Positions 1-64,000 of a stretch of 64,000 nucleotides of DNA are shown piece by piece (position 1 is the stretch's first letter; every line of letters starts with the position of its first letter). Made by a program: the position numbers and the translations under genes. The stretch spans positions 1,166,501 through 1,230,500 of the forward strand of contig NZ_CP017267.1 in NCBI RefSeq assembly GCF_001870205.1, read 5' to 3'. The notes beneath the pieces were generated by a model. That model did no database searches. It worked only from the letters and a program-made list of their open reading frames with translations, and was not told the DNA's origin. The DNA comes from Vagococcus teuberi (GTDB lineage: Bacteria > Bacillota > Bacilli > Lactobacillales > Vagococcaceae).

Positions 1-1077
1 CGAGATTACAATCAAAATCAGAATAACCACGCCTTCCAAACAAGACGCTCACCTGGCTCTACGATGAAACCTATTTTAGCTTATGCTCCTGCTATTGATA
101 ATGGGATTATCGGTTCAGAATCAAAACTTTCTGACTACCCATTGAAATATAAAAATGGGCAAGAAGTAAAAAATTATTCTGATAAGGGTAGTAATTCGTT
201 CAAATCAGTCAGAGAAGCGTTAAAGTGGTCGTTGAATATTCCTGTTGTGAATCTTTACAACGATATGCTTCAAAGCATTGATCCTAAACAGTATTTTGAC
301 CAAATGAATATTGGACTTAATCCAGATGAATATTACCGAGAATCAATCCCTCTTGGAGGAACGGATCATGGTCTGACTGTATTAGAAGAAACTGAAGCCT
401 ATGCCACTTTGGCAAATAAAGGGGTATATAATAAAGGCTATTCTATTGAAAAAATTACCAATGAAAAAGGTGACGTGATTTATGAGCATAAACAAGAGCC
501 TAATCAAGTCTTTAAACCTGCCACTGCCTCAATCATGAATGACATGATGAGAGACGTATTAAAAAGTGGTACCGGTCAACCTGCTCAAGATGCACTCAAA
601 TCTGTTAATCCAACACTAGCTAAAGCAGACTGGGTTGGAAAAACTGGTACTTCTGAAAACGAACAAGATTATTGGTTTACAGCTTCAACACCTGGCGTGA
701 CAATGAGTAGTTGGATTGGCTATGATGATAACACCAAAATGAACTCTACTTGGAACAAACAAAACATGGTTTACTGGGCTTATATGACTAATTATGTTTA
801 CCAAAGAAATCCAGATGTCTTCAAAGCATCTGATAAATTCACCCTAGATCCTTCAGTAAAAAAAGAAAAAGTGGTTGAATTTACCGGTGAAAAAGTTGGG
901 GTCGTTAAAGTTGATAATCAACAAATTAACCTAAAAGGCGCTAAAGAAATTGATAGCCTTTATGCAACTGATGGACCAAAAGATAGCGTCTTTAAGTTTG
1001 GTATTGGTGGAACCGATGCTAATTATAATGATGCTTGGAAAACATTTAGTAAACCTGCAACAAACAAACGTAAATAA
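1..1077 (+). CDS. Class A penicillin-binding protein, transpeptidase domain (5' end missing)
   Basis: The frame is open from base 1, so this is the C-terminal 358 codons of a gene that begins outside the window; the first internal ATG at 64 is not the start. The visible part begins at the active site of the transpeptidase domain. It has the serine motif STMK (Ser at visible residue 20), the SLN motif near residue 77 and KTGT near residue 214, the three signatures of penicillin-binding transpeptidases that cross-link peptidoglycan outside the membrane. The trailing region resembles bifunctional PBP1A/PBP2A enzymes, whose glycosyltransferase domain would lie upstream. Which paralogue it is cannot be decided from this fragment. 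It converges on glyS with a shared terminator. Confidence 0.88.
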   Translation, partial: RDYNQNQNNHAFQTRRSPGSTMKPILAYAPAIDNGIIGSESKLSDYPLKYKNGQEVKNYSDKGSNSFKSVREALKWSLNIPVVNLYNDMLQSIDPKQYFDQMNIGLNPDEYYRESIPLGGTDHGLTVLEETEAYATLANKGVYNKGYSIEKITNEKGDVIYEHKQEPNQVFKPATASIMNDMMRDVLKSGTGQPAQDALKSVNPTLAKADWVGKTGTSENEQDYWFTASTPGVTMSSWIGYDDNTKMNSTWNKQNMVYWAYMTNYVYQRNPDVFKASDKFTLDPSVKKEKVVEFTGEKVGVVKVDNQQINLKGAKEIDSLYATDGPKDSVFKFGIGGTDANYNDAWKTFSKPATNKRK

Positions 1078-1084
1078 ATACACA

Positions 1085-1125
1085 AAAAAAGAGTGATAGC
1101 TTATTTTTAAGCCTCACTCTTTTTT
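1085..1125. terminator. Bidirectional intrinsic terminator between the PBP gene and glyS
   Basis: An inverted repeat (GAGTGA...TCACTC with an inner GCTTA/TAAGC stem) is flanked by an A-run on the left and a T-run on the right, so it can end transcription of both convergent genes. Confidence 0.8.
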
Positions 1126-1126
1126 A

Positions 1127-3202
1127 TTATTTAACAATCAGACGATCTAAACTAGCAAAAGATAATGCAATATTTGCAATAGTACGTAATTGATTTAAAC
1201 GATTTGTTCGAACTTCGTCATTATCAACCATCACCATTGTGTCTTCAAAATAAGCTTCAATCAATGGGTTTAAATGACGCAGTTCTTCATACAATTCATT
1301 AAGTGTCAAATCACCCACTTGTTCTGAAACCGACATAATTGCTTCATAAAGTTTTTTCTCTGATTCATTTTCAAATAAATCAGGATTGACTGCACCTATT
1401 TCGTTATCTTCCACTTTATTTGATAAATTGATCACACGTGTCAACGATTCAATCGTTGGTCTAAAGTCCGATTCCGCTGCATGACTTTCTAGAATATCAG
1501 CCGTTTCAAACATGGTATGCAAGTTTTCTTGGCGACTTTCTAAAACTGCTTCGATGATATCATGGCGAATGTTTTTACCACTAAACCATTGTTTCATACG
1601 ACCTTTAATGAATTCTGTTAGCACTTCTTCATCTGAGTCAATACTTAAACCAAAACGTTCAATGTCTTCATTGATTAACTCTTTCATTTGTTGTTGTAAA
1701 CGAACGATTGGGAAGTCCCATCCTTTCGATTCGATAATACGGATAATACCATAAGCTTGTCTTCGTAACGCATATGGGTCATTTGATCCTTTAGGCATAA
1801 GTCCTACAGCAAAAAATGATAATAACGTATCAGACTTGTCTGCAATAGCTAAAACAGCCCCTATATTACTTTCGGGTAACTCGCCATCACTTGATTTAGG
1901 TAAATAATGCTCGCGAATTGCTTGAGCTACACCTTTACTTTCACCTTTAATTGTGGCATATTTTTCCCCGATTAATCCTTGTAACTCTGGGAACTCATCT
2001 ACCATTAATGTTACCAAATCAAACTTATAAATTTGGGCAGCACGTTCTAACTCTTTCATCTCTGTGTCAGATAGACCAACTGATGTTCCGATTAATCTTG
2101 AAATCACAGAAACACGTTGCATTTTTTCATACATTGACCCAATTTTTTCATGGAATGTGACTGATTTTAGTTTTTCGACATAATCAGCAATAGATGATTT
2201 CAAATCTTCTTCATAGAAAAATTCTGCATCTTCCAAACGAGCTTGAAGAACTTTTTCATTTCCTTTTCTAACGTTATCAAGATAGTCAGAGTTACCATTT
2301 CGTACAGAGACAAAATGATTTAGTAAGTTTCCTTCTGAATCTAGGACTTCAAAATAACGTTGGTGTTCTTTCATCGACGTTATTAAAACTTCTGAAGGTA
2401 ATGATAAGTAGTTTTTCTCAAAGTTTCCAACAAAAACAGTTGGGTATTCAACAAGGTTAACGACTTCTTCTAATAAATCGGCATCTTGAGGAATTGTCCA
2501 TTGATTGGCTTCTTCTATATCATTGATTTGTTTACTAATTTTGTCTTGGCGAATCACTGGATTAACAATCACAAACTGTTCTTCCAAAGCTGTTTCGTAA
2601 TCAGATGAGTGATTAATTGTCGCAACTTTTCCTAAGAAACGATGTCCACGAGATGTGTTTGAACTATTGATACCAAATAATGACATAGGGATAATTTTAT
2701 CTTCAAGTAACGCCACTAACCAATGTACTGGACGGATAAAGCGGTAGTTTCCTTCTCCCCATGTCATGCTGATTGGAAACGTTAAATGAGCTACGACATC
2801 TGTTAAGCCTGGTAAAACCGTTTCAACAGGTTGGCCTTCAATAAATTTATCAACAAAGACATACTCAACATCTTTAATTGTTTCAAAATATAAATCATCA
2901 GTTGTTGCCCCTTGACCTTTAGCAAAACCAATCGCTGCTTTTGTCCAATGACCGTCCGCATCTTGTGCGATTTTTTTTGCCGGTCCTTTTGCTTTTTCTT
3001 CTATGTTTTCTTGTTTATCAGCTAATCCATTTACACGAATAGCAAAACGTCTTGGTGTAGAAAACACTTCGATATTATCAAATGACACACGGTGTTCATT
3101 CAAGTAATCTGCTGCTTTTTTAGCAAATTGTTTTGATGTTGGAGTGACTAAATGAGCTGGTACTTCTTCCAACCCGACTTCTAATAAAAATTGTTTACTC
3201 AT
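1127..3202 (-). CDS. glyS: Glycine--tRNA ligase beta subunit
   Basis: GlyS is the beta subunit of the bacterial alpha2beta2 glycyl-tRNA synthetase; it binds tRNA-Gly and works with GlyQ in the cytoplasm. The 691-residue length is normal for the family, and the start ([15 protein letters not shown]) is the family's characteristic N-terminus. An HD-like domain is in the middle, and the C-terminal DALR-type anticodon-binding region ends in the ASLDRLIVK segment. The ATG overlaps the last 8 bases of glyQ, indicating translational coupling. Expression should follow the glycine T-box upstream of glyQ. Confidence 0.97.
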
Positions 3203-4100
3203 GAATATCCTCCTCCACTGATTCTTTTAATAATGGGAAACCTAATTTCTCACGTTCTTCAACAAACCCTTTAGCTAACGCTCTAGCCATATTACGAATT
3301 CTTGCTAAATAACCCGCACGTTCTGTAACAGATACGGCTCCTCTAGCATCAAGTAAGTTAAACATGTGACTACATTTTAATACATAGTCATACGCAGGAT
3401 GAATTAATCCTAATTCAATGGCACGTTTTGCTTCGTTTTCATAGCTATTAAATAAGTTTAATAATAATTCTTGGTCACTTTGTTCAAATGAATACACTGA
3501 ATGCTCATATTCAGGTTGCACAAAAATCTCACCGTATTTAACGCCTTTCGTCCATTCTAAATCATAGACACTCTCAACTTCTTGAATGTAAGAAGCCAAA
3601 CGTTCTAATCCATATGTAATTTCTGATGTGACTGGTTTACACTCTAATCCACCCACTTGTTGGAAATAAGTAAACTGAGTGATTTCCATTCCATCTAACC
3701 AAACTTCCCAACCTAATCCAGCACAACCCATAGAAGGATTTTCCCAGTTATCTTCAACAAAACGAATGTCATGTTGTAATGGGTCAATGCCTAATACTTT
3801 CAAACTATCTAAATATAATTCTTGAATATTTTCTGGTGAAGGTTTCATCACGACTTGGAATTGATGATGTTGATACAAACGGTTTGGGTTATCTCCATAT
3901 CTTCCGTCTGCAGGACGACGTGATGGTTCAACGTATGCTGCGTTCCAAGGTTCTGGACCAATCGCACGTAAAAAAGTATATGGACTCATTGTTCCGGCCC
4001 CTTTTTCCGTGTCGTATGCTTGCATTAACATACAGCCTTGATTTGACCAATAATTTTGTAGAGCTAAAATCATTTCTTGTATGGTTAATTTTTGACTCAT
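3195..4100 (-). CDS. glyQ: Glycine--tRNA ligase alpha subunit
   Basis: GlyQ is the catalytic class II aminoacyl-tRNA synthetase subunit that forms glycyl-adenylate. The 301-residue protein has the family's typical N-terminus ([14 protein letters not shown]) and the class II motifs, including [20 protein letters not shown] and the [21 protein letters not shown] region. The ATG follows a GGAGGAG ribosome site. It is the first gene after a glycine-specific T-box leader and is followed by glyS with an 8-base overlap, so the two subunits form a dicistronic operon controlled by uncharged tRNA-Gly. Confidence 0.97.
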
Positions 4101-4130
4101 TGTTTCTCCTCCTATTTTTTAACATAATAA

Positions 4131-4340
4131 AAAGTCCCTATGCTTGATAAACATATCAAACATAGGGACGACTATTCGCGGTTCCACCCTACTTCCGTTT
4201 TCACGGCAGCTTCATTTTAAAACACTCCAGAATGCCTTCAAGATGAGGTCTAATATTTGGCTTACACTCTCCCAAACTCGCTTTCATTAGCTCACTCAAC
4301 TTTACTTAGTTCTTTCAACGTGTCTATCTAAGTTGTCTTT
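4131..4340 (-). ncRNA. Glycine T-box leader with terminator, upstream of glyQS
   Basis: On the minus strand the T-box sequence AGGGTGGAACCGCG lies at 4177-4190. It is followed by a terminator hairpin (GTCCCTATG...CATAGGGAC, 4134-4169) and a T-run just before glyQ. The UGGA of the T-box loop is complementary to the acceptor end of tRNA-Gly, whose discriminator base is U in Firmicutes. A GGC triplet (minus strand, 4234-4236) in the AAGGCATTCT context is a plausible glycine specifier codon; I did not fold the full stem I. Uncharged tRNA-Gly would stabilise the antiterminator and allow glyQS transcription. Confidence 0.92.
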
Positions 4341-4369
4341 ATTTTAATTGGTATTGTCTTGTTTGTCAA
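4341..4369 (-). promoter_or_regulatory. Sigma-A promoter for the glyQS T-box transcript, inside the end of recO
   Basis: On the minus strand TTGACA (4364-4369) is followed after 17 bases by TAAAAT (4341-4346). The consensus is close and the spacing ideal. It sits in the last codons of recO, with the -10 box overlapping the recO stop codon, and would start transcription just before the T-box stem I. Confidence 0.7.
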
Positions 4370-5147
4370 TTTTGTTTTCTCTTTTTGGAATCATTTCCTT
4401 CCAATTTTGCATATCATCAATAAATTTTTTACTTTTTAACTGCAACCCAACGTATTCTTCATAGATGGAATCAATCACTTGTCTAATGTATTGTTTCGTC
4501 TCGTCAGATAAGTTAATACTTTTAATCTGTTCAAAACTAATGTGATTAAATAATCGAATAAAATGCAATGCTCTTGGTGAGTAGTGAAACCTTCGATCAT
4601 CCATTGACCAATGTTTTTGGCACAACACACCGTGATATTTATCAGAAAAATCAAATGGTTCCTCTTGACTGCCACAAATGGCACACGATGAAAAATTAAG
4701 TTGGATGCCAAAACGTTGAAGCAGTTGTATTTCAAAAATATTGGTGATTATTTCGGCATCATAGCCCTCATCTATCAGGGTTAGTGAGTCTTTGATAAAA
4801 CCAAATAAAAACGGATCATAAACATTATCGTCAATGGCAGCATCACTTAAATTAAGGATATAAGTAGCATAGGCTGATAAAAAAATATCCTGTTGAATCG
4901 CAAAAAAAGGATGAATGTCTTTGGCAGAGTTTAAAAAAGAGAGACCTTCTTCTTTTAAATCACCAATGTAATTGGCTTGAGTAAAGGGTTGGATGGCTGA
5001 ATTGATTTGACTGTTCTTTTTATTCGCGTGACGCACAAAAAACATGCGTTTGCCACTTGATTCAGTAAAAATCTTAACAAGTTTATCACTCTCACGATAA
5101 TTTCTTGAAAAAAGAACAATCCCATTAACCTCTTGTGGTCCTCTCAA
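4344..5147 (-). CDS. recO: DNA repair protein RecO
   Basis: RecO loads RecA onto SSB-coated single-stranded DNA in the RecFOR recombination pathway. The 267-residue length fits the family. The N-terminal OB fold starts with the typical GIVLFSRNYRESDKLVKIFTE pattern, and a four-cysteine zinc-binding cluster follows in the middle (CAICG and GVLCQKHW). The position directly downstream of era is classic Firmicute synteny. A hairpin with a T-run separates it from era, so it may be partly uncoupled. The promoter of the glyQS T-box leader lies in its last codons. Confidence 0.94.
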   Translation of the reverse strand: MRGPQEVNGIVLFSRNYRESDKLVKIFTESSGKRMFFVRHANKKNSQINSAIQPFTQANYIGDLKEEGLSFLNSAKDIHPFFAIQQDIFLSAYATYILNLSDAAIDDNVYDPFLFGFIKDSLTLIDEGYDAEIITNIFEIQLLQRFGIQLNFSSCAICGSQEEPFDFSDKYHGVLCQKHWSMDDRRFHYSPRALHFIRLFNHISFEQIKSINLSDETKQYIRQVIDSIYEEYVGLQLKSKKFIDDMQNWKEMIPKRENKIDKQDNTN

Positions 5148-5167
5148 TTTCTCACCTCCTTAAATGA

Positions 5168-5194
5168 ATAAAAAACATGGAAAAATCCATGTTT
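5168..5194 (-). terminator. Hairpin with T-run between era and recO
   Basis: The palindrome AAACATGG-A...T-CCATGTTT is followed on the minus strand by TTTTTTATT. It lies directly after the era stop codon and before the recO ribosome site. It may only partly terminate, lowering recO expression relative to era. Confidence 0.6.
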
Positions 5195-6098
5195 AATAAT
5201 CTGTTTCTCTGTATCCGTAATTTTGTAAATCACGACGTTTATCACGCCAATTTTTTTGTACTTTTACCCACAATTCTAAGAAGACTTTATCACCTAAAAG
5301 GTTCTCAATATCTTTACGACTTTTCGTTCCGATATTTTTAAGCATTTTACCACCTTTACCAATAATAATGCCTTTTTGGCTATCGCGTTCCACTATGATT
5401 GTGGCTTGAATATGAATTTTATCATGATCATCACGTTTCATGCTTTCTGTTACGACCGCTACAGAATGAGGAACTTCTTGTTCCGTTAATTGTAAGACTT
5501 TCTCACGAATAAGTTCGGACACGATAAAATACTCCGGATGGTCAGTGACTTGATCATCTGGGAAAAACTGTGGCCCTTCTGGCATATCATTTACCAAGGT
5601 TTCTAATAAATGTTCCACATTATTTCCTTCCGTGGCAGAGATTGGGACAATTTCTTTAAAATCAAGCTCTTGACGGTAATCATCAATAATCGGTAACAAT
5701 TCATCTGGATGAACGGTATCAATTTTATTAATGACTAGATATACAGGAGCATCCGCTTTCTTCAATCGTTCGATGATAAAGTCATCACCACGACCTCTTG
5801 GCATGTCCGCACTCACCATAAAGATAACGGCATCGACTTCACGTAACGCACTATAGGCTGTTTCAACCATAAAGTCGCCTAATTTATTTTTTGGTTTATG
5901 AATTCCTGGCGTATCAATAAACACAATTTGTGCTTCTTTTGTTGTATAAATTCCTTGAATTTTATTTCGTGTTGTTTGAGCTTTATTACTCATAATCGCA
6001 ATTTTTTGAGCCACAATACGATTTAATAAGGTTGATTTCCCGACGTTTGGTCTTCCGACAATTGCGACAAATCCTGATTTAAAATTTTGTTCTGACAT
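5193..6098 (-). CDS. era: GTPase Era
   Basis: Era is an essential GTPase that binds the 3' end of 16S rRNA and helps 30S subunit maturation. The 301-residue protein has the G1 loop GRPNVGKST near residue 15, switch motif G3 DTPGIHKP near 61 and G4 NKID near 123. A C-terminal KH RNA-binding domain carries the [14 protein letters not shown] motif. The position between dgkA/ybeY and recO is conserved in Firmicutes. The gene order supports a ribosome-assembly and RNA-maturation operon with ybeY. Confidence 0.97.
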
Positions 6099-6113
6099 TC
6101 AATTTATCCTTTC

Positions 6114-6518
6114 TTAACGACCTACTAAAAATGATATTATTTTAGGTAGGAAGATGATCATCCCCACAAATATAGCAAAAAAGGCACTGAGTAACACCAT
6201 ACCGGCAGCCATGTCTTTTACTTTTTTCGCTAAAGGATGATATGTTTTATTTGTTACTAAATCAACTAATACTTCAAATGCTGTATTGGTCATTTCAGCC
6301 ATCAATACTAACACAATCGCACAAATTAACCATAACCATTCAGCGATTGAAATGTGACAGAAAACACCCAGTATAACCGCACTGAGTCCTAACAATAAAT
6401 GGTACTTCATGTTTCTTTCTTCTTTTATCACAGTCTTTAATCCATATAATGCATGAGTTAAAGACTGGATAAAACGTCGATTTTTCTCAGTTTGTTTATC
6501 GTTCCAAGCCATACGCAT
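6114..6518 (-). CDS. dgkA: Diacylglycerol kinase family protein (undecaprenol kinase)
   Basis: This is a small integral membrane kinase. In Gram-positive bacteria the DgkA family phosphorylates undecaprenol to recycle the cell-wall lipid carrier. The 134-residue protein has three predicted membrane helices and the signature MAEMTNTAFEVLVDL, with catalytic and metal-binding acidic residues. Two in-frame starts (6518 and 6512) both overlap the end of ybeY; the second, MAWNDKQ, is equally plausible. The operon context ybeY-dgkA-era is conserved. Confidence 0.92.
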   Translation of the reverse strand: MRMAWNDKQTEKNRRFIQSLTHALYGLKTVIKEERNMKYHLLLGLSAVILGVFCHISIAEWLWLICAIVLVLMAEMTNTAFEVLVDLVTNKTYHPLAKKVKDMAAGMVLLSAFFAIFVGMIIFLPKIISFLVGR

Positions 6519-6972
6519 CTAAAATCTTTCTCTGTAGATCAAACATCTCTTTCTCATCTTCTGGTGTCATATGGTCATATCCATTAAGATGCAAAAATCC
6601 ATGAATCGTTAAAAAACCAAGTTCTCTATCAAATGAATGGTCATATTCTTCTGCTTGTTCTTTCGTTCGATCAACAGAAATGAATAAGTCCCCAATATTT
6701 CTTGGTAAACCAAGTTCTTCTAAATCAAATTCAAAACCTGATAAATCATCTTCTTCTAATGCAAAACTGATTACATCAGTCGGACGATCTTTTTGACGAT
6801 GCTCTTTGTTGATTTGATGAATTTCTTCATCATCAACAAACGTCACTGACATTTCCGTATTTTCTGGTAGATTAATGACTTCTTGTTTCGCTGCAAAATC
6901 TATAATCGTTGAAACCAAGTTTAATTGTTCGTCTGTAAGTGTGTTCGTTTTATCGAGGAGTACCAAATCCAT
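6496..6972 (-). CDS. ybeY: Endoribonuclease YbeY (rRNA maturation factor)
   Basis: YbeY is a zinc-dependent single-strand RNase involved in 16S rRNA 3' processing and ribosome quality control. The 158-residue length is typical. The metal-binding signature HGFLHLNGYDH (three histidines) is near residue 120, preceded by the family motif DRPTDVISFA. The gene starts 2 bases after the pgpH stop and overlaps dgkA, so it is translated as part of a phoH-pgpH-ybeY-dgkA-era operon. Confidence 0.96.
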   Translation of the reverse strand: MDLVLLDKTNTLTDEQLNLVSTIIDFAAKQEVINLPENTEMSVTFVDDEEIHQINKEHRQKDRPTDVISFALEEDDLSGFEFDLEELGLPRNIGDLFISVDRTKEQAEEYDHSFDRELGFLTIHGFLHLNGYDHMTPEDEKEMFDLQRKILDAYGLER

Positions 6973-6974
6973 TG

Positions 6975-9146
6975 TTAAATCCTTCTTTCTTCTTGTTCTT
7001 GTTTCATTTTTTCTGCTTCTGATTTCATTTTCGGGTATTTAATTCGTGAATGGAATGTTGAACATAACCCGTCCACTAAGGATTTTTCAATTATAGCAAT
7101 CTCATCCAATGTTAAACCTGATTCATTTAACTGCCCATCTTCTAATCTTGATTGAATTAAGTTATGGACAAATTCTTTGATTTTTTCATTCGTTGGGTGA
7201 TCCATCGCACGAACAGCTGCTTCAGCACTATCAGCAATATTAATCACACCAGCTTCACGAGATTGAGGTTTTGGTCCAGGATATCTAAATGCCTCTTCAG
7301 TTGTCTCTGGATTTCGTTCTTGTTCTTTAATGAAGAAATACTTCATCAAGGTTGTCCCATGATGTTGTTGACACACATCAATGACAAATTGTGGCATATT
7401 AGCTTCTTCTAGAATCTTCACACCATCTGTCACGTGACTAAATATAATTTCTTTACTATCTGATGGTAACAAGAAATTGTGAGGATTTTCCGCCCCATCT
7501 GGTAAATTTTCCACGAAAAAGTTTGCGTGTTTGATTTTACCCACGTCATGATAGTAACTTGCCACGCGTGTTAATAACGAGTTTCCTCCAATTTGAGCGA
7601 CGGCGTTTGCACTTAAACTAGCCACCATCATACTATGATGGTACGTTCCAGGAGCTTCTTCTAACAATTGTTTCAATAAAGGTTGATTTGGGTTACTTAA
7701 TTCATTTAATACAATCACACTATCATCTGTTAACAATAGTTCGATGTACGGATATAGCCCAATAGATAAAATAAATGAAAATAGACCACTACCTGTTGAA
7801 ATAAATAACGTTGTAATAGAACGACTATCTCCAATATTAAAGCCTTGATAAATCACTAATACTGCCATAAATAAAATGGGCATAATGATTAATAAAAAGA
7901 AGGACTCTTTCAACTGTGCCCCAATCCGTTTGTTTACTAAAAATGTCGCAACAAACGCAGAGAACATGTAAAATAGCGAGATAACTAAAAGTGACGTCGT
8001 ACCGGCAAGGTTATAAAAGATAAAGATTGAGAAAATTGCTTGGAACATCCCCATCAGTAGTCCCCATCGTTTATCTAAAAACATATACAAAATAACCGAG
8101 CCAAATGCCGCGGGGAATAATAAAGAGACGTTACTTAAGCTATCTTTTTGTAACAGATAAAGTAATTTCATAAACAGGACACTTACCGTAATAGCAATTG
8201 TGTACAATGTCACACTTTTAACGCGAATCTCTTTATCTGAATGGCATAAAATATAAATAATCAATACAATTTGTAATACAATCGCTAATATCATCGATAA
8301 AAGCGGTGATGTCGAGGTTGATTGATTCGTTAAGCCAAGCAACTTAATTTTTTCCATTGCTTTTGAATCAATTTGTTCCCCTTCTCGAACAATGATTTCA
8401 CCTTGATAAATCATCACAGGAAGCACATTATTTTTGGCATTTTCTTTCATTGCTTCTGTCGCTTTGTCGTTGACTACTTCATTGACAACAATCGCTTTAT
8501 CAAAAATCATAACCAAGAGATTCAATTCTTGAGATGTTAGCTCTTTGTACTGAACCAATTCTTTGGCTGCTTGTTTTTCACTCTGTAATGTTGAGTTTCG
8601 AATATGTTTCGATAAAATTGTTTTTAACGTACTTTCTGCTGCTTGTTCTAGATTATCAAGATCACTTGAAGATAGCTCCAGTAATTCTTCATAAAACGTA
8701 TCTGGAAAAGATTGAAAGAAAGCAATATCTGTTTGGTTAAATTTTTCAAAATTCGATTTTAGCATCGGCAATTTATCTTCTACTGTAGGTTTAGACGAAC
8801 TTTTTTTGTCATTATACTGTTTTTCTGCTGCCTCATTGACTTGCTTAACCAATTTAAAAATCGTTTGGACAGACTCTACTTGTTTTGCTTCAACATCTGG
8901 ATTAAACGTATATTCTGGCGTGATACTTTCCATCGCCAACCGTTGTTTTTCTTTTGTTTCATCCTTATTTTCAATTGTTTTATTAGCACGAATGGTCTCA
9001 CTAGATAATTGCCCGACTTTATAAGTCACTTGCTTTTGTCTAACACTACCAAACATCAAACCAAACATGATTAAAGACATTAAAAATAGAATTAGAGGTG
9101 TATAATATTTTCCAAGTGCTTTAGGCACTTGTTGTATTGTTTTCAT
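6975..9146 (-). CDS. pgpH: Cyclic-di-AMP phosphodiesterase PgpH (7TM-HD protein)
   Basis: PgpH-type proteins hydrolyse the second messenger c-di-AMP at the membrane. The 723-residue protein shows the full family architecture. There is one N-terminal membrane helix, an extracellular 7TMR-HDED region to about residue 270, a block of about seven membrane helices, and a cytoplasmic HD domain in the last third. The HD domain contains YHHSMMVA, the metal-binding YYHDVGKIKH and a downstream QQHHGT. The position between phoH and ybeY is the conserved one in Firmicutes. A role in osmolyte and wall homeostasis is known for the family. Confidence 0.95.
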   Translation of the reverse strand: MKTIQQVPKALGKYYTPLILFLMSLIMFGLMFGSVRQKQVTYKVGQLSSETIRANKTIENKDETKEKQRLAMESITPEYTFNPDVEAKQVESVQTIFKLVKQVNEAAEKQYNDKKSSSKPTVEDKLPMLKSNFEKFNQTDIAFFQSFPDTFYEELLELSSSDLDNLEQAAESTLKTILSKHIRNSTLQSEKQAAKELVQYKELTSQELNLLVMIFDKAIVVNEVVNDKATEAMKENAKNNVLPVMIYQGEIIVREGEQIDSKAMEKIKLLGLTNQSTSTSPLLSMILAIVLQIVLIIYILCHSDKEIRVKSVTLYTIAITVSVLFMKLLYLLQKDSLSNVSLLFPAAFGSVILYMFLDKRWGLLMGMFQAIFSIFIFYNLAGTTSLLVISLFYMFSAFVATFLVNKRIGAQLKESFFLLIIMPILFMAVLVIYQGFNIGDSRSITTLFISTGSGLFSFILSIGLYPYIELLLTDDSVIVLNELSNPNQPLLKQLLEEAPGTYHHSMMVASLSANAVAQIGGNSLLTRVASYYHDVGKIKHANFFVENLPDGAENPHNFLLPSDSKEIIFSHVTDGVKILEEANMPQFVIDVCQQHHGTTLMKYFFIKEQERNPETTEEAFRYPGPKPQSREAGVINIADSAEAAVRAMDHPTNEKIKEFVHNLIQSRLEDGQLNESGLTLDEIAIIEKSLVDGLCSTFHSRIKYPKMKSEAEKMKQEQEERRI

Positions 9147-9174
9147 TTACCTCACTCACTCCTTTTTGCTCCTT

Positions 9175-10128
9175 TTAGTTGTCTGCATATGCCTTAATGA
9201 TATCAGCCACTACTGGATGTCTTACCACATCTTGAGTAGAAAATTCGATAAATGTAATATTTTTGATTCCTTTTAGAATTTTTTCCGCATGAATCAAACC
9301 ACTTTCAACACCGCGTGGCAAATCGATTTGGGTTTTATCACCATTGATAATCATTTTTGATCGATTTCCTAAACGGGTCAAAAACATCTTCATTTGAGCA
9401 TTGGTTGTATTTTGTGCTTCATCTAAAATAACAAATGCTTCTTCTAACGTACGCCCTCTCATATAAGCTAAAGGTGCAATTTCAATCACACCTCTATCCA
9501 TCAAACGCGTCGTATGTTCCATACCAAGTATTTGATATAATGCGTCATAAACTGGACGTAAGTATGGATTAACCTTCTCTTGTAAATCACCAGGTAAAAA
9601 CCCTAAATTTTCTCCTGCTTCAACAGCCGGACGTGTGAGAATGATTTTTTCTACCTCACCTTTTTTTAGCGCACTCACGGCCATAACAACCGCTAAAAAC
9701 GTTTTACCCGTTCCTGCCGGTCCAATACCAAACGTGACGTCATTTTTTTTAATGGCATGAATGTATTTTTTTTGCCCGTCATTTTTTACACGAATTGGAT
9801 TGCCTTTATTGTCTTTTAATAAAGCATGTTCATAAAGACTAAAAAATGTCTCCAATTGGCCTTTTTTAGCTAACTGGATAGCGGTTAAGACATCACTACT
9901 ATTAATTTTATGTCCTCTTAATATTAGTTGTTGTATGACTGTTAAGATGTCTTGAACCATCGAAACATCTTCAGCATTTCCTGATAAATGAACAACCTCT
10001 CCCCTAGAAGAAATTGATACATGTGTATAATCTTCAAGCATTTTGATATGTTTATCGTGAGTTCCAAATATATCGTTGCTTTCAATGTTTTTATCTAACA
10101 TAAAAACTAATGTTGTTTCTGACGTCAA
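9175..10128 (-). CDS. phoH: PhoH-like ATPase
   Basis: This is a cytoplasmic P-loop ATPase of the PhoH family; its position next to ybeY suggests an RNA-related role, but its biochemical task is not settled. The 317-residue protein has an N-terminal KH-like region. Its Walker A motif is GIGPAGTGKTF near residue 135 and Walker B is FVILDEAQN near 232. It is the first gene of the phoH-pgpH-ybeY-dgkA-era block. A sigma-A-like promoter lies upstream. Confidence 0.95.
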   Translation of the reverse strand: MTSETTLVFMLDKNIESNDIFGTHDKHIKMLEDYTHVSISSRGEVVHLSGNAEDVSMVQDILTVIQQLILRGHKINSSDVLTAIQLAKKGQLETFFSLYEHALLKDNKGNPIRVKNDGQKKYIHAIKKNDVTFGIGPAGTGKTFLAVVMAVSALKKGEVEKIILTRPAVEAGENLGFLPGDLQEKVNPYLRPVYDALYQILGMEHTTRLMDRGVIEIAPLAYMRGRTLEEAFVILDEAQNTTNAQMKMFLTRLGNRSKMIINGDKTQIDLPRGVESGLIHAEKILKGIKNITFIEFSTQDVVRHPVVADIIKAYADN

Positions 10129-10150
10129 TCACTACAGCTCCTTCATCATC

Positions 10151-10181
10151 TTATAACCTAAATAATACCATATTATGTCAA
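10151..10181 (-). promoter_or_regulatory. Probable sigma-A promoter of the phoH-pgpH-ybeY operon
   Basis: On the minus strand TTGACA (10176-10181) is followed after 18-19 bases by GTTATAA. It lies 23-53 bases upstream of phoH. The -35 box is perfect and the -10 box weak. Confidence 0.5.
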
Positions 10182-10435
10182 TAAAAAAAATCAGGACTCA
10201 TTATTTTATGAATCCAACTATTAACACAACGATTAACTTCTTTATCAAATTTGCCTTAACTTTTGACGTCACTTTAACATTTTCTTTATCAAATTCATAA
10301 AACCTTCGTATATTCTTACGGTTCATTTAAGGTTTGAAGACTATGATTAAGACAGTTCAAAGAAAGAAGATGATGTCGCAACAAATTGCCTGATTCTTTT
10401 GAGTGTTAGAGGCTCATTTGTCTCTACCTCCTTTA
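10182..10435. other. AT-rich intergenic stretch with no recognisable gene
   Basis: Between the phoH promoter and the tRNA-like element I see no convincing reading frame and no known RNA family. It has several short A/T runs and the weak inverted repeat AGAGG...CTCT near 10408. It could hold an unrecognised small RNA or only spacer and promoter sequence. Confidence 0.3.
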
Positions 10436-10441
10436 TATAAT

Positions 10442-10530
10442 GTGGGCGAACGTGGTGTTTTCACTCTAAGGGTCTAAGCGTGTGTTTGTTCTCTATTTAC
10501 CGAGGTGTAGGTTCGAATCCTACCGTCCAC
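10442..10530 (+). other. tRNA-like element: acceptor and T-arm halves only
   Basis: The 7-base 5' arm GTGGGCG (10442-10448) pairs with CGTCCAC (10524-10530), with one G-U pair. Directly inside the 3' arm is a perfect T-arm, GTAGG-TTCGAAT-CCTAC (10507-10523), with the canonical seven-base T-loop and exact tRNA spacing. The 58 bases between do not form a recognisable D arm or anticodon arm, and no anticodon can be assigned. A TATAAT abuts the 5' arm (10436-10441), so a transcript from it would begin inside the acceptor stem. This may be a degenerate type II tRNA, a tRNA-like RNA, or a remnant left by an integrated element. It is not a functional tRNA as read. Confidence 0.4.
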
Positions 10531-10565
10531 TTAGCACCACCATTTATCTTGAAAGGATGAGTCAT

Positions 10566-10682
10566 ATGAAGAAAAAAACGATTCTCTTAGTAACCCTTGC
10601 AACTGCCATTACTACACGTGTCCTTGTGTTAAAAAAACACCAACGGACTGCACTCAATAAACAGACTGGCTACTATAGCTAG
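10566..10682 (+). CDS. Small cationic membrane-type peptide, 38 aa
   Basis: The ATG at 10566 follows GAAAGGATGAG, a fair ribosome site, and gives a 38-residue product: a basic start (MKKKT), a short hydrophobic stretch (ILLVTLATAITT) and a basic tail. The frame runs open further upstream but only through the tRNA-like element, so the internal ATG is the better start. Its last codons lie inside the terminator hairpin. I do not recognise a family. It could be a small membrane peptide or a chance frame; evidence is the ribosome site and the composition only. Confidence 0.4.
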   Translation: MKKKTILLVTLATAITTRVLVLKKHQRTALNKQTGYYS

Positions 10683-10691
10683 TCTGTTTTT
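10661..10691. terminator. Intrinsic terminator after the small peptide
   Basis: ACAGACT-GGCTACTATAGCT-AGTCTGT is followed by TTTTTAT on the plus strand. The stem covers the last eight codons of the 38-aa frame and lies just past the stop of the converging gene at 10690. Confidence 0.75.
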
Positions 10692-11502
10692 ATACGTTCA
10701 TTTGGTTAAAGGCTTGTATTTTTTGTTGTAACTCCCGCTCTTCTTCTGGACTAACCCTATGTTCACTTATTCTTTTATTAACCCATTCAGGTAATGATTC
10801 CGTCTTTTGTTTTAATTTTTTTGATTGTTGTGCTTTCTTTTCTACAAGAAGTCTTTCAAATTTCTCTTGTAAAACGTTTGGATTTCTGACATGTCGCGAC
10901 CAAAAATCATGTGTCGCTAACCACGTAATCATCTCTTCAATCTCACTCATCTCGATGTTTTCCTCCTCATGAATCCGTTTTAAATCATTGGCCCAACGTG
11001 ACACATTTACACGGCTCATCTCTTTTGGAAAATCTTTTGCTAGATTACTTTGAAATCTTTTGGCTAATTGCAACTGGCTTTCCGTATATCGACACGCACT
11101 CTTTTTATTCTTTGTATTATTATTTTTAGTATTAGTTATAGTATTCTCTTTAAACTTTTCTTTCATACGGCCATCAACTTTTGTTGGGGAGGTTGACTCT
11201 TTTTCTTTAATAGGCTCTTCAACTATTCTTATACGCCTCTGAGCGATTTCTTTGCTATCTTTTTTGTACCGCAACTCCACTGTGATAAATCCCTGTTCTT
11301 TCAGTTGATTGACCCATTTTGAAACGGAAGTCTTACTCACGCCATAAAGTGTCGCAAAATAATCATTGCTTGCCCAACAATAGCCTTCTTGGTTGCAAAG
11401 TGCTGTAATTTCTCCGTACAATAATTTGGCATTCGGACTGATCGTTTTAGCGTATCTCACTTTTGCTGGAATAATACAATAATAATTCGGTTGTTGTGTC
11501 AT
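10690..11502 (-). CDS. Replication-type winged-helix (HTH) protein
   Basis: The N-terminal 90 residues read as a winged helix of the HTH_36 type (LYGEITALCNQEGYCWASND, then YGVSKTSVSKWVNQLKEQGF). This is the DNA-binding fold used by phage replisome organisers and DnaD-like primosome proteins of Firmicutes. A low-complexity Lys/Asn/Thr linker (about residues 110-140) and a charged helical C-terminal part follow. I start it at the ATG at 11502 because it follows GGAGG; an upstream ATG at 11517 has no ribosome site. It stands alone, without phage or plasmid neighbours. Involvement in replication is inferred from the fold, and the actual role is unknown. Confidence 0.7.
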   Translation of the reverse strand: MTQQPNYYCIIPAKVRYAKTISPNAKLLYGEITALCNQEGYCWASNDYFATLYGVSKTSVSKWVNQLKEQGFITVELRYKKDSKEIAQRRIRIVEEPIKEKESTSPTKVDGRMKEKFKENTITNTKNNNTKNKKSACRYTESQLQLAKRFQSNLAKDFPKEMSRVNVSRWANDLKRIHEEENIEMSEIEEMITWLATHDFWSRHVRNPNVLQEKFERLLVEKKAQQSKKLKQKTESLPEWVNKRISEHRVSPEEERELQQKIQAFNQMNV

Positions 11503-11654
11503 TAACTTGTCCTCCATGACATTTTTTCTCTACACTTATATAAACGATTGCCAAATCAATTTTGTCACCCATTTTTTTAATTTATTTTAACCAACTATTA
11601 TTTAACTATGTTATGATATAACTATAAAACAGACTGACTAAGGAGAGAATAACG

Positions 11655-12176
11655 ATGGATTTAAACTTATTTATGACTTGGATTATTGGTATTGGTATTA
11701 TTGCAAGCGTGATTTTTACCGGAATCCAATTACAACAGAATAAAAAAAATGACTATAAAAAAATTGTGTCAAAAAATGTGTTTGTTTGGGTTGCAGAATT
11801 TAGAGAATTAATGACGCAATTCTTACTTGAATACAACGGAACAAACGATAAGAACGAGTTGAAAAATTTGTTGTTTGAAATAAAACTAAACTGTTCAAAC
11901 AATAATCCTGATCAAGTCGATTTAATTAATTTACTAACATTGGCAATCGAATTTGATGAATACCATGATAAAATATCTGATGATATCATTCGCCAAACTG
12001 ATGTTGTGCTAGATAATGCAACAAGACTTTTTGCGTTAGAATATGGCGTGACAGAGCAAGAATTACAAATGAATCATCAAAAAATTTACGATAGCTATAG
12101 CCCACTAACTATCCGCTACATCAAAAAAGAAAAAATTAAAGACATTAAAAAAAAACCAACATCAACTAAACAATAA
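11655..12176 (+). CDS. Membrane-anchored protein of unknown function
   Basis: This 173-residue protein has one N-terminal membrane helix (LFMTWIIGIGIIASVIFTGI), then a charged, mostly helical cytoplasmic part and a lysine-rich tail. The ATG follows AAGGAGAG. No catalytic motif or known family is recognised. The overall look (TM anchor plus helical domain with conserved WVAEFRELM-like segment) resembles small membrane proteins found next to phage or defence genes, but nothing here supports that role. A terminator follows. Confidence 0.6.
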   Translation: MDLNLFMTWIIGIGIIASVIFTGIQLQQNKKNDYKKIVSKNVFVWVAEFRELMTQFLLEYNGTNDKNELKNLLFEIKLNCSNNNPDQVDLINLLTLAIEFDEYHDKISDDIIRQTDVVLDNATRLFALEYGVTEQELQMNHQKIYDSYSPLTIRYIKKEKIKDIKKKPTSTKQ

Positions 12177-12190
12177 ATAGATATTTTTTA

Positions 12191-12226
12191 AACGTGCTGA
12201 TACACTTATATTATCAGTGCGTTTTT
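12191..12226 (+). terminator. Intrinsic terminator after the membrane-anchored unknown
   Basis: ACG-TG-CTGAT...ATCAG-TG-CGT forms a stem with one internal bulge and is followed by TTTTTATTTT on the plus strand. Confidence 0.65.
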
Positions 12227-12261
12227 ATTTTAAAAAATACGTGTTAAAAAGGAGAATGGTC

Positions 12262-12747
12262 ATGAAAAAAGGATTGGACCCGATTTTTAACCAAGACACT
12301 AACATACTAGTTTTAGGAAGTGCACCCAGTGAACAATCCTTAAAAAAGCAACAATATTACGGAAATAATGGCAATCAGTTTTGGAAAATGTTATTTAACT
12401 ATTACAATGTGCCATTTGAAACGGACTATAACAAACGCGTGAATTTCCTTTTAGATCACCACATTGGTTTATGGGATGTTTATCATTTATTTGAGCGTGA
12501 AGGCAGTTTAGATACGTCGTTTAAAACAGTTGAGTTAAATGATTTTAGCCAAATTCTAACTCAAGCAGATATCAAATTGATTATCACAAACGGTAAAAAA
12601 GCCTATGATGAAGTCATTAACAATCAGTTATTTCCAGAAATAAAAATCGTCCCTTGTATCTCAACTAGTGGTGCTGCAAATGGACAGATGGAAAAACGGA
12701 AAATGCAGTGGGAAGAAGCGTTGGAGATGGTGGATAAAGAATTTTAG
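12262..12747 (+). CDS. DNA-deoxyinosine (hypoxanthine) glycosylase, UDG superfamily
   Basis: The 161-residue protein has the UDG-fold motif ILVLGSAPSEQSLKKQQYY followed by GNQFWKML, the signature of the hypoxanthine-DNA glycosylase branch. That branch removes deaminated adenine from DNA in base-excision repair. A C-terminal CISTSGAAN segment corresponds to the family's second catalytic loop. The ATG at 12262 follows AAAAAGGAG; the longer frame from 12217 begins inside the preceding terminator and is rejected. The enzyme's substrate is inferred from the family only. A second UDG-fold protein occurs at 46479. Confidence 0.82.
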   Translation: MKKGLDPIFNQDTNILVLGSAPSEQSLKKQQYYGNNGNQFWKMLFNYYNVPFETDYNKRVNFLLDHHIGLWDVYHLFEREGSLDTSFKTVELNDFSQILTQADIKLIITNGKKAYDEVINNQLFPEIKIVPCISTSGAANGQMEKRKMQWEEALEMVDKEF

Positions 12748-12845
12748 TAACCCTACTTTTCAATGTAGAATCAATCATATTTTTATGATAAAATAACTCA
12801 GCGATTGTTCAAAATTGCACAATTTACTTTGAGAGGGTTTTTTAT

Positions 12846-14372
12846 TTGAAAAATATACTTGACTACCAACCATTAAATCTTTATACCAACTACAAAGAGG
12901 CGGCCGAAAAAACACCGATGATTCCGATTATTTTCGATGAAACACTACCAGCTTTTGCCTCACTTGGCTTAGAAACAACGTATAAAGACAGCCATGACAA
13001 AATATTAAAAAGAGCCTATCAGTTAGCCCATTTAGGTGTTAAAAAAGGCGATAAAATCATCCTATATAAAAGTCCTAAATTTGATACGTATTTACTTGCT
13101 GTCGCAGCATCTTTCCTTGGTGCGATACCTGTCATGGTGTCTTATCATTTATCACCTGAAACCATTGGCGTGTTTGTTGAGCGTTTAGAAAATCCATTTA
13201 TTTTATTTGATGATATGACTGAAGATAATGTAAGAGCCGTGCAAAATAGTTCACATGATAAAAAAATTTCATTAGAGACATTATTAAACGCCTCAGCACA
13301 GCCTGTATCGCAAGAAGAGTTGGGCAAAGATGACATAGCATACATGACTCACACGTCTGGCACAACAGGTATCCCAAAACTAATTTGTCATTCTTATCAC
13401 TCAATGGGATGGCGAACTAAATGGCAACGAGAAATATTTACTCATATTTCTAAAAAAGAATTGGTCGCGTTTCACATCTCTCCTGTTCATTCTCGTTTTA
13501 ATATTGGGGTTTCTTCATTGATGAGTATGGGATTTCCTATGATGCCGCTAGCAAATGCGACACCTCAACGAGTGGAAGACATGCTAACAACACACCAACC
13601 TATTGCTTTAGAGACACATCCAAATAATTTCGTCCAATGGGCAAGATTGGCAAAAGAAAAACCTCAAGTGTTTACTAGCATTAAATTTTATCATTCGACA
13701 TTTGATGCAATAAACAATGCTACTATGTTAGCCTTTTTAAACGCGTCAAAAGAAAATGACCCTATCTTTTTACAAGTTTACGGTCAAAGTGAATGCGGTC
13801 CAATGATTTTACGTTCACACACCATTGATTCACTAAAAGACTCTGATGCTCGTGATATGGGCGTTGGACTTGAAGGTTTAACAAAAGCCAGAATCACCGA
13901 TGAAAATGGCACACTGCTACCTGTCATGACAGATGGACACATTCAGTTTTTATCAAAAGGCCGTGCATTAACTTATTATAAAGAAGATGCTCGTTTTGAA
14001 GAAAATGTTTATGGTAAATGGTGGGATAGTGGCGATTATGGCATGATGGACGAGCGTGGTCACTTATACTTAAAAGATCGCCAAGTCGATTTGATTGAAA
14101 ACATTGATAGCACGCTTGCACTGGAAGATTATTTATTAGATGCCTTGGATTTCTTGGAAGAAGTCGTGATTGTGCGTGGAAAAGATAACTCTCCTCAACC
14201 TGTTTTAGCTGTTGTTCCTGGAAAAGAAATGGATTGGGACGCGTGGTGGATGCAAGTAGCCGACCTCCCTCATTTAAATGAGCCCATTATCAAAACATTT
14301 GACGAAATACCTCATACCGCCACAATGAAAGTTCAACGATTACAGTTGGAGAGATGGCTGAAGGAAGGATAG
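12846..14372 (+). CDS. AMP-forming acyl-CoA synthetase/ligase family protein
   Basis: The 508-residue protein is an ANL-superfamily adenylating enzyme. The P-loop-like motif YMTHTSGTTGIPK is near residue 166 and QVYGQSECGP near 315. The hinge region WDSGDYGMMDERGHLYLKDR is near 395, and a C-terminal lysine in the TATMKVQR context occupies the usual catalytic position. It would activate a carboxylate with ATP, probably then transferring it to CoA. Translation starts at TTG 12846 behind GAGAGGG. It is monocistronic, with no carrier protein, beta-oxidation or siderophore gene nearby, so the substrate cannot be inferred. Confidence 0.78.
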   Translation: MKNILDYQPLNLYTNYKEAAEKTPMIPIIFDETLPAFASLGLETTYKDSHDKILKRAYQLAHLGVKKGDKIILYKSPKFDTYLLAVAASFLGAIPVMVSYHLSPETIGVFVERLENPFILFDDMTEDNVRAVQNSSHDKKISLETLLNASAQPVSQEELGKDDIAYMTHTSGTTGIPKLICHSYHSMGWRTKWQREIFTHISKKELVAFHISPVHSRFNIGVSSLMSMGFPMMPLANATPQRVEDMLTTHQPIALETHPNNFVQWARLAKEKPQVFTSIKFYHSTFDAINNATMLAFLNASKENDPIFLQVYGQSECGPMILRSHTIDSLKDSDARDMGVGLEGLTKARITDENGTLLPVMTDGHIQFLSKGRALTYYKEDARFEENVYGKWWDSGDYGMMDERGHLYLKDRQVDLIENIDSTLALEDYLLDALDFLEEVVIVRGKDNSPQPVLAVVPGKEMDWDAWWMQVADLPHLNEPIIKTFDEIPHTATMKVQRLQLERWLKEG

Positions 14373-14374
14373 GA

Positions 14375-14413
14375 AAAAACGTTAGAGATGTGAAAACATG
14401 TCTAACGTTTTTC
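14375..14413. terminator. Bidirectional terminator between the synthetase and sufB
   Basis: AAAACGTTAGA...TCTAACGTTTT is a perfect 11-base stem with A and T runs on either side. The convergent sufB gene ends 50 bases away. Confidence 0.8.
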
Positions 14414-14464
14414 AATATTAATGACTTTAGTCATCCTCATCATTTGACGTAGAGCCTAAATTTA

Positions 14465-15868
14465 TTATCCCACAGACCCTTCCATCTCATATGAAATCAG
14501 TCTATTTAATTCAACGGCATATTCCATTGGCAATTCTTTCGTAAATGGTTCCACAAATCCCATGACAATCATCTCTGTCGCTTCTTCTTCTGACAAACCA
14601 CGGCTCATCAAGTAGTAAAGTTGTTCTTCAGAGATTTTTGATACTTTGGCTTCATGTTCCAACGCCACATGACTATTGTGGATTTCGTTAAATGGAATCG
14701 TATCACTCTTCGATAATTCATCCATAATAATCGTGTCACACTCAATATGTGAGATTGATCCTTCACTTTGTTTTGAGAAAGTGACTTGTCCACGGTAGTT
14801 CACTTCACCACCATCTTTAGCGATTGATTTAGAAACAATTGAGCTTGATGTATTTGGTGCGTTGTGAATCATTTTTGCCCCAGTATCTTGAATTTGATTC
14901 GCTCCAGCAAACGCAACAGATAACATGGTTCCACGAGCGCCTTCTCCTTCAAGATAAACACTTGGGTATTTCATAGTTGTTTTAGCTCCTAAGTTTCCAT
15001 CAATCCATTCCACTGTTGCCCCTTGATCTGCACGAGCACGTTTTGTTACTAAGTTATACACGTTATCAGACCAGTTTTGGATGGTTGTGTAACGGCAATA
15101 CGCATCTTTTAAGGTAAAGATCTCCACAATCGCCGCATGCAAACTATTGCTTGAATAGGTTGGTGCAGTACATCCTTCAACGTAATGCACGCTTGCGCCT
15201 TCATCAACAATAATCAACGTACGCTCAAACTGTCCAGTATTTTCAGCGTTAATACGGAAGTAAGTTTGTAAGGGCACATCTACTCGCACGCCTTTTGGTA
15301 CATAGATAAATGTTCCACCAGACCATACTGCTGAGTTTAATGCTGCTAATTTATTATCAGTTGGTGGCACTAAAGACGCGAAATATTGTTTAAATAAATC
15401 TGGGTACTCTTTTAACGCGGTGTCTGTATCAGTAAAGACGATTCCCAATTTTTGGAATTCTTCTTTCATATTGTGATACACCACTTCTGATTCATACTGC
15501 GCACTTGCTCCAGCTAAGTATTTTCGTTCTGCTTCTGGAATCCCGATACGTTCAAAGGTTTCTTTGATTTTATCTGGCACATCATCCCAATCACGGGCTG
15601 GTTTATCACTTGGTTTTTGGTAATAGTTAATCTTATCAAAGTCCATATCTGATAAATCTGGTCCCCATGTTTGCATTGGCATTTTGTGGAATGCTTCCAG
15701 TGATTTCAAACGAAACTCAAGCATCCATTCTGGTTCTTCTTTTTTAGCCGAAATCGCACGAACAATCTCTTCTGTTAATCCTTCACCTGTTGTATAGATC
15801 GGTTGCACATCGTCGTGAAAACCAAATTTATACTCTTCTAATTGTGGTACCTCACTCACTTGGGTCAC
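14465..15868 (-). CDS. sufB: Fe-S cluster assembly protein SufB
   Basis: SufB is the scaffold on which new Fe-S clusters are built, in complex with SufC ATPase and SufD. The 467-residue length matches the family, and the characteristic segments are present: [24 protein letters not shown] (conserved cysteine region) and the C-terminal [21 protein letters not shown]. It is the last gene of sufC-sufD-sufS-sufU-sufB, the order seen throughout Firmicutes, and starts 5 bases after sufU. Confidence 0.97.
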
Positions 15869-15873
15869 ACTCC

Positions 15874-16347
15874 TTATTCTTCACTATGTAATTCTTCGGT
15901 TACAACCGTTTGATTTTCTTCAATAATCCCACGCTCTAATGCTTTCCACGCTAACGTTGCACATTTTATCCTCGCAGGAAATTTTGCCACGCCCCCTAGC
16001 ATTTGAGCATCTTTCAAGACTTTTTTCTTCTCACCAATGTTCTCACCTTGCACCAACTCTAAAAAGTCGGCAATGATTTCAATGGCTTCTTTTTCGGTTT
16101 TTCCTTTTACCGCGTCAGTCATCATACTGGCACTTGCCATACTGATTGAACAGCCATGACCGTCAAAGGCAATCTCATCAATTACCCCATCTTTCATCGC
16201 AAGTTGTAATTGAATCACATCCCCACACGTTGGGTTATTCAATTCAATTTGGCTAGTCGCTTCATCCAATACCCCTTTGTTGTGTGGGTGATTGGTATGA
16301 TCTAAAATAACTTGTCGATAAAGATTGTCTAATCTAGATAAAGCCAT
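15874..16347 (-). CDS. sufU: SufU, zinc-dependent sulfurtransferase partner of SufS
   Basis: In Firmicutes SufU accepts persulfide sulfur from SufS and passes it to SufBCD. The 157-residue product has the three conserved cysteines in [21 protein letters not shown] and RIKCATLAW; with the aspartate in the first motif they bind zinc. I place the start at 16347 ([17 protein letters not shown]) behind AAGGAG; an upstream in-frame codon at 16383 lies deep in sufS. The true start overlaps the sufS stop by 14 bases, indicating coupling. Confidence 0.95.
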
Positions 16348-17566
16348 CTGAGAAAAACTCCTTTGCAGCGATGATTGATTCAACTAATGAATCAGCATCT
16401 TCTTTTGTATTGTAAAAATAAAAACTTGCTCTTGCTGTTGAATGAACAGCCAAATAGCGAAGCAATGGCTGAGCACAATGATGTCCCGCTCGAATCGCCA
16501 CGCCTTGCATGTCTAGTGCGGTTGCCAAATCATGCGGGTGCACGCCTTTAATGTTAAAGGCAATCACACCAGTATGTTTACTCGCATCTCTTGGCCCATA
16601 TAACTCAAACCCATCAATCGCTAGTAATTTTGGCAACACATACTCGACTAGTTCCTGTTCATGTTTTGTAATCGTATCTAAACCAATTTCTTCCAAATAC
16701 TTGATTGCACTTGCTAATCCAATCGCCCCAGAAATATTCGGTGTGCCGGCTTCAAACTTATACGGCAACTCTGCCCATGTGCTGTAATCATCATAGACAA
16801 AATCAATCATCTCACCACCAAATTCGATGGGTGACATGTTTTCAAGCCAAGTTTGTTTGCCATACAACACGCCAATACCAGTTGGCGCACACATTTTATG
16901 ACCACTAAAGGCATAAAAATCGCAATCCAACTCTTGCACAGACACTGTCATATGAGGGGTTGATTGCGCACCGTCAACAACCATCACAGCACCGACTTCA
17001 TGAGCCAGTTTCGCTAAGTCTTTGACAGGATTCACCACACCTAAGACATTCGATGCATGGGCAATCGACACAATTTTCACACCGGATACGATTTTTTCTT
17101 TCGCATCAGCCATATCCAACTCACCGTCTTCAGTCAAATCAATGTAGATGAGTTCAGCTTGTTTGCGTTTAGCTAGCTCTTGCCACGGCACAATATTTGA
17201 GTGATGTTCCATGCGACTAATCACAATTTTGTCACCAGGCTCAACAACTAACTCACCTAGTGAACGTGCCACCCAGTTTAATCCAGTTGTCGTCCCTCGT
17301 GTAAACAACACTTCTTTCACACTACTCGCATCAATAAATGCTCGCACGGTTTCTCGTGCTGCTTCATATTGACTTGTCGCACGTTCTGCCAATGTATGCA
17401 CACCACGATGTACATTTGCATGACTGGTTTGCGTATACGTCACCAAATCATTGATCACAGGTGTTGGCACATGTGTTGACGCAGCGTTGTCTAAATAGAC
17501 AAGTGGCTCATCATTTACTTGTTGAAAAAGAATTGGAAAATCTTGTTTGCGTTTAGATACAGTCAT
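16334..17566 (-). CDS. sufS: Cysteine desulfurase SufS
   Basis: SufS is a PLP enzyme that takes sulfur from L-cysteine, yielding alanine and an enzyme persulfide. The 410-residue group II desulfurase has the PLP lysine in YAFSGHKMCAPTGIG near residue 223 and the active-site cysteine in RAGHHCAQPLL near residue 360. It starts one base after the sufD stop and overlaps sufU. Confidence 0.97.
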   Translation of the reverse strand: MTVSKRKQDFPILFQQVNDEPLVYLDNAASTHVPTPVINDLVTYTQTSHANVHRGVHTLAERATSQYEAARETVRAFIDASSVKEVLFTRGTTTGLNWVARSLGELVVEPGDKIVISRMEHHSNIVPWQELAKRKQAELIYIDLTEDGELDMADAKEKIVSGVKIVSIAHASNVLGVVNPVKDLAKLAHEVGAVMVVDGAQSTPHMTVSVQELDCDFYAFSGHKMCAPTGIGVLYGKQTWLENMSPIEFGGEMIDFVYDDYSTWAELPYKFEAGTPNISGAIGLASAIKYLEEIGLDTITKHEQELVEYVLPKLLAIDGFELYGPRDASKHTGVIAFNIKGVHPHDLATALDMQGVAIRAGHHCAQPLLRYLAVHSTARASFYFYNTKEDADSLVESIIAAKEFFSDGFI

Positions 17567-18856
17567 TTAATCAGCCAGCTTTCTATCAATTACTTGAACA
17601 AACTCCTCTTGAACAGATTTAACAGGGATTGACGTAATCACAGACCCTAAGAATCCACGTGTTACCAATCTTTCTGCTTCTTTTTGAGGAAGTCCTCTAC
17701 TCATTAAATAATATAATTCTTCTGGGTCAAGACGACCAGCACTTGCTGCGTGTCCTGCCGTTACTTCAAATTCATCAATTAATAAAATCGGGTTCGCGTC
17801 ACCACGCGCTTTATCAGATAACATTAACACACGACTTTCTTGTTGTGCGTCTGCGCCTTTTGCTCCTTTGATGATGTGACCAATTCCGTTAAAGGTTAAC
17901 GTACTTTTCTCACGAATCACACCATGTTGTAAGATGTGACCAATTGAATGTGACGCTCTATTTGTCACACGTGTGTCGATTCCTTGTATTTGGCGACCTG
18001 TTGCAATTGCGACCACTTTCACTTCCGCATGAGAGCCTTCGCCCACCAGTTCAGAATCAAAATCAGCGACAACATTTCCGTCACTCATTAACCCTAACGC
18101 CCAGTCCACACTCGCATCACGCATAATGTAGCCACGACGATTTAAGTATGTGTTAACTTCTTTACCTAGACGGTCAATAGCGGCAAATTTTACTTTTGCT
18201 CCTGGTCTAGCAATCACTTCAACCACGATATTTGCTGCTAATTTTTCAGCCGTTTCACCAACTGATTGGAATCTTTCCAAGTAAGTTAACTCACTGTTAT
18301 CATCAGCCACGATTAAGACATGTTTTACCATGGCACTGCTGTCGTTTAATTGGTGATAAAATAGTGATTCAAATGCGTCTTTTACAACCACATTTTTTGG
18401 CACGTATAAAAATACCCCACCGTTTAAAAAGGCTGTATGGAACGCAGTTAATTTATCTTCGTCACTTGGCACAGCTTTTGTCATGAAATATTTCTCAACT
18501 AAGTCGCTGTGCTCTTTCATTGCCGTAAAAATATCAGTAAAAATCACGCCTTGTTCAGCTAATTCGACTGGCATTTGTTCAAAATAAGTCGTTGTGCGAC
18601 CTTGAATGATTAATGGGTTATCTTCTAGTTCTGTAAAAGAAGGCAAGATTTCCTCATTAATCACTTCATTGTTTAATTCACCGACATTCATTAAAGGCCA
18701 ACGATGGTATTTTACTCTCTCAATCGCTGGTAATTCTAAGTCATCGATTTTATTTAACGCCTCTTTACGACGTTCTAACATCCATTGTGGTTCTTCCTGA
18801 CTAGCTGAAAATAATGTCACGTCGTCAAGATAATCAGTTACATTTGTAGATTTCAT
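17567..18856 (-). CDS. sufD: Fe-S cluster assembly protein SufD
   Basis: SufD is the SufB paralogue that completes the SufBC2D scaffold complex. The 429-residue protein shares the beta-helical core with SufB and ends with the family block [21 protein letters not shown]. It begins 17 bases downstream of sufC and abuts sufS, within the single suf operon. Confidence 0.96.
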   Translation of the reverse strand: MKSTNVTDYLDDVTLFSASQEEPQWMLERRKEALNKIDDLELPAIERVKYHRWPLMNVGELNNEVINEEILPSFTELEDNPLIIQGRTTTYFEQMPVELAEQGVIFTDIFTAMKEHSDLVEKYFMTKAVPSDEDKLTAFHTAFLNGGVFLYVPKNVVVKDAFESLFYHQLNDSSAMVKHVLIVADDNSELTYLERFQSVGETAEKLAANIVVEVIARPGAKVKFAAIDRLGKEVNTYLNRRGYIMRDASVDWALGLMSDGNVVADFDSELVGEGSHAEVKVVAIATGRQIQGIDTRVTNRASHSIGHILQHGVIREKSTLTFNGIGHIIKGAKGADAQQESRVLMLSDKARGDANPILLIDEFEVTAGHAASAGRLDPEELYYLMSRGLPQKEAERLVTRGFLGSVITSIPVKSVQEEFVQVIDRKLAD

Positions 18857-18873
18857 TTATCTTGCCTCCTTCA

Positions 18874-19647
18874 TTATTCTTCGTTTTCTTCGTAATCAAT
18901 TCCTAATTCTTCACTGATTCCTTTGTATCCTTCTTCTTCAAGACGTTTCGCTAAATCAGCGCCACCAGTCATAACCACACGGCCATCCATCATAATATGA
19001 ACCACATCTGGCACGATATAGTTTAATAGACGTTGGTAGTGAGTGATGATAAGTGACCCAAAGTTATCCCCACGCATTTCATTGATTCCTTTTGATACAA
19101 CTTGTAAGGCATCAATATCAAGACCTGAATCGATTTCATCTAAAATCGCAAAGGTTGGTTCTAACATTAATAATTGAAGAATTTCATTACGTTTTTTCTC
19201 TCCACCTGAGAATCCTTCGTTTAAGTAACGTTCAGCCATCTCTTCTGGCATATCTAATAACGCCATTTTGTCATCTAATTTATCTAAAAAGTCCATGACT
19301 GAGATTTTGTCATCATCAGCACGTTTTGCGTTCATTGCCGCACGCATAAATTCAGCGTTTGTAATTCCTGGAATTTCACTAGGATATTGAACGGCTAAAA
19401 ATAGACCAGCACGAGCTCGTTCGTCAACTTCCATTTCTAATACGTCTTCACCATCTAAAAGAATTTCTCCTTTAGTGACAGTATAATTTGGATTTCCCAT
19501 AATTGCTGCAGATAAAGTTGATTTACCTGTTCCGTTTGGGCCCATGATCGCGTGAATTTCACCCGTTTTCATGGTTAAGTTAACACCTTTTAGTATTTCT
19601 TTTTCTTCTATTGATACATGCAAATCCTTTATTTCTAAAACGGACAT
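18874..19647 (-). CDS. sufC: Fe-S cluster assembly ATPase SufC
   Basis: SufC is the ABC-type ATPase driving the SufBCD complex; it is cytoplasmic despite its transporter-like fold. The 257-residue protein has Walker A GPNGTGKST near residue 38, an atypical signature NEGFSGGEKKRNEILQ, and Walker B with IDSGLDIDAL. It is the first gene of the suf operon and is preceded by a sigma-A-like promoter. Confidence 0.97.
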   Translation of the reverse strand: MSVLEIKDLHVSIEEKEILKGVNLTMKTGEIHAIMGPNGTGKSTLSAAIMGNPNYTVTKGEILLDGEDVLEMEVDERARAGLFLAVQYPSEIPGITNAEFMRAAMNAKRADDDKISVMDFLDKLDDKMALLDMPEEMAERYLNEGFSGGEKKRNEILQLLMLEPTFAILDEIDSGLDIDALQVVSKGINEMRGDNFGSLIITHYQRLLNYIVPDVVHIMMDGRVVMTGGADLAKRLEEEGYKGISEELGIDYEENEE

Positions 19648-19694
19648 GTTTTTCCCTCCAAATTATTACTTTATTAAAAATATACTCTTTATTA

Positions 19695-19723
19695 ATTTTA
19701 ACCTAATTGAGAATGGACTTCAA
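19695..19723 (-). promoter_or_regulatory. Probable sigma-A promoter of sufCDSUB
   Basis: On the minus strand TTGAAG (19718-19723) is followed after 17 bases by TAAAAT (19695-19700), about 50 bases upstream of the sufC ATG, with a GGAGGG ribosome site between. Confidence 0.5.
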
Positions 19724-19802
19724 TTTAAAAGTGTTTAAATTACGTCTTATCTTGAAAAAAGGCAGATAATAATTACTCTTATTTAATATTTCTATCAAAT
19801 AA

Positions 19803-19834
19803 CAAAAAAATGCAGACAATATTGTCTACATTTC
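19803..19834 (-). terminator. Terminator after the cation/proton antiporter
   Basis: AAATG-AGACAAT-ATTGTCT-CATTT is a near-perfect palindrome followed on the minus strand by a T-run. It separates the antiporter gene from the suf promoter region. Confidence 0.7.
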
Positions 19835-19839
19835 TTTTT

Positions 19840-21021
19840 TTAAGATTCATGCACTGGGTCGTCTAATTCTGCTTTTGATTTATCTCCCAGCGCAATCGCC
19901 CATTTCAACAATATTGGGGCAATCACTGTGGTAAAGATAATGACTAAAACTAAAGACGCATACATTCCTTGATCGATAAAGCCTTTTTCAAGTCCTAACG
20001 CAATCAAGATTAACGCCATCTCGCCACGTGAAATCAGACTCGCACCAATAATGGCACAACTATTGTTATCAAATTTCTCGATTTTTCCTCCAAGGAACCC
20101 ACCGATAAATTTAGTAAAGATAGCTAGTACGCTAAAGACAATGATTAATAACATATTTTCACCTAAACCATCTAAAACAAGTTTTAATCCAATGCTTACA
20201 AAGAATACTGGTGCAAATAATGCAGAAGTAATACTGGTTACTTTTCTTTCAACATATTCGGCAAATGGTGTTTGTGAGATTAAAATACCAGCAAAGAAAG
20301 CACCGATAATATCTGACATACCAATCCAATCAGCTAAGAAACTGAGTAGGAACACCATGATTAAAGAAAAGGCAACGTCTCGTTCTGGAACGATAAAGTA
20401 TGACAACCCTTTAAGGATAATTGGTAAAATATATTTTCCGAAGATATAAATAAATAGGAAGAACAACACATTTTTAAAAAGAAATGGTAATACATCTGCA
20501 GTAGTTGTATTGGGGTTGACTAGATTTAAGACTAAGTTCAACAAGATAACGACGATAATATCGTCTAAAATAGATGATCCGATAATAATGGATCCTTCCT
20601 TAGTTTGTATGAAATTTAACTCTTTGAGTACCTGAATGGCGATACTTAGAGAAGTTGCTCCGAAGATTAGGCCAATAAACAGTGAAGTGTCTTGCGAATA
20701 ATTAAACGACCTTGAAGCAAAGAAAAATACGGCGAATGGGATTAATACCCCTAGAAGACCTGTGATGAGAGAAGGTTTAAAATACTTTTTTAATATCTTT
20801 AAATCACTTTCCACACCAGCAATAAACATTAGAAGAATAACTCCCAAGTGGGATAACAACTCAATTGATGCATTGTTTTGTATGATGTTAAAAACAGATG
20901 GTCCTACTAATATCCCAACAATCAAACTCCCGACGACTGATGGAAGCCCAAATTTCATTGCAATGCTATCTGCTATTTTTGTAAATAAAATAATTAACCC
21001 TAAAGTTAACAAAATATCCAT
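19840..21021 (-). CDS. CPA2-family cation/proton antiporter (Kef/NapA type)
   Basis: The 393-residue protein is almost entirely hydrophobic, with about 12 membrane helices. It has the CPA2 features GLPSVVGSLIVGILVGP near residue 27, the helix motif GSSILDDIIVVILL near residue 150 (the paired acidic residues of the ion site) and a C-terminal ASLISRGEMALILIALG. It would exchange Na+ or K+ for protons across the cell membrane. It has no cytosolic TrkA-N domain, so it resembles NapA more than full KefB/C. Ion specificity is not readable from sequence. Confidence 0.85.
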   Translation of the reverse strand: MDILLTLGLIILFTKIADSIAMKFGLPSVVGSLIVGILVGPSVFNIIQNNASIELLSHLGVILLMFIAGVESDLKILKKYFKPSLITGLLGVLIPFAVFFFASRSFNYSQDTSLFIGLIFGATSLSIAIQVLKELNFIQTKEGSIIIGSSILDDIIVVILLNLVLNLVNPNTTTADVLPFLFKNVLFFLFIYIFGKYILPIILKGLSYFIVPERDVAFSLIMVFLLSFLADWIGMSDIIGAFFAGILISQTPFAEYVERKVTSITSALFAPVFFVSIGLKLVLDGLGENMLLIIVFSVLAIFTKFIGGFLGGKIEKFDNNSCAIIGASLISRGEMALILIALGLEKGFIDQGMYASLVLVIIFTTVIAPILLKWAIALGDKSKAELDDPVHES

Positions 21022-21206
21022 AATCTACCTCTTTTCATTTTTTATTTCGTTATACGAACGATTCCATAATGTTATCATTGACATGTTTTAGTTACACCTC
21101 GCTTTATTTTTCTTAATCAAACACTATATTGTATTTTAATCGTATAATAAAATAGGATGGGTTTCAAGTTTGAACTCTTACTGATTAATAAGACGTGGTT
21201 TCACGC

Positions 21207-21243
21207 ATAAAAAATAAGTAGCAATAACCACTTGCTACTTATC
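21207..21243 (-). terminator. Terminator after metQ
   Basis: The 11-base stem ATAAGTAGCAA...TTGCTACTTAT is followed on the minus strand by TTTTTTATG, directly after the metQ stop codon. Confidence 0.8.
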
Positions 21244-21253
21244 CTTATAACTA

Positions 21254-22102
21254 TTATTGAGTTACCACTGTAATAGTGCCTTTCCACTTCTCATTAACAA
21301 AATCAACAATTTTTTGATCATGTAATACGTCAACCAATGCTTTTGTTTTTTCTGAATCTTTGTCTTCTGTACGAACCGCAATAATATTGGCATATGGTGA
21401 GTTGTTATCTTCCACTAAAATACCATCTTTTTCTGGGTTCAACCCAATCCCTTCAGCAAAATTAGCATTAATAGCCACTAAATCGCCCTCTTTGTTTTGG
21501 TATGTTGTTGCCATCATCGCTGGATCGATGTCATATTTGAAAACTAATTTTTTCGGATTTTCTGAAATATCATCAAATGTGGCAGTTGTTAAATCAACAC
21601 CCTCTTTTACTTTCACAAGTCCTGCTTCTTGAAGCATCCCAATCACACGACCCCAGTCAGTTTGAGAGTTGCTAACTAAAATGGTCGCACCATCTTCTAA
21701 GTCTTTGATGTCTTTAATTTTTTGTGAGTATAGTGCCATTTTTTCTAAATGGATTGCTCCTGCATTAGTAAAATCATACCCTTTTTCTTTAACTTCTTTT
21801 GTGAAGTATGGGATATGTTGGAAATAGTTGGCATCAATTTCTTTTTCAGCCAATGCTTTGTTCGGCAAGATATAATCTTGGAATGTCACGATTTCTAAGT
21901 CGTACCCTTTTTCTTTTAATAATGGTTTTGCTTCTTCTAAAATTTCCGCGTGTGGTGTTGGAGACGCACCGACTTTAATCACCTTGTCATCTTTACTTCC
22001 GCTGCCTGACGCACTATCTTTTGTGCTTCCACTATTGCCACATCCAACCAACGTTAAAACAGCTAATGCTGCCACGCCTAATTTAATCCATGTTTTTTTC
22101 AT
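21254..22102 (-). CDS. metQ: Methionine ABC transporter substrate-binding lipoprotein
   Basis: MetQ is a lipoprotein of the NlpA family that captures methionine outside the membrane. The 282-residue precursor has a signal peptide ending in the lipobox LVGC (Cys21) and a Ser/Gly-rich linker. The mature domain begins KVGASPTPHAEILEEAKPLLKEKGYDLEIV, as in the family. It is the last gene of metN-metI-metQ, and the Met T-box upstream supports methionine as substrate. Confidence 0.93.
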   Translation of the reverse strand: MKKTWIKLGVAALAVLTLVGCGNSGSTKDSASGSGSKDDKVIKVGASPTPHAEILEEAKPLLKEKGYDLEIVTFQDYILPNKALAEKEIDANYFQHIPYFTKEVKEKGYDFTNAGAIHLEKMALYSQKIKDIKDLEDGATILVSNSQTDWGRVIGMLQEAGLVKVKEGVDLTTATFDDISENPKKLVFKYDIDPAMMATTYQNKEGDLVAINANFAEGIGLNPEKDGILVEDNNSPYANIIAVRTEDKDSEKTKALVDVLHDQKIVDFVNEKWKGTITVVTQ

Positions 22103-22121
22103 TTACTTTTCCCCCTAAATG

Positions 22122-22811
22122 TTAATTTCGTTTATCTGTTAATTTTACTAATAAATCACCTAACCATTGTAAAATAAACACAATGACTAGAATTAATACC
22201 GTTGCGACCATGATAATGGTGTGTTTGTTTCCCATGAATCCACCTTGATAAGCAAGAGAACCCAGTCCCCCTGCCCCGATTGCCCCTGCCATAGCCGTAA
22301 AGCCAATCATCGTAATGGTGGTCACTGTGATACCAGAGATTAATGCTGGCACACTTTCAGGAATTAAGACTTTAAAAATAATTTGCAATTGTGTGGCACC
22401 CATTGCTTCACTAGCTTCAAGTACGCCTGGATCTACCTCACGAAACGCAATATCGACCAACCTTGCATAAAATGGTGCGGCTGAAATGACTAAAGCTGGT
22501 AATGCCGCTGTTGGCCCTAACATTGTTCCTATCAATGCTTTTGTGATAGGGAACAATAAGATAATCAAAATAATAAATGGTATCGAACGGAATGTGTTAC
22601 TGATGATTGAGACAATTCCGTAAAGTGTCTTACCAAGTGGTTTGTTGCTTTTCCCGAAATAGTAAAGCATTAGACCAATGATAAGGCCGATAATTACCAC
22701 AAAAAATGTTGAGACAAACGTCATATACAATGTTTCTTTTGTGGCTTTGATAAAATCATCGACATTAATTTCACTAAAATTAAAATACGTTTCTATTAAT
22801 CCTTTTTCCAT
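22122..22811 (-). CDS. metI: Methionine ABC transporter permease
   Basis: MetI forms the membrane channel of the methionine importer. The 229-residue protein has about five membrane helices and the cytoplasmic EAA loop EASEAMGATQLQIIFKVLIPES that docks with MetN. A single base separates it from metN, and metQ follows. Confidence 0.94.
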   Translation of the reverse strand: MEKGLIETYFNFSEINVDDFIKATKETLYMTFVSTFFVVIIGLIIGLMLYYFGKSNKPLGKTLYGIVSIISNTFRSIPFIILIILLFPITKALIGTMLGPTAALPALVISAAPFYARLVDIAFREVDPGVLEASEAMGATQLQIIFKVLIPESVPALISGITVTTITMIGFTAMAGAIGAGGLGSLAYQGGFMGNKHTIIMVATVLILVIVFILQWLGDLLVKLTDKRN

Positions 22812-22812
22812 G

Positions 22813-23841
22813 TTAAATCACCTCAACTCCTACGCCATGTTGTTCAAAATAAATTAAACTCTCAGACACCGTTGCCTCGTCACCTGTCAATTGCACAAGC
22901 ATTGTTCCAAAAGATGAATGATTTGCTTGTCTAAGACTGGCTTGTAAAATATTGACGTTGATGTTGTATTCATGAATGACTTGCGATATAACCGTTTCTT
23001 TTGCTTTATCTCCCTCAAAAATCAAGCGAACTAATAGCCCCTCAGGATAATGTTTCACCAAGTATTGAATTGCTTCTTCGTTTTCTTCGCTGTCTTCTTG
23101 AATGTCTTGTTTGATAAATCTTGCGGTCACTTCATGCTCTGGGTGTCTAAAGACTGATAAAGTATCTCCTGTTTCAATCACACTGCCTGTTTCCATGACA
23201 GCGACTTTGTTACAAATCTTGCGAATCACATTCATCTCATGCGTGATTAACACGATGGTTAAGCCAAGTTGTTTGTTGATGTCTAACAATAAATCGAGTA
23301 CTTCTTCGGTTGTTTGTGGGTCAAGAGCACTTGTTGCCTCATCACATAATAAAATCTCTGGGTCATTTGTTAGTGCTCTAGCGATGCCGACACGCTGTTT
23401 TTGTCCACCTGAAAGTTGACTTGGATAAGCATTTTCACGGCCTTCAAGACCAACTAGTTTAATCAACTCGCGTGCTCTTGCTTCTCTTTCAGCTTTTGAC
23501 ACATGACTAAATTCTAAAGGTAGTAACACATTGTCTAAAACCGTTCTCGACCATAACAGGTTAAAATGTTGGAAAATCATCCCAACTTTTTTTCGGTAAT
23601 CTCGTAAACTTTTTCCTTTTAATTTCGTGATATCTTCACCATCCACTTCGATGATGCCACTTGTTGGTTGTTCTAATAAATTCAATAAACGAATTAATGT
23701 ACTCTTACCTGCTCCTGAAAAACCGATTACCCCAAAAATGTCGCCACTTTTTATGGATAAATCAACATGTTTGACTGCTTCGACCGTTTGTTTTTTGGTC
23801 TTATAAGTTTTACATACATCAATTAACTCTATATTACTCAT
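22813..23841 (-). CDS. metN: Methionine ABC transporter ATP-binding protein
   Basis: MetN powers the methionine importer. The 342-residue protein has Walker A GFSGAGKST near residue 38, the signature LSGGQKQRVGIARAL near 143 and Walker B ILLCDEATSALDPQ. A C-terminal NIL domain (about residues 265-342) in this family binds methionine and inhibits transport when methionine is abundant. It is the first gene of the operon, after the Met T-box leader. Confidence 0.95.
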   Translation of the reverse strand: MSNIELIDVCKTYKTKKQTVEAVKHVDLSIKSGDIFGVIGFSGAGKSTLIRLLNLLEQPTSGIIEVDGEDITKLKGKSLRDYRKKVGMIFQHFNLLWSRTVLDNVLLPLEFSHVSKAEREARARELIKLVGLEGRENAYPSQLSGGQKQRVGIARALTNDPEILLCDEATSALDPQTTEEVLDLLLDINKQLGLTIVLITHEMNVIRKICNKVAVMETGSVIETGDTLSVFRHPEHEVTARFIKQDIQEDSEENEEAIQYLVKHYPEGLLVRLIFEGDKAKETVISQVIHEYNINVNILQASLRQANHSSFGTMLVQLTGDEATVSESLIYFEQHGVGVEVI

Positions 23842-23870
23842 GATGTTGCCTCCTATATCTTGATAACAAA

Positions 23871-24130
23871 AAAAGCTTCCGTCCTTTATCTACTTTACAT
23901 AAGTAAACAAAGGACGAAAGCGTTGTTTCGTGTTACCACCTTTTTTCATTATTACCTCACGATAATAATCTTACCCAGTACGCAAGCGAGTCGCTTTAAA
24001 TACTGTTGTCCGGTAACGGGAACTCCCGAAAAATACTAGCGGTAGACGCTCATACTTTTATGCTCAAAGACCATCTTCTATTTCCTTCTTGTTCCTCTTT
24101 CTCACCATCCGAGGTCTCTTTATACAATCC
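23871..24130 (-). ncRNA. Methionine T-box leader with terminator, upstream of metNIQ
   Basis: On the minus strand the T-box AAGGTGGTAACACG is at 23929-23942. It is followed by a terminator hairpin (23875-23921; the GCTTTCGTCCTTT arm pairs with AAAGGACGGAAGC) and a T-run before metN. The UGGU of the T-box loop matches a tRNA with discriminator A, as tRNA-Met has. Further upstream are a GC-containing stem region and candidate ATG specifier triplets, but I did not resolve stem I. The T-box is non-canonical (AAC where ACC is usual). It should switch on methionine uptake when tRNA-Met is uncharged. Confidence 0.85.
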
Positions 24131-24329
24131 AAAAATATACTCTTCTTTTCAAAGCAATGATTTATAAGGCATATAATAACAAATGAAAAAATGCCTGTCA
24201 ACAATTTTATTCGTCATTTTTTATAATTATGACTACTTAGTTTACGTTGCTATTCTACCATAATCATTGTAAAATATAGTAGTAGTAATACAGTAGCGTT
24301 TACAAATATTATTTGAAGGAGCTAATTTT
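24131..24329. promoter_or_regulatory. deoC upstream region with a cre-like site
   Basis: This stretch is very AT-rich and divergent between the Met T-box start and deoC. At 24290-24305 the minus strand reads TGTAAACGCTAC, matching most of the catabolite-responsive element consensus (TGWAANCGNTNWCA) bound by CcpA. It lies about 25 bases before the deoC start, where binding would block transcription. A GAAGGAG ribosome site follows. The cre match is imperfect. Confidence 0.4.
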
Positions 24330-24977
24330 ATGGATTTAGCAAAATATGTCGATCACACGTTATTAAAACCAGATGCCACAAGAGAGCAAATCAAAACATT
24401 GTGCGAGGAAGCCGCAGAATATGATTTCGCCTCAGTTTGTGTCAATCCTTTCTGGGTAAGCTATGCAGCAGAAATTTTAGCTAATGCAAAAGCAAAAGTG
24501 TGTACAGTTATTGGGTTCCCTCTAGGAGCAAACACAACAGAAACCAAAGTATTTGAAACAACAAATGCTATTGAAAATGGTGCAGAAGAAATTGATATGG
24601 TGATTAATATCGGTGCACTAAAAAATAAAGAATACGATATCGTAGAACAAGATATTGCAGCAGTTGTTAAAGCAAGTCATCCAAAAGCGATTGTAAAAGT
24701 AATTATCGAAACATGTCTTTTAACTGACGAAGAAATCGTTAAAGCATGTGAATTATCTGTTGCAGCAAATGCTGACTTTGTTAAAACATCAACAGGATTC
24801 TCAACTGGTGGTGCAACACCTAAAGATGTGAAACTAATGAAAGACACGGTTAAAGACAATGCATTTGTTAAAGCATCAGGTGGCGTTCGCTCTAAAGAAG
24901 ATGCCTTCACGATGATTGAAATGGGTGCTGACAGACTTGGAACAAGTTCTGGAATCCTTTTAATAAAAGAAGACTAG
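24330..24977 (+). CDS. deoC: Deoxyribose-phosphate aldolase
   Basis: DeoC cleaves 2-deoxyribose-5-phosphate to glyceraldehyde-3-phosphate and acetaldehyde, the last step of deoxynucleoside catabolism. The 215-residue class I aldolase has the [14 protein letters not shown] start. The Schiff-base lysine lies in [16 protein letters not shown] near residue 152, and the second lysine in [13 protein letters not shown]. It is monocistronic here, without deoA/deoB/pdp neighbours. Confidence 0.96.
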
Positions 24978-24982
24978 AACAT

Positions 24983-25033
24983 AAAAAAGTCGATCAATTC
25001 TTGCTAATAACAAGATTTGATCGACTTTTTATT
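24983..25033. terminator. Bidirectional terminator between deoC and the SIS gene
   Basis: AAAAAGTCGATCAA...TTGATCGACTTTTT is a 14-base perfect stem with inner complementarity (TTCTTG/CAAGA), flanked by A and T runs. The convergent SIS-domain gene ends right beside it. Confidence 0.88.
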
Positions 25034-26038
25034 TTAGTAATCAAATTGTCGATAGTAACGGCGGATGTCTAATGGATGACAATTTAGTTTTTCAACATAA
25101 GCGTCTATACGTTGTGTCACACAGTGCATTAGTAAATATGATAAGACACGTCCTCTATTTTTCTCACTTATACCATCCACTGGATAATCTTTTGTGTCAA
25201 TAAAAGTATAATTAGCACAAATTCGAGGTAAAAGATTTTTTACACGTTCTGATAACATACGCTGCTCATCTTCTCCTAAAAATAATGTCACAGGAGTAGT
25301 TTCATCAATAACTTCTAAAGTGCCATGTAAAAATTCAGCAGAATGAATTGATTTAGAACGTAACCAACTTTGTTCTTCCCAATAACACATTGCATATGAG
25401 TATACTGCCCCCCACTGGTTACCTGCCCCTATAAAATAATGCATTGCATCATGACGATGTTTTTGTGCAAATTCCAAACCAAAACTATCTGCTTTCTTTT
25501 CAGCCTCAACTAAACCTTTCGCTAAATAGTTATCTAATTCCGCATAGTACTCTTCATAGTCATCAAAGTCGCCATTTCTATTCATTAAACGATCAGCTAC
25601 CATAAAATATTTAATTTGTTCTGTTCCTAATGGTTCGTAACAAACAACGTAATCACATAATTCAGCTAAAATACTCCCTGCTTTATCAATAAACCCAAGT
25701 AGTGTTGCACCGACTTCTTTCATTTCTTTCACTGCACGAACAACCTCTTGTGTCGTACCAGTAACTGAAGATAGAATGACTAAAGATTTTTCAGTTAATC
25801 GTCTATTTCCCGTTGTATAATACTCTGCTGCATGTTGGACATAAACTGGTAAATCACTTCTCCCATTCATATATGTTACTGCTTGCATACCCGAAGCATA
25901 TGTTCCACCAATTCCTAAGTAAAACACATTATCAAAACCTTCATCCCACACTTTATCGATGATTTCTTCAACAGTAGGTCTTAATTCTAAAGCACCCTGT
26001 ATTGTATCAATTTGTTGTTGTTCATTAAATTTTAGCAT
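25034..26038 (-). CDS. SIS-domain sugar isomerase/deglycase, FrlB-like
   Basis: The 334-residue protein has two SIS sugar-phosphate-binding domains, with YLGIGGTYASGMQAVTYM near residue 40 and SSVTGTTQEVVRAVKEMKEVG near residue 90. The second half contains SKSIHSAEFLHGTLEVID, the region holding the catalytic glutamate and histidine in fructoselysine-6-phosphate deglycase (FrlB) and relatives. Such enzymes split a phosphorylated Amadori compound into glucose-6-phosphate and the amine. It is the last gene of the PTS operon. Glucoselysine-type or glucosamine-phosphate-type substrates are possible alternatives; the epimerase neighbour favours a glycated amine. Confidence 0.75.
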   Translation of the reverse strand: MLKFNEQQQIDTIQGALELRPTVEEIIDKVWDEGFDNVFYLGIGGTYASGMQAVTYMNGRSDLPVYVQHAAEYYTTGNRRLTEKSLVILSSVTGTTQEVVRAVKEMKEVGATLLGFIDKAGSILAELCDYVVCYEPLGTEQIKYFMVADRLMNRNGDFDDYEEYYAELDNYLAKGLVEAEKKADSFGLEFAQKHRHDAMHYFIGAGNQWGAVYSYAMCYWEEQSWLRSKSIHSAEFLHGTLEVIDETTPVTLFLGEDEQRMLSERVKNLLPRICANYTFIDTKDYPVDGISEKNRGRVLSYLLMHCVTQRIDAYVEKLNCHPLDIRRYYRQFDY

Positions 26039-26077
26039 ATTTTTATCCTCCTAATAATCTTGTTTTATTAAAATTTA

Positions 26078-26902
26078 TTATCCTAAAATGCCATACCAAG
26101 TCAGTAAGACACCGATAATTGCTGCTCCTAAAATTTGCCATAATACATTAACTTTTCGTTTATTGAGTTTATAGAATATATATAAAACTACTAAACTCAT
26201 TAATCCTGGCATCATGCCATCTAATATATTTTGTAATGTTTGTGCTTCATCTCCACTACCTAACTTCAAAGTAAAGTTAATCGCAACCATTTCATTTGTC
26301 ATGGCTCCAATCACCATTACTCCTAAAATAGATGCAGCTTTTTTAAAGGTTTCCATTAACCCAGACTCTTGAATCTTAGTTAGATATCCTACTCCTAATT
26401 TATAACCTGACATCACACCATAGTATCTTAGTAAGTAAGCTGGAATATTGTAGAGTAACAGGAACAATATTGGGCCCAGGATATTTCCTTTTTCTGCAAG
26501 AGAAACAGCTAGTCCTGTTGCTATTACACGAATGGTTCCCATGAAAATAGAATCACCAATTCCGGAAAGGGGACCCATTAATGCTGTTTTAATCGAACTA
26601 ATTGAAGAAAGATCAAAGTCATCACTGTTAGCATTTGTTTCCTCCATTGAAGCAACAACTCCACCTATAAAAGGTACAATTTGTGGTGTACAATTAAAAA
26701 ATTCCATATGTCGTTCTAGAGAATTAGCATACTGCGCATCATCTTCTCCATACAATTTTTTCATAAGTGGCGACATCATATGAGCAAAAGCTAAATGCAT
26801 TTGCCTCTCATAATTCCAACCAAATTCCATTGGCAGTGAGCGCCAAAATATACGCATTAAATCTTTCTTCGTTACTTTTTTTTCATTAGAAGTCATCATC
26901 AT
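26078..26902 (-). CDS. Mannose-family PTS, IID component
   Basis: This is a membrane subunit of a mannose-type phosphotransferase importer. The 274-residue protein starts with the family pattern KKDLMRIFWRSLPMEFGWNYERQM. It has the GPLSGIGDSIFMGTIRVIATG loop near residue 110 and a C-terminal membrane helix. The ATG run overlaps the IIC stop by 17 bases, behind AAGGGGTGG. Together with IIC it forms the channel for the sugar substrate. Confidence 0.92.
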   Translation of the reverse strand: MMMTSNEKKVTKKDLMRIFWRSLPMEFGWNYERQMHLAFAHMMSPLMKKLYGEDDAQYANSLERHMEFFNCTPQIVPFIGGVVASMEETNANSDDFDLSSISSIKTALMGPLSGIGDSIFMGTIRVIATGLAVSLAEKGNILGPILFLLLYNIPAYLLRYYGVMSGYKLGVGYLTKIQESGLMETFKKAASILGVMVIGAMTNEMVAINFTLKLGSGDEAQTLQNILDGMMPGLMSLVVLYIFYKLNKRKVNVLWQILGAAIIGVLLTWYGILG

Positions 26903-27674
26903 CTTCCACCCCTTGACCTGTTATCGTATTTGTCATTGAATGTGAACCTGTATTATTAAATTTCATTGTTATAAAAATCAGAACCAATCCAAACATAGCA
27001 ACCCCTAATACTGGAACATGGAGATACGATGACAATAAAAATCCTAAAAAGAAGTATGGAATAATTGATTTATTCAAAATCATTTGTAATAAAATTGCGA
27101 ATCCAATTGCGGGTAATAAGTTTGCAGAAACTTCTAAACCGTTAATAATTTTATCTGGTATCATGGAAAGGACATGCTCGATTTGTGAGCTACCTAGATA
27201 AAACCCAAGGAAGCATAGTACACCGCGTCTAGTACATTCTAATAAACCAATCGTCCACATAGATTTGGTGATACCTCTAGCATTCCCTTCTGAAGCTGCA
27301 CGATCTCCTGAATGGGCAATCATTGGAAATATAATACTTAATAAGTTCCCAATAGCTAAAGACAACATTGCTATTGGCATGGCTATAGTTATTGCTGCTC
27401 CAACTCCTTGCCCTAAACTAATAGCAAAAGCAGTTCCTAATACGCCACCAACAATCACATCAGGTGGTAAATAAGCTCCAACGGATATTGCTCCCATAAA
27501 AATTAATTCTAATGAAGCACCAATTATAATCCCTTGTGTCAAATCACCTAAAACTAATCCTACTAATGGCCCCATAATAATTGGACGATTTAATAAATTT
27601 GATCCAATAGCAAAATCCATAGGTCCTAAAAATCCAATTAATCCGATTAACAGTGCAGGCACTATATCTCCCAT
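26886..27674 (-). CDS. Mannose-family PTS, IIC component
   Basis: This is the polytopic membrane channel subunit of the mannose-type PTS. The 262-residue protein has about six to seven hydrophobic helices, with the family regions RPIIMGPLVGLVLGDLTQGIIIGASLELIFMG and GAYLPPDVIVGGVLGTAFAI. The ATG follows AAGGAGG. It is placed between the FrlC-like epimerase gene and IID, in the operon served by the sigma-54 promoter at 29463-29481. Confidence 0.93.
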   Translation of the reverse strand: MGDIVPALLIGLIGFLGPMDFAIGSNLLNRPIIMGPLVGLVLGDLTQGIIIGASLELIFMGAISVGAYLPPDVIVGGVLGTAFAISLGQGVGAAITIAMPIAMLSLAIGNLLSIIFPMIAHSGDRAASEGNARGITKSMWTIGLLECTRRGVLCFLGFYLGSSQIEHVLSMIPDKIINGLEVSANLLPAIGFAILLQMILNKSIIPYFFLGFLLSSYLHVPVLGVAMFGLVLIFITMKFNNTGSHSMTNTITGQGVEDDDDF

Positions 27675-27687
27675 ATTTAATTCCTCC

Positions 27688-28542
27688 TTAGTTTAACGTT
27701 TTCTTCAAAAAATCAATTGCTCGTTTATCCACATCAAAAGGATGAGCAAAATATCTACTTTGCGCAAACTCAAATGTTAAATTTCCTGCATAACCGTTAT
27801 CATGTAATCTTGATATATCCTCTAGAACATCTCTTGTACCTTCTCCCCAAGAAAGATGACCAGTGGGATTACCATCAACAAAATGGCAATGTCTAATACT
27901 ATTTGGAAATATTCGGTAATAATCGTCAATTGTTTCGTTAGCTCGAGACATCGCTCCAAAATCTATATTAATAAATACATTATCACTACCCATTCCTTGT
28001 ATGTATCGTTGTAAATCAGACAACGAATTAACTATGTTTGATTCTTCTGGCTGAAGAGCTTCAAAAACAATTGCTACATCAAACTTTTTAGCAAAATGTG
28101 CTAGATAACTCATGTTCGACATAGATCTTTTAAAAGCCTCATCTATGTTTTCATTATAAAAATTCCATCCTGAATTCATTGATATGTAAGGACTTTCCAA
28201 TTCAGAAGCTACCCGAATCGTATTTTCAAAGTAACTAATGGCTTTTTTTTGTAGTAATTCATCTTTCGCTGCAAGATTGTACGGCTTTGGGTTACTCTGT
28301 TCTGGCGTCACACATATAGTTTTTAAACCATATTTTTTCTGTTTTTTTAAAAATCGTTTGGTATCTTGGTAAGTAAATTGATTAATATCAAAATGCTGAG
28401 TACATGTCCATAATTCTAATTGTGTAATGCCATTTTTATTAAGCGACTCGTAAAAATATTCTATAGGGTAATAACGATAATAATAATTCATCCCTGCTAT
28501 CCTTGAAAACCAATCAAATTCACTCATTTTAAATAACATCAC
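27688..28542 (-). CDS. Xylose-isomerase-like TIM barrel protein, FrlC-like 3-epimerase
   Basis: About 280 residues of AP-endonuclease-2/xylose-isomerase-fold TIM barrel. It resembles fructoselysine 3-epimerase FrlC as I recall it: CVTPEQSNPKPYNL (FrlC: TPE..YPYN), VFEALQPEESNIVNS (the metal-binding glutamate; FrlC: EPLTPYESNVV), INIDFGAM, HCHFVDGNPTGHLSWGEG and a final FEFAQSRYF glutamate. FrlC interconverts psicoselysine and fructoselysine. Here it sits between PTS IIB and IIC, overlapping IIB by 14 bases. Start choice is uncertain (GTG 28542, ATG 28539 or ATG 28527), as none has a good ribosome site, so it may be translated by coupling to IIB. Confidence 0.72.
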   Translation of the reverse strand: MMLFKMSEFDWFSRIAGMNYYYRYYPIEYFYESLNKNGITQLELWTCTQHFDINQFTYQDTKRFLKKQKKYGLKTICVTPEQSNPKPYNLAAKDELLQKKAISYFENTIRVASELESPYISMNSGWNFYNENIDEAFKRSMSNMSYLAHFAKKFDVAIVFEALQPEESNIVNSLSDLQRYIQGMGSDNVFINIDFGAMSRANETIDDYYRIFPNSIRHCHFVDGNPTGHLSWGEGTRDVLEDISRLHDNGYAGNLTFEFAQSRYFAHPFDVDKRAIDFLKKTLN

Positions 28543-28999
28543 TTGCCATTATTTTTTTATCAGATGGAACTTGTCTTATTTCTACTTCAACATTGTTAGC
28601 TAATAACTCATGTATTAAATCTTTCTCATGCGATGTAACATTTACTGCTTTAGAAATATTTTCCTTATCTGTGCTGGCCTTAGTTCCTCCTAAATTAATT
28701 TGCTTAATATCTGGATAAGCTTTAGCTAATTTATAAGCATCTTCTATCGATTCAACAACAATGAACAATTTATACTTATCAGTTACCCCACTTTTCAGTG
28801 CTTTAATTGAGTCCTCTATATTTTTTATAACTAACTTAACTCCTTGTGGTTTAGCTAACTTTATTGTCGTTTTTCTTAAATCGTTATTAGGGACATCATC
28901 ATTAGCTATTAAAATACAATCTGTTCCTAAATCTTGTGTCCACGTAAAAGCCACTTGTCCGTGTAATAAACGGTGATCAACTCTTGTCAGTAATATCAT
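28529..28999 (-). CDS. Mannose-family PTS, IIB component
   Basis: This cytoplasmic phosphocarrier passes phosphate from IIA to the incoming sugar. The 156-residue protein has the phosphorylated histidine in RVDHRLLHGQVAFTW (His14 or its neighbour, as in the family), followed by the typical IIB-man core (LIANDDVPNND, INLGGTKAS). The ATG follows AGGAGGG. It stands between IIA and the FrlC-like gene. Confidence 0.94.
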   Translation of the reverse strand: MILLTRVDHRLLHGQVAFTWTQDLGTDCILIANDDVPNNDLRKTTIKLAKPQGVKLVIKNIEDSIKALKSGVTDKYKLFIVVESIEDAYKLAKAYPDIKQINLGGTKASTDKENISKAVNVTSHEKDLIHELLANNVEVEIRQVPSDKKIMASDVI

Positions 29000-29010
29000 G
29001 TAAATCCCTC

Positions 29011-29436
29011 CTAAAATTCTTCTTCTTTAACTTGTAATTCATTTTTTAAAATGTTATTACAAAATTGAATGGATACTTTACTATTTGATAATGCTTCATT
29101 TATGCAGTCTTCTAATGAGTGAACAAATTCAATTTGTGTGACCAATTCAACAAGAAAAGGGAGATTCATCCCTGCCACTAAAAAGAAATTTGAATTACGG
29201 ATATATTGCAAAAATTCATTATTCACACTACCGCCAAAGATATCTGTAACTACAATAATTTCTTTTTCTTGATTATTATTTATTATCTCACTTACTTCAC
29301 TAGCTAAATCAAATGACTCTTCTGTATAACAATCTAATGCTTCAATATTTGTTTGTTTACCACAAATCAGTTCTAAAGATGATAAAATACCTGAAGCAAA
29401 GGACCCATGAGATGCTAGAATAATTCTTCTTTCCAA
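29011..29436 (-). CDS. Mannose-family PTS, IIA component
   Basis: IIA accepts phosphate from HPr. The 141-residue protein has the phosphorylated histidine at position 10 in LASHGSFASGI, and the VVTDIFGGSVNNEF segment typical of IIA-man. Translation starts at TTG 29436 behind AAGGAGG. It is the first gene of the IIA-IIB-epimerase-IIC-IID-deglycase operon and lies 27 bases downstream of the -12 element of a sigma-54 promoter. Confidence 0.93.
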   Translation of the reverse strand: MERRIILASHGSFASGILSSLELICGKQTNIEALDCYTEESFDLASEVSEIINNNQEKEIIVVTDIFGGSVNNEFLQYIRNSNFFLVAGMNLPFLVELVTQIEFVHSLEDCINEALSNSKVSIQFCNNILKNELQVKEEEF

Positions 29437-29452
29437 TGTTCCACCTCCTTAC

Positions 29453-29503
29453 ATAAAAATAAAAGCAAATAGCATGCCAAAAATAATCGGCAAACTATTT
29501 GCT
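29453..29503 (-). terminator. Terminator of the LevR-type regulator, overlapping the sigma-54 promoter
   Basis: On the minus strand AGCAAATAG (29495-29503) pairs with CTATTTGCT (29464-29472), with an inner TGCC/GGCA stem, followed by TTTTATTTTT. It lies directly after the regulator's stop codon. Its 3' arm is also part of the -24/-12 promoter. Confidence 0.75.
29463..29481 (-). promoter_or_regulatory. Sigma-54 (-24/-12) promoter of the PTS/Amadori operon
   Basis: On the minus strand TTGGCATG-CTAT-TTGCT has GG at 29477-29478 and GC at 29465-29466, separated by exactly 10 bases, matching the sigma-54 consensus TGGCAC-N5-TTGCW closely. It is directly upstream of IIA, next to a gene for a sigma-54-dependent LevR-type activator. 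Enhancer sites would be expected about 100 bases upstream, inside the regulator gene; I could not identify them. Confidence 0.82.
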
Positions 29504-29505
29504 TT

Positions 29506-32277
29506 TTAAAAATCAGATTCAATCATTGATATATCAGATTTTTTGAAAATAATATCATAAACGTAGGCTACTTCTGAATTTGGTACATTGACACTATAAT
29601 CACTTTCTATGACACTAAAGGCTTTTTTAATCAAAGATAACTCTCTTTGATGACACTGAGCTAATTCATCATATTGACTATATGTTTCTATAGGAATATT
29701 TCTAATTAACCTTTCAATCAAACAACTAATATGAACATACAATGCTATTTTTACATTATTACCTAATAATAGATTAAAAAGAAACTCTATTTCTCTAAAG
29801 AAATCTTCTATTTCATGAATCACTTTATCCGTATCTAAAATTGTTACAGACTGAATCACCTTCTCTAAAGAAAATGAGCGAATAATTCGTTTATTGAACA
29901 AGTCTTTTTCTTCTTTCGTCATAACAGAGGATAAACCATCCATCAATCGATTTGTATCTTGACCTGAGATCAATTCCTCAAGTGAGACATACATTAAATT
30001 TTCTATGTTTGGATTTTCTGTTCCTACAATACCTAAGACATCGTAGACTGAAAAAATAGTGTCGTCTTTTTTGTTTACATGTAAGGATTCATAGGAATAA
30101 GGCATAATCTTCAAGTCGCATGATACTGGTAAGCTCTTTTCTAATAGTTGATTAATTTGTCTAGCTGTACCTATACCCGTTTGACATACAGTTAAAAGTA
30201 CTTTTTTTCTATTTTCTTGAGGATAGATAATTTCCCAATCTAATTTTGCTGAATCAACAGATTGTTCAATCATTTCCTCAAAAGGTAATTTTTTCTGTAT
30301 ATTTTCTCCTATAGACAACGCTAATGGTGTACTAACATTATTGACCACAATAATAGGTGTCTCAATTTGCTTGGGGAAAAACTGATATAGTTCCCTTAAT
30401 GATCCCATGTCAACAAGAATAATCAATCCGTTTGATAACTCATTTTGCGTGCAATAGTTTATAATTTCTTCTGAAATTTGTTTCGTAGTAGTTTCAAGAG
30501 GCATGTCAAATGCTTCAAAAATTTCTTTCTCCAACAAACGATTCACAACATTTGAAATACTACTTGCTGTTGCATAACCGTGAGCAACTATAATCGCTTT
30601 AGGTATTCCTTGTTCTTTTTTCCAATCAATTTTTTTAAAATATAGTGTTAAAATAATATAATCCATTAAAGCAATATCTAAATCGATAAGAGGCTGACAA
30701 ATATTTAGAATGCGACTAACATAATGATAACTGTCAGGGTATAAAGATTTAATTTCTTGATTAAGATGAGCAATACTTTTCGATAATTCATCATTTTCTG
30801 GATACCATTTTGTTGAACCTCGTTGTAATAAATAGTAACTTAAAGCGTATACACTGTTGCCGTTAAATTGGATGCCATAAGCTGTTCTCATTTGACGAAA
30901 TGTTTCTCTAATATATTGTGTAACATATACTAGTAACTCATACTGTGAATAACGTTGTTTTGAAAAAAACAATTCATCAAACAATTTATTTATATGTTTC
31001 TTTATCTCTTCTTCACAAATTGATAAATCTTGATGATTTTCACGATAAATTAAAAGTACTTTTTCAAACGTCTCAATAACACCTTTTTGAGTTAATTGAT
31101 TTATTTTTATCATTTGTTGCAAAGTAGTATCTGACTTAATTAATATCTTGTTTTCATCAATATTATAAACTAATTGCTCTGTATCCCTTAACAAATAACT
31201 TGGTAAGTAATGTATAGAAATATTAACAACTTGCTCTGATTTTTGTTCCATAAATGCTTTTGCAACTGTTACTTTAACGCAATTTTTCAACTCACCTATA
31301 TTCCCTTTAAAGTGATTTCCAGCTAAAAGATTTATTACTTGAGACGAAATACTAATATCTTTTTGAATAATATGTCTTTCTGAGATAAAAAAAGAATAGA
31401 TTAATTCGATTCGTTCATTTCGGCTTCTTTCTTTAATGGATGGTAAAGTTATTTGAATAGGAATTCGTCGTATAAAGGTTGTTAAAAAATTACTTTCAAG
31501 ATCTTCTGTAGTAGCAAAAAATAATCGTGTATTTATATGGAGCGGGTGGCTATTATCACCTACTCTATATATAATATGCTGATCTAAATATGTGAATAGT
31601 TTTTCTTGCGCTTCAGCATTTAATCGATGAACCTCATCCAAAAATAATATTCCCTCGTTTGCTGATTCAAATATTCCTTGTTGCGTTTCATTAGCTCCTG
31701 TAAATGCCCCTTTAACATAGCCAAATAAATTACTTGTTAGAAGTTCTGGATTATTCGCATATTGAGCACAATTCAATGTAATAAACGGTGCATCTTCTTT
31801 AAGAATATCATTTTCAATACAATATTCATAAACCAATTTGACCAGATAACTTTTCCCAGTACCACTCTCTCCTGTAATAAGAACAGGTAAGCCATTATTA
31901 GGATAAGCTAATGACATTTTTATTTGGTCTATCGCTCTATTTAGGCTTTGATTATGTCCAATCATTAATGAAAAGAAATCTCTCTCTTTTTTAAAATAAG
32001 GCTTCTCATTTAATATCTCTTGAAAAGAAGAATAAACATTCTTCTTCAGCTTAAAATTTTCTTCTTCAAATGTTTTTTTACTCAAATAAAAAACTGGTCT
32101 AGAGTTAACTTTGATAAGTTTTCCCTCTGAAGTTAATTGATTTAGATAGTGACTGATTGTATTTCTTTTCACATTAAATATTTCAGCAATTTTTGATGCA
32201 GTGAATACATCACTTACATAATCAAAACTAAAAAATGAGGTTTGATTATCTAAATAAGCTATTATTTTTTTTTTCAT
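29506..32277 (-). CDS. LevR-family sigma-54-dependent PTS operon activator
   Basis: The 923-residue regulator has, in order: an N-terminal winged helix (about 1-75); an AAA+ sigma-54 activation domain with Walker A GESGTGKS near 130 and the sigma-54-contacting GAFTGA loop; a first PRD (about 430-530); an EIIA-man-like domain with AHG histidine near 560; an EIIB-like domain with TVCQTGIGTARQ near 690; and a C-terminal PRD with VHISCLIERL. PTS proteins phosphorylate such domains, so activity follows substrate flux and HPr state. I start at ATG 32277 behind GGGAGG rather than the TTG at 32292. Confidence 0.92.
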   Translation of the reverse strand: MKKKIIAYLDNQTSFFSFDYVSDVFTASKIAEIFNVKRNTISHYLNQLTSEGKLIKVNSRPVFYLSKKTFEEENFKLKKNVYSSFQEILNEKPYFKKERDFFSLMIGHNQSLNRAIDQIKMSLAYPNNGLPVLITGESGTGKSYLVKLVYEYCIENDILKEDAPFITLNCAQYANNPELLTSNLFGYVKGAFTGANETQQGIFESANEGILFLDEVHRLNAEAQEKLFTYLDQHIIYRVGDNSHPLHINTRLFFATTEDLESNFLTTFIRRIPIQITLPSIKERSRNERIELIYSFFISERHIIQKDISISSQVINLLAGNHFKGNIGELKNCVKVTVAKAFMEQKSEQVVNISIHYLPSYLLRDTEQLVYNIDENKILIKSDTTLQQMIKINQLTQKGVIETFEKVLLIYRENHQDLSICEEEIKKHINKLFDELFFSKQRYSQYELLVYVTQYIRETFRQMRTAYGIQFNGNSVYALSYYLLQRGSTKWYPENDELSKSIAHLNQEIKSLYPDSYHYVSRILNICQPLIDLDIALMDYIILTLYFKKIDWKKEQGIPKAIIVAHGYATASSISNVVNRLLEKEIFEAFDMPLETTTKQISEEIINYCTQNELSNGLIILVDMGSLRELYQFFPKQIETPIIVVNNVSTPLALSIGENIQKKLPFEEMIEQSVDSAKLDWEIIYPQENRKKVLLTVCQTGIGTARQINQLLEKSLPVSCDLKIMPYSYESLHVNKKDDTIFSVYDVLGIVGTENPNIENLMYVSLEELISGQDTNRLMDGLSSVMTKEEKDLFNKRIIRSFSLEKVIQSVTILDTDKVIHEIEDFFREIEFLFNLLLGNNVKIALYVHISCLIERLIRNIPIETYSQYDELAQCHQRELSLIKKAFSVIESDYSVNVPNSEVAYVYDIIFKKSDISMIESDF

Positions 32278-32308
32278 CAGCTTACCTCCCAAGAATAATC
32301 ATACAATA

Positions 32309-32350
32309 AAAAAGTATAGAAATCAGTTTAAAATAACTAATCTCTATACT
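32309..32350 (-). terminator. Terminator after cshB
   Basis: AGTATAGA-ATTAGT...ACTGAT-TCTATACT is a long stem followed on the minus strand by TTTTTTATT. The levR-type gene starts only about 35 bases further on, so its promoter must overlap this hairpin or lie upstream in cshB. Confidence 0.85.
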
Positions 32351-32359
32351 AAACCTACA

Positions 32360-33706
32360 TTAAAAATCTTGTTTTCTTGCTTTACGTTTGCTTCTATTTG
32401 ATTGACGTTGCTCGATTTTACGTTTTTGTTTTTGATCATCGGCAATTGCGTAACGAATTTTTTTCTTGTAACCTGGTTTGACTTTTTTCTTCTGTTTTTT
32501 CACCATACCAATCATCGTTGGGTCTAATTGTTTTTGCGTACGTGAACGTTGCTCACGACGATTTCGATCATAATGATCCACAATTTCCCCTTTTTTGATG
32601 GTTTTTGGTTCAAATCGAATGCCAAGTTTTTCTAATTCAGCAAGTGCCGCTTCATCTTTTGGCTCATATAATGTGATCGCAATACCTGGAAGTCCATTAC
32701 GACCAGTACGGCCCACGCGGTGAATAAAGAATTCTAGATCTTTTGGAATTTCCGCATTAATCACATGAGAAACGCCTTCAATATCAATCCCTCTAGCAGC
32801 TAAATCTGTCGCCACGACAAATTGATAATCTAAGTTTTGAATGCTTTTCATCACACGTTTACGTTCACGTGGTGGAATATCCCCATGAATCTTCGCTACT
32901 TTCAAGCCTTTTTCTTTTAAGAAATCTGTGATTTCATCGACTTTTTGTTTCGTGTTCGCAAATACCATCGCTAAAAACGGGTGGCCAATCGTTAATAAAT
33001 CATACACGACTTGCTCCACGTCTTTACTTTTTGTCGAGATAACCCAGTTGTCAATCGTATCAGAAATAACAGACGTGGGTTTGATATGTTTAACAACAGG
33101 ATTGTCCATGTATTTTTTCAAAAATGGTTTTAATTTCACTGGAATTGTCGCTGAGAAGACTAACATTTGTAAATTACCAGGTAATGTTGCGGCAATTTTA
33201 TCGACATCTTCTAAAAATCCCATGTCAAGTGTCATATCCGCTTCATCCACGACAAAAGCAAATGCTGTATGTGTTTTTAGTGCACCACTTTCGATTAAAT
33301 CTAAAATACGACCAGGCGTTCCAATCACTAAATGTGGTTGTTGGTTTGCTAACTTGTCCATTTGACGTTTTTTATCTGTTCCACCAACATAGTTGCTCAC
33401 ACGTAACTCATCATCATAGTGGCCAGCCAATTGATTGGCTGCTTGATAGATTTGTTCTGCTAACTCACGACTTGGTGCTGTGATAATGACTTGAACTTCT
33501 TCTTTTTTGGTATCTATTTTATTCATCAGTGGTAATAAAAACGTGTGTGTCTTTCCTGAACCTGTCTGTGATTGTCCAACAACACTTTTTCCTTTATTTA
33601 TCACTGGAATCAATGTCTCTTGCACTTCTGTTGCTTCTTTAAATCCTATTTCGTCTAATGCTTGGATTAAGTTATCGTTTAATCCGAATTGGTTAAATTT
33701 TGTCAT
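32360..33706 (-). CDS. cshB: DEAD-box RNA helicase, CshB-like
   Basis: This is a cytoplasmic ATP-dependent RNA helicase, of the type linked to cold adaptation and ribosome assembly. The 448-residue product has the Q motif, Walker A SQTGSGKT, motif Ia PSRELAEQ, DEAD as DEADMTLDMGF, SAT, and C-terminal helicase motifs ATDLAARGID and HRVGRTGR. A basic Lys/Arg-rich tail follows. The ATG at 33706 follows AAGGAAGGTG; a GTG at 33715 lies in that ribosome site. Confidence 0.93.
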   Translation of the reverse strand: MTKFNQFGLNDNLIQALDEIGFKEATEVQETLIPVINKGKSVVGQSQTGSGKTHTFLLPLMNKIDTKKEEVQVIITAPSRELAEQIYQAANQLAGHYDDELRVSNYVGGTDKKRQMDKLANQQPHLVIGTPGRILDLIESGALKTHTAFAFVVDEADMTLDMGFLEDVDKIAATLPGNLQMLVFSATIPVKLKPFLKKYMDNPVVKHIKPTSVISDTIDNWVISTKSKDVEQVVYDLLTIGHPFLAMVFANTKQKVDEITDFLKEKGLKVAKIHGDIPPRERKRVMKSIQNLDYQFVVATDLAARGIDIEGVSHVINAEIPKDLEFFIHRVGRTGRNGLPGIAITLYEPKDEAALAELEKLGIRFEPKTIKKGEIVDHYDRNRREQRSRTQKQLDPTMIGMVKKQKKKVKPGYKKKIRYAIADDQKQKRKIEQRQSNRSKRKARKQDF

Positions 33707-33754
33707 TGTATTCACCTTCCTTTACGTTCCTTTGGCATTATAGCACAGTTTCAA

Positions 33755-34696
33755 CTAAAAAAATAATGTTAAAATGACGAATATAAAGGCAGTATATAAA
33801 ATAATGGAATAAGTTAATGATGTTGTCGCAAATTCCGCGTCTGCTCCGTAACCTTTTGCTAAAATGGGCAACGCATTTTGAACTGGCATGGCAGATTGTA
33901 AAATAAAGACTTTTAACATCAAACTAGGCACAGGAATAATAAAAGATAATCCATATACCACAAGCGGTGAAATAATATAGCGACCAAGCATCACACCTGC
34001 GACATCTTTATCCATTTTTAAATTTTTAAATCCTGTTTGATAAATGATAATGCCAATCACAAAAAGAGACAGAGCGGTTGTCATCCCACCAACATAAGAA
34101 GAAAAATCAATCATCGGTTTTGGTACAGCCATATCTGTCAACATCCATAAAATTCCAACAAAAAACCCTAAAATAGCGGGTGACAATAATTGCTTCAATA
34201 ATTTTTCAAAACTAAAATTGGCTTTTTCTAAACGGTTATTTGGGTTATCTCGACTAATCAACATAATACCAACTGTAAAGAAAAACGTGGTATTACAAAT
34301 ATAGTAAAGCAACGCATAGGGAATCGCTTTTTCACCAAAAATAGCCATATTGACAGGTAATCCCATAAAAATAGTATTAGCCGCCGTAAACATGGTGCGA
34401 AACGATCCCTTACGCGTATCTGGTACACGTGTAAAACGAGAATACACCATACTAATCAAAAACGTCACAATAATCGAGACAAATGGTAATGCTAATCCTG
34501 TGAATAGCTCTAAAAATTCTGCTCGAGTAAATTTTTGTGTCATATTTAAAAACATACTTAAAGGCAACGTGATATTTAACACTAATTTTGAAAATACATT
34601 AGCGATATGATTATCAAACCATTGTTTTTTAGTCAGCATATAGCCTAAAAAGATAATCGCAAATACCACTAAAATATTTAAATACGCCGTAATCAT
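33755..34696 (-). CDS. AEC-family transporter (auxin efflux carrier type)
   Basis: The 313-residue membrane protein has about ten helices, with the AEC-family features FAIIFLGYMLTKKQWF at the start, the NTIFMGLPVNMAIFGEKA segment near residue 115 and the C-terminal ALPILAKGYGADAEFATTS. Bacterial members export or import small organic acids such as malate. The gene abuts the alr stop codon, so it is probably co-transcribed with alanine racemase. Whether it moves an alanine-related compound is only a guess from that linkage. Confidence 0.83.
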   Translation of the reverse strand: MITAYLNILVVFAIIFLGYMLTKKQWFDNHIANVFSKLVLNITLPLSMFLNMTQKFTRAEFLELFTGLALPFVSIIVTFLISMVYSRFTRVPDTRKGSFRTMFTAANTIFMGLPVNMAIFGEKAIPYALLYYICNTTFFFTVGIMLISRDNPNNRLEKANFSFEKLLKQLLSPAILGFFVGILWMLTDMAVPKPMIDFSSYVGGMTTALSLFVIGIIIYQTGFKNLKMDKDVAGVMLGRYIISPLVVYGLSFIIPVPSLMLKVFILQSAMPVQNALPILAKGYGADAEFATTSLTYSIILYTAFIFVILTLFF

Positions 34697-35836
34697 CTAA
34701 TTGTTTATCCTTTCATTTAGATAATAACGTGGCAATCGATCCGTTAAGCCACACACGATTTCATAATTAATCGTGCCAATAAATTCTGCGGCATCATCTA
34801 ACGTATTTTCTAGTGTGCCATTTTTGCCAAAAATCGTCACCGGTGTGCCAACATCATAACGTTTAGGCAGACGAATCATGCATTGATCCATACACACTCG
34901 TCCCACTATTTCAGCATATTCTCCATCAATAATCACCTTATAACCTTGGAATTGTCGAATCAATCCATCCGCATAACCAATGGGAAGTGTGCCAATCCAT
35001 TCTTCCTTTTCAGCAGTATAAGTCGCACCATACCCAATTTTTTCTCCGGCAGACACTTGTTTAACATGGATTAGCTCGGTTGTAAGAGACAACGCTGGTT
35101 TTAACTCATAAGGCAGATCAAGGGCTTTCCCTGAAGGATTTAAGCCATATAATGCATCACCAAAACGAATCAAATTACTATTCCACGCATCATGCCATAA
35201 AGCTGTCGCCGAGTTTGATGTGTGAATGTAGCGAATCTCTAGATCAGAGAAAATATCCATTGCACGAGTAAATCGTTGTTGTTGCAATTCAAAATACGTG
35301 GTGTCTTTTGTATCTGCACTAGAAAAATGCGTGAAAATACCATCTAACGTCATGTAATTGGATAAAACAAATAATTCTTTTGATTGAACCATTTCATCTT
35401 CATCTCTTAATCCAATGCGTCCCATCCCTGTATCAATTTTTAAATGCACACTTAATGGATTCATCATAGGCTTTTCTGCTAGAGTCTCTTCAACTTGTTT
35501 TAGCCATTCAAGTGAAGGTGCAGTTAAAGAAATGCTTTGTGAGATAGCTAAATCGATATAGTTCGGCGACACATAACTCAATACTAAAATTGGTAACGTG
35601 ATGCCGGCTTCTCTTAATTCCAGTGCTTCATCTAAATTAGACACACAAAAACCTGTTGCACCGGCTTTTTCGGCTGCTTGCGCGACTTTGATTGCACCAT
35701 GACCGTATGCATTGGCTTTAACGACTGCAAATAAGACTTGCTCATCATTCAATCGAGCTAATTCTTGTTTAACATTGTATTCAATGGCAGATAAATCCAC
35801 CACAACTTTACTTGGTCTATGTGTACTTTCTATCAT
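34697..35836 (-). CDS. alr: Alanine racemase
   Basis: Alr converts L- to D-alanine for peptidoglycan and teichoic acid. The 379-residue fold-type III PLP enzyme has the PLP lysine in AVVKANAYGHGAIKVA near residue 40 and the catalytic tyrosine in GYGATYTAEKEEWIGTLPIGYADG near residue 270. It is directly followed by the AEC transporter gene. The upstream degV gene is separated by a palindromic terminator. Confidence 0.96.
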   Translation of the reverse strand: MIESTHRPSKVVVDLSAIEYNVKQELARLNDEQVLFAVVKANAYGHGAIKVAQAAEKAGATGFCVSNLDEALELREAGITLPILVLSYVSPNYIDLAISQSISLTAPSLEWLKQVEETLAEKPMMNPLSVHLKIDTGMGRIGLRDEDEMVQSKELFVLSNYMTLDGIFTHFSSADTKDTTYFELQQQRFTRAMDIFSDLEIRYIHTSNSATALWHDAWNSNLIRFGDALYGLNPSGKALDLPYELKPALSLTTELIHVKQVSAGEKIGYGATYTAEKEEWIGTLPIGYADGLIRQFQGYKVIIDGEYAEIVGRVCMDQCMIRLPKRYDVGTPVTIFGKNGTLENTLDDAAEFIGTINYEIVCGLTDRLPRYYLNERINN

Positions 35837-35869
35837 GTTACGTCACTCTTTTCTCTGAAATTTATTAAA

Positions 35870-35893
35870 AAAGAAGGATAATTTAAATTATCC
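35870..35893 (-). terminator. Palindromic terminator between degV and alr
   Basis: GGATAATTT-AAATTATCC (35876-35893) is a perfect 18-base palindrome followed on the minus strand by TTCTTTTTT. Confidence 0.65.
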
Positions 35894-35906
35894 TCCTACC
35901 ATGTCA

Positions 35907-36761
35907 CTATTTTTTAGGAATAACACCTATCCCGATTGATTTTTCACCAAGATGTGTTCCAATAACTGGACCGAAATCACATAAAATGACTTTTAATTGG
36001 CTATCTCTTTTTAGCATGTCTTCTTTTACGTGTTCTGCTACCTCTATGTTATTGCAATGGATCACATAAAACAGACTATCATGTGGTTTACTTGGCACTT
36101 CCTCAAGCACAATATCAATCACGCGAGACAAGGCTTTTTTCTGAGAACGAATTTTTTCTGATAAAATAATGTCACCGTCTTGGAAACGTAAAATAGGTTT
36201 GATTTTTAATAAGGTTCCAATAATTGCTGCCCCATTTTTTAACCGTCCACCACGAACTAAGTGATTTAAATCATCCACGACAATATACCCTTCTGCAAAT
36301 CGTCTCATTTCTTCTAAATGTTGAATAATCTCTTTAGGGTTTGCTTCCTTATGTTCAGTCATCTCCAAAGCGACTTCAACCATTCGACCCATTGGACCAC
36401 TTGTGATATAAGAATCAAATGGATAAATATCGATGTCAGAAAAATCTTTTGAAATACCATTTAATGTCGTAATAAATCCAGATATCCCAGTTGATAAATG
36501 AATACTAATTACTGCATCATATCCTGACTTAGCTAATGTTTCGTAAAGTTCATAAACTTCACCCAGTGCAGGTTGGCTAGTTTTAGGAAATTCTTTGGCT
36601 ACTTTTAATTTTTCATAAAATGCTTCGTCTGTAATATCAATTCCTTCTTGATAAACGACATCATCAATAATTAATGGAACAGATAAAACAAATAAATTTT
36701 CATGATCTAGGTACTGCTCTTGTATATAAGCGGTGCTATCCGTCACTATTGCAATCTTCAT
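35907..36761 (-). CDS. DegV family fatty-acid-binding protein
   Basis: DegV/FakB proteins bind fatty acids; some present them to the FakA kinase for phospholipid synthesis. The 284-residue protein begins KIAIVTDSTAYIQ and has the conserved SQPALGEVYELYE segment near residue 60. It also has IHLSTGISGFITT near 90 and a HLVRGGRLKNGAAIIG region near 163. No fakA gene is present in the window. Substrate chain type is not predictable. Confidence 0.9.
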   Translation of the reverse strand: MKIAIVTDSTAYIQEQYLDHENLFVLSVPLIIDDVVYQEGIDITDEAFYEKLKVAKEFPKTSQPALGEVYELYETLAKSGYDAVISIHLSTGISGFITTLNGISKDFSDIDIYPFDSYITSGPMGRMVEVALEMTEHKEANPKEIIQHLEEMRRFAEGYIVVDDLNHLVRGGRLKNGAAIIGTLLKIKPILRFQDGDIILSEKIRSQKKALSRVIDIVLEEVPSKPHDSLFYVIHCNNIEVAEHVKEDMLKRDSQLKVILCDFGPVIGTHLGEKSIGIGVIPKK

Positions 36762-36848
36762 TGTATTTCCTCAATTCTATTTACTACGCTAAGTTCACAA
36801 CTTACATTATAGGTTTCTTAGAGTTTAAAGTAAAGTCTGAACACTATT

Positions 36849-37895
36849 TTATTTACTGAAAAATTTCTGTATGGCTTGCTTATTCATTTCTTCATTGATT
36901 TCCAAGACACTTCCGGCGTAGTCATAGTAACCATTTTCCCACGAACCTTCGACTGGGACTGTTAGAATTTCGAGAGATTTATGTGAACTGAATAAATAAC
37001 TACTTCCAACCGACAGATAAGTAGACAATGGAACGTCGGTTTGTGTGTACCCAACAACTGCCCCAAGCATCTCTGGTAACTTCCAAGCATGAAGTGGACT
37101 TGTTGCTTGTTTGGTGATAGCACTCATGACTTGTTGCTGACGTCTCACGCGACCAAAGTCTCCTTCAGCATCTTTTCTAAAACGAGCATATTGCAAGGCT
37201 TCATGACCACTTAAATTAGTCTGCCCTTTTTTAATCACTGTTCCTTCAACTTCTAAATCTTTTTCAGCTGTAATTGGCAAGCCACGTGGTGCTAACACGT
37301 CAATAATTTTAGGAAACGAATCAAAATTAACGACCGCATAATATTGAATCGGAATACCAAAATTATTTTCAATCGTTTGTCTCACCATCTCTGGTCCACC
37401 ATACGAATATGCTGCATTAATTTTATTGTATTCAAGCCCATCTTGCGTCGGTATTCCAACAAACGTATCGCGCATGATTGACACAATTTGTGGTTGTTTG
37501 GTTTTTTTATTGTAATGTGCAATCATAATCGAATCCGAACGTCCTTGATCTTCGCCACGAGAATCACTACCCAATAATAAAATATTGACACTATCATTTT
37601 GACTCTTTTGACCCTTAAATGCTGTCATTTCAAATTCTTTGTTGTCTTTATCCATTTTCGCTGTGAAATACCCTTTAGCATATCCAACACCAGATAAACC
37701 AATTAACGCAACGAGTACGATTAACACCCAAAAGCCCCAAGATTTTTTCTTCTTTGGTTTCTTTTTCGGTGGAACGCCTTTACTTGTTGGTGGTTGTGCG
37801 TCACTAGGTTGTCGTCTGTCACTTTTTTTATCTTTTGTTTCATGTTTTTTTGCTTCTTCTTGTCTTCTTTTATCCATCCGAGACATGCCAGGCAT
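36849..37895 (-). CDS. LytR-CpsA-Psr (LCP) family wall-polymer ligase
   Basis: LCP proteins attach teichoic acids and other glycopolymers to peptidoglycan on the outer face of the membrane. The 348-residue protein has a long basic cytoplasmic N-terminus (Lys/Arg/Pro-rich, about 55 residues) and one membrane helix (WGFWVLIVLVALIGLSGVGY). The LCP domain has NILLLGSDSRGEDQGRSDSIM, SIMRDT, and LQYARFRKDAEGDFGRVRRQQQV, the arginines and aspartates that bind the lipid pyrophosphate. The ATG follows AAGGAGAG. Confidence 0.93.
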   Translation of the reverse strand: MPGMSRMDKRRQEEAKKHETKDKKSDRRQPSDAQPPTSKGVPPKKKPKKKKSWGFWVLIVLVALIGLSGVGYAKGYFTAKMDKDNKEFEMTAFKGQKSQNDSVNILLLGSDSRGEDQGRSDSIMIAHYNKKTKQPQIVSIMRDTFVGIPTQDGLEYNKINAAYSYGGPEMVRQTIENNFGIPIQYYAVVNFDSFPKIIDVLAPRGLPITAEKDLEVEGTVIKKGQTNLSGHEALQYARFRKDAEGDFGRVRRQQQVMSAITKQATSPLHAWKLPEMLGAVVGYTQTDVPLSTYLSVGSSYLFSSHKSLEILTVPVEGSWENGYYDYAGSVLEINEEMNKQAIQKFFSK

Positions 37896-37914
37896 AATAT
37901 TCTCTCCTTATCAT

Positions 37915-37956
37915 AAAGAAAAGATACCCTCTATCTAGTTGGTAGGATATCTTTCA
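37915..37956 (-). terminator. Terminator upstream of the LCP gene
   Basis: AAAGATA-CCT...AGG-TATCTTT forms a stem followed on the minus strand by TTTTCTTT. It would end the transcript of the 84-aa gene at 37997. Confidence 0.55.
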
Positions 37957-37996
37957 AGTTTCTTTCTTATACTTCTATTTGATTTTATTCTAAATT

Positions 37997-38251
37997 TTAA
38001 AAACCAAAGAAATCATTAAATTCAATTGTAATCACTTTGTCTAAACTAATCGTGATCGATTCGACAAAATGAGGTTGATTCATTAATTTTGCTGTGGCGT
38101 CGGTTAACTTAAAAATAATAGGTGAAAAATCACCAAACTGTGTCTTCAAACAAATAATTGAAACATATTCATCATTTGTCATTAAGGTAAAATGATCTGC
38201 ATACTTATTATCAAATACAATCTTCCAATCATGCATTGTGTGCCATGTCAT
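37997..38251 (-). CDS. Conserved-looking protein of unknown function, 84 aa
   Basis: The ATG follows GGAGGTAATTTAGT, a strong ribosome site. The 84-residue acidic protein shows alternating beta-like hydrophobic strands and no membrane segment, cysteine pair or catalytic motif. It sits alone between the efp terminator and its own terminator. I do not recognise a family. Confidence 0.6.
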   Translation of the reverse strand: MTWHTMHDWKIVFDNKYADHFTLMTNDEYVSIICLKTQFGDFSPIIFKLTDATAKLMNQPHFVESITISLDKVITIEFNDFFGF

Positions 38252-38285
38252 ACTAAATTACCTCCACTTTTTCATCTATTATAGC

Positions 38286-38325
38286 ACAAAAAAAATCAAC
38301 AGTCTGTTAGATTACAGTCTGCTGA
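38286..38325 (-). terminator. Terminator after efp
   Basis: ATCA-CAG-CTGT...ACAG-CTG-TGAT is followed on the minus strand by an eight-base T-run. Confidence 0.75.
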
Positions 38326-38333
38326 TTCATTGA

Positions 38334-38894
38334 TTATTTCGCACGTTTCATGTAGCTTCCTTCAGACGTATTAATTTCTAATTTATCGCCTACTTCGATA
38401 AAATCAGGAACGTTGACTACTAAGCCTGTTTCCATTGTCGCTGGTTTACCAGAACCTGAAACAGTTGCCCCTTTAATTGAAGGTTGAGTTTCTGCTACTG
38501 TTAACACAACAGATGTTGGTAAAGATACGCCAACTACTTCTGTATCGTAAAATTGGATTGATACTTCCATGTTGTCTAACAAGTAGTTTAATTCATGTTC
38601 AATCACTGATACTGGAATTTCATATTGTTCATATGTTTCTAAGTCCATAAATACTGCCATATCATCTTGGATATATAAGTATTGTACAGCTTTTGTATCA
38701 ATATGTGCTTTTTTTACTTTTTCATCAGGACGCATCGTTGTTTCAACGGTTGAACCTGAACGTAAATCTTTTAGTTTCATACGCATAACCGTATTACCTT
38801 TACCAGGTTTATGATGGCTTGCTTCTAAAACTTTGATTAATTTACCATCTTTTTCAAATGTGTTTCCTGCTCTTAAATCAACTGCTGATATCAT
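38334..38894 (-). CDS. efp: Elongation factor P
   Basis: EF-P relieves ribosome stalling at polyproline stretches. The 186-residue, three-barrel protein has the loop [21 protein letters not shown], in which Lys32 or its neighbour is the site that is modified in other bacteria. It also has the C-terminal motif [19 protein letters not shown]. It is monocistronic with its own terminator. Confidence 0.97.
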
Positions 38895-39034
38895 TTTTCA
38901 ATCTCCCTTAATAGTTACTAACCGTATCATAGCATAAAATGAACCATAATAAAATATTCTTGTGGTAAAAACGACTAAAAAACACGTCCTAGACACGTTT
39001 ATATCCATAAAATAAACCAATTTTAGATTATTCT

Positions 39035-39547
39035 TTAACCAAATGCACGATTATAAAACAGGATGCCTTCTATCATCTCTAGCTTTAATTTTTTCATTAG
39101 TAAGTACTCACTTGGTACATCAAATGGGCAACTCACATGAGCATTCTTCGCCGGCACATAACCAAATCGACTATAAAAAGATGGGTCACCTAAAATCGTA
39201 ATAAAGGCATGTTTCGTTTCTTTTGCTCGTTTTTCTAACTCTAACATGACGTGGCTACCAATTCCTTGATTTTGATAATCAGTTACTACTGAAAGAGGTG
39301 CTAATACCAAACCTTTCAAGTCATTTGTATCATTTTTTACCACTGCCTCACTTAACAAACCATGTCCCACGATATCATTATCTACAAAAGCCACCACTTC
39401 CAACTCTTGATTGTAAGTTGGTAGTTCTCTAATTGTTTCAACTAATGTTGCTTCACCATTATAACCATGATTACTTCGCTCGAAAGCCTTAGTAATCACT
39501 TCTTTAACGTCCTTATAATCTTCATTTCGGATTGTTCTTAACTTCAT
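39035..39547 (-). CDS. GNAT family N-acetyltransferase
   Basis: The 170-residue protein has the GNAT fold with the acetyl-CoA-binding motif LAPLSVVTDYQNQGIGSHVMLELEKRA (about residues 82-108). A YhbS-like ending with FYSRFGYVPAKNAHVSCPFDVPSEYLLMKKL follows. Substrate unknown. It stands alone between efp and the divergent YbjQ gene. Confidence 0.85.
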   Translation of the reverse strand: MKLRTIRNEDYKDVKEVITKAFERSNHGYNGEATLVETIRELPTYNQELEVVAFVDNDIVGHGLLSEAVVKNDTNDLKGLVLAPLSVVTDYQNQGIGSHVMLELEKRAKETKHAFITILGDPSFYSRFGYVPAKNAHVSCPFDVPSEYLLMKKLKLEMIEGILFYNRAFG

Positions 39548-39713
39548 TGGTTTAACTCCTTATTTTAAAATAAATCTTTTTTGAAATGATACCATTCATT
39601 TTATTTGCTGACGAATTTAACCTTAAAGATACAACTTTAGTTGGATATCCTCACATAAATTTAGGTATAAAATAGACAATATAAAAACAATATCAACAAA
39701 GGAGTTTGATCAC

Positions 39714-40040
39714 ATGCTTATTACAACAACAGAAAATATCCCTGGAAAAAATTACGAAATTATTGGCGAAGTATTTGGTTTAACAACAAATTCTAAAAAC
39801 GTGGTTCGCAATATCGGTGCTGGCCTTAAAAATATTGTCGGTGGAGAAATTAAAGCTTATACTGAAATGCAAGAAGAATCTCGTGAATTAGCGATTCAAC
39901 GATTAAAAGAGAATGCAAAAAATATGGGAGCTGATGCGATTGTGATGATGCGTTTTGATTCAGGCTCTATCGGAACTGACATGCAATCAGTTGCAGCTTA
40001 TGGTACAGCGGTAAAATTTATAAACAATTCCCCCCTATAA
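39714..40040 (+). CDS. YbjQ/UPF0145 family protein
   Basis: The 108-residue protein has the family start ([25 protein letters not shown]), the glycine-rich middle ([20 protein letters not shown]) and the conserved [17 protein letters not shown] block. The family forms compact pentamers and is sometimes labelled heavy-metal-binding, but its function is not established. It is preceded by AAAGGAG and converges with glnA over a shared terminator. Confidence 0.88.
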
Positions 40041-40048
40041 AAATAAAC

Positions 40049-40088
40049 AAAAAAAACTTGCAACCTGTTTGGCTGCAAGTTTTCTTTT
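40049..40088. terminator. Bidirectional terminator between the ybjQ-like gene and glnA
   Basis: AAAACTTGCA...TGCAAGTTTT is a 10-base stem with A and T runs on both sides. Confidence 0.8.
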
Positions 40089-40089
40089 T

Positions 40090-41484
40090 TTAATACATTT
40101 CTAAATATTGCTCACGTTCCCACTCAGATACTGATTGGCGATACGCATCCCACTCCATACGTTTTGCTTCGATGAAGTTGTTGAAGATATGACTTCCTAA
40201 TGCTTCTTTGACGATGTCGTCTTCACGCATTGCTTTTACAGCATTGTGTAATGTTGATGGTAAGTCCGTGATATGAGCTGCTTCACGTTCTTCTTCTGTC
40301 ATCACGTAAATGTTGCGGTCCACTGCTTTTGGTGGTTCGATTTTACGTTTGATACCGTCTAGTCCAGCTTGTAATAGCACTGCCATTGCTAAATACGGAT
40401 TAGCTGTTGGGTCAACTGAACGTAATTCTAAACGAGTTGATAAACCACGTGAACTTGGTACACGCACTAGTGGTGAACGGTTTTTACCACTCCAAGCCAC
40501 ATAAACAGGTGCTTCATAACCAGGTACTAAACGTTTGTATGAGTTAACAATTGGGTTACATACAGCTGTATATCCTCTAGCATGTTCTAACAAACCACCT
40601 AAGAAATGATATTTACTTCATTATTGCAGATATCCTCTACATTCTAACAAACCACCTAAGAAATGATACGCTGTTTGACTTAATTGATCTTCACCATTTT
40701 CGTCAAAGAATGCATTTCCTTTATCGTTAAATAAAGACATGTTGATATGCATACCACTACCAGCAATACCGTGTAATGGTTTTGGCATAAATGTTGCATG
40801 TAAACCATGCTTTCTAGCAATCGTACGAACAACTAATTCAAATGTTTGAATATTGTCACACGCTTCAATCGCATCTGCATATTTGAAATCAATCTCATGC
40901 TGTCCTGGTGCACACTCATGGTGAGACGCTTCTACTTCAAATCCAAGGCTTTCTAATTCTAACACAATATCACGACGGCAATTTTCACCTAAATCAACTG
41001 GGGCATAATCAAAATAGCCTCCTTGATCATTCAACTTTTTCGTCGCATTACCATTTTCATCTAATTTAAATAAGAAAAATTCAGGTTCAGGTCCAATGTT
41101 GAATCCTGTAAAACCTAAGTCTTCCATTTCTTTCATGATACGTTTTAAATTACTACGTGGGTCACCTGCAAATGGCTTGCCGTCTGTTCCGTGTACATCA
41201 CAAATCAAACGTGCCACTTTTCCTTTTTCACTTTCCCATGGGAAAATCATCCATGTTGAAAGGTCAGGATACAAGTACATGTCACTTTCTTCGATACGCA
41301 CAAATCCTTCGATGGAAGAACCATCAAACATCATTTTGTTGTCTAAAACTTTATCTAATTGGCTAATTGGAACTTCTACGTTTTTAATTCTACCTAAAAT
41401 ATCAGTAAACATTAGTCTTAAGAATCGAACATTTTCTTTTTCTGCAAGTGCTTTGATTTCTTCTCTTGTTGAATAATTTGCCAT
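40090..41484 (-). pseudogene. glnA: Glutamine synthetase, interrupted by a 57-base in-frame duplication
   Basis: GlnA joins glutamate and ammonia with ATP. Reading from 41484, the frame gives a normal N-terminus ([19 protein letters not shown]), [20 protein letters not shown] and the active-site MHINMSLF, then stops at 40621 after 287 codons. The remaining C-terminal part ([25 protein letters not shown] to the end) continues at 40593-40090. At the break a 38-41 base segment is present twice (40571-40611 and 40631-40668) around 19 unrelated bases that contain in-frame TAA and TGA. Deleting 57 bases restores a 445-residue enzyme, the normal length. The upstream copy carries three single-base deletions. 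Either the gene is broken or the assembly is wrong here. It follows glnR in an operon. Confidence 0.9.
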
Positions 41485-41516
41485 TGATTTCCACCCTTTT
41501 AATTAAAGTTTTATTA

Positions 41517-41852
41517 CTAGTATCTGTTAAAGCGACTTTCATTCATTAAATCATTGTACAAAGCAATGCGAATCTTTTCTTCTGATAATTTTTCCTGTTT
41601 TCTTTTTTCCTTATCAAAAGATGCTTTAATGTCTTTAATGGTATACCCATCGTCTAACATATCTTTTATGTCCAGTAGAAGATCAATGTCATTAAGAGAA
41701 AATAACCGATTATTTCCTTCATTTCTTTTAGGATGAATTAACTGCTGTTCTTCATAGTAACGAATTTGCCTTGCAGTAAGTTCTGTTAGTAACATCACTG
41801 AGCCAATCGGAAACACAGATTTACTACGTTTTAAGTCTCTTTTATTCATTTT
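41517..41852 (-). CDS. glnR: MerR-type nitrogen repressor GlnR
   Basis: GlnR represses glnRA and other nitrogen genes when glutamine is plentiful, stimulated by feedback-inhibited GlnA. The 111-residue protein has the MerR winged helix (FPIGSVMLLTELTARQIRYYEEQQLIHP) and a short C-terminal sensing tail. The ATG at 41852 follows AAAGGAG; the ATG at 41867 lies before that site. glnA begins 33 bases downstream. A GlnR box could not be confirmed upstream. Confidence 0.95.
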   Translation of the reverse strand, partial: KMNKRDLKRSKSVFPIGSVMLLTELTARQIRYYEEQQLIHPKRNEGNNRLFSLNDIDLLLDIKDMLDDGYTIKDIKASFDKEKRKQEKLSEEKIRIALYNDLMNESRFNRY

Positions 41853-41958
41853 TTCTTCTCCTTTCATAAAAGGTTAAAAACAGAATAACAGTAAAAAAAA
41901 AGAAAGTCAATTAATCATGTGAGATAATCTAACACGACTAATCAACTTTTTTCACTCA

Positions 41959-43209
41959 TTAAAAATAGATACTATTTACCGATTCACTGACGGCAATTTT
42001 GACATGCTCATAGGTTAATCCACCTTGGACATATAATTGGTATGGTTCTCTTATTGGTCCATCTGCCGTTAATTCTAAGCTACCACCTTGAACAAACGTC
42101 CCAGCTGCCATGATTACATCATCCTCGTAACCTGGCATATAAGATGGAATTGGTAAAACATGTGCATCAATTGGCGAGAACTTTTGTACTGACTGACAAA
42201 ACGCAATCATTTTTTCTTTGTCATTTAATTCAATCATTTGAATTAAATCCGTGCGTTTATCGTTCCATTTCGGTGTTGATTCCACACCAAACTTTTCTAA
42301 TAAGCGTGCGGTAAATATCGCACCTTGTATGGCTTGACTAACAGCATGAGGTGCTAAGAAAAATCCTTGTAGCATCTCGTGTGTGCTATAAATCATCGCG
42401 CCACCCTCACCACCAACTCCAGGCGTGGTTAAACGATACGATACTTTTTCAACTAATTCTTCTCTTCCGACAATGTATCCACCCGTTTTAGCAATACCGC
42501 CACCAGGATTTTTGATTAAAGAGCCAGCCATAATATCTGCGCCAACATCAGTCGGTTCCATTTCTTCGGCAAATTCACCGTAACAATTATCGACAAACAC
42601 GACTAGATTGTCATCTATCTCTTTAACAAATCGAATCATCTCACCAATTTGTTCTACTGTAAAAGACGGACGTGAATCATAACCACGTGAACGTTGAATG
42701 GCGATGACTTTTGTTTTATCAGTTAGTGCTTTTTTTATGCCATCAAAATCAACTGAGCCATTTTCTTTTAGTGCCACTTCTTTGTACCCTATGTTGTACT
42801 CTTTTAATGACCCAATGCCATCACCTGCTACGCCAATGACTTCAAGTAATGTGTCATAAGGTGTGCCAGTAATGTAAATCAATTCATCATCAGGACGAAG
42901 TAACCCAAATAGAGTCGTCGAAATTGCGTGCGTTCCTGAGACGATATGTGGTCTAACTAACGCTTTTTCTGCACGGAAAACAGAGGCATAGACAGATTCT
43001 AATGCATCTCTTCCAATATCATCATAGCCATACCCAGTCGATGGGGCAAAATGACTTTCTGATACATGATGTTCTCTAAATGCTTCTAATACTTTTGCTT
43101 GATTAACCAATGCCACATCTTGCATTTTTTGACGTTCTTCTAATATATCTTTATCAACCTCTTTGATGGTTTCTACCAATTCTGGGTGTAATTTACCACT
43201 CCAACTCAT
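41959..43209 (-). CDS. PLP-dependent methionine gamma-lyase-related protein (YnbB type)
   Basis: This belongs to the aluminium-resistance/YnbB branch of cystathionine-type PLP enzymes. The 416-residue product starts MSWSGKLHPELVETI at ATG 43209, which overlaps the hflX stop by 17 bases; the upstream in-frame start at 43251 is inside hflX. It has SGTHAISTTLFGLLRPDDE near residue 85, VDNCYGEF near 205 and the PLP lysine in GSLIKNPGGGIAKTGGYIVG near residue 230. Its native substrate is not established. The order miaA-hflX-ynbB-glnR-glnA is the same as in Bacillus. Confidence 0.88.
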   Translation of the reverse strand: MSWSGKLHPELVETIKEVDKDILEERQKMQDVALVNQAKVLEAFREHHVSESHFAPSTGYGYDDIGRDALESVYASVFRAEKALVRPHIVSGTHAISTTLFGLLRPDDELIYITGTPYDTLLEVIGVAGDGIGSLKEYNIGYKEVALKENGSVDFDGIKKALTDKTKVIAIQRSRGYDSRPSFTVEQIGEMIRFVKEIDDNLVVFVDNCYGEFAEEMEPTDVGADIMAGSLIKNPGGGIAKTGGYIVGREELVEKVSYRLTTPGVGGEGGAMIYSTHEMLQGFFLAPHAVSQAIQGAIFTARLLEKFGVESTPKWNDKRTDLIQMIELNDKEKMIAFCQSVQKFSPIDAHVLPIPSYMPGYEDDVIMAAGTFVQGGSLELTADGPIREPYQLYVQGGLTYEHVKIAVSESVNSIYF

Positions 43210-44437
43210 CTTCACTATCCCCTTTTTTCCAACGTGCCACATTTTTTGCATACCCGATTAATTCATATTCGTTCAATGATTCATCATATTCATAAGTTTC
43301 TAAAAGCGTGGCTTCTTTTAGTTGGTTAAAATCTTTCATTTCAGCTGGTGTATATAACAAATGATATTTGGTTAAATTCTCTTTTAGGAAATCCATAATA
43401 TCTTGCGTCAACTTCTCTTTATCCTCGATACGTTTTGCTGAAACCAAACAATTTGGAAAGAGTGTTGGCACAAAATCTCCTTCCAACAAATCTGCTTTAT
43501 TATATACAGTCAACACAGGAATGTGATCCATGTCCAACTCATGCAATAACTCTAGCACCGTTTTTTCTTGTTGGTCTCGATTGGTGGAGGTAACATCCAC
43601 GACATGAAGTAAAAAGTCCATGGCCTTGCTTTCTTCTAATGTCGATTGAAACGCTTCGATTAATTGGGTTGGCAAATCTTGAATAAACCCAACTGTATCA
43701 GTTAATGTCACTTGTGTCCCTGTTGGCAATTCCCACTTTTTGGTTAATGGGTCAAGTGTCGCAAATAATTGATCTTCTGAATAGGTATTTGCTTTAGTCA
43801 ACAAATTCATGATGGTTGATTTTCCAGCATTAGTGTAACCAATCAAGCCCACTTGCATCGTGTCAGACTCTTGACGTTTTTTACGACTTCTTTCACGATG
43901 TTTTTCGATTTCTTTTAATTCTTGTTTGATTTGCGTCATTTTAAATCGGATATGACGTCGATCTGTTTCAAGTTTTGTTTCCCCTGGTCCACGTGTTCCA
44001 ATACCACCACCAAGACGGGACATGCTAGCTCCTTGTCCGCTTAATCTTGGTAACAAGTAAGATAGCTGTGCCAGTTCAACTTGTAATTGTCCTTCTTTTG
44101 ATTTAGCTCTTAGGGCAAAAATATCTAAAATTAATTGCACACGGTCAATCACTTTTACGTTCACGGCTTCTTCAATCACAGCTGTTTGCCTAGCTGTTAG
44201 TTCATGGTTAAATATCACCATGTCCGCATCAGTTGAGGACACAAGTGCTTCAAGTTCAACTAATTTTCCTTTACCAACAATGGTTCTGCGGTCAATTGTT
44301 GGTCTTTTTTGTGTCATTGTCCCAACGACTTCACCTTGAGCCGTTTGTGTTAGATTTTCTAATTCTTTCATTGATTCATCAAAATAATAAAAATTTTCTT
44401 GGGTTTCAACCCCCACGGTTACAACGCGTTCTATCAT
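43193..44437 (-). CDS. hflX: Ribosome-associated GTPase HflX
   Basis: HflX binds the 50S subunit and can split stalled or heat-damaged ribosomes. The 414-residue protein has the N-terminal HflX domain with the glycine-rich linker RLGGGIGTRGPGETKLETD near residue 145. The GTPase domain has GYTNAGKST near 205, DTVGFIQDLP near 250 and NKAD near 320. The ATG follows AAAGGAATG. It lies between miaA and the YnbB-type gene in a tight operon. Confidence 0.95.
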   Translation of the reverse strand: MIERVVTVGVETQENFYYFDESMKELENLTQTAQGEVVGTMTQKRPTIDRRTIVGKGKLVELEALVSSTDADMVIFNHELTARQTAVIEEAVNVKVIDRVQLILDIFALRAKSKEGQLQVELAQLSYLLPRLSGQGASMSRLGGGIGTRGPGETKLETDRRHIRFKMTQIKQELKEIEKHRERSRKKRQESDTMQVGLIGYTNAGKSTIMNLLTKANTYSEDQLFATLDPLTKKWELPTGTQVTLTDTVGFIQDLPTQLIEAFQSTLEESKAMDFLLHVVDVTSTNRDQQEKTVLELLHELDMDHIPVLTVYNKADLLEGDFVPTLFPNCLVSAKRIEDKEKLTQDIMDFLKENLTKYHLLYTPAEMKDFNQLKEATLLETYEYDESLNEYELIGYAKNVARWKKGDSEDELEW

Positions 44438-44452
44438 GTCATTCCTTCTTTC

Positions 44453-45391
44453 TCAACCCAGCCAACCAGCTACCGAACTCTCTAGTAAGCTCACATTGGC
44501 CTCATCAGACACAATATCCCACCACTCAACTGGCATTCGATTTCTAAACCACGTTAATTGGCGTTTGGCATATTGTCTTGAATGTTGTTTCACTTCTTCC
44601 ACTGATTTTTCCAGTGAACACTTCCCCTCAAAATAAGGGAAAAACTCTTTGTAGCCAATACCTTGACTTGCTTGCGGGCAATCTAACTCATAAACCATCT
44701 TGGCTTCATCTAACAAACCTTCAGCCATCATGACATCTACTCGTTGATTGATTCTCTTATACAGAACCTCTCTATCCGTGGTTAATCCAATCAGTTTCAC
44801 ATCAAACGAACTTTTTGACAGATCCATTAAATCAATCTGTTGTTGCTCGCTGATACTTTTTCCCGTTAAATCAAACACTTCTAGTGCACGTATCACACGT
44901 TTGCGGTTATTCGGGTGAATCGTATTGGCCCCTTTTGGATCGATTATTTCTAGTTCGTGCCATAATGCTTCATTGGACAGTTTTTTAGCAAACTCTTCCC
45001 ACTTTTTACGACTTTTCTTTTCATCATCACTTAACTCTGATGAGCCCAAATGAAAATCATAAAGCAGCGATTGAATGTAAAGTCCTGTACCACCTACGAT
45101 GATAGGCAACTTATTTTGAGTCGCCAATTCGTTGATACATTCTATTGCTTGACGTTTAAATTCATGAGCCGAATAAGTGTCAGTCGGCTCTTTTATATCA
45201 ATTAAATGATGTGGCACATTTTTCCTTTCGTTAATTGTTGCTTTTGCTGTTCCAATATCTAATTGTTTGTAAACTTGTAGCGAGTCACCACTGATGACCT
45301 CACCGTTAAATCGTTGACTTAGTTTGACCCCTAGAGCCGTTTTTCCAACCGCTGTCGGACCCACAATCACTAAGACTTTTTGCTTATCCAT
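44453..45391 (-). CDS. miaA: tRNA dimethylallyltransferase
   Basis: MiaA prenylates adenosine 37 of tRNAs that read codons starting with U. The 312-residue protein has the P-loop VGPTAVGKTAL near residue 10, the SGDSLQVYKQLDIGTAK segment near residue 35 and PHHLID at about 60. Further family blocks are GGTGLYIQSLLY and QYAKRQLTWFRNR. It overlaps the phosphodiesterase gene by 8 bases upstream and is followed by hflX. Confidence 0.96.
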   Translation of the reverse strand: MDKQKVLVIVGPTAVGKTALGVKLSQRFNGEVISGDSLQVYKQLDIGTAKATINERKNVPHHLIDIKEPTDTYSAHEFKRQAIECINELATQNKLPIIVGGTGLYIQSLLYDFHLGSSELSDDEKKSRKKWEEFAKKLSNEALWHELEIIDPKGANTIHPNNRKRVIRALEVFDLTGKSISEQQQIDLMDLSKSSFDVKLIGLTTDREVLYKRINQRVDVMMAEGLLDEAKMVYELDCPQASQGIGYKEFFPYFEGKCSLEKSVEEVKQHSRQYAKRQLTWFRNRMPVEWWDIVSDEANVSLLESSVAGWLG

Positions 45392-46109
45392 TATCTCTTA
45401 CCTCAAGTGCTTTTTTAGGGAAATCTGTAAACATCCCTGCTAATTTCTGTTCAATACAAAATACCATATCAGCTTCTTTATTTACGGTCCATGGACGGAC
45501 GTTTTCAATATGTGTCGTCTGATCGATGTGTCGTTTCAACCATCGAATATCTGGATGAAAACTATTCACATCTCGATGTTTATCTAACCACGCGATATCA
45601 TACTTATTGCCAAATGCGATAAACGCAATTTCATACGTTTTATCAAGGGCCTTCAATCGTCTGAGCGTATCACGATTAAAACTGGATAAAACGATGGTAA
45701 ATGACACATCCGCTTCCTCGATGGCTCGTAATACTTTTTGTTCAATACCTAAATACTCTATGCGATCTGTCTTTAATTCAATATTTAATAAACCTCTAAA
45801 CTGATTAATTTTCAGTAGTGCCAAAACTTCTTCTAATGTCGGAATTTTCGTATCCTTAAATCTTTCATCAAACCAAGAACCAGCATCTAGCTGTTTAATT
45901 TCTGCTAAGGTTAAATCTTTTACCCACCCTTTTGCATTCGTGGTTCGGTTTAATTTTTCATCATGAATCACAACCAACTTACCATCACATGTTAACTGAA
46001 CATCTAATTCGATTCCATCTGCCTTTACATCAATGGCTTCTTGAAACGCCGGTAGTGTGTTTTCCGGATGTGTCCCCTTACTTCCTCTATGGGCAATTAC
46101 TTTTGTCAT
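45384..46109 (-). CDS. Glycerophosphodiester phosphodiesterase
   Basis: This hydrolyses glycerophosphodiesters to glycerol-3-phosphate and an alcohol. The 241-residue TIM barrel has the catalytic HRGSKGTHPENT near residue 6, the metal-binding GIELDVQLTCDGKLVVIHDEKLNRTT and the LLNIELKTD strand. There is no signal peptide or lipobox, so it is cytoplasmic. I start at ATG 46109 behind GGAAGTG; the upstream frame to 46133 lacks a ribosome site. It is translationally coupled with miaA. Confidence 0.93.
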   Translation of the reverse strand: MTKVIAHRGSKGTHPENTLPAFQEAIDVKADGIELDVQLTCDGKLVVIHDEKLNRTTNAKGWVKDLTLAEIKQLDAGSWFDERFKDTKIPTLEEVLALLKINQFRGLLNIELKTDRIEYLGIEQKVLRAIEEADVSFTIVLSSFNRDTLRRLKALDKTYEIAFIAFGNKYDIAWLDKHRDVNSFHPDIRWLKRHIDQTTHIENVRPWTVNKEADMVFCIEQKLAGMFTDFPKKALEVRDNG

Positions 46110-46240
46110 TTTATCACTTCCATTCTGTTTCATTCTACCATTTTTATGTAAAATTAATAGTCGTTGTATCCCTTATCACTAGATTTTTATTATAAAATGC
46201 GTATAATAAAGGTATAAATTCAGATAAGGACGTGAGTGCT

Positions 46241-46408
46241 ATGAAGAAATTTTCAAAAGGATTTTTAGTCGGTACTGCAACAACTTTAGCAGCCTTAACA
46301 GGTGTTGCTTTTGGCGTGAAAAAAGTATTAATCGAACCAATCGAGGAAAAAGAAGAAATGATTGACGACAATCGTAAAAAAGCAATGCGTAAAAGTAGAG
46401 CGAGATAA
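46241..46408 (+). CDS. DUF3042 family small protein, 55 aa
   Basis: This short gene encodes MKKFSKGFLVGTATTLAALT followed by GVAFGVKKV and an acidic-then-basic tail ending KKAMRKSRAR. It matches my recollection of DUF3042, a family of about 55-residue single-helix membrane proteins found in Lactobacillales. The ATG is preceded by a GATAAGGACG ribosome-like stretch and a TATAAT at 46202-46207. A terminator follows at once. Function is unknown. Confidence 0.85.
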   Translation: MKKFSKGFLVGTATTLAALTGVAFGVKKVLIEPIEEKEEMIDDNRKKAMRKSRAR

Positions 46409-46416
46409 CATAATGA

Positions 46417-46456
46417 AACCAAAAGATAACCCGGTGTTATGTTTTGGTTTTTTATT
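46417..46456 (+). terminator. Terminator after the DUF3042 gene
   Basis: AACCAAAA-TAAC-ccggt-GTTA-TTTTGGTT forms a stem followed by TTTTATTT on the plus strand. Confidence 0.85.
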
Positions 46457-46478
46457 TACCTAAAAAGGAGTGAGCAGA

Positions 46479-47057
46479 TTGACGATAGAAGAAATTAGAC
46501 AACAAATCATTCATGACCCTGACAATGCCTCTTTCACTGAAAAAGGATGGCAACCTGTTTTTATGGCCTATCCTGAAGCAAAAATACTCATTATCGGACA
46601 AGCACCTGGAATTAAAACACAAGAAAAAGAACAAGTATTCCGTGATAAAAGTGGGGAAAAACTACGTGAATGGATGGGTGTAACAGACGACATATTTTAT
46701 GATTCAAAACAAATTGCCGTGTTGCCACTTGATTTTTATTTTCCAGGAAAAGCAGCTCATGGTGACTTACCACCTAGAAAGAATTTTACTGAAAAATGGC
46801 ACCCATCTTTGATTGAATGTATGCCAAACATTGAGTTAACTATTCTTATGGGGACATATGCTCAAAAGTATTATTTAAAAGATAAAGCGAAAAAAACACT
46901 AACCGAAACAGTTTTTGCTTATGAAGAATACTTACCAACTTATTTTCCGATAGTGCATTCCTCCCCACTAAATTTTCGTTGGTTTGCCAAACATCCAGAA
47001 TTTGAATCAGCTATTGTTCCCGTTTTTAAAGCACACGTCCAAAAATTAATAAAATAG
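46479..47057 (+). CDS. Uracil-DNA glycosylase family protein
   Basis: The 192-residue protein has the UDG-fold motifs ILIIGQAPGIKTQEKE near residue 35 and HSSPLNFRWF near residue 165, with PLDFYFPGK in between. It belongs to a UDG-superfamily branch of Gram-positive bacteria whose substrate has not been pinned down in what I know. TTG at 46479 is the better start, eight bases after AAAAAGGAG; the in-frame GTG at 46470 overlaps the ribosome site. It follows the DUF3042 terminator. Confidence 0.82.
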   Translation: MTIEEIRQQIIHDPDNASFTEKGWQPVFMAYPEAKILIIGQAPGIKTQEKEQVFRDKSGEKLREWMGVTDDIFYDSKQIAVLPLDFYFPGKAAHGDLPPRKNFTEKWHPSLIECMPNIELTILMGTYAQKYYLKDKAKKTLTETVFAYEEYLPTYFPIVHSSPLNFRWFAKHPEFESAIVPVFKAHVQKLIK

Positions 47058-47141
47058 TTAATTATTCTTCATAAAAAATTCATTGTTATAAATATTTTTT
47101 AGCATTATACTCATGGTAGATTTTATTTAGGAGATGACAAT

Positions 47142-48116
47142 ATGTGTACATCAGTTAGTTTTAATGGAAACCATCATTATTTTGGACGAAACCTTGATTT
47201 AGATTATACATTTAATCAAGAAGTCGTCATTACACCTAGAAATGTCGTGTTTGAATTAAGAAACGGGCAAACTTTATCCTCTCATTTTGCGATGATTGGC
47301 ATGGCTGTAATTTCAGATAACTACCCACTTTATTTTGATGCGACCAATGAAAAAGGCTTGAGTATCGCTGGATTGAACTATCCTAAAAATGCTTTTTATC
47401 AACCAGACGAAAAGACAGAAAACAGTATCGCGTCTTTTGAGTTGATTCCTTATGTGTTGTCTCAATGTACCACCATTGATGAGGTTAAATCACTTTTAGA
47501 TGATCTCATTATCACTGATGTGGCTTTCAGTCCTGAATTTCCAAGCTCTCCACTGCATTGGATCATTGCTGATAAACATGCTGCTATCACAGTTGAGTCT
47601 GATAGAGATGGTTTACATGTCTATGATAATCCTGTCGGTGTTTTGACAAACAATCCACCATTTCCTACTCAATTATTTAATTTAAACAACTACAGACATT
47701 TGTCTGCTAAAACAAGTGCGAACTTCTTTGCACCACAACTAGACTTAGATGCCTACAGTAATGGTATGGGAGCAATTGGTTTGCCAGGAGATTTATCCTC
47801 TATGTCACGTTTTGTTCGTGCAACCTTCACTAAAGAACACAGTCTAAAGTTTCAAACTGTGGAAGAAGATATCAATCAGTTTTTCCATATTTTATCTTCT
47901 GTGTGGCAAACAAAAGGGTTATGTGACGTTGGCGAGGAACACTATGAATACACTATCTATTCTTCTTGTTGTGATACGGATACAGGCATTTATTACTACA
48001 AAACATATAACAATAGCCAAATCAGTGCCGTTTCTCTACATCATGAAAACCTTGACGCCTCAGACTTAATCCATTATCCACTAGTAACCAAAACAAGTAT
48101 TCATTCAATCAATTAA
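47142..48116 (+). CDS. bsh: Choloylglycine hydrolase family protein (bile salt hydrolase-like)
   Basis: This is an Ntn hydrolase of the bile-salt-hydrolase/penicillin-V-acylase family, 324 residues, cytoplasmic. After removal of Met1, Cys2 becomes the nucleophile (MCTSVSF). Other conserved active-site positions are seen: Arg16 and Asp19 in FGRNLDLDY, Asn in SIAGLNYP, Asn in VLTNNPPFP and Arg in DLSSMSRFVRATF. The SMSRFVRA block and length favour bile salt hydrolase over penicillin acylase, but activity should be regarded as inferred. A gut or animal-associated lifestyle would fit. Confidence 0.83.
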   Translation: MCTSVSFNGNHHYFGRNLDLDYTFNQEVVITPRNVVFELRNGQTLSSHFAMIGMAVISDNYPLYFDATNEKGLSIAGLNYPKNAFYQPDEKTENSIASFELIPYVLSQCTTIDEVKSLLDDLIITDVAFSPEFPSSPLHWIIADKHAAITVESDRDGLHVYDNPVGVLTNNPPFPTQLFNLNNYRHLSAKTSANFFAPQLDLDAYSNGMGAIGLPGDLSSMSRFVRATFTKEHSLKFQTVEEDINQFFHILSSVWQTKGLCDVGEEHYEYTIYSSCCDTDTGIYYYKTYNNSQISAVSLHHENLDASDLIHYPLVTKTSIHSIN

Positions 48117-48150
48117 AAAAGATGTCGGAAAAAATCCGGCATCTCTTTTT
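48115..48150. terminator. Bidirectional terminator between bsh and the rhodanese gene
   Basis: GATGTCGG...CCGGCATC is flanked by A and T runs and lies just between two convergent stop codons. Confidence 0.8.
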
Positions 48151-48542
48151 TATTTTTGTTTCGTTTTTCCTGTCCAGTTCATATAACCACCCTTTAAGAT
48201 GTAGATATCTTTGTATCCTTCTTTTTTAAGCAAACCAGCCATATAAATTGCCATACTTGTACGGTTATCATACAAATAGATTGGTGCATCTTTACGAATA
48301 GCAAGTAAATATTCTTTGTGCGCTCTTGAAATAGTATACGGCACACTTCTTGCTCCTAAAATATGACCACGATTGTAGTCCTCTTTTTCTCTCACATCAA
48401 TAACTTGAGCTGTTCTCATCGTTTCTTGGAATTTATCTTGTTCAATCCACTCAGCTGCACGCTTTCTCTTGATAAAAAAGAATAGCTTATACAATCCATA
48501 ACTCGCAATAATAATAATTAATATAGTTGTTAACAAATTCAC
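48150..48542 (-). CDS. Membrane-anchored rhodanese-like protein without the catalytic cysteine
   Basis: The 130-residue protein has an N-terminal membrane helix (LTTILIIIIASYGLYKLFFF) and a rhodanese domain: VIDVREKEDYNRGHILGARSVPY, then IYLYDNRTSMAIYMAGLLKKEGY. In active rhodaneses the loop starts with cysteine (C-x-x-G-x-R); here the corresponding residues are D-N-R with no cysteine, so sulfurtransferase activity is unlikely. It may serve as a binding domain. It ends the rhomboid-yqgQ-glcK operon. Confidence 0.85.
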   Translation of the reverse strand: MNLLTTILIIIIASYGLYKLFFFIKRKRAAEWIEQDKFQETMRTAQVIDVREKEDYNRGHILGARSVPYTISRAHKEYLLAIRKDAPIYLYDNRTSMAIYMAGLLKKEGYKDIYILKGGYMNWTGKTKQK

Positions 48543-48564
48543 GGGACATTTACCTTTCTATCTA

Positions 48565-49536
48565 TTATTTATCTTTTTTAAACTTTAATGCTAATGATGC
48601 TGCACCAATCACACCAGCCGAATTTCCTAATTCTGCTAATTTAATGGTCGTACTATTTTTTACTTGTGGGAAGGTAAATCGGTCAAAGTACACTTGCACT
48701 TTTTCCAATAAAAACTCTCCCGCTGCTGACACGCCACCACCGATGACAATGTCATTAGGATTTAACATATTTCCGATATTCCCACATGCTAAACCTAAAT
48801 AAAAACACACTTTATCGACAACTAATAACGCAAAGTGATCGTTGTCTTTTGCTAAGTCAAAAACATCTTTACTTGACACTTCTTGTCCGTCATCAATCAT
48901 ATCTTTTAATCTTGATGTGCCAGAGAACTCTTCGCTCATCTCTCTAGCCAAACGAACGACACCTGTTGCTGATGCGACTGTTTCAAGACAACCTTTTTTA
49001 CCACATGTACAATCAAAGCCTTCCGGATCAACGGTAATATGACCAATTTCACCAGCTGCTCCAGCGACTCCATGAAGTAAATGACCTTCAGCGATAATAC
49101 CTCCGCCAACACCCGTTCCTAGCGTGATAAACGTAACATCAGGGGCATTATTTCCAGCACCTTTCCATCTCTCACCAAGTGCTGCCACGTTGGCATCATT
49201 ATCTAAATCAAATGGAATACCAAACGTTTCTTCCATTGGTTTTTTTATTTCTTGAAGAGTTGACCAGTTTAAGTTGTAAGCACCAATCACCGTTCCATTT
49301 TCTTTATCGACTGTTCCTGGTGTCCCCATACCAATCCCAATAAAATCAGATGGCTTCATGCCATATAAATCTAATCTGTGTTTGATTGATTCAATAATAT
49401 CTGGGACGATGTGTGAGCCGTTGTCTTCAATATTTGTTTCAACACTCCATCGTTGTTGAATCTCACCATCTTCAGTTAAAATCGCTAATTTTGCTGTTGT
49501 ACCACCTAAATCAATACCTATTAATTTATTTGTCAT
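48565..49536 (-). CDS. glcK: Glucokinase (ROK family)
   Basis: Phosphorylates intracellular glucose to glucose-6-phosphate. The 323-residue ROK protein has the ATP-binding GIDLGGTTAKLAIL start and the TLGTGVGGGIIAEG loop. The zinc-binding signature GHITVDPEGFDCTCGKKGCLE near residue 175 has three cysteines. It begins where yqgQ ends. Context with YqgQ and rhomboid is the Bacillus-like glucokinase operon. Confidence 0.95.
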   Translation of the reverse strand: MTNKLIGIDLGGTTAKLAILTEDGEIQQRWSVETNIEDNGSHIVPDIIESIKHRLDLYGMKPSDFIGIGMGTPGTVDKENGTVIGAYNLNWSTLQEIKKPMEETFGIPFDLDNDANVAALGERWKGAGNNAPDVTFITLGTGVGGGIIAEGHLLHGVAGAAGEIGHITVDPEGFDCTCGKKGCLETVASATGVVRLAREMSEEFSGTSRLKDMIDDGQEVSSKDVFDLAKDNDHFALLVVDKVCFYLGLACGNIGNMLNPNDIVIGGGVSAAGEFLLEKVQVYFDRFTFPQVKNSTTIKLAELGNSAGVIGAASLALKFKKDK

Positions 49537-49745
49537 TATTGACCCTCCTGATAATCTTCTTCAAGATGATGCTCCCGTTTTAAAACTAGCATGGCTTTTA
49601 TGTATTCCTGTTTGTCTATCAATCCTGCTTCTTCCAGTTGCTTTAATTCAATCATCATTAATTCAATATCCCATAGCCGATTTCCGACATAAATAAAAAT
49701 ACCAAATCGTTTAAATAACTGTTGCACATCATACATTGTTTTCAA
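49536..49745 (-). CDS. yqgQ: YqgQ family protein (DUF910)
   Basis: The 69-residue protein has the typical YDVQQLFKRFGIFIYVGNRLWDIELM start and a charged helical end. The family is conserved next to glucokinase in Firmicutes; it forms a small three-helix bundle with no known reaction. It overlaps the glcK start by one base. Confidence 0.88.
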   Translation of the reverse strand: MKTMYDVQQLFKRFGIFIYVGNRLWDIELMMIELKQLEEAGLIDKQEYIKAMLVLKREHHLEEDYQEGQ

Positions 49746-49815
49746 TTTTCATTACCGACCTTATTATACAGATATATCCTTGGTATTCCTAGTACCGTCT
49801 GCATTTATTTTCATT

Positions 49816-50544
49816 TTATCCATAAAAACCTTTATATAAACATCCCACTGATAACAGAACAAAGACCACTAAAGATAACAATCGTTTTGTTTTATCAATG
49901 TTTTCATTGAAACCAAGTTTATTTGCTGGCACACCTACAATGATCATAATCAGTAACCCACCAAGCGCTCCACCAAAGTGTCCCATAATATCAACACCTG
50001 AATCAAATAAATTCATCACTAAATTCATTAAAATAAGTAGTGTCATGTTACGCGACATATATTTGATTGCTGGATGGTATTTGTAAATTTGTCCTAAAAT
50101 AATAAAGGCCGCAAAAATACCAAACAACGAGGTACTTGCTCCGGCAGAAATCGCATTGTCTGAACCAAATGCAAAACTCCATAAATTACCAAAAATCCCG
50201 CTTAACATATAAACAAGGAAAAATCGAGCGTGTCCAATCAACGGCTCTAAAATACGACCGACAAAATACAATCCTAAAGAGTTTAACAATAAATGGAAAA
50301 AGCCAATATGAACAAAAATTGGCGTAACCAGTCGCCAAATCTCACCATCAATGTTAATTGCTGCATGAGTCATGGCACCGAATTGATACAAAATCCCAAC
50401 ATTCTCTGAGCCTGAATAAATCCCTTGCGTTAATCCAACTAACTCCATCAAAATAAATACGACGATTTGAATCGCTAAAAATAAATAAGTAAAGTACGGT
50501 CCACGTTTGAAACGCATCCAACGTGTCGTATTATATCCTCTCAT
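49816..50544 (-). CDS. Rhomboid family intramembrane serine protease
   Basis: The 242-residue protein has about six to seven membrane helices. The rhomboid catalytic serine is in GASTSLFGIFAAF near residue 130 and the catalytic histidine in MGHFGGALGGLL near residue 188, forming the Ser-His dyad that cleaves substrates within the membrane. The family's HxxxN region is HIGFFHLLLNSLGLYFVG. The ATG follows AAGGGGG and overlaps the 5-FCL stop codon by 14 bases. Confidence 0.93.
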   Translation of the reverse strand: MRGYNTTRWMRFKRGPYFTYLFLAIQIVVFILMELVGLTQGIYSGSENVGILYQFGAMTHAAINIDGEIWRLVTPIFVHIGFFHLLLNSLGLYFVGRILEPLIGHARFFLVYMLSGIFGNLWSFAFGSDNAISAGASTSLFGIFAAFIILGQIYKYHPAIKYMSRNMTLLILMNLVMNLFDSGVDIMGHFGGALGGLLIMIIVGVPANKLGFNENIDKTKRLLSLVVFVLLSVGCLYKGFYG

Positions 50545-51097
50545 TCAGTTCCCCCTTACGTGCACAAATCAATGTGTCCACGATTTTATCATGTGGTTCA
50601 GTTTCTAGTTCCTCTAATAACTGTTCTTGGAAGACCAAACTTATTGTGTGCCCTTTAAAATCAGTCAAGTAACGGTCATAAAATCCACCACCGTACCCAA
50701 TTCGTTTACCTTCTGTGGTAAATCCAACACCAGGCACAATCATCAAATCAATGTCTGTTTTGTCATAAAGCTGGCTGTCAATCGGCTCGTACACACCAAA
50801 TCGTGTTAATTCAAGTTCAACCGAGTCATCATACAGATAAAAATCCATTAACCCCAACTTTTGCGTCTTTGGAATCACAATCGTTTTCCCTTCGTTAAAG
50901 GCTCGTTTCATCAATTTTTTTGTATCAAACTCATGTGTCATTGGATAGGTCGTAGCTATGACTGTCGCTTGCTGCCATTGACTCGTTTCAAATAACCGCG
51001 ACAACATCTCATCTTCTATGTTATTTTTTTTATTTTCTTGTGTTGCAAGATGATTTAACCGTGAAATTATCTCTTGTCTAATCGTCTTTTTCATCAT
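50531..51097 (-). CDS. 5-formyltetrahydrofolate cyclo-ligase
   Basis: This converts 5-formyl-THF to 5,10-methenyl-THF with ATP. The 188-residue protein has the family motif GVGFTTEGKRIGYGGGFYDRYL near residue 123 and the nucleotide-binding region TIVIPKTQ. It starts at an ATG pair after AAGGAGG and overlaps the rhomboid gene, so folate salvage, intramembrane protease, glucokinase and rhodanese are in one operon. Confidence 0.94.
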   Translation of the reverse strand: MMKKTIRQEIISRLNHLATQENKKNNIEDEMLSRLFETSQWQQATVIATTYPMTHEFDTKKLMKRAFNEGKTIVIPKTQKLGLMDFYLYDDSVELELTRFGVYEPIDSQLYDKTDIDLMIVPGVGFTTEGKRIGYGGGFYDRYLTDFKGHTISLVFQEQLLEELETEPHDKIVDTLICARKGELNERI

Positions 51098-51193
51098 GCC
51101 ACCTCCTTAAACAGTATACTAAAGTATTATAACATAACTTGTTTGTGACCTTTATCTAAAAGTTATATAAAGGGGTTGTTAATAAAAATTTTA

Positions 51194-51616
51194 TCATTTT
51201 TGAAATATTTTAAGTAGAACATCTAATGCATGATTTAATTCTTCCATCTCTTCTTTAGTCAGTTTTTCATTTAAATCTTCACCCAAATCTGTTGTATCAA
51301 ATGGGTTTCTCTTTAAATAACTCATCCCTTTTTCACTAATGGACACGTTAGTAATTCGTTTGTCTAATGGACTAACTGTTTTTTCTACTAAACCATGTGA
51401 TACCAGTTGTGAGATAATCCGTGTTGTCTGTTGTTTACCAAAATAAAAATCTGTGGCGATGTCTGTCATAGTCATGGACGGCACTTGTGTTAAGCCTAGT
51501 AAACAATAATACCCTTCATATGTGATGTTTAAATCATTTTTTTGTTTGATGCGTCTTTCCACATTGAAATGCCAATAGGGTAATAGTTTTAATAATTTAT
51601 TTGCGATTTTTTCCAT
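51194..51616 (-). CDS. MarR family transcriptional regulator
   Basis: The 140-residue protein has the MarR winged-helix core: SMTMTDIATDFYFGKQQTTRIISQLVSHGLVEKTVSPLDKRITNVSISEKG, with the DKR wing. The ATG at 51616 follows AGGAG; the GTG at 51625 is between the ribosome site and this ATG. It is divergent from the membrane-protein gene at 51707 and a perfect palindrome lies between, so it probably represses that gene and itself. Ligand unknown, likely an aromatic or phenolic compound. Confidence 0.88.
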   Translation of the reverse strand: MEKIANKLLKLLPYWHFNVERRIKQKNDLNITYEGYYCLLGLTQVPSMTMTDIATDFYFGKQQTTRIISQLVSHGLVEKTVSPLDKRITNVSISEKGMSYLKRNPFDTTDLGEDLNEKLTKEEMEELNHALDVLLKIFQK

Positions 51617-51663
51617 TTTACACACTCCTAAATTGACTTTTTTATCTTCTTCATGATACCTTA

Positions 51664-51685
51664 TTAGTACATATTTGTGTACTAA
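51664..51685. promoter_or_regulatory. Palindromic operator, probably for the MarR regulator
   Basis: TTAGTACA-N6-TGTACTAA is a perfect 8-6-8 inverted repeat, of the size and symmetry bound by MarR dimers, located centrally between the divergent MarR and exporter-like genes. Confidence 0.75.
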
Positions 51686-51706
51686 AAGAAATGAGTTGAT
51701 TTATTT

Positions 51707-52678
51707 ATGCTAACAAAACTATCCACCCACATAAAACAAAACTTCAGTAAAAATCTAGTAGATTTCACCACAAATCTATTGTTTATCTTAATTTTCACTT
51801 TAATTTTTGGTGAAGAAAATTTACTCCCTATTGTCGCATTAAGCGTTGGGTTTCTAATGTTTCCTAAAATTAATTTCGGCGTAACAGACAAGGTTCTTAT
51901 CATGACAAACTTACTATTTCCACTTGGAGGTATCATCTCCCAACTGCCACATAGCCAGCCGTTTTTATTATTTTTTGTCTATGCTGCGTTCACTCTATTA
52001 ATTTTAATCTTAACTGCTGAACCAATTGCGTTTCAATATTCTATTCCATATATGATTAATTTTTTATTTTGCCAGGCAACTCCTGTCGAGTCTACTCACG
52101 CGCTAAACCGGATAATATGTCTAGTCATAGGGAGCGTTGTGTTAAGTATTTTAGCCGTCAAATCAAAGAAAAGGCAGCCTTTAACTGTAACAAAATTAAA
52201 TCTAGACGAACAAATCAAACGCTCCGTTTCTAATCCAATCTATCTACTAAAAATGACGTTAAGTGTGTCGATTGCTATGACAGTTGCTATTTTGATTCAT
52301 GCACCAAAACCTCTTTGGATTAGTATTGTGGCGATGTCTTTAACAGAAATTCACTTTAGTGAGACTGTCAAAAAAACACGCGAACGCATTATTGGCACAG
52401 CATTTGGCGTGATTGTCTTTTATTTATTTTTAGTCAAACTAATTCCAACACCTTATGCGATCGCCTTTATACTAAGTGTTGGATTTATCAGTTACTTTTT
52501 AGTCGATTACAAACATAAAACCATTGTCAACTCTATTGCAGCCATGAATGCTGCACTGGTAATATTTCCAAGTGGCGTGTCAATTGCGAATCGATTTATT
52601 GGTTTATTCATTGGGATTGTCATTGCGATTGTCGTGGCGATGATGTGCCACCTCATTCAAAAAGCAATTGTACGATAA
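51707..52678 (+). CDS. FUSC-like integral membrane protein (aromatic acid exporter type)
   Basis: The 323-residue protein has about ten predicted membrane helices in two sets of five, with a short cytoplasmic loop (KSKKRQPLTVTKLNLDEQIKRSVS) between. The second half contains AILIHAPKPLWISIVAMSLTEIHFSETVKKTRERIIGTAFGV, typical of FUSC/AaeB-like exporters. It would export organic or aromatic acids. The ATG has only a weak ribosome site. Divergent MarR and its operator suggest inducible expression. Confidence 0.75.
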   Translation: MLTKLSTHIKQNFSKNLVDFTTNLLFILIFTLIFGEENLLPIVALSVGFLMFPKINFGVTDKVLIMTNLLFPLGGIISQLPHSQPFLLFFVYAAFTLLILILTAEPIAFQYSIPYMINFLFCQATPVESTHALNRIICLVIGSVVLSILAVKSKKRQPLTVTKLNLDEQIKRSVSNPIYLLKMTLSVSIAMTVAILIHAPKPLWISIVAMSLTEIHFSETVKKTRERIIGTAFGVIVFYLFLVKLIPTPYAIAFILSVGFISYFLVDYKHKTIVNSIAAMNAALVIFPSGVSIANRFIGLFIGIVIAIVVAMMCHLIQKAIVR

Positions 52679-52718
52679 AAAAGCTACAGTCATTATCAAA
52701 ATGGCGTAGCTTTTTTAG
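52677..52718. terminator. Bidirectional terminator between the exporter and rlmN
   Basis: AAAAAGCTAC...GTAGCTTTTT forms a 10-base stem with T-runs on both strands. Confidence 0.8.
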
Positions 52719-52719
52719 T

Positions 52720-53784
52720 TTATTTACTCTTCTCTTTTTTCATTTGTTTACTTCTTAACTGCCCACACGCTGCATCAATATCAGACCCAAATTCTTGTCT
52801 GACCACACAGTTGATGCCATTTCTTTTTAAAACATCATAAAAAGCTAGCGTGTCTTTTTTTGTGCTTCGTTGATACAAGTCATGTTCTTCCACTGTATTG
52901 TAAGGAATCAAGTTGACATACGTTAGTTTTTTCTTATCTTTCAATAAATCTGCCAATTGTTGGGCATGCTCTGGTGTGTCATTCACCCCTCGAAGCATGA
53001 TATATTCAAACGTAATACGGCGATTGGTTTCTTTTAAATAATAATCCACTGCATCCATCAAACGCTCTAATGGATACGCTCGATTAATTTGCATGATAGA
53101 TGTGCGTGTTTCGTTGTTTGGTGCATGAAGCGAAATTGCTAAGTTAACTTGCAAGCCATTTGTCGCAAATTGCTTGATTTTTGGTACCAATCCACTTGTT
53201 GATACAGTCATATGTCTTGCCCCTATTTGTAGCCCTTTTGGATCATTCATGATAGATAAAAAGTCCATCACGTTATTATAATTATCAAACGGTTCACCAA
53301 TTCCCATGACCACAATATGACTCACTCTCTCGTCTTGCCCTTGTTTGTCTAGGTAGTGCTGCACTTTCATAATTTGGGCGACAATTTCTCCTGTTGTTAA
53401 GTTACGTTGTTTTTTCAATAAGCCACTCGCACAAAAGGTACAGCCTATGTTACAACCAATTTGTGTCGTCACACAAACTGATAATCCATACGCTTGTCGC
53501 ATCAACACTGTTTCAATCATATGATGATCCGGCAACTCAAATAAATATTTTACCGTCCCATCTTGACCTTCTTGGACAACGACTTCATTCAAAGGGTCTA
53601 ACACGAAGTGTTCATTTAATAATTCAATTGTTTGTTTAGAGAGATTGCTCATTTCAGAAAAATCTGTCACACGTTTTTCATATAACCATTGCCACACTTG
53701 GGCTGCTCTAAATTTCTTTTCACCATTTTTCACAAACCAGTCAACAAGTTGAGTCTGTGTTAAATCATAGATAGATGGTTTCAT
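52720..53784 (-). CDS. rlmN: 23S rRNA (adenine-2503-C2)/tRNA A37 methyltransferase RlmN
   Basis: A radical-SAM enzyme methylating 23S rRNA A2503 and some tRNAs at A37. The 354-residue protein has the CxxxCxxC iron-sulfur motif [12 protein letters not shown] near residue 112, the [12 protein letters not shown] block and the methyl-bearing catalytic cysteine in [16 protein letters not shown] near the C-terminus. It is monocistronic. Confidence 0.96.
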
Positions 53785-53876
53785 TATTTATTCCTCATTT
53801 CTACTTTGTACACTTAATCACTATATAGGATTTATGTCTAATTTGCAATGACAAACTCACTATCCGTTCATACAAA

Positions 53877-53918
53877 AAAAGCAAAAGAACGAGTTGCTCT
53901 CTTGCTTGTGCTTTATTG
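53877..53918 (-). terminator. Possible terminator after the small CofE-linked gene
   Basis: A stem of moderate quality (GCA-AAGCAAGAG with CGTTCTTTTGC) is followed by a long T-run on the minus strand. Confidence 0.45.
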
Positions 53919-54233
53919 ATTTATCGCATGTAATGTTTGTTTACATAATTGTTCTAATCTCTCTGATAATTCTTGAGCCGTTTCTTGTGAATACACAATC
54001 GTTTCAACTGGTGTTGAGACAAAATCAAGCAATTTTACAGCTTGCCATGTATCACCTTGTTTTTCAATCGTGATTTGTGGGTGCACACTCGTTGCCCCGC
54101 ACGCATCAGCCACTAAAAATGCAAACTCATAAGTCCTTTCGTCTAGTTCTCTTAAACGATAATACCCATCATGAATAAACTGTTTGTCTGCTGATAAATG
54201 TTTTGTCAACACATCCATTTCTTCTTGTGTCAT
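53913..54233 (-). CDS. Small protein of unknown function linked to the CofE-like gene
   Basis: The 106-residue acidic protein begins MTQEEMDVLTKHLSADK at ATG 54233 behind AAGGAGG. It has a FLVADACGATSVHPQITIEKQGD centre and a helical C-terminus. No family is recognised. It starts 28 bases after the CofE-like gene and shares its transcript, so it may be a partner. Confidence 0.65.
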   Translation of the reverse strand: MTQEEMDVLTKHLSADKQFIHDGYYRLRELDERTYEFAFLVADACGATSVHPQITIEKQGDTWQAVKLLDFVSTPVETIVYSQETAQELSERLEQLCKQTLHAINQ

Positions 54234-54261
54234 ATCCACACGCCTCCTTTATTAGCTTTGA

Positions 54262-55452
54262 TTAGTTAGTAAAGTTATCGAAGTAGCCTTGAATAAAGAC
54301 AATCGGTGTTCCTTTATCTCCACTACCTGACGTTAAATCTGATAATGAACCGATTAAGTCAGTTAATTTTCTAGGTGTTGTTCCTTGAGCTTCCATTAAT
54401 CCTGTTAAATCATCTGCTTTTGAATCAATGTGTTTTTTGATTGCTTCTTCAAGTTCAGCTCCACGTAAGTCAGAGAAATTGTTATCAGCAAGATATTTTA
54501 ACTTCACTTCATTAGGTGTTCCTTCTAAACCTGATGTGTATGCAGGAGATACAACTGGGTCAGCAAGTTCCCAAATTTTTCCAACTGGATCTTTAAACGC
54601 ACCATCTCCATAAACCATGACTTCCACTTGTTTACCAGTTAACTCTTTTAGTTTACGTTGGATATTATCCACTGTTTCTTGCGAGTTTCTTGGGAATAAT
54701 TTCACGCCATCGTCTGTTGATTTATTTGAACCAAGTAATCCATATTGCTCGTTAAAGCCACTTCCATCAACCGATTCAGATAAAACATCATCCAAAGTGT
54801 ACACTTTTTCCGCACCATTTTGTTCTAATATGCGTTTTGTACGGTAACGTGTGTGAATGTCACATGTTAAGATATTTTTTGTATAAGATAAAATCGTTTT
54901 AGGTTTTTGAGAAAAGATTACTTCGCACTCAGCACCTTCAGCTGCGATTAATTCTTTATAATAGTCAATATAGTCAACACCTGTAAAGGTATGTTTTTGA
55001 TAACCAAATAACTCTCTAAATTCTGTTTCAGTTAACGTATCTGTCCAAGGATTAACTCCTTTTTCATCTAATGCGTCAAGTGAAATCAAGTGATTTCCCA
55101 CTTCATCTGATGGATAACTTAACATTAAGACAATTTTTTTGCTTCCTCTAGCAATTCCTCTCAAACAGTTTGAAAAACGATTACGACTAAAAATTGGGAA
55201 GATAACCCCAACTGTATCTTCATTAAATTTGTGACGAATATCTTCTGCGATTTGATCAATTGATGCATAGTTTCCTTGCGCTCTAGCAACGATTGACTCA
55301 GTCACTGCAACGATATCTTTGTCTTGAATTGAGAAATTCCCTTCTCTAGAAGCTTCCATCACGCTATCAATCACGATAGATTCCAAGTCGTCTCCTTCAT
55401 TAATAATTGGACAACGTAATCCCCTTGATACAGTTCCAATAATTCTTGACAT
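54262..55452 (-). CDS. Coenzyme F420-0:L-glutamate ligase (CofE)-like protein
   Basis: The 396-residue protein has the CofE-family features DKDIVAVTESIVARAQGNYA near residue 48, VIFPIFSRNRFSNCLRGIARG near 90 and a GDGAFKDPVGKIWELADPVVSP segment near 280. The family in archaea and actinobacteria adds glutamates to coenzyme F420. Lactic-acid bacteria are not known to make F420 and no F420 gene is in this window, so this longer variant probably adds an amino acid to another phosphate-linked or carboxylate substrate. The ATG follows AAGGGAGAG. Its actual reaction is unknown. Confidence 0.75.
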   Translation of the reverse strand: MSRIIGTVSRGLRCPIINEGDDLESIVIDSVMEASREGNFSIQDKDIVAVTESIVARAQGNYASIDQIAEDIRHKFNEDTVGVIFPIFSRNRFSNCLRGIARGSKKIVLMLSYPSDEVGNHLISLDALDEKGVNPWTDTLTETEFRELFGYQKHTFTGVDYIDYYKELIAAEGAECEVIFSQKPKTILSYTKNILTCDIHTRYRTKRILEQNGAEKVYTLDDVLSESVDGSGFNEQYGLLGSNKSTDDGVKLFPRNSQETVDNIQRKLKELTGKQVEVMVYGDGAFKDPVGKIWELADPVVSPAYTSGLEGTPNEVKLKYLADNNFSDLRGAELEEAIKKHIDSKADDLTGLMEAQGTTPRKLTDLIGSLSDLTSGSGDKGTPIVFIQGYFDNFTN

Positions 55453-55552
55453 AGTTTACTCTCCCTTATCGTACAACTCATTTTTTTAATTTAGTTCCAT
55501 AAGTACTATACAGTGTTTTAGCTTACAAGTAAAATTTAGACGCTAGAAAAAA

Positions 55553-55594
55553 TAAGAAAAGATGATTAAACGGGTATTTAATCATCTTTTTTAC
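55553..55594 (-). terminator. Terminator after the polysaccharide deacetylase
   Basis: AAAAGATGATTAAA...TTTAATCATCTTTT forms a 14-base stem with T-run on the minus strand. Confidence 0.8.
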
Positions 55595-55596
55595 TT

Positions 55597-56919
55597 TTAA
55601 TTGATTAAGTCTTTAGCCAATACAAAAGTATAATCTTGGCTTTTTAAAAACTTAATGACATTTTCTAAACTATCTGCTGAATCTTGGTGAATATCATGCA
55701 TCAGCACAATACTGTGAGGTTGCAATTCTTTTTTGACTTCCCCTAGAATAGCTGTGGGATTATGTGTTTTCCAATCGAGTGTGTCGATATTCCATAACGC
55801 AATCGTCATATTTGGTTCAACTTTTGTCACACGATCATTATACGCACCATATGGCGGACGAAGAAGCGTTGGTTTTTCACCTGTTAGTTTTTCTATTTTT
55901 TGATTGGTTGAATCAATTTCTTGCTTGATACTTGCTTCATCTAATTTTGTCAAGTCTTTGTGGTCATACGTATGATTCCCAATGTCATGTCCTGCTTCAT
56001 GAATTTTCTTCACAACATCTGGGTAATTATCAACCATTGTCCCTAACATAAAGAATGTGGCTTTAATGTTGTATTTTTTTAACGTATTTAATATTTGTAA
56101 GGAACTGGTGTTGTTTGGTCCATCATCAAATGTTAAGGCCACTTTCTTATCATCGTTTAAAATCGTTGGATCATTTTTTACTACTTCTTTTTGTAACACG
56201 GATAATTGACTCGCATAAACTTGTCTTAGCTTATCATTTTTAAGACTACTCACTTCTTTATTCAGCTTTTTATACTGGTCAGAAGTTGGAACTGTCTTAA
56301 TTTTTTTATCTTGAATATACGTTTTCATCTCTTTGTCTAAAGATACAAGTGCATTATTTTGTTCGGTGATTTGTTTTAACCCAGCTTCTAAAGAGGCTTT
56401 TTGTTCATCTTTAGGTAACGACGTCACATTTGAATCCAATTCATCTTTCATAGATTGAGTAATTGATTGTGAGATGGCTAAATCTTTGACTAAACTATTT
56501 TTATTAAAAGGTTTTGTGCCAAAAATAGTAGACATTTGCTGTGATGCTTTAATTCTTTTCTGGATGGCATCAATGGCTTCAGCATCTTTGTTTAAACCAA
56601 GCATCAATTGTTTCTTTTGATTCTTCACTTTTCCAGAAATATTTGAAATATCATCAACCGTTTTAATACTTTGATGAACGCTATCCTTCGTTTGATTCGC
56701 GGTTTTAAGCAAGTCTTGATTTATCACAAAGTTTTCTAAATTTTGTTGACTTAATTCTTGAATTGACTGATCAATCACTTTCTTTTCACTTGTCACACTT
56801 CTTAGTGTTTGACTCGCTTTTTTATCAAGAGTCATTCGACGAACTAAAAAGATAACCTCTACAATAAGAATAAGTAATAAAAAAATTAATATAAATTGCT
56901 TTCTTTTTTCTTTAATCAA
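55597..56919 (-). CDS. Membrane-anchored polysaccharide (peptidoglycan) deacetylase
   Basis: The 440-residue protein has an N-terminal membrane helix (FILIFLLLILIVEVIFLV), a long extracellular helical, Lys/Gln/Asp-rich region (about 35-250) and a C-terminal NodB domain. The NodB motifs are complete: TFDDGP, HTYDH (metal histidines), RPPYG, DTLDW and LMHDIH. Members such as PgdA deacetylate N-acetylglucosamine in peptidoglycan and confer lysozyme resistance; xylan- or PNAG-type substrates cannot be excluded. The start is TTG at 56919 behind AAAGGTG. Confidence 0.88.
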   Translation of the reverse strand: MIKEKRKQFILIFLLLILIVEVIFLVRRMTLDKKASQTLRSVTSEKKVIDQSIQELSQQNLENFVINQDLLKTANQTKDSVHQSIKTVDDISNISGKVKNQKKQLMLGLNKDAEAIDAIQKRIKASQQMSTIFGTKPFNKNSLVKDLAISQSITQSMKDELDSNVTSLPKDEQKASLEAGLKQITEQNNALVSLDKEMKTYIQDKKIKTVPTSDQYKKLNKEVSSLKNDKLRQVYASQLSVLQKEVVKNDPTILNDDKKVALTFDDGPNNTSSLQILNTLKKYNIKATFFMLGTMVDNYPDVVKKIHEAGHDIGNHTYDHKDLTKLDEASIKQEIDSTNQKIEKLTGEKPTLLRPPYGAYNDRVTKVEPNMTIALWNIDTLDWKTHNPTAILGEVKKELQPHSIVLMHDIHQDSADSLENVIKFLKSQDYTFVLAKDLIN

Positions 56920-56936
56920 TTTTCCAATCTACACCT

Positions 56937-57220
56937 TTCTAAAATATAACAGTTCCATTCTAACAGTAATTATTAAAAATGTTTATTATTTTTAAATTTT
57001 TTCTATAGTAAAATAGGTACGTTTCCTTTATTTTATTCATTTACAATACATTTATATTTTATATGTTCATTTTACGCAGAATTACCTTATGTTAGCTGTA
57101 CCTTAATCACCCGTTTAGATTTTAATTAAAACAACCTGAAAAATCCTCATTTTATAATCATAAACCGCAATGACTCACATGACTATGTTAAAATAATCTT
57201 GCTATGCTGAATATACATTG
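56937..57220. other. Intergenic region between the deacetylase and the decarboxylase
   Basis: This stretch is AT-rich and divergent. I see no open frame of coding quality and no RNA family. Both divergent promoters must lie here: a weak ATGACT-N18-TATGCT pair ends near 57207, upstream of the decarboxylase. Confidence 0.3.
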
Positions 57221-57233
57221 GAGGGAATATATA

Positions 57234-58628
57234 ATGGACATTCAAGACTACATGAAAGCATTTATTGATACTTTTTACGAAAATAAACAAGACATTCAAC
57301 AAGGAAAGCCAATTGAGCTGATTCCTAACGACACCATCAACGCACTAAAAAATACGACCATCACCGAAAATGGACGTGATTTAGATAGTCTACTGAAAAT
57401 GTTAGAAGAAAGTGTCTATCCTTTTAGAAATGTTAGTGAACATAAACGAAATTTTGCTTTTATTCCTGCACCCGTTGTTGATATTTCAAAATTAGGTGAC
57501 TTATTTGAATCATTTTATAACCCAAACGCTGCAGGATTTTATTCTAGCTCTGGAACAGCTGTCGTCGAAGAAGAAATGATGGCTTATTTATGTGAAAAAG
57601 CTGGATATAATCCCAAAAAAGCAAGTGGCACATTTTTATCAGGTGGTTCAATGGCCAATCTAAATGCCACTATAGCTGCCAGAGATAAATATTTATCGTT
57701 AGATGACATCACAAGAGGTGTGGTTTATATTTCTGATCAGGCACATCATAGTGTCCATAAAGCACTTCACGTGATTGGTATTCCAGATGAAAGAATTCGT
57801 CGTGTAAAGACAGATGACCAATTAAAAATTGACCCAACAGCACTTCAAGAAATAATCAAAGCTGATAAAAAGAATGCATTACGTCCATTTATCGTCATTG
57901 CGACAGCCGGGACAACAAATGCGGGGGTGATTGATCCATTAACTGAATTGGCTAAGATTTGTAAAGAAGAAGACATGTGGCTGCACGTGGACGGAGCGTT
58001 TGGCGCATCGGTGTTATTATCATCAAGCCACACTCACCTACTTAAAGGAATTGAACAGGCTGACAGTATCACGTGGGATGCACATAAATGGCTCTTCCAA
58101 AGCTACTCTTGTGCGATGTTACTAGTAAAAGATAAAGCCGATTTATTGCGAAGTTTTAGTGAAACACCTGAGTATTTAGAAGATGCTTCTGAAAACGAGC
58201 ACATCAACACATGGGATTTAGGACTTGATTTATCTCGTCCAGCTCGTGGTGTGAAGTTATGGTTATCCATGCAAGCGCTTGGAACGAAGAAATTAGGTGA
58301 TACCATCGATTATGGAATCAAACTAGCTGAATACACTGAGTCTGTCGTGCGAAATACACCAAAACTAGACATTGTCACACCTGCTCAAACAGCGATTCTT
58401 AACTTTAGGTATTACCGTGAAGGTTTAAGCGAAGAAGAATTAAATTCGTTCAATACAGCTTTATCAAATATGATTTCTAATCAAGGGTTTGCTCAAATTT
58501 TGACAACAAAACTTCAAGGAAAAACAGTATTACGTATGTGTACCATCTCGCCTGAAACGACACAAGAAGACATCGATAAAACAATCGAACACATTTCTAC
58601 ATGTGTAGAAAAATTAGAAACTAACTAA
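57234..58628 (+). CDS. PLP-dependent group II decarboxylase
   Basis: The 464-residue protein belongs to the group II amino acid decarboxylases (DOPA/tyrosine/glutamate/diaminobutyrate type). It has the SGGSMANLNATIAARDKYL segment near residue 140. The DVDG-like region is WLHVDGAFGASVLL, and the PLP lysine is in SITWDAHKWLFQSYSCAM near residue 286. It is much shorter than the enterococcal tyrosine decarboxylase (about 620 residues), so another substrate (diaminobutyrate, aspartate or other) is likely. The ATG at 57234 follows GGAGGG. No amine/amino acid antiporter is adjacent. Confidence 0.85.
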   Translation: MDIQDYMKAFIDTFYENKQDIQQGKPIELIPNDTINALKNTTITENGRDLDSLLKMLEESVYPFRNVSEHKRNFAFIPAPVVDISKLGDLFESFYNPNAAGFYSSSGTAVVEEEMMAYLCEKAGYNPKKASGTFLSGGSMANLNATIAARDKYLSLDDITRGVVYISDQAHHSVHKALHVIGIPDERIRRVKTDDQLKIDPTALQEIIKADKKNALRPFIVIATAGTTNAGVIDPLTELAKICKEEDMWLHVDGAFGASVLLSSSHTHLLKGIEQADSITWDAHKWLFQSYSCAMLLVKDKADLLRSFSETPEYLEDASENEHINTWDLGLDLSRPARGVKLWLSMQALGTKKLGDTIDYGIKLAEYTESVVRNTPKLDIVTPAQTAILNFRYYREGLSEEELNSFNTALSNMISNQGFAQILTTKLQGKTVLRMCTISPETTQEDIDKTIEHISTCVEKLETN

Positions 58629-58631
58629 AAA

Positions 58632-58675
58632 ATAAACCGAACACGATATCTTAAAAACGTCGTATTCGGCTTTTA
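58632..58675. terminator. Terminator between the decarboxylase and the ACT gene
   Basis: CCGAA-ACGA...TCGT-TTCGG forms a stem, with TTTTATC on the plus strand and a T-rich stretch on the minus. Confidence 0.65.
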
Positions 58676-59352
58676 TCATTCAATTGATAATAGTTGAAGA
58701 TGATTGACTCCTGTTAATTTTTCTAATTCCACTAAGAGTTCATTCACTGACACTGATAGTTCTTTGATATCAATCCCCATGACGACTGTTGCAGTGTCTT
58801 GGATGGGAATGTTTTGATTAATCGTCAAAACATTTCCCCCAAGTTCTGACAAGCGGTTTAACACAGACGACAACAATCCTTTTTTATCGGTTAAGTTAAA
58901 AGAGATAAGTGTTTTTCTAATTTGTGCCGTTTTATCAGCGACAAACACATGGTCTTTGTACTTATAAAACGCACTTCGAGATAGGCCAACTTCATTAACA
59001 ACCTCACTCAACATCTGAGTAGCGACTGTTGCAGTGTCTTGGATGGAATGTTTTGATTAATCGTCAAAACATTTCCCCCAAGTTCTGACAAGCGGTTTAA
59101 CACAGACGACAACAATCCTTTTTTATCGGTTAAGTTAAAAGAGATAAGTGTTTTTCTAATTTGTGCCGTTTTATCAGCGACAAACACATGGTCTTTGTAC
59201 TTATAAAACGCACTTCGAGATAGGCCAACTTCATTAACAACCTCACTCACATTTTTAAAATCTCCTGAGTTTAATAATTTTTTTGCTTCGATTACCTTTG
59301 AGAAAACGTCTGGTAATACTTCTTGATTGACGATTAGATAGTTCTGTGACAT
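58676..59352 (-). pseudogene. ACT-domain protein (UPF0735/PheB type), disrupted by a 239-base tandem duplication
   Basis: The intact protein would be about 145 residues: an N-terminal helix-turn-helix-like segment (VSEVVNEVGLSRSAFYKYKDHVF) and a C-terminal ACT domain that binds small ligands, usually amino acids. As read, residues about 37-102 are encoded twice: 58783-59010 and 59023-59249 are identical except for one base missing from the second segment. Twelve extra bases lie between. The missing G shifts the frame, so two short frames (59352-59008 and 59014-58676) appear. Removing 239 bases restores exactly 145 codons. Likely an assembly join. The location after thrB suggests regulation of the threonine pathway; it starts behind TAAAGGAG. 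Confidence 0.85.
58783..59249. repeat. Tandem direct duplication within the ACT gene
   Basis: Two copies, 228 and 227 bases, are separated by 12 bases. They differ by a single-base deletion (GGATGGGAATG versus GGATGGAATG). No transposase or inverted ends are near. Confidence 0.95.
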
Positions 59353-60218
59353 ACTTCTGCTCCTTTATAATCTACCAATAAATCAAGAGCCTTCCATTTA
59401 TGTTTCAACGTACTAAGTGAGGTGTTTAATCCTTTCATGTCAACTTGTGACGTGAAAATTCCCATCAATGTTGAGCCACTACCAGAAATATAAAACCCTT
59501 TTGCTCCTGATTCTTTTGCGATATGTTCTACTATATCATATTCGTCAATTAATTTTTTGCGGTATGGCTGATGAATGCCATCATCTAAAAATTTATCTAA
59601 ATTAGCCGCATCTCCTGTTTTTAATGCGTCTAATAAAAATAATAATTTTGCTTGATTGGCTACGACCGTTTTTAGCGGATAGCTTTCAGGTAACACTCCT
59701 CGTGCGACTGATGTTTCCAACGTAAAATCGGGAACAAAAGCCACAAATTGATACGACTCATCAACTGGGTAATGCTGGAAAAAAATATCGTCATTCATTT
59801 GATAAGAGGCACTTAATCCCCCTAATAAAGCAGGTACCACATTATCAGGGTGCCCTTCAATTTGAGTACAATACTTCACCAACTCATCTTGGCTTAAATG
59901 AAGCTGATGCAACTCATTGGCTGCTAGTACACCTGACACGATACACACTGCACTACTACCCAAACCACGTGCAAACGGAATATCACTATCTATCTGTAAT
60001 TTAATTGGTGTCACAGGTCGTTTTAAGTCATCTAGCACGTATTTGTATGACTGATAAATTAAATTATCTTCTGTCTGAAATGCCACAGGACACCCTGTAA
60101 TCTCCAACTTGTCTGATAATTCAACCTCACACTCACCATAAAACGTCACAGCTAAACCTAATGTGTCAAACCCGACACCGACATTGGCAGATGTTGCCGG
60201 AACTTTAATACACACCAT
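59334..60218 (-). CDS. thrB: Homoserine kinase
   Basis: Phosphorylates homoserine to O-phosphohomoserine with ATP. The 294-residue GHMP kinase has PATSANVGVGFDTLGLA at the start and PFARGLGSSAVCIVSGVLAAN (ATP-binding loop) near residue 80. The C-terminal KGFYISGSGSTLMGI block follows. Its ATG shares one base with the thrC stop codon, and it overlaps the ACT gene by 19 bases. Confidence 0.96.
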   Translation of the reverse strand: MVCIKVPATSANVGVGFDTLGLAVTFYGECEVELSDKLEITGCPVAFQTEDNLIYQSYKYVLDDLKRPVTPIKLQIDSDIPFARGLGSSAVCIVSGVLAANELHQLHLSQDELVKYCTQIEGHPDNVVPALLGGLSASYQMNDDIFFQHYPVDESYQFVAFVPDFTLETSVARGVLPESYPLKTVVANQAKLLFLLDALKTGDAANLDKFLDDGIHQPYRKKLIDEYDIVEHIAKESGAKGFYISGSGSTLMGIFTSQVDMKGLNTSLSTLKHKWKALDLLVDYKGAEVCHRTI

Positions 60219-61708
60219 TATGACTCACCTACCTGTTTAATAATAATAGCCTTCATCTCATCAATATCAATCACTTGATTATGTAAAATTGGCGCATGTT
60301 TCAAGTCTTTCAACTGACTTGGTGCATAGACGTTTGTTTTTTCTTCTAACTCATCAATTAATTTAAACTCGTCTTGTGAGCTATCAATCGCAAGTTCTGG
60401 AATGTCTTTGCTCACTTCTTGTACAAACTTATAAGGAGAAGCTGTTGATAAAATAACCGTCTTTTCTTTCTTCTCAGGACTATTTTCCAATACATAAGAA
60501 GCCACTGCTGTATGTGGATCAAGTAGGTAGCCTTTTTCTTTGTATACTTTATCGATTTGTTCAGCTACTTGTTTATCTGTTGCATAACCTGTTCCAAATG
60601 TTTCTTGAATAGTGTGTAATAACTCGTCAGAAATTTTGAATTTCCCTGTCGTTTTTAACTGATTCATCAAATCAGCCACATAATGAGCATCTCCTCCACT
60701 TAAATGGAACAGCATTCTTTCTAAGTTTGATGAAATTAAAATATCCATACTTGGTGAGCTCGTCTTTTTAAACTCACGATTTGTGTCATATTCTCCTGTT
60801 TTTAAGAAATCATATAATACGTTGTTTTCGTTTGAAGCACAAATGAGTTTATTGATTGGTAGCCCCATTTGTTGCGCGTAATATCCGGCTAAAATATTAC
60901 CAAAGTTTCCTGTTGGCACAATGTAGTCAACTTTTTCACCTAATTTAATTTCCCCCGTATTAACAAGTTCTGCGTATGATGCAAAATAGTAAACAACTTG
61001 AGGAATTAAACGACCAATGTTAACTGAGTTGGCACTTGAGAATTCAATGTGATGCTCTTTTAGTAATGCCACTAATTCTTCATCATGGAATAAACGTTTC
61101 ACATTACTTTGCGCATCATCAAAGTTTCCGTTAATTGACACAACCGCCACGTTTCCTCCATCTTGTGTTTGCATTTGTTTTTCTTGAATAGTTGATACCC
61201 CATTATTTGGGTAATACACAATCATATCAACTAACGGATCATTTTTAAATCCTTCCAAAGCAGCTTTACCAGTGTCACCACTTGTGGCGGTTAAAATTAA
61301 TCGTTTGTTCGTATTATTTTGTGTTTTTGCTGATAAGTTTACTAGTTTTGGTAACAGTGATAAGGCAACATCCTTAAATGAACAAGTTGGCCCGTGGAAT
61401 AATTCTAAAACATAATCATCGCCTACTTTTTTTAATGGCGTGATTTTTTCATCGCTAAATGTGTTTGTATAAGCCTCTTTCACACATTTTTTGATGTTAT
61501 TTTCTGAAAACTCATTGAAAAACTGATTGATAACCAGTGAAGCAATCTCTTGATAGTCCTTATCTAAAACAGTCGATACATCTAAATTCACATCATCTAA
61601 GTTAGGCAAGACAAACAATCCTCCATCAGGACTTAACCCTGCTAAAATCGCTTGACTAGCGGAATAGTTAATTGTTTCGTTTCTTGTACTTTGATATTTT
61701 TTTTCCAT
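60218..61708 (-). CDS. thrC: Threonine synthase
   Basis: Converts O-phosphohomoserine to threonine with PLP. The 496-residue class II enzyme has the PLP lysine in FHGPTCSFKDVALSLLPKLV near residue 113 and the glycine-rich SGDTGKAALEGF loop near 155. It starts at ATG 61708 behind AAGGAG and is the first gene of the thrC-thrB-ACT operon, divergent from hom. Confidence 0.95.
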   Translation of the reverse strand: MEKKYQSTRNETINYSASQAILAGLSPDGGLFVLPNLDDVNLDVSTVLDKDYQEIASLVINQFFNEFSENNIKKCVKEAYTNTFSDEKITPLKKVGDDYVLELFHGPTCSFKDVALSLLPKLVNLSAKTQNNTNKRLILTATSGDTGKAALEGFKNDPLVDMIVYYPNNGVSTIQEKQMQTQDGGNVAVVSINGNFDDAQSNVKRLFHDEELVALLKEHHIEFSSANSVNIGRLIPQVVYYFASYAELVNTGEIKLGEKVDYIVPTGNFGNILAGYYAQQMGLPINKLICASNENNVLYDFLKTGEYDTNREFKKTSSPSMDILISSNLERMLFHLSGGDAHYVADLMNQLKTTGKFKISDELLHTIQETFGTGYATDKQVAEQIDKVYKEKGYLLDPHTAVASYVLENSPEKKEKTVILSTASPYKFVQEVSKDIPELAIDSSQDEFKLIDELEEKTNVYAPSQLKDLKHAPILHNQVIDIDEMKAIIIKQVGES

Positions 61709-61719
61709 CGTAACACTCC

Positions 61720-61748
61720 TTGTCTTTCATTTTAGTCTATGATACAAT
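61720..61748 (+). promoter_or_regulatory. Probable sigma-A promoter of hom
   Basis: TTGTCT (61720-61725) and TACAAT (61743-61748) are separated by 17 bases on the plus strand, 44 bases upstream of the hom ATG. The divergent thrC gene starts only 12 bases away. Confidence 0.5.
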
Positions 61749-61791
61749 GTTCACCATACAAAAACAAGTGTATTTTACAGGAGGACTTATT

Positions 61792-62931
61792 ATGAAAATT
61801 GCAATCCTTGGTTTTGGAACAGTTGGTTCAGGTGTTTATGAAATTTTACAGCAAAAAAATTTAGCAAAAAAATTTAGCGTGGAAAAAGTATGGTGTCGTC
61901 CAAATGACACAATTGACATTCCAAAATTTTGTTCTAATATTGAAGACATTATAAACGATAAAGACATTGAACTGGTTGTCGAGGTATTAGGTGGCATTGA
62001 TGTGCCGTTTGATTTAATCTCTCGCATGTTAAAAAGTAAAAAACATGTGGTCACTGCAAATAAAGCCGTTATCGCAAGACATTATGACGCATTAACTGAT
62101 TTAGCAAAAGAAAATGGTGTGTCACTTAACTTTGAAGCAAGTGTTGGTGGTGGGATTCCATGGATTAAAAACGTGGAATTAGCTTCAAGAATCGATGCTA
62201 TTTCAAAATGCTATGGTGTTTTAAATGGCACATCAAACTTTATCTTAGATACCATGTTAAAAGAAGACCAAGATTTTGATGATGTATTAAAAGAAGCCCA
62301 AGATTTAGGTTACGCAGAATCTGACCCAAGTGCAGATATTGATGGCTTTGATGTGTTAAATAAATTAATTATTTCAGCTAGAAAAGCATTCAATAAAAAA
62401 CTCGATCCAGATGATTTCTTTGTTCACTCAATGAGACAAATCACAAAAGGCGATATTCATTACTTCAAACAAAAAGGCCATATTGTAAAATACATCGGTG
62501 AAATTACGCATGACGAAGGGGTTATCTCGTTACATGCTGTACCAGAAACATTTACAGAAGCGACGATTCCAAGTAACAATAATATCGCTAGTCTTGAAGG
62601 AAAAACAATTGGAACATTAAAATTCTACGGACAAGGTGCAGGTAAATTACCAACCGCTAATGCCGTTGTACAAGATATTTTAGATATTTCAAAAAATATT
62701 TCTTATATTGATACTGACAACGTTGAAAATAATGATATAATTGAAAAAAAAATAAATCGCTATACATTCTTTATTCGAACAAACGAAACAATTGATGATG
62801 CGCTAATTAAAGAAAAAGATGGTGATTATTTCATTACTCATCCTATTACATTAGCTGACATCAAAAAACAAACACAATTAAATGATTCTCTGATTGTAAG
62901 AGTGATTACTCAGGAGGATTGGCATGATTAA
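61792..62931 (+). CDS. hom: Homoserine dehydrogenase without a clear ACT domain
   Basis: Reduces aspartate semialdehyde to homoserine with NAD(P)H. The 379-residue protein has the nucleotide-binding ILGFGTVGSGVYEIL start. Other conserved segments are VVTANKAVIA, EASVGGGIPWI, LNGTSNFILDTML, GYAESDPSADIDGFDVLNKL with the catalytic lysine and acids, and FYGQGAGKLPTANAV. Most Firmicute enzymes are about 430 residues with a C-terminal ACT regulatory domain; here only about 75 residues follow the catalytic part. I use ATG 61792, behind GGAGG, not the longer frame from 61720. It overlaps the aspartokinase start by 8 bases. Confidence 0.94.
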   Translation: MKIAILGFGTVGSGVYEILQQKNLAKKFSVEKVWCRPNDTIDIPKFCSNIEDIINDKDIELVVEVLGGIDVPFDLISRMLKSKKHVVTANKAVIARHYDALTDLAKENGVSLNFEASVGGGIPWIKNVELASRIDAISKCYGVLNGTSNFILDTMLKEDQDFDDVLKEAQDLGYAESDPSADIDGFDVLNKLIISARKAFNKKLDPDDFFVHSMRQITKGDIHYFKQKGHIVKYIGEITHDEGVISLHAVPETFTEATIPSNNNIASLEGKTIGTLKFYGQGAGKLPTANAVVQDILDISKNISYIDTDNVENNDIIEKKINRYTFFIRTNETIDDALIKEKDGDYFITHPITLADIKKQTQLNDSLIVRVITQEDWHD

Positions 62932-64000
62932 AGTAACAAAATTTGGCGGAAGCAGTGTTGCGAATGCCACTCAATTTAAAAAAGTTAAAAATATTATTGA
63001 TAGTGACCCAACCCGTACTGTTGTGGTCACAAGTGCCAGTGGGAAAGAACAATCTGACGACCACAAAATGACCGATTTACTTTACCTATGCTATGAGCAT
63101 AAACGTTACGGAATGCCATTTGATGATTTATTTCAAATGATTCGCGACAAATTAACTCGTATTGAAGATGAATTAGATCTTGAGTCAACGATTTCTGAAG
63201 ACTTAGATTTTTTGTATCAAAAACTTTCTGATTCAATTGACATTGACTATCTTGTCAGTCGTGGGGAATACTTAACAGCTAAATTATTAAGCAATTATTT
63301 GGGATTTAAGTTTGTTGATGCAAAGGACATTATCATCTTTAAACCAAATGGCCAAATTGATGAAAAACGCTCATGCAAAGCCATTCAAAATCTTATTAAA
63401 GAATCTGATAAAATCGTCGTACCTGGTTTTTACGGGGCGTATCCTGATAAATCTATTCACTTGATGTCTCGTGGCGGAAGTGATATTACGGGAAGTTTCC
63501 TAGCAAATGTCATGGACGCTGTGTGTTATGAAAACTGGACAGATGTTTCTGGTATTTTAAAAGCCGATCCAAGAATCGTGAACAATCCAAAACAAATTGA
63601 AACCATTACCTATGAAGAATTACGTGAATTAGCTTATATGGGAGCTAATGTTATCCATGAGGAAGCAGTTAACCCTGTTAGACAAAAAGGGATTCCTATT
63701 CACATATTAAATACGAATGACCCACAAAATCGTGGAACAGTTATCACAGCTGAAGACGAGCAAGAAAAACGTCAAGCGATTACTGGGATTACAGGGAAGA
63801 AAGATTTCTCGATTATTACGGTTGTTAAATCCCACATGTCAAATGACTTTGGAACCATTCGAAAAGCACTCGAATGTATGGAAAAATACCGTATTATTGT
63901 CGAGCATATCCCAACTGGTGTGGATTCATTTTCTTTAGTGGTTGAAACAGCAAAATTAAAACCATTTTATTATGAAGTTATCTCTGATTTAAAAGCGAGT
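62924..64000 (+). CDS. Aspartate kinase (3' end outside the window)
   Basis: Phosphorylates aspartate, the first step towards threonine, methionine and lysine. 359 codons are visible. The N-terminal MIKVTKFGGSSVANATQF motif, the VTSASGKEQSDDHKMTDLL substrate loop, HLMSRGGSDITGSFLANVM and the ADPRIVNNPK region are present. The segment from about residue 290 (GITGKKDFSIITV) starts the ACT domain and is cut off at the window end. ATG 62924 follows CAGGAGG and overlaps hom by 8 bases, so the two are coupled. Which aspartokinase isoenzyme this is cannot be told from the part seen. Confidence 0.95.
   Translation, partial: MIKVTKFGGSSVANATQFKKVKNIIDSDPTRTVVVTSASGKEQSDDHKMTDLLYLCYEHKRYGMPFDDLFQMIRDKLTRIEDELDLESTISEDLDFLYQKLSDSIDIDYLVSRGEYLTAKLLSNYLGFKFVDAKDIIIFKPNGQIDEKRSCKAIQNLIKESDKIVVPGFYGAYPDKSIHLMSRGGSDITGSFLANVMDAVCYENWTDVSGILKADPRIVNNPKQIETITYEELRELAYMGANVIHEEAVNPVRQKGIPIHILNTNDPQNRGTVITAEDEQEKRQAITGITGKKDFSIITVVKSHMSNDFGTIRKALECMEKYRIIVEHIPTGVDSFSLVVETAKLKPFYYEVISDLKAS

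Follow-up and report, generated by a model that had tools for sequence, protein, structure and literature searches.

A predicted Gfr-type PTS operon of Vagococcus teuberi with a FrlC-like epimerase and a mosaic ancestry

The window, the whole 64-kb stretch of Vagococcus teuberi DNA that was analysed, carries a seven-gene operon on its minus strand that looks like a rare variant of the known Gfr system, in which one enzyme appears to have been traded for an epimerase along with a different transporter. On balance, and with modest confidence, we read it as a Gfr PTS variant that would import and phosphorylate a glycated lysine-type compound, epimerise the 6-phosphate at C3 and use GfrF for cleavage. 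With it, a bacterium from the Vagococcus family can probably use sugar-modified lysine as food. Homology, gene order and promoter agree in supporting the Amadori-operon interpretation that an earlier note on this DNA had proposed.

We infer the substrate, the C3 position, the action on the phosphorylated form and the regulation. The LevR-type activator and sigma-54 would switch the operon on in the presence of its PTS substrate, and IIA, IIB, IIC and IID would carry the glycated lysine-type compound into the cell and add a phosphate, presumably on C6. The FrlC-like enzyme would then epimerise the 6-phosphate at C3, the best candidate reaction being the conversion of psicoselysine 6-phosphate to fructoselysine 6-phosphate, and from the latter the GfrF-type deglycase would release glucose 6-phosphate and the free amino acid. 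What bacteria gain from a fructoselysine 3-epimerase is not clear; where such an enzyme comes with a PTS of its own and with a deglycase, growth and enzyme tests can find the substrate.

Gene content and distribution

Gene content, family relationships, promoter and conserved layout are direct observations. All seven genes (25034-32277, minus strand) have intact open reading frames, in the order activator, IIA, IIB, TIM barrel (TIM), IIC, IID and SIS-domain protein (SIS):

29506..32277, minus strand: LevR/DagR-type sigma-54 activator (AAA+ with GAFTGA, EIIA-like, PRD), from Pfam/NCBIfam
29011..29436, minus strand: PTS IIA (mannose family), start TTG with AAGGAGG upstream, from ORF and Pfam
28529..28999, minus strand: PTS IIB (mannose/sorbose family), from ORF and Pfam
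27688..28542, minus strand: predicted FrlC-like epimerase (xylose-isomerase-like TIM barrel), from Pfam, NCBIfam and tree
26886..27674, minus strand: cassette PTS IIC, from Pfam and tree
26078..26902, minus strand: cassette PTS IID, from Pfam and tree
25034..26038, minus strand: probable SIS-domain deglycase of the GfrF group, from matches, tree and residues
24989..25025, minus strand: inverted repeat and T tract lying between the converging SIS and deoC genes, a likely operon terminator, from sequence

The activator starts with the ATG at 32277, with GGGAGG upstream, and matches Sigma54_activat, PRD and EIIA-man above the Pfam cut-offs, as do IIA (EIIA-man), IIB (PTSIIB_sorb), TIM (AP_endonuc_2), IIC (EII-Sor), IID (EIID-AGA) and SIS (SIS) their families. 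The Pfam/NCBIfam domains of all seven genes bear out the full mannose-family PTS and LevR-type activator of the earlier note, the gene order confirms its FrlC-like gene between IIB and IIC and its SIS at the end, and the predicted sigma-54 control is in line with a -24/-12 site between activator and IIA and with the one rpoN gene in the genome. None of the operon's seven genes is GfrE-like, and a search of the rest of the V. teuberi genome with the FrlB model (the query being FrlB, not GfrE) matched the operon SIS and GlmS. The GC content shows a mild dip, with 28-31% from IIB through levR, 33-35% from SIS to TIM and 34-38% in most flanking intervals. The Rfam search of 24000-33000 gave no matches.

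The identical seven-gene order is found in Vagococcus acidifermentans and Enterococcus hermanniensis, and also in the genomes G428 and G411, which are of the same family as the E. hermanniensis-like genome G222; in near relatives of V. teuberi the operon is absent at the corresponding site. The recurrence of this gene order rejects a layout unique to the V. teuberi genome. The layout, which the earlier note had not seen described, is rare, but it is shared by five operons, the window's included, and is a variant of a widespread Gfr-like operon family. Among the titles and abstracts found, none describes a PTS operon with a FrlC-like gene or a promoter-hairpin overlap, which is weak evidence of novelty, key papers lying outside this coverage.

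Relationship to the two-deglycase operons

The gfr/Enterococcus system was reportedly treated by Miller et al. in 2015 and Wiame et al. in 2005. The gfrABCDEF operon of Salmonella and its Enterococcus relatives (PMC12675984, PMC4987338, PMC12735817) shares with the V. teuberi operon, as far as excerpts of these papers cover it, the mannose-family PTS, the GfrF-type deglycase and the LevR-type sigma-54 activator, whereas the V. teuberi operon is without GfrE, carries the FrlC-like TIM between IIB and IIC, and has other IIC and IID. We call type A the two-deglycase, Gfr-looking operons (LevR-IIA-IIB-IIC-IID-GfrE-GfrF, n=46), in which the label GfrE reflects gene order and a tree position on the GlmS side, the comparison holding no characterised GfrE sequence. 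Type B comprises five operons, the window's included, without GfrE, with the FrlC-like TIM after IIB and with their own IIC and IID.

The window SIS is 71-84% identical to the SIS proteins of the 46 type A operons. GfrE is absent from all five TIM operons with a SIS identity of at least 75%, and TIM from all 46 GfrE-like operons with a SIS identity of at least 71%. Within type B, IIC is 76-87% and IID 74-86% identical, falling to 41-44% and 48-55% against those type A operons whose SIS is nearest, while the SIS proteins of type B are 81-95% identical to the nearest type A and 75-83% among themselves. The five type B operons form one clade for IIC (99) and one for IID (92, not starred), whereas one clade is rejected for SIS (p-AU 5.5e-11). 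For IIB it is not rejected (p 0.446), which may be because the L032 breakpoint lies inside this gene. The exchange can be traced in the DNA of two loci from one genus: L032 and L064 are about 83% identical up to IIB base 331, and this level returns about 35 bp ahead of SIS, with one weak 99-bp match in between.

These sequence comparisons show a mosaic ancestry of type B, explained by cassette exchange. The block of IIC/IID and GfrE of the common operon would have been swapped for a block of epimerase and other IIC/IID, and glucoselysine use would have been traded for use of a C3 epimer. The exchange suggests a route by which bacteria switch between glycation products.

The imported compound might be a different ketosamine, with an amine other than lysine or a sugar other than the psicose epimer, an epimerase acting at another carbon and a broad GfrF-type enzyme. 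This we regard as possible but unlikely: the divergence of IIC and IID between the types beside a conserved SIS would fit it, and relatives of the TIM serve several pathways, but nothing about the deglycase points to a new task, because its identity between the types is as high as within type B, and the top NCBIfam model of the TIM is the fructoselysine 3-epimerase. Plain fructoselysine use, in which the epimerase only helps to recover a minor epimer and serves no dietary substrate of its own, seems improbable. E. coli frlC does share one operon with fructoselysine genes, but in type B the epimerase travels with its own IIC/IID and replaces GfrE, which suggests a changed imported substrate.

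The deglycase and the epimerase

By their scores, SIS and TIM are relatives, not equivalogs, of their NCBIfam best models. The best model for SIS is the fructoselysine 6-phosphate deglycase (75 bits, cut-off 430), and GlmS models also match. It matches 8glr (198 bits) and 2a3n (197 bits) over its full length, with B. subtilis FrlB (3eua, 116 bits) scoring lower. In the SIS tree, a 54-row group (100/100) includes the window SIS and GfrF_8glr, with FraB and both FrlB outside it and GfrE-like proteins on the GlmS side. The earlier note had named a FrlB-like deglycase, of which the deglycase group stands, the protein being nearer to Salmonella GfrF (33% identity) than to FrlB (23-28%). FrlB as the closest relative was rejected, since the GfrF structure scores higher and the tree places both FrlB outside the group.

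E222 and H238, a Glu/His pair 16 residues apart which we take to be the catalytic pair of the deglycase, are kept as in GfrF, and so is the C-terminal tail RRYYRQFDY common to GfrF, this tail being the specific part, as the pair is also present in GlmS. The grouping with GlmS-like or AgaS-type isomerases, named by the earlier note as a counter-pattern, is absent, SIS falling with GfrF, apart from GlmS and GfrE-like proteins; none of the 14 NCBIfam families matched has an AgaS-named model, and the SIS tree had no AgaS row. SIS is probably a GfrF-type deglycase. The introduction of PMC12675984 and PMC12735817, as excerpted, name fructoselysine 6-phosphate as the substrate of GfrF and glucoselysine 6-phosphate as that of GfrE. 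The figure 1 legend of PMC12675984 gives these roles in reverse order, and in the same excerpted paper some growth on fructoselysine remained after gfrF deletion; both points speak against the main reading.

The best model for TIM, fructoselysine 3-epimerase, scores 108 bits, below the equivalog cut-off of 305, and the identity to E. coli FrlC is 23%, which also speaks against the main reading. In the tree, TIM falls into a group with FrlC that leaves out UlaE and two fragments of sugar 3-epimerases (84/98), and UlaE or D-psicose epimerase as its closest relative is rejected; the placement with inositol or tagatose epimerases, the second counter-pattern, is likewise not seen. E161, D194, H220 and E258, which we take to be putative metal ligands as in D-psicose/D-tagatose 3-epimerases, are invariant in all ten aligned sequences, the window's included; this ligand set presumably belongs to the fold family and is not FrlC-specific.

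R23 and K86 of TIM are found in 7 of 7 proteins from stretches with a PTS and a deglycase and in none of the five from stretches with a deglycase where no PTS was seen. They are weak evidence for phosphate binding, because the relatives L014 and L035, in PTS operons with an aldolase and without a deglycase, should meet a phosphorylated sugar yet lack both residues, and FrlC and one L073 protein have an arginine one place after R23. The pattern may reflect ancestry instead.

FrlC-like TIM and deglycase genes also occur together in other layouts, with a PTS (L020, L034) or with a kinase and an ABC transporter or permease (L021, L096). L020, a Collinsella aerofaciens region (NZ_OY725717.1), resembles the V. 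teuberi operon in its PTS, two SIS proteins (37% identity) and TIM (36%), but has its genes in another order, an MFS gene among them and a GfrE-like SIS gene (32%) upstream. E. coli frlABCD likewise joins a deglycase and a FrlC-type epimerase (23% identity each) in one operon, but has a transporter and a kinase where V. teuberi has a PTS. That SIS and TIM are amino-sugar or ordinary sugar-phosphate isomerases in an operon unrelated to glycation is very improbable, as the tree and tail place SIS in the deglycase group and the two genes recur together, even though both folds are common to many isomerases and SIS shares GlmS matches and the Glu/His pair.

Sigma-54 promoter, hairpin and repeats

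The control region contains the following elements:

29464..29480, minus strand: sigma-54 -24/-12 promoter TTGGCATGCTATTTGCT, read as TTGGCATG-CTAT-TTGCT, between activator and IIA, from a motif scan
29461..29506, minus strand: terminator-like hairpin that starts at the stop codon of levR, with the promoter within it (-25.3 kcal/mol, z -7.95), from folding
29652..29657, minus strand: AGTGTC repeat 1, within levR at -179 relative to the -24 GG, candidate activator site
29611..29616, minus strand: AGTGTC repeat 2, within levR at -138 relative to the -24 GG, candidate activator site
29590..29595, minus strand: AGTGTC repeat 3, within levR at -117 relative to the -24 GG, candidate activator site

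The 64-kb window holds two sigma-54-like sites (0.08 expected), the other at 40782, and L061 also carries a sigma-54 promoter site. The hairpin covaries across relatives, with energies of -15.3 to -33.0 kcal/mol in 35 elements. As a control we folded seven other sigma-54-like promoters (L014, L035, L036, L074, L099, L103, L104): in two, the -24 box and spacer are paired (L035, -13.1 kcal/mol; L104, -16.9 kcal/mol), in L074 and L099 the -24 box is paired with little or no pairing of the spacer, and the remaining three pair neither. The overlap of promoter and hairpin alone is not specific, because the control folds and energies overlap with the 35 elements; the evidence for the element is its constancy and covariation. 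If the hairpin promoter is also a terminator, this would be an economical design with comparative support.

According to the excerpt of PMC10864463, CelR-cel of Bacillus thuringiensis, with three UAS, and LevR-lev of B. subtilis likewise pair a LevR-type activator with sites that precede a -24/-12 promoter; in the V. teuberi operon, however, the candidate sites are within the activator gene and the promoter is within a hairpin. PMC6615313, as excerpted, states that UAS motifs of four activators of the PRD type, perhaps including GfrR, were published earlier.

A wider proposal, which we put forward only tentatively, is that Gfr operons are built from exchangeable modules. A cassette of transporter and enzyme genes, which starts within IIB and stops shortly ahead of gfrF, would be swapped between lineages and change the glycated amine eaten; here this would be an Amadori compound epimeric at C3, which a FrlC relative adapted to the PTS would process as the 6-phosphate. 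A compact control block would drive the whole family, with the terminator of the activator gene serving as the operon's sigma-54 promoter and the enhancer inside the activator frame; transcription running on past the activator gene could then not switch the operon on. In the activator itself, His571 and His854 (longer-ORF numbering) are kept in all 33 sequences of more than 800 aa, the window's included.

Gene content and the deglycase

Seven open genes occupy positions 25034-32277 on the minus strand, assigned by Pfam and NCBIfam to a LevR/DagR-type activator, IIA, IIB, a xylose-isomerase-like TIM protein, IIC, IID, and a SIS protein; the genome has one sigma-54 gene. The earlier note's proposal of PTS-based Amadori-type catabolism is supported at the sequence level and can be refined, with the comparisons below favouring a variant Gfr PTS operon of GfrF type with a swapped cassette. 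The substrate, for example psicoselysine, and its epimerisation at the phosphate level are putative.

The top full-length PDB matches of the SIS protein (phmmer) are 8glr (198 bits) and 2a3n (197 bits), followed by 3eua (116 bits). We take 2a3n to be Salmonella STM4540 and 8glr to be the same protein. In a 99-row tree, which has numerous long branches and a root placed for drawing only, the SIS protein of the window belongs to a 54-row group (support 100/100) containing GfrF_8glr, with FraB and both FrlB proteins outside this group and the GfrE-like proteins on the GlmS side. The window protein shares 33% identity with 8glr, 28% with 3eua, 27% with FraB, and 23% with E. coli FrlB; E222, H238, and the RRYYRQFDY tail are present. 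The genes STM4535-40 are named gfrABCDEF in PMC4987338.

Two operon types and a probable cassette exchange

At a SIS identity of at least 71%, 46 loci (31 of a first set and 15 of a second) are type A operons, ordered LevR-IIA-IIB-IIC-IID-GfrE-GfrF, and five (the window, L012, L013, L032, and L033) are type B, with the TIM gene after IIB, their own IIC and IID, and no GfrE. None of the 51 loci combines the TIM gene with GfrE. Among type A loci, L061 shows no IIB open reading frame and LevR is split in two in L050, L076, L116, and L120; in the type B locus L032, a contig end cuts LevR. A fragment (L105) and L039 (G382:C42) were not counted; L039 has two adjoining GfrF-group SIS genes, one match having an internal stop, on a stretch without PTS genes. 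The type A operon L017 lies on an unannotated 1.19-Mb megaplasmid record of E. raffinosus (NZ_CP072889.1). The distant operons with 54-60% SIS identity (L018, L067-L072, L075, and L078) have a GfrE-like gene (31-37%, L018 being the reference itself) and no TIM gene, and a Collinsella aerofaciens region (L020) has a GfrE-like gene (32%) plus a TIM gene in a different order. In genome G428, a type B operon and a fragment of a type A operon lie on separate contigs; given an assembly completeness of 88% and a contamination of 6%, their co-occurrence is not proven.

The type B IIC proteins form one clade (99), as do the IID proteins (92, not starred). With groups named only after the first SIS tree had been inspected, forcing the type B SIS proteins into one clade is rejected (p-AU 5.5e-11), and a single IIB clade is not (p 0.446). 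Comparing L032 with L064, a type A locus of the same genus, LevR (91%, partial), IIA (81%), IIB (81%), and SIS (95%) are similar, whereas IIC and IID reach only 43% and 52%. Their DNA homology ends 331 bp into IIB and restarts about 35 bp before SIS, with a single weak match of 99 bp in between.

In the window's order, 395 Lactobacillales-type genomes were searched: SIS matches occur in 62 (E<=1e-30), TIM matches in 8 (E<=1e-10), and IIC matches in 34 (E<=1e-60), three of these at 83% or more and the next at 49%. The family of the E. hermanniensis-like genome G222 has SIS in 46 of 105 genomes (E<=1e-150) and TIM in 6 (E<=1e-15), three with the window's layout. A TIM profile (E<=1e-40) matches 4 of 398 genomes of the phylum: the window's own, G008 (a genome of the window's family), G509, where kinase genes lie alongside, and G452, with one match adjoining a kinase gene and another alone. 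Two short patterns scanned against a named collection found two loci, in V. acidifermentans and E. hermanniensis.

In three of six same-genus loci, deoC and a DEAD-box helicase gene are adjacent, about 32-34 bp apart, and two of these three match the window's flanks at 97-98% DNA identity; the remaining three stretches lack the helicase hit. The short spacer contains a terminator-like repeat, and the window has 7.4 kb there (24978-32359), a segment missing in three same-genus genomes. Gain of the operon is likelier than many losses, because the SIS protein is found in 0 of 13 other sampled genomes of the genus (E<=1e-30).

The putative epimerase

The best NCBIfam model for the TIM protein is fructoselysine 3-epimerase, with a score under the cut-off. 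The putative metal ligands E161, D194, H220, and E258 are kept in all 10 aligned sequences. The window protein and FrlC share a 14-row group (84/98), with UlaE and two sugar 3-epimerase fragments outside, and 12 of its rows belong to stretches that also carry a deglycase gene, the exceptions being L014 and L035.

R23 and K86 occur together in 7/7 TIM proteins from stretches with a PTS and a deglycase (the five type B loci, L020, and L034) and in 0/5 where a deglycase but no PTS is seen (FrlC, L021, L023, and two of L073). Phosphate binding by the TIM protein can only be inferred, mainly from the PTS, since both residues are also absent from the two PTS-linked TIM proteins without a deglycase (0/2; L014 and L035).

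L014 (same genus), L035, and L036 have a PTS operon of another kind, in which a TIM protein (29-34%) is accompanied by aldolase-like and dehydrogenase-like genes and by no deglycase gene; this is a different sugar pathway. L034 (G408, 4675-8102), close to a contig end, is a further combination of deglycase, PTS, and epimerase, in the order SIS-HAD phosphatase-TIM-IIA-IIB. On a Klebsiella conjugative plasmid (L021, NZ_CP081815.1), genes for SIS, a PfkB kinase, an amino-acid ABC transporter, and a FrlC-like TIM protein are consecutive, so that glycated-amine use is possibly carried on this plasmid.

The shared control region

All 36 loci of the first set, type A and type B together, have a -24/-12-like site positioned 150-200 bp downstream of AGTGTC repeats. 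At least three bases of its spacer are paired in a predicted hairpin in 36/36 and the -24 GGCA in 35/36, counts that, like those of the repeats, are inflated by kinship of the loci. The hairpin, common to both types, sits at the levR stop codon (29461-29506 in the window; -25.3 kcal/mol, z -7.95) and covaries. An alignment of 30 elements has 85.0% of its cells paired and two-sided changes in 66 cells; the corresponding figure is 22.2 for shuffles (0/500 reach 66) and no more than 25 for slid versions. Milder measures give 10 pairs with a double change versus 7.1 (7/500 shuffles reach 10) and 27 further pair types versus 22.6 (10/500 reach 27). The hairpin may act as a terminator; hairpins also fold onto two of seven other sigma-54-like promoters.

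The window has three AGTGTC repeats inside levR (29590-29657), spanning two reading frames. Across 35 loci, the 10,080 nt immediately preceding the promoter contain 105 copies of AGTGTC/GACACT, compared with 20 copies in 83,366 nt of more distal upstream sequence, mostly levR. Repeat 3 is AGTGTC in 36/36 loci and repeat 2 in 33/36, although these genes encode 38% of their serines with AGT and 24% of their valines with GTC. The repeats may act as an enhancer. The triple was not found at the seven other sigma-54-like promoters, five of which (L014, L035, L036, L074, and L104) have single AGTGTC/GACACT words upstream. The combined pattern of promoter, hairpin, and repeats recurs in 14 of the 15 second-set loci, which were not used for discovery (L120 is without it), giving 50 loci in all, the window included.
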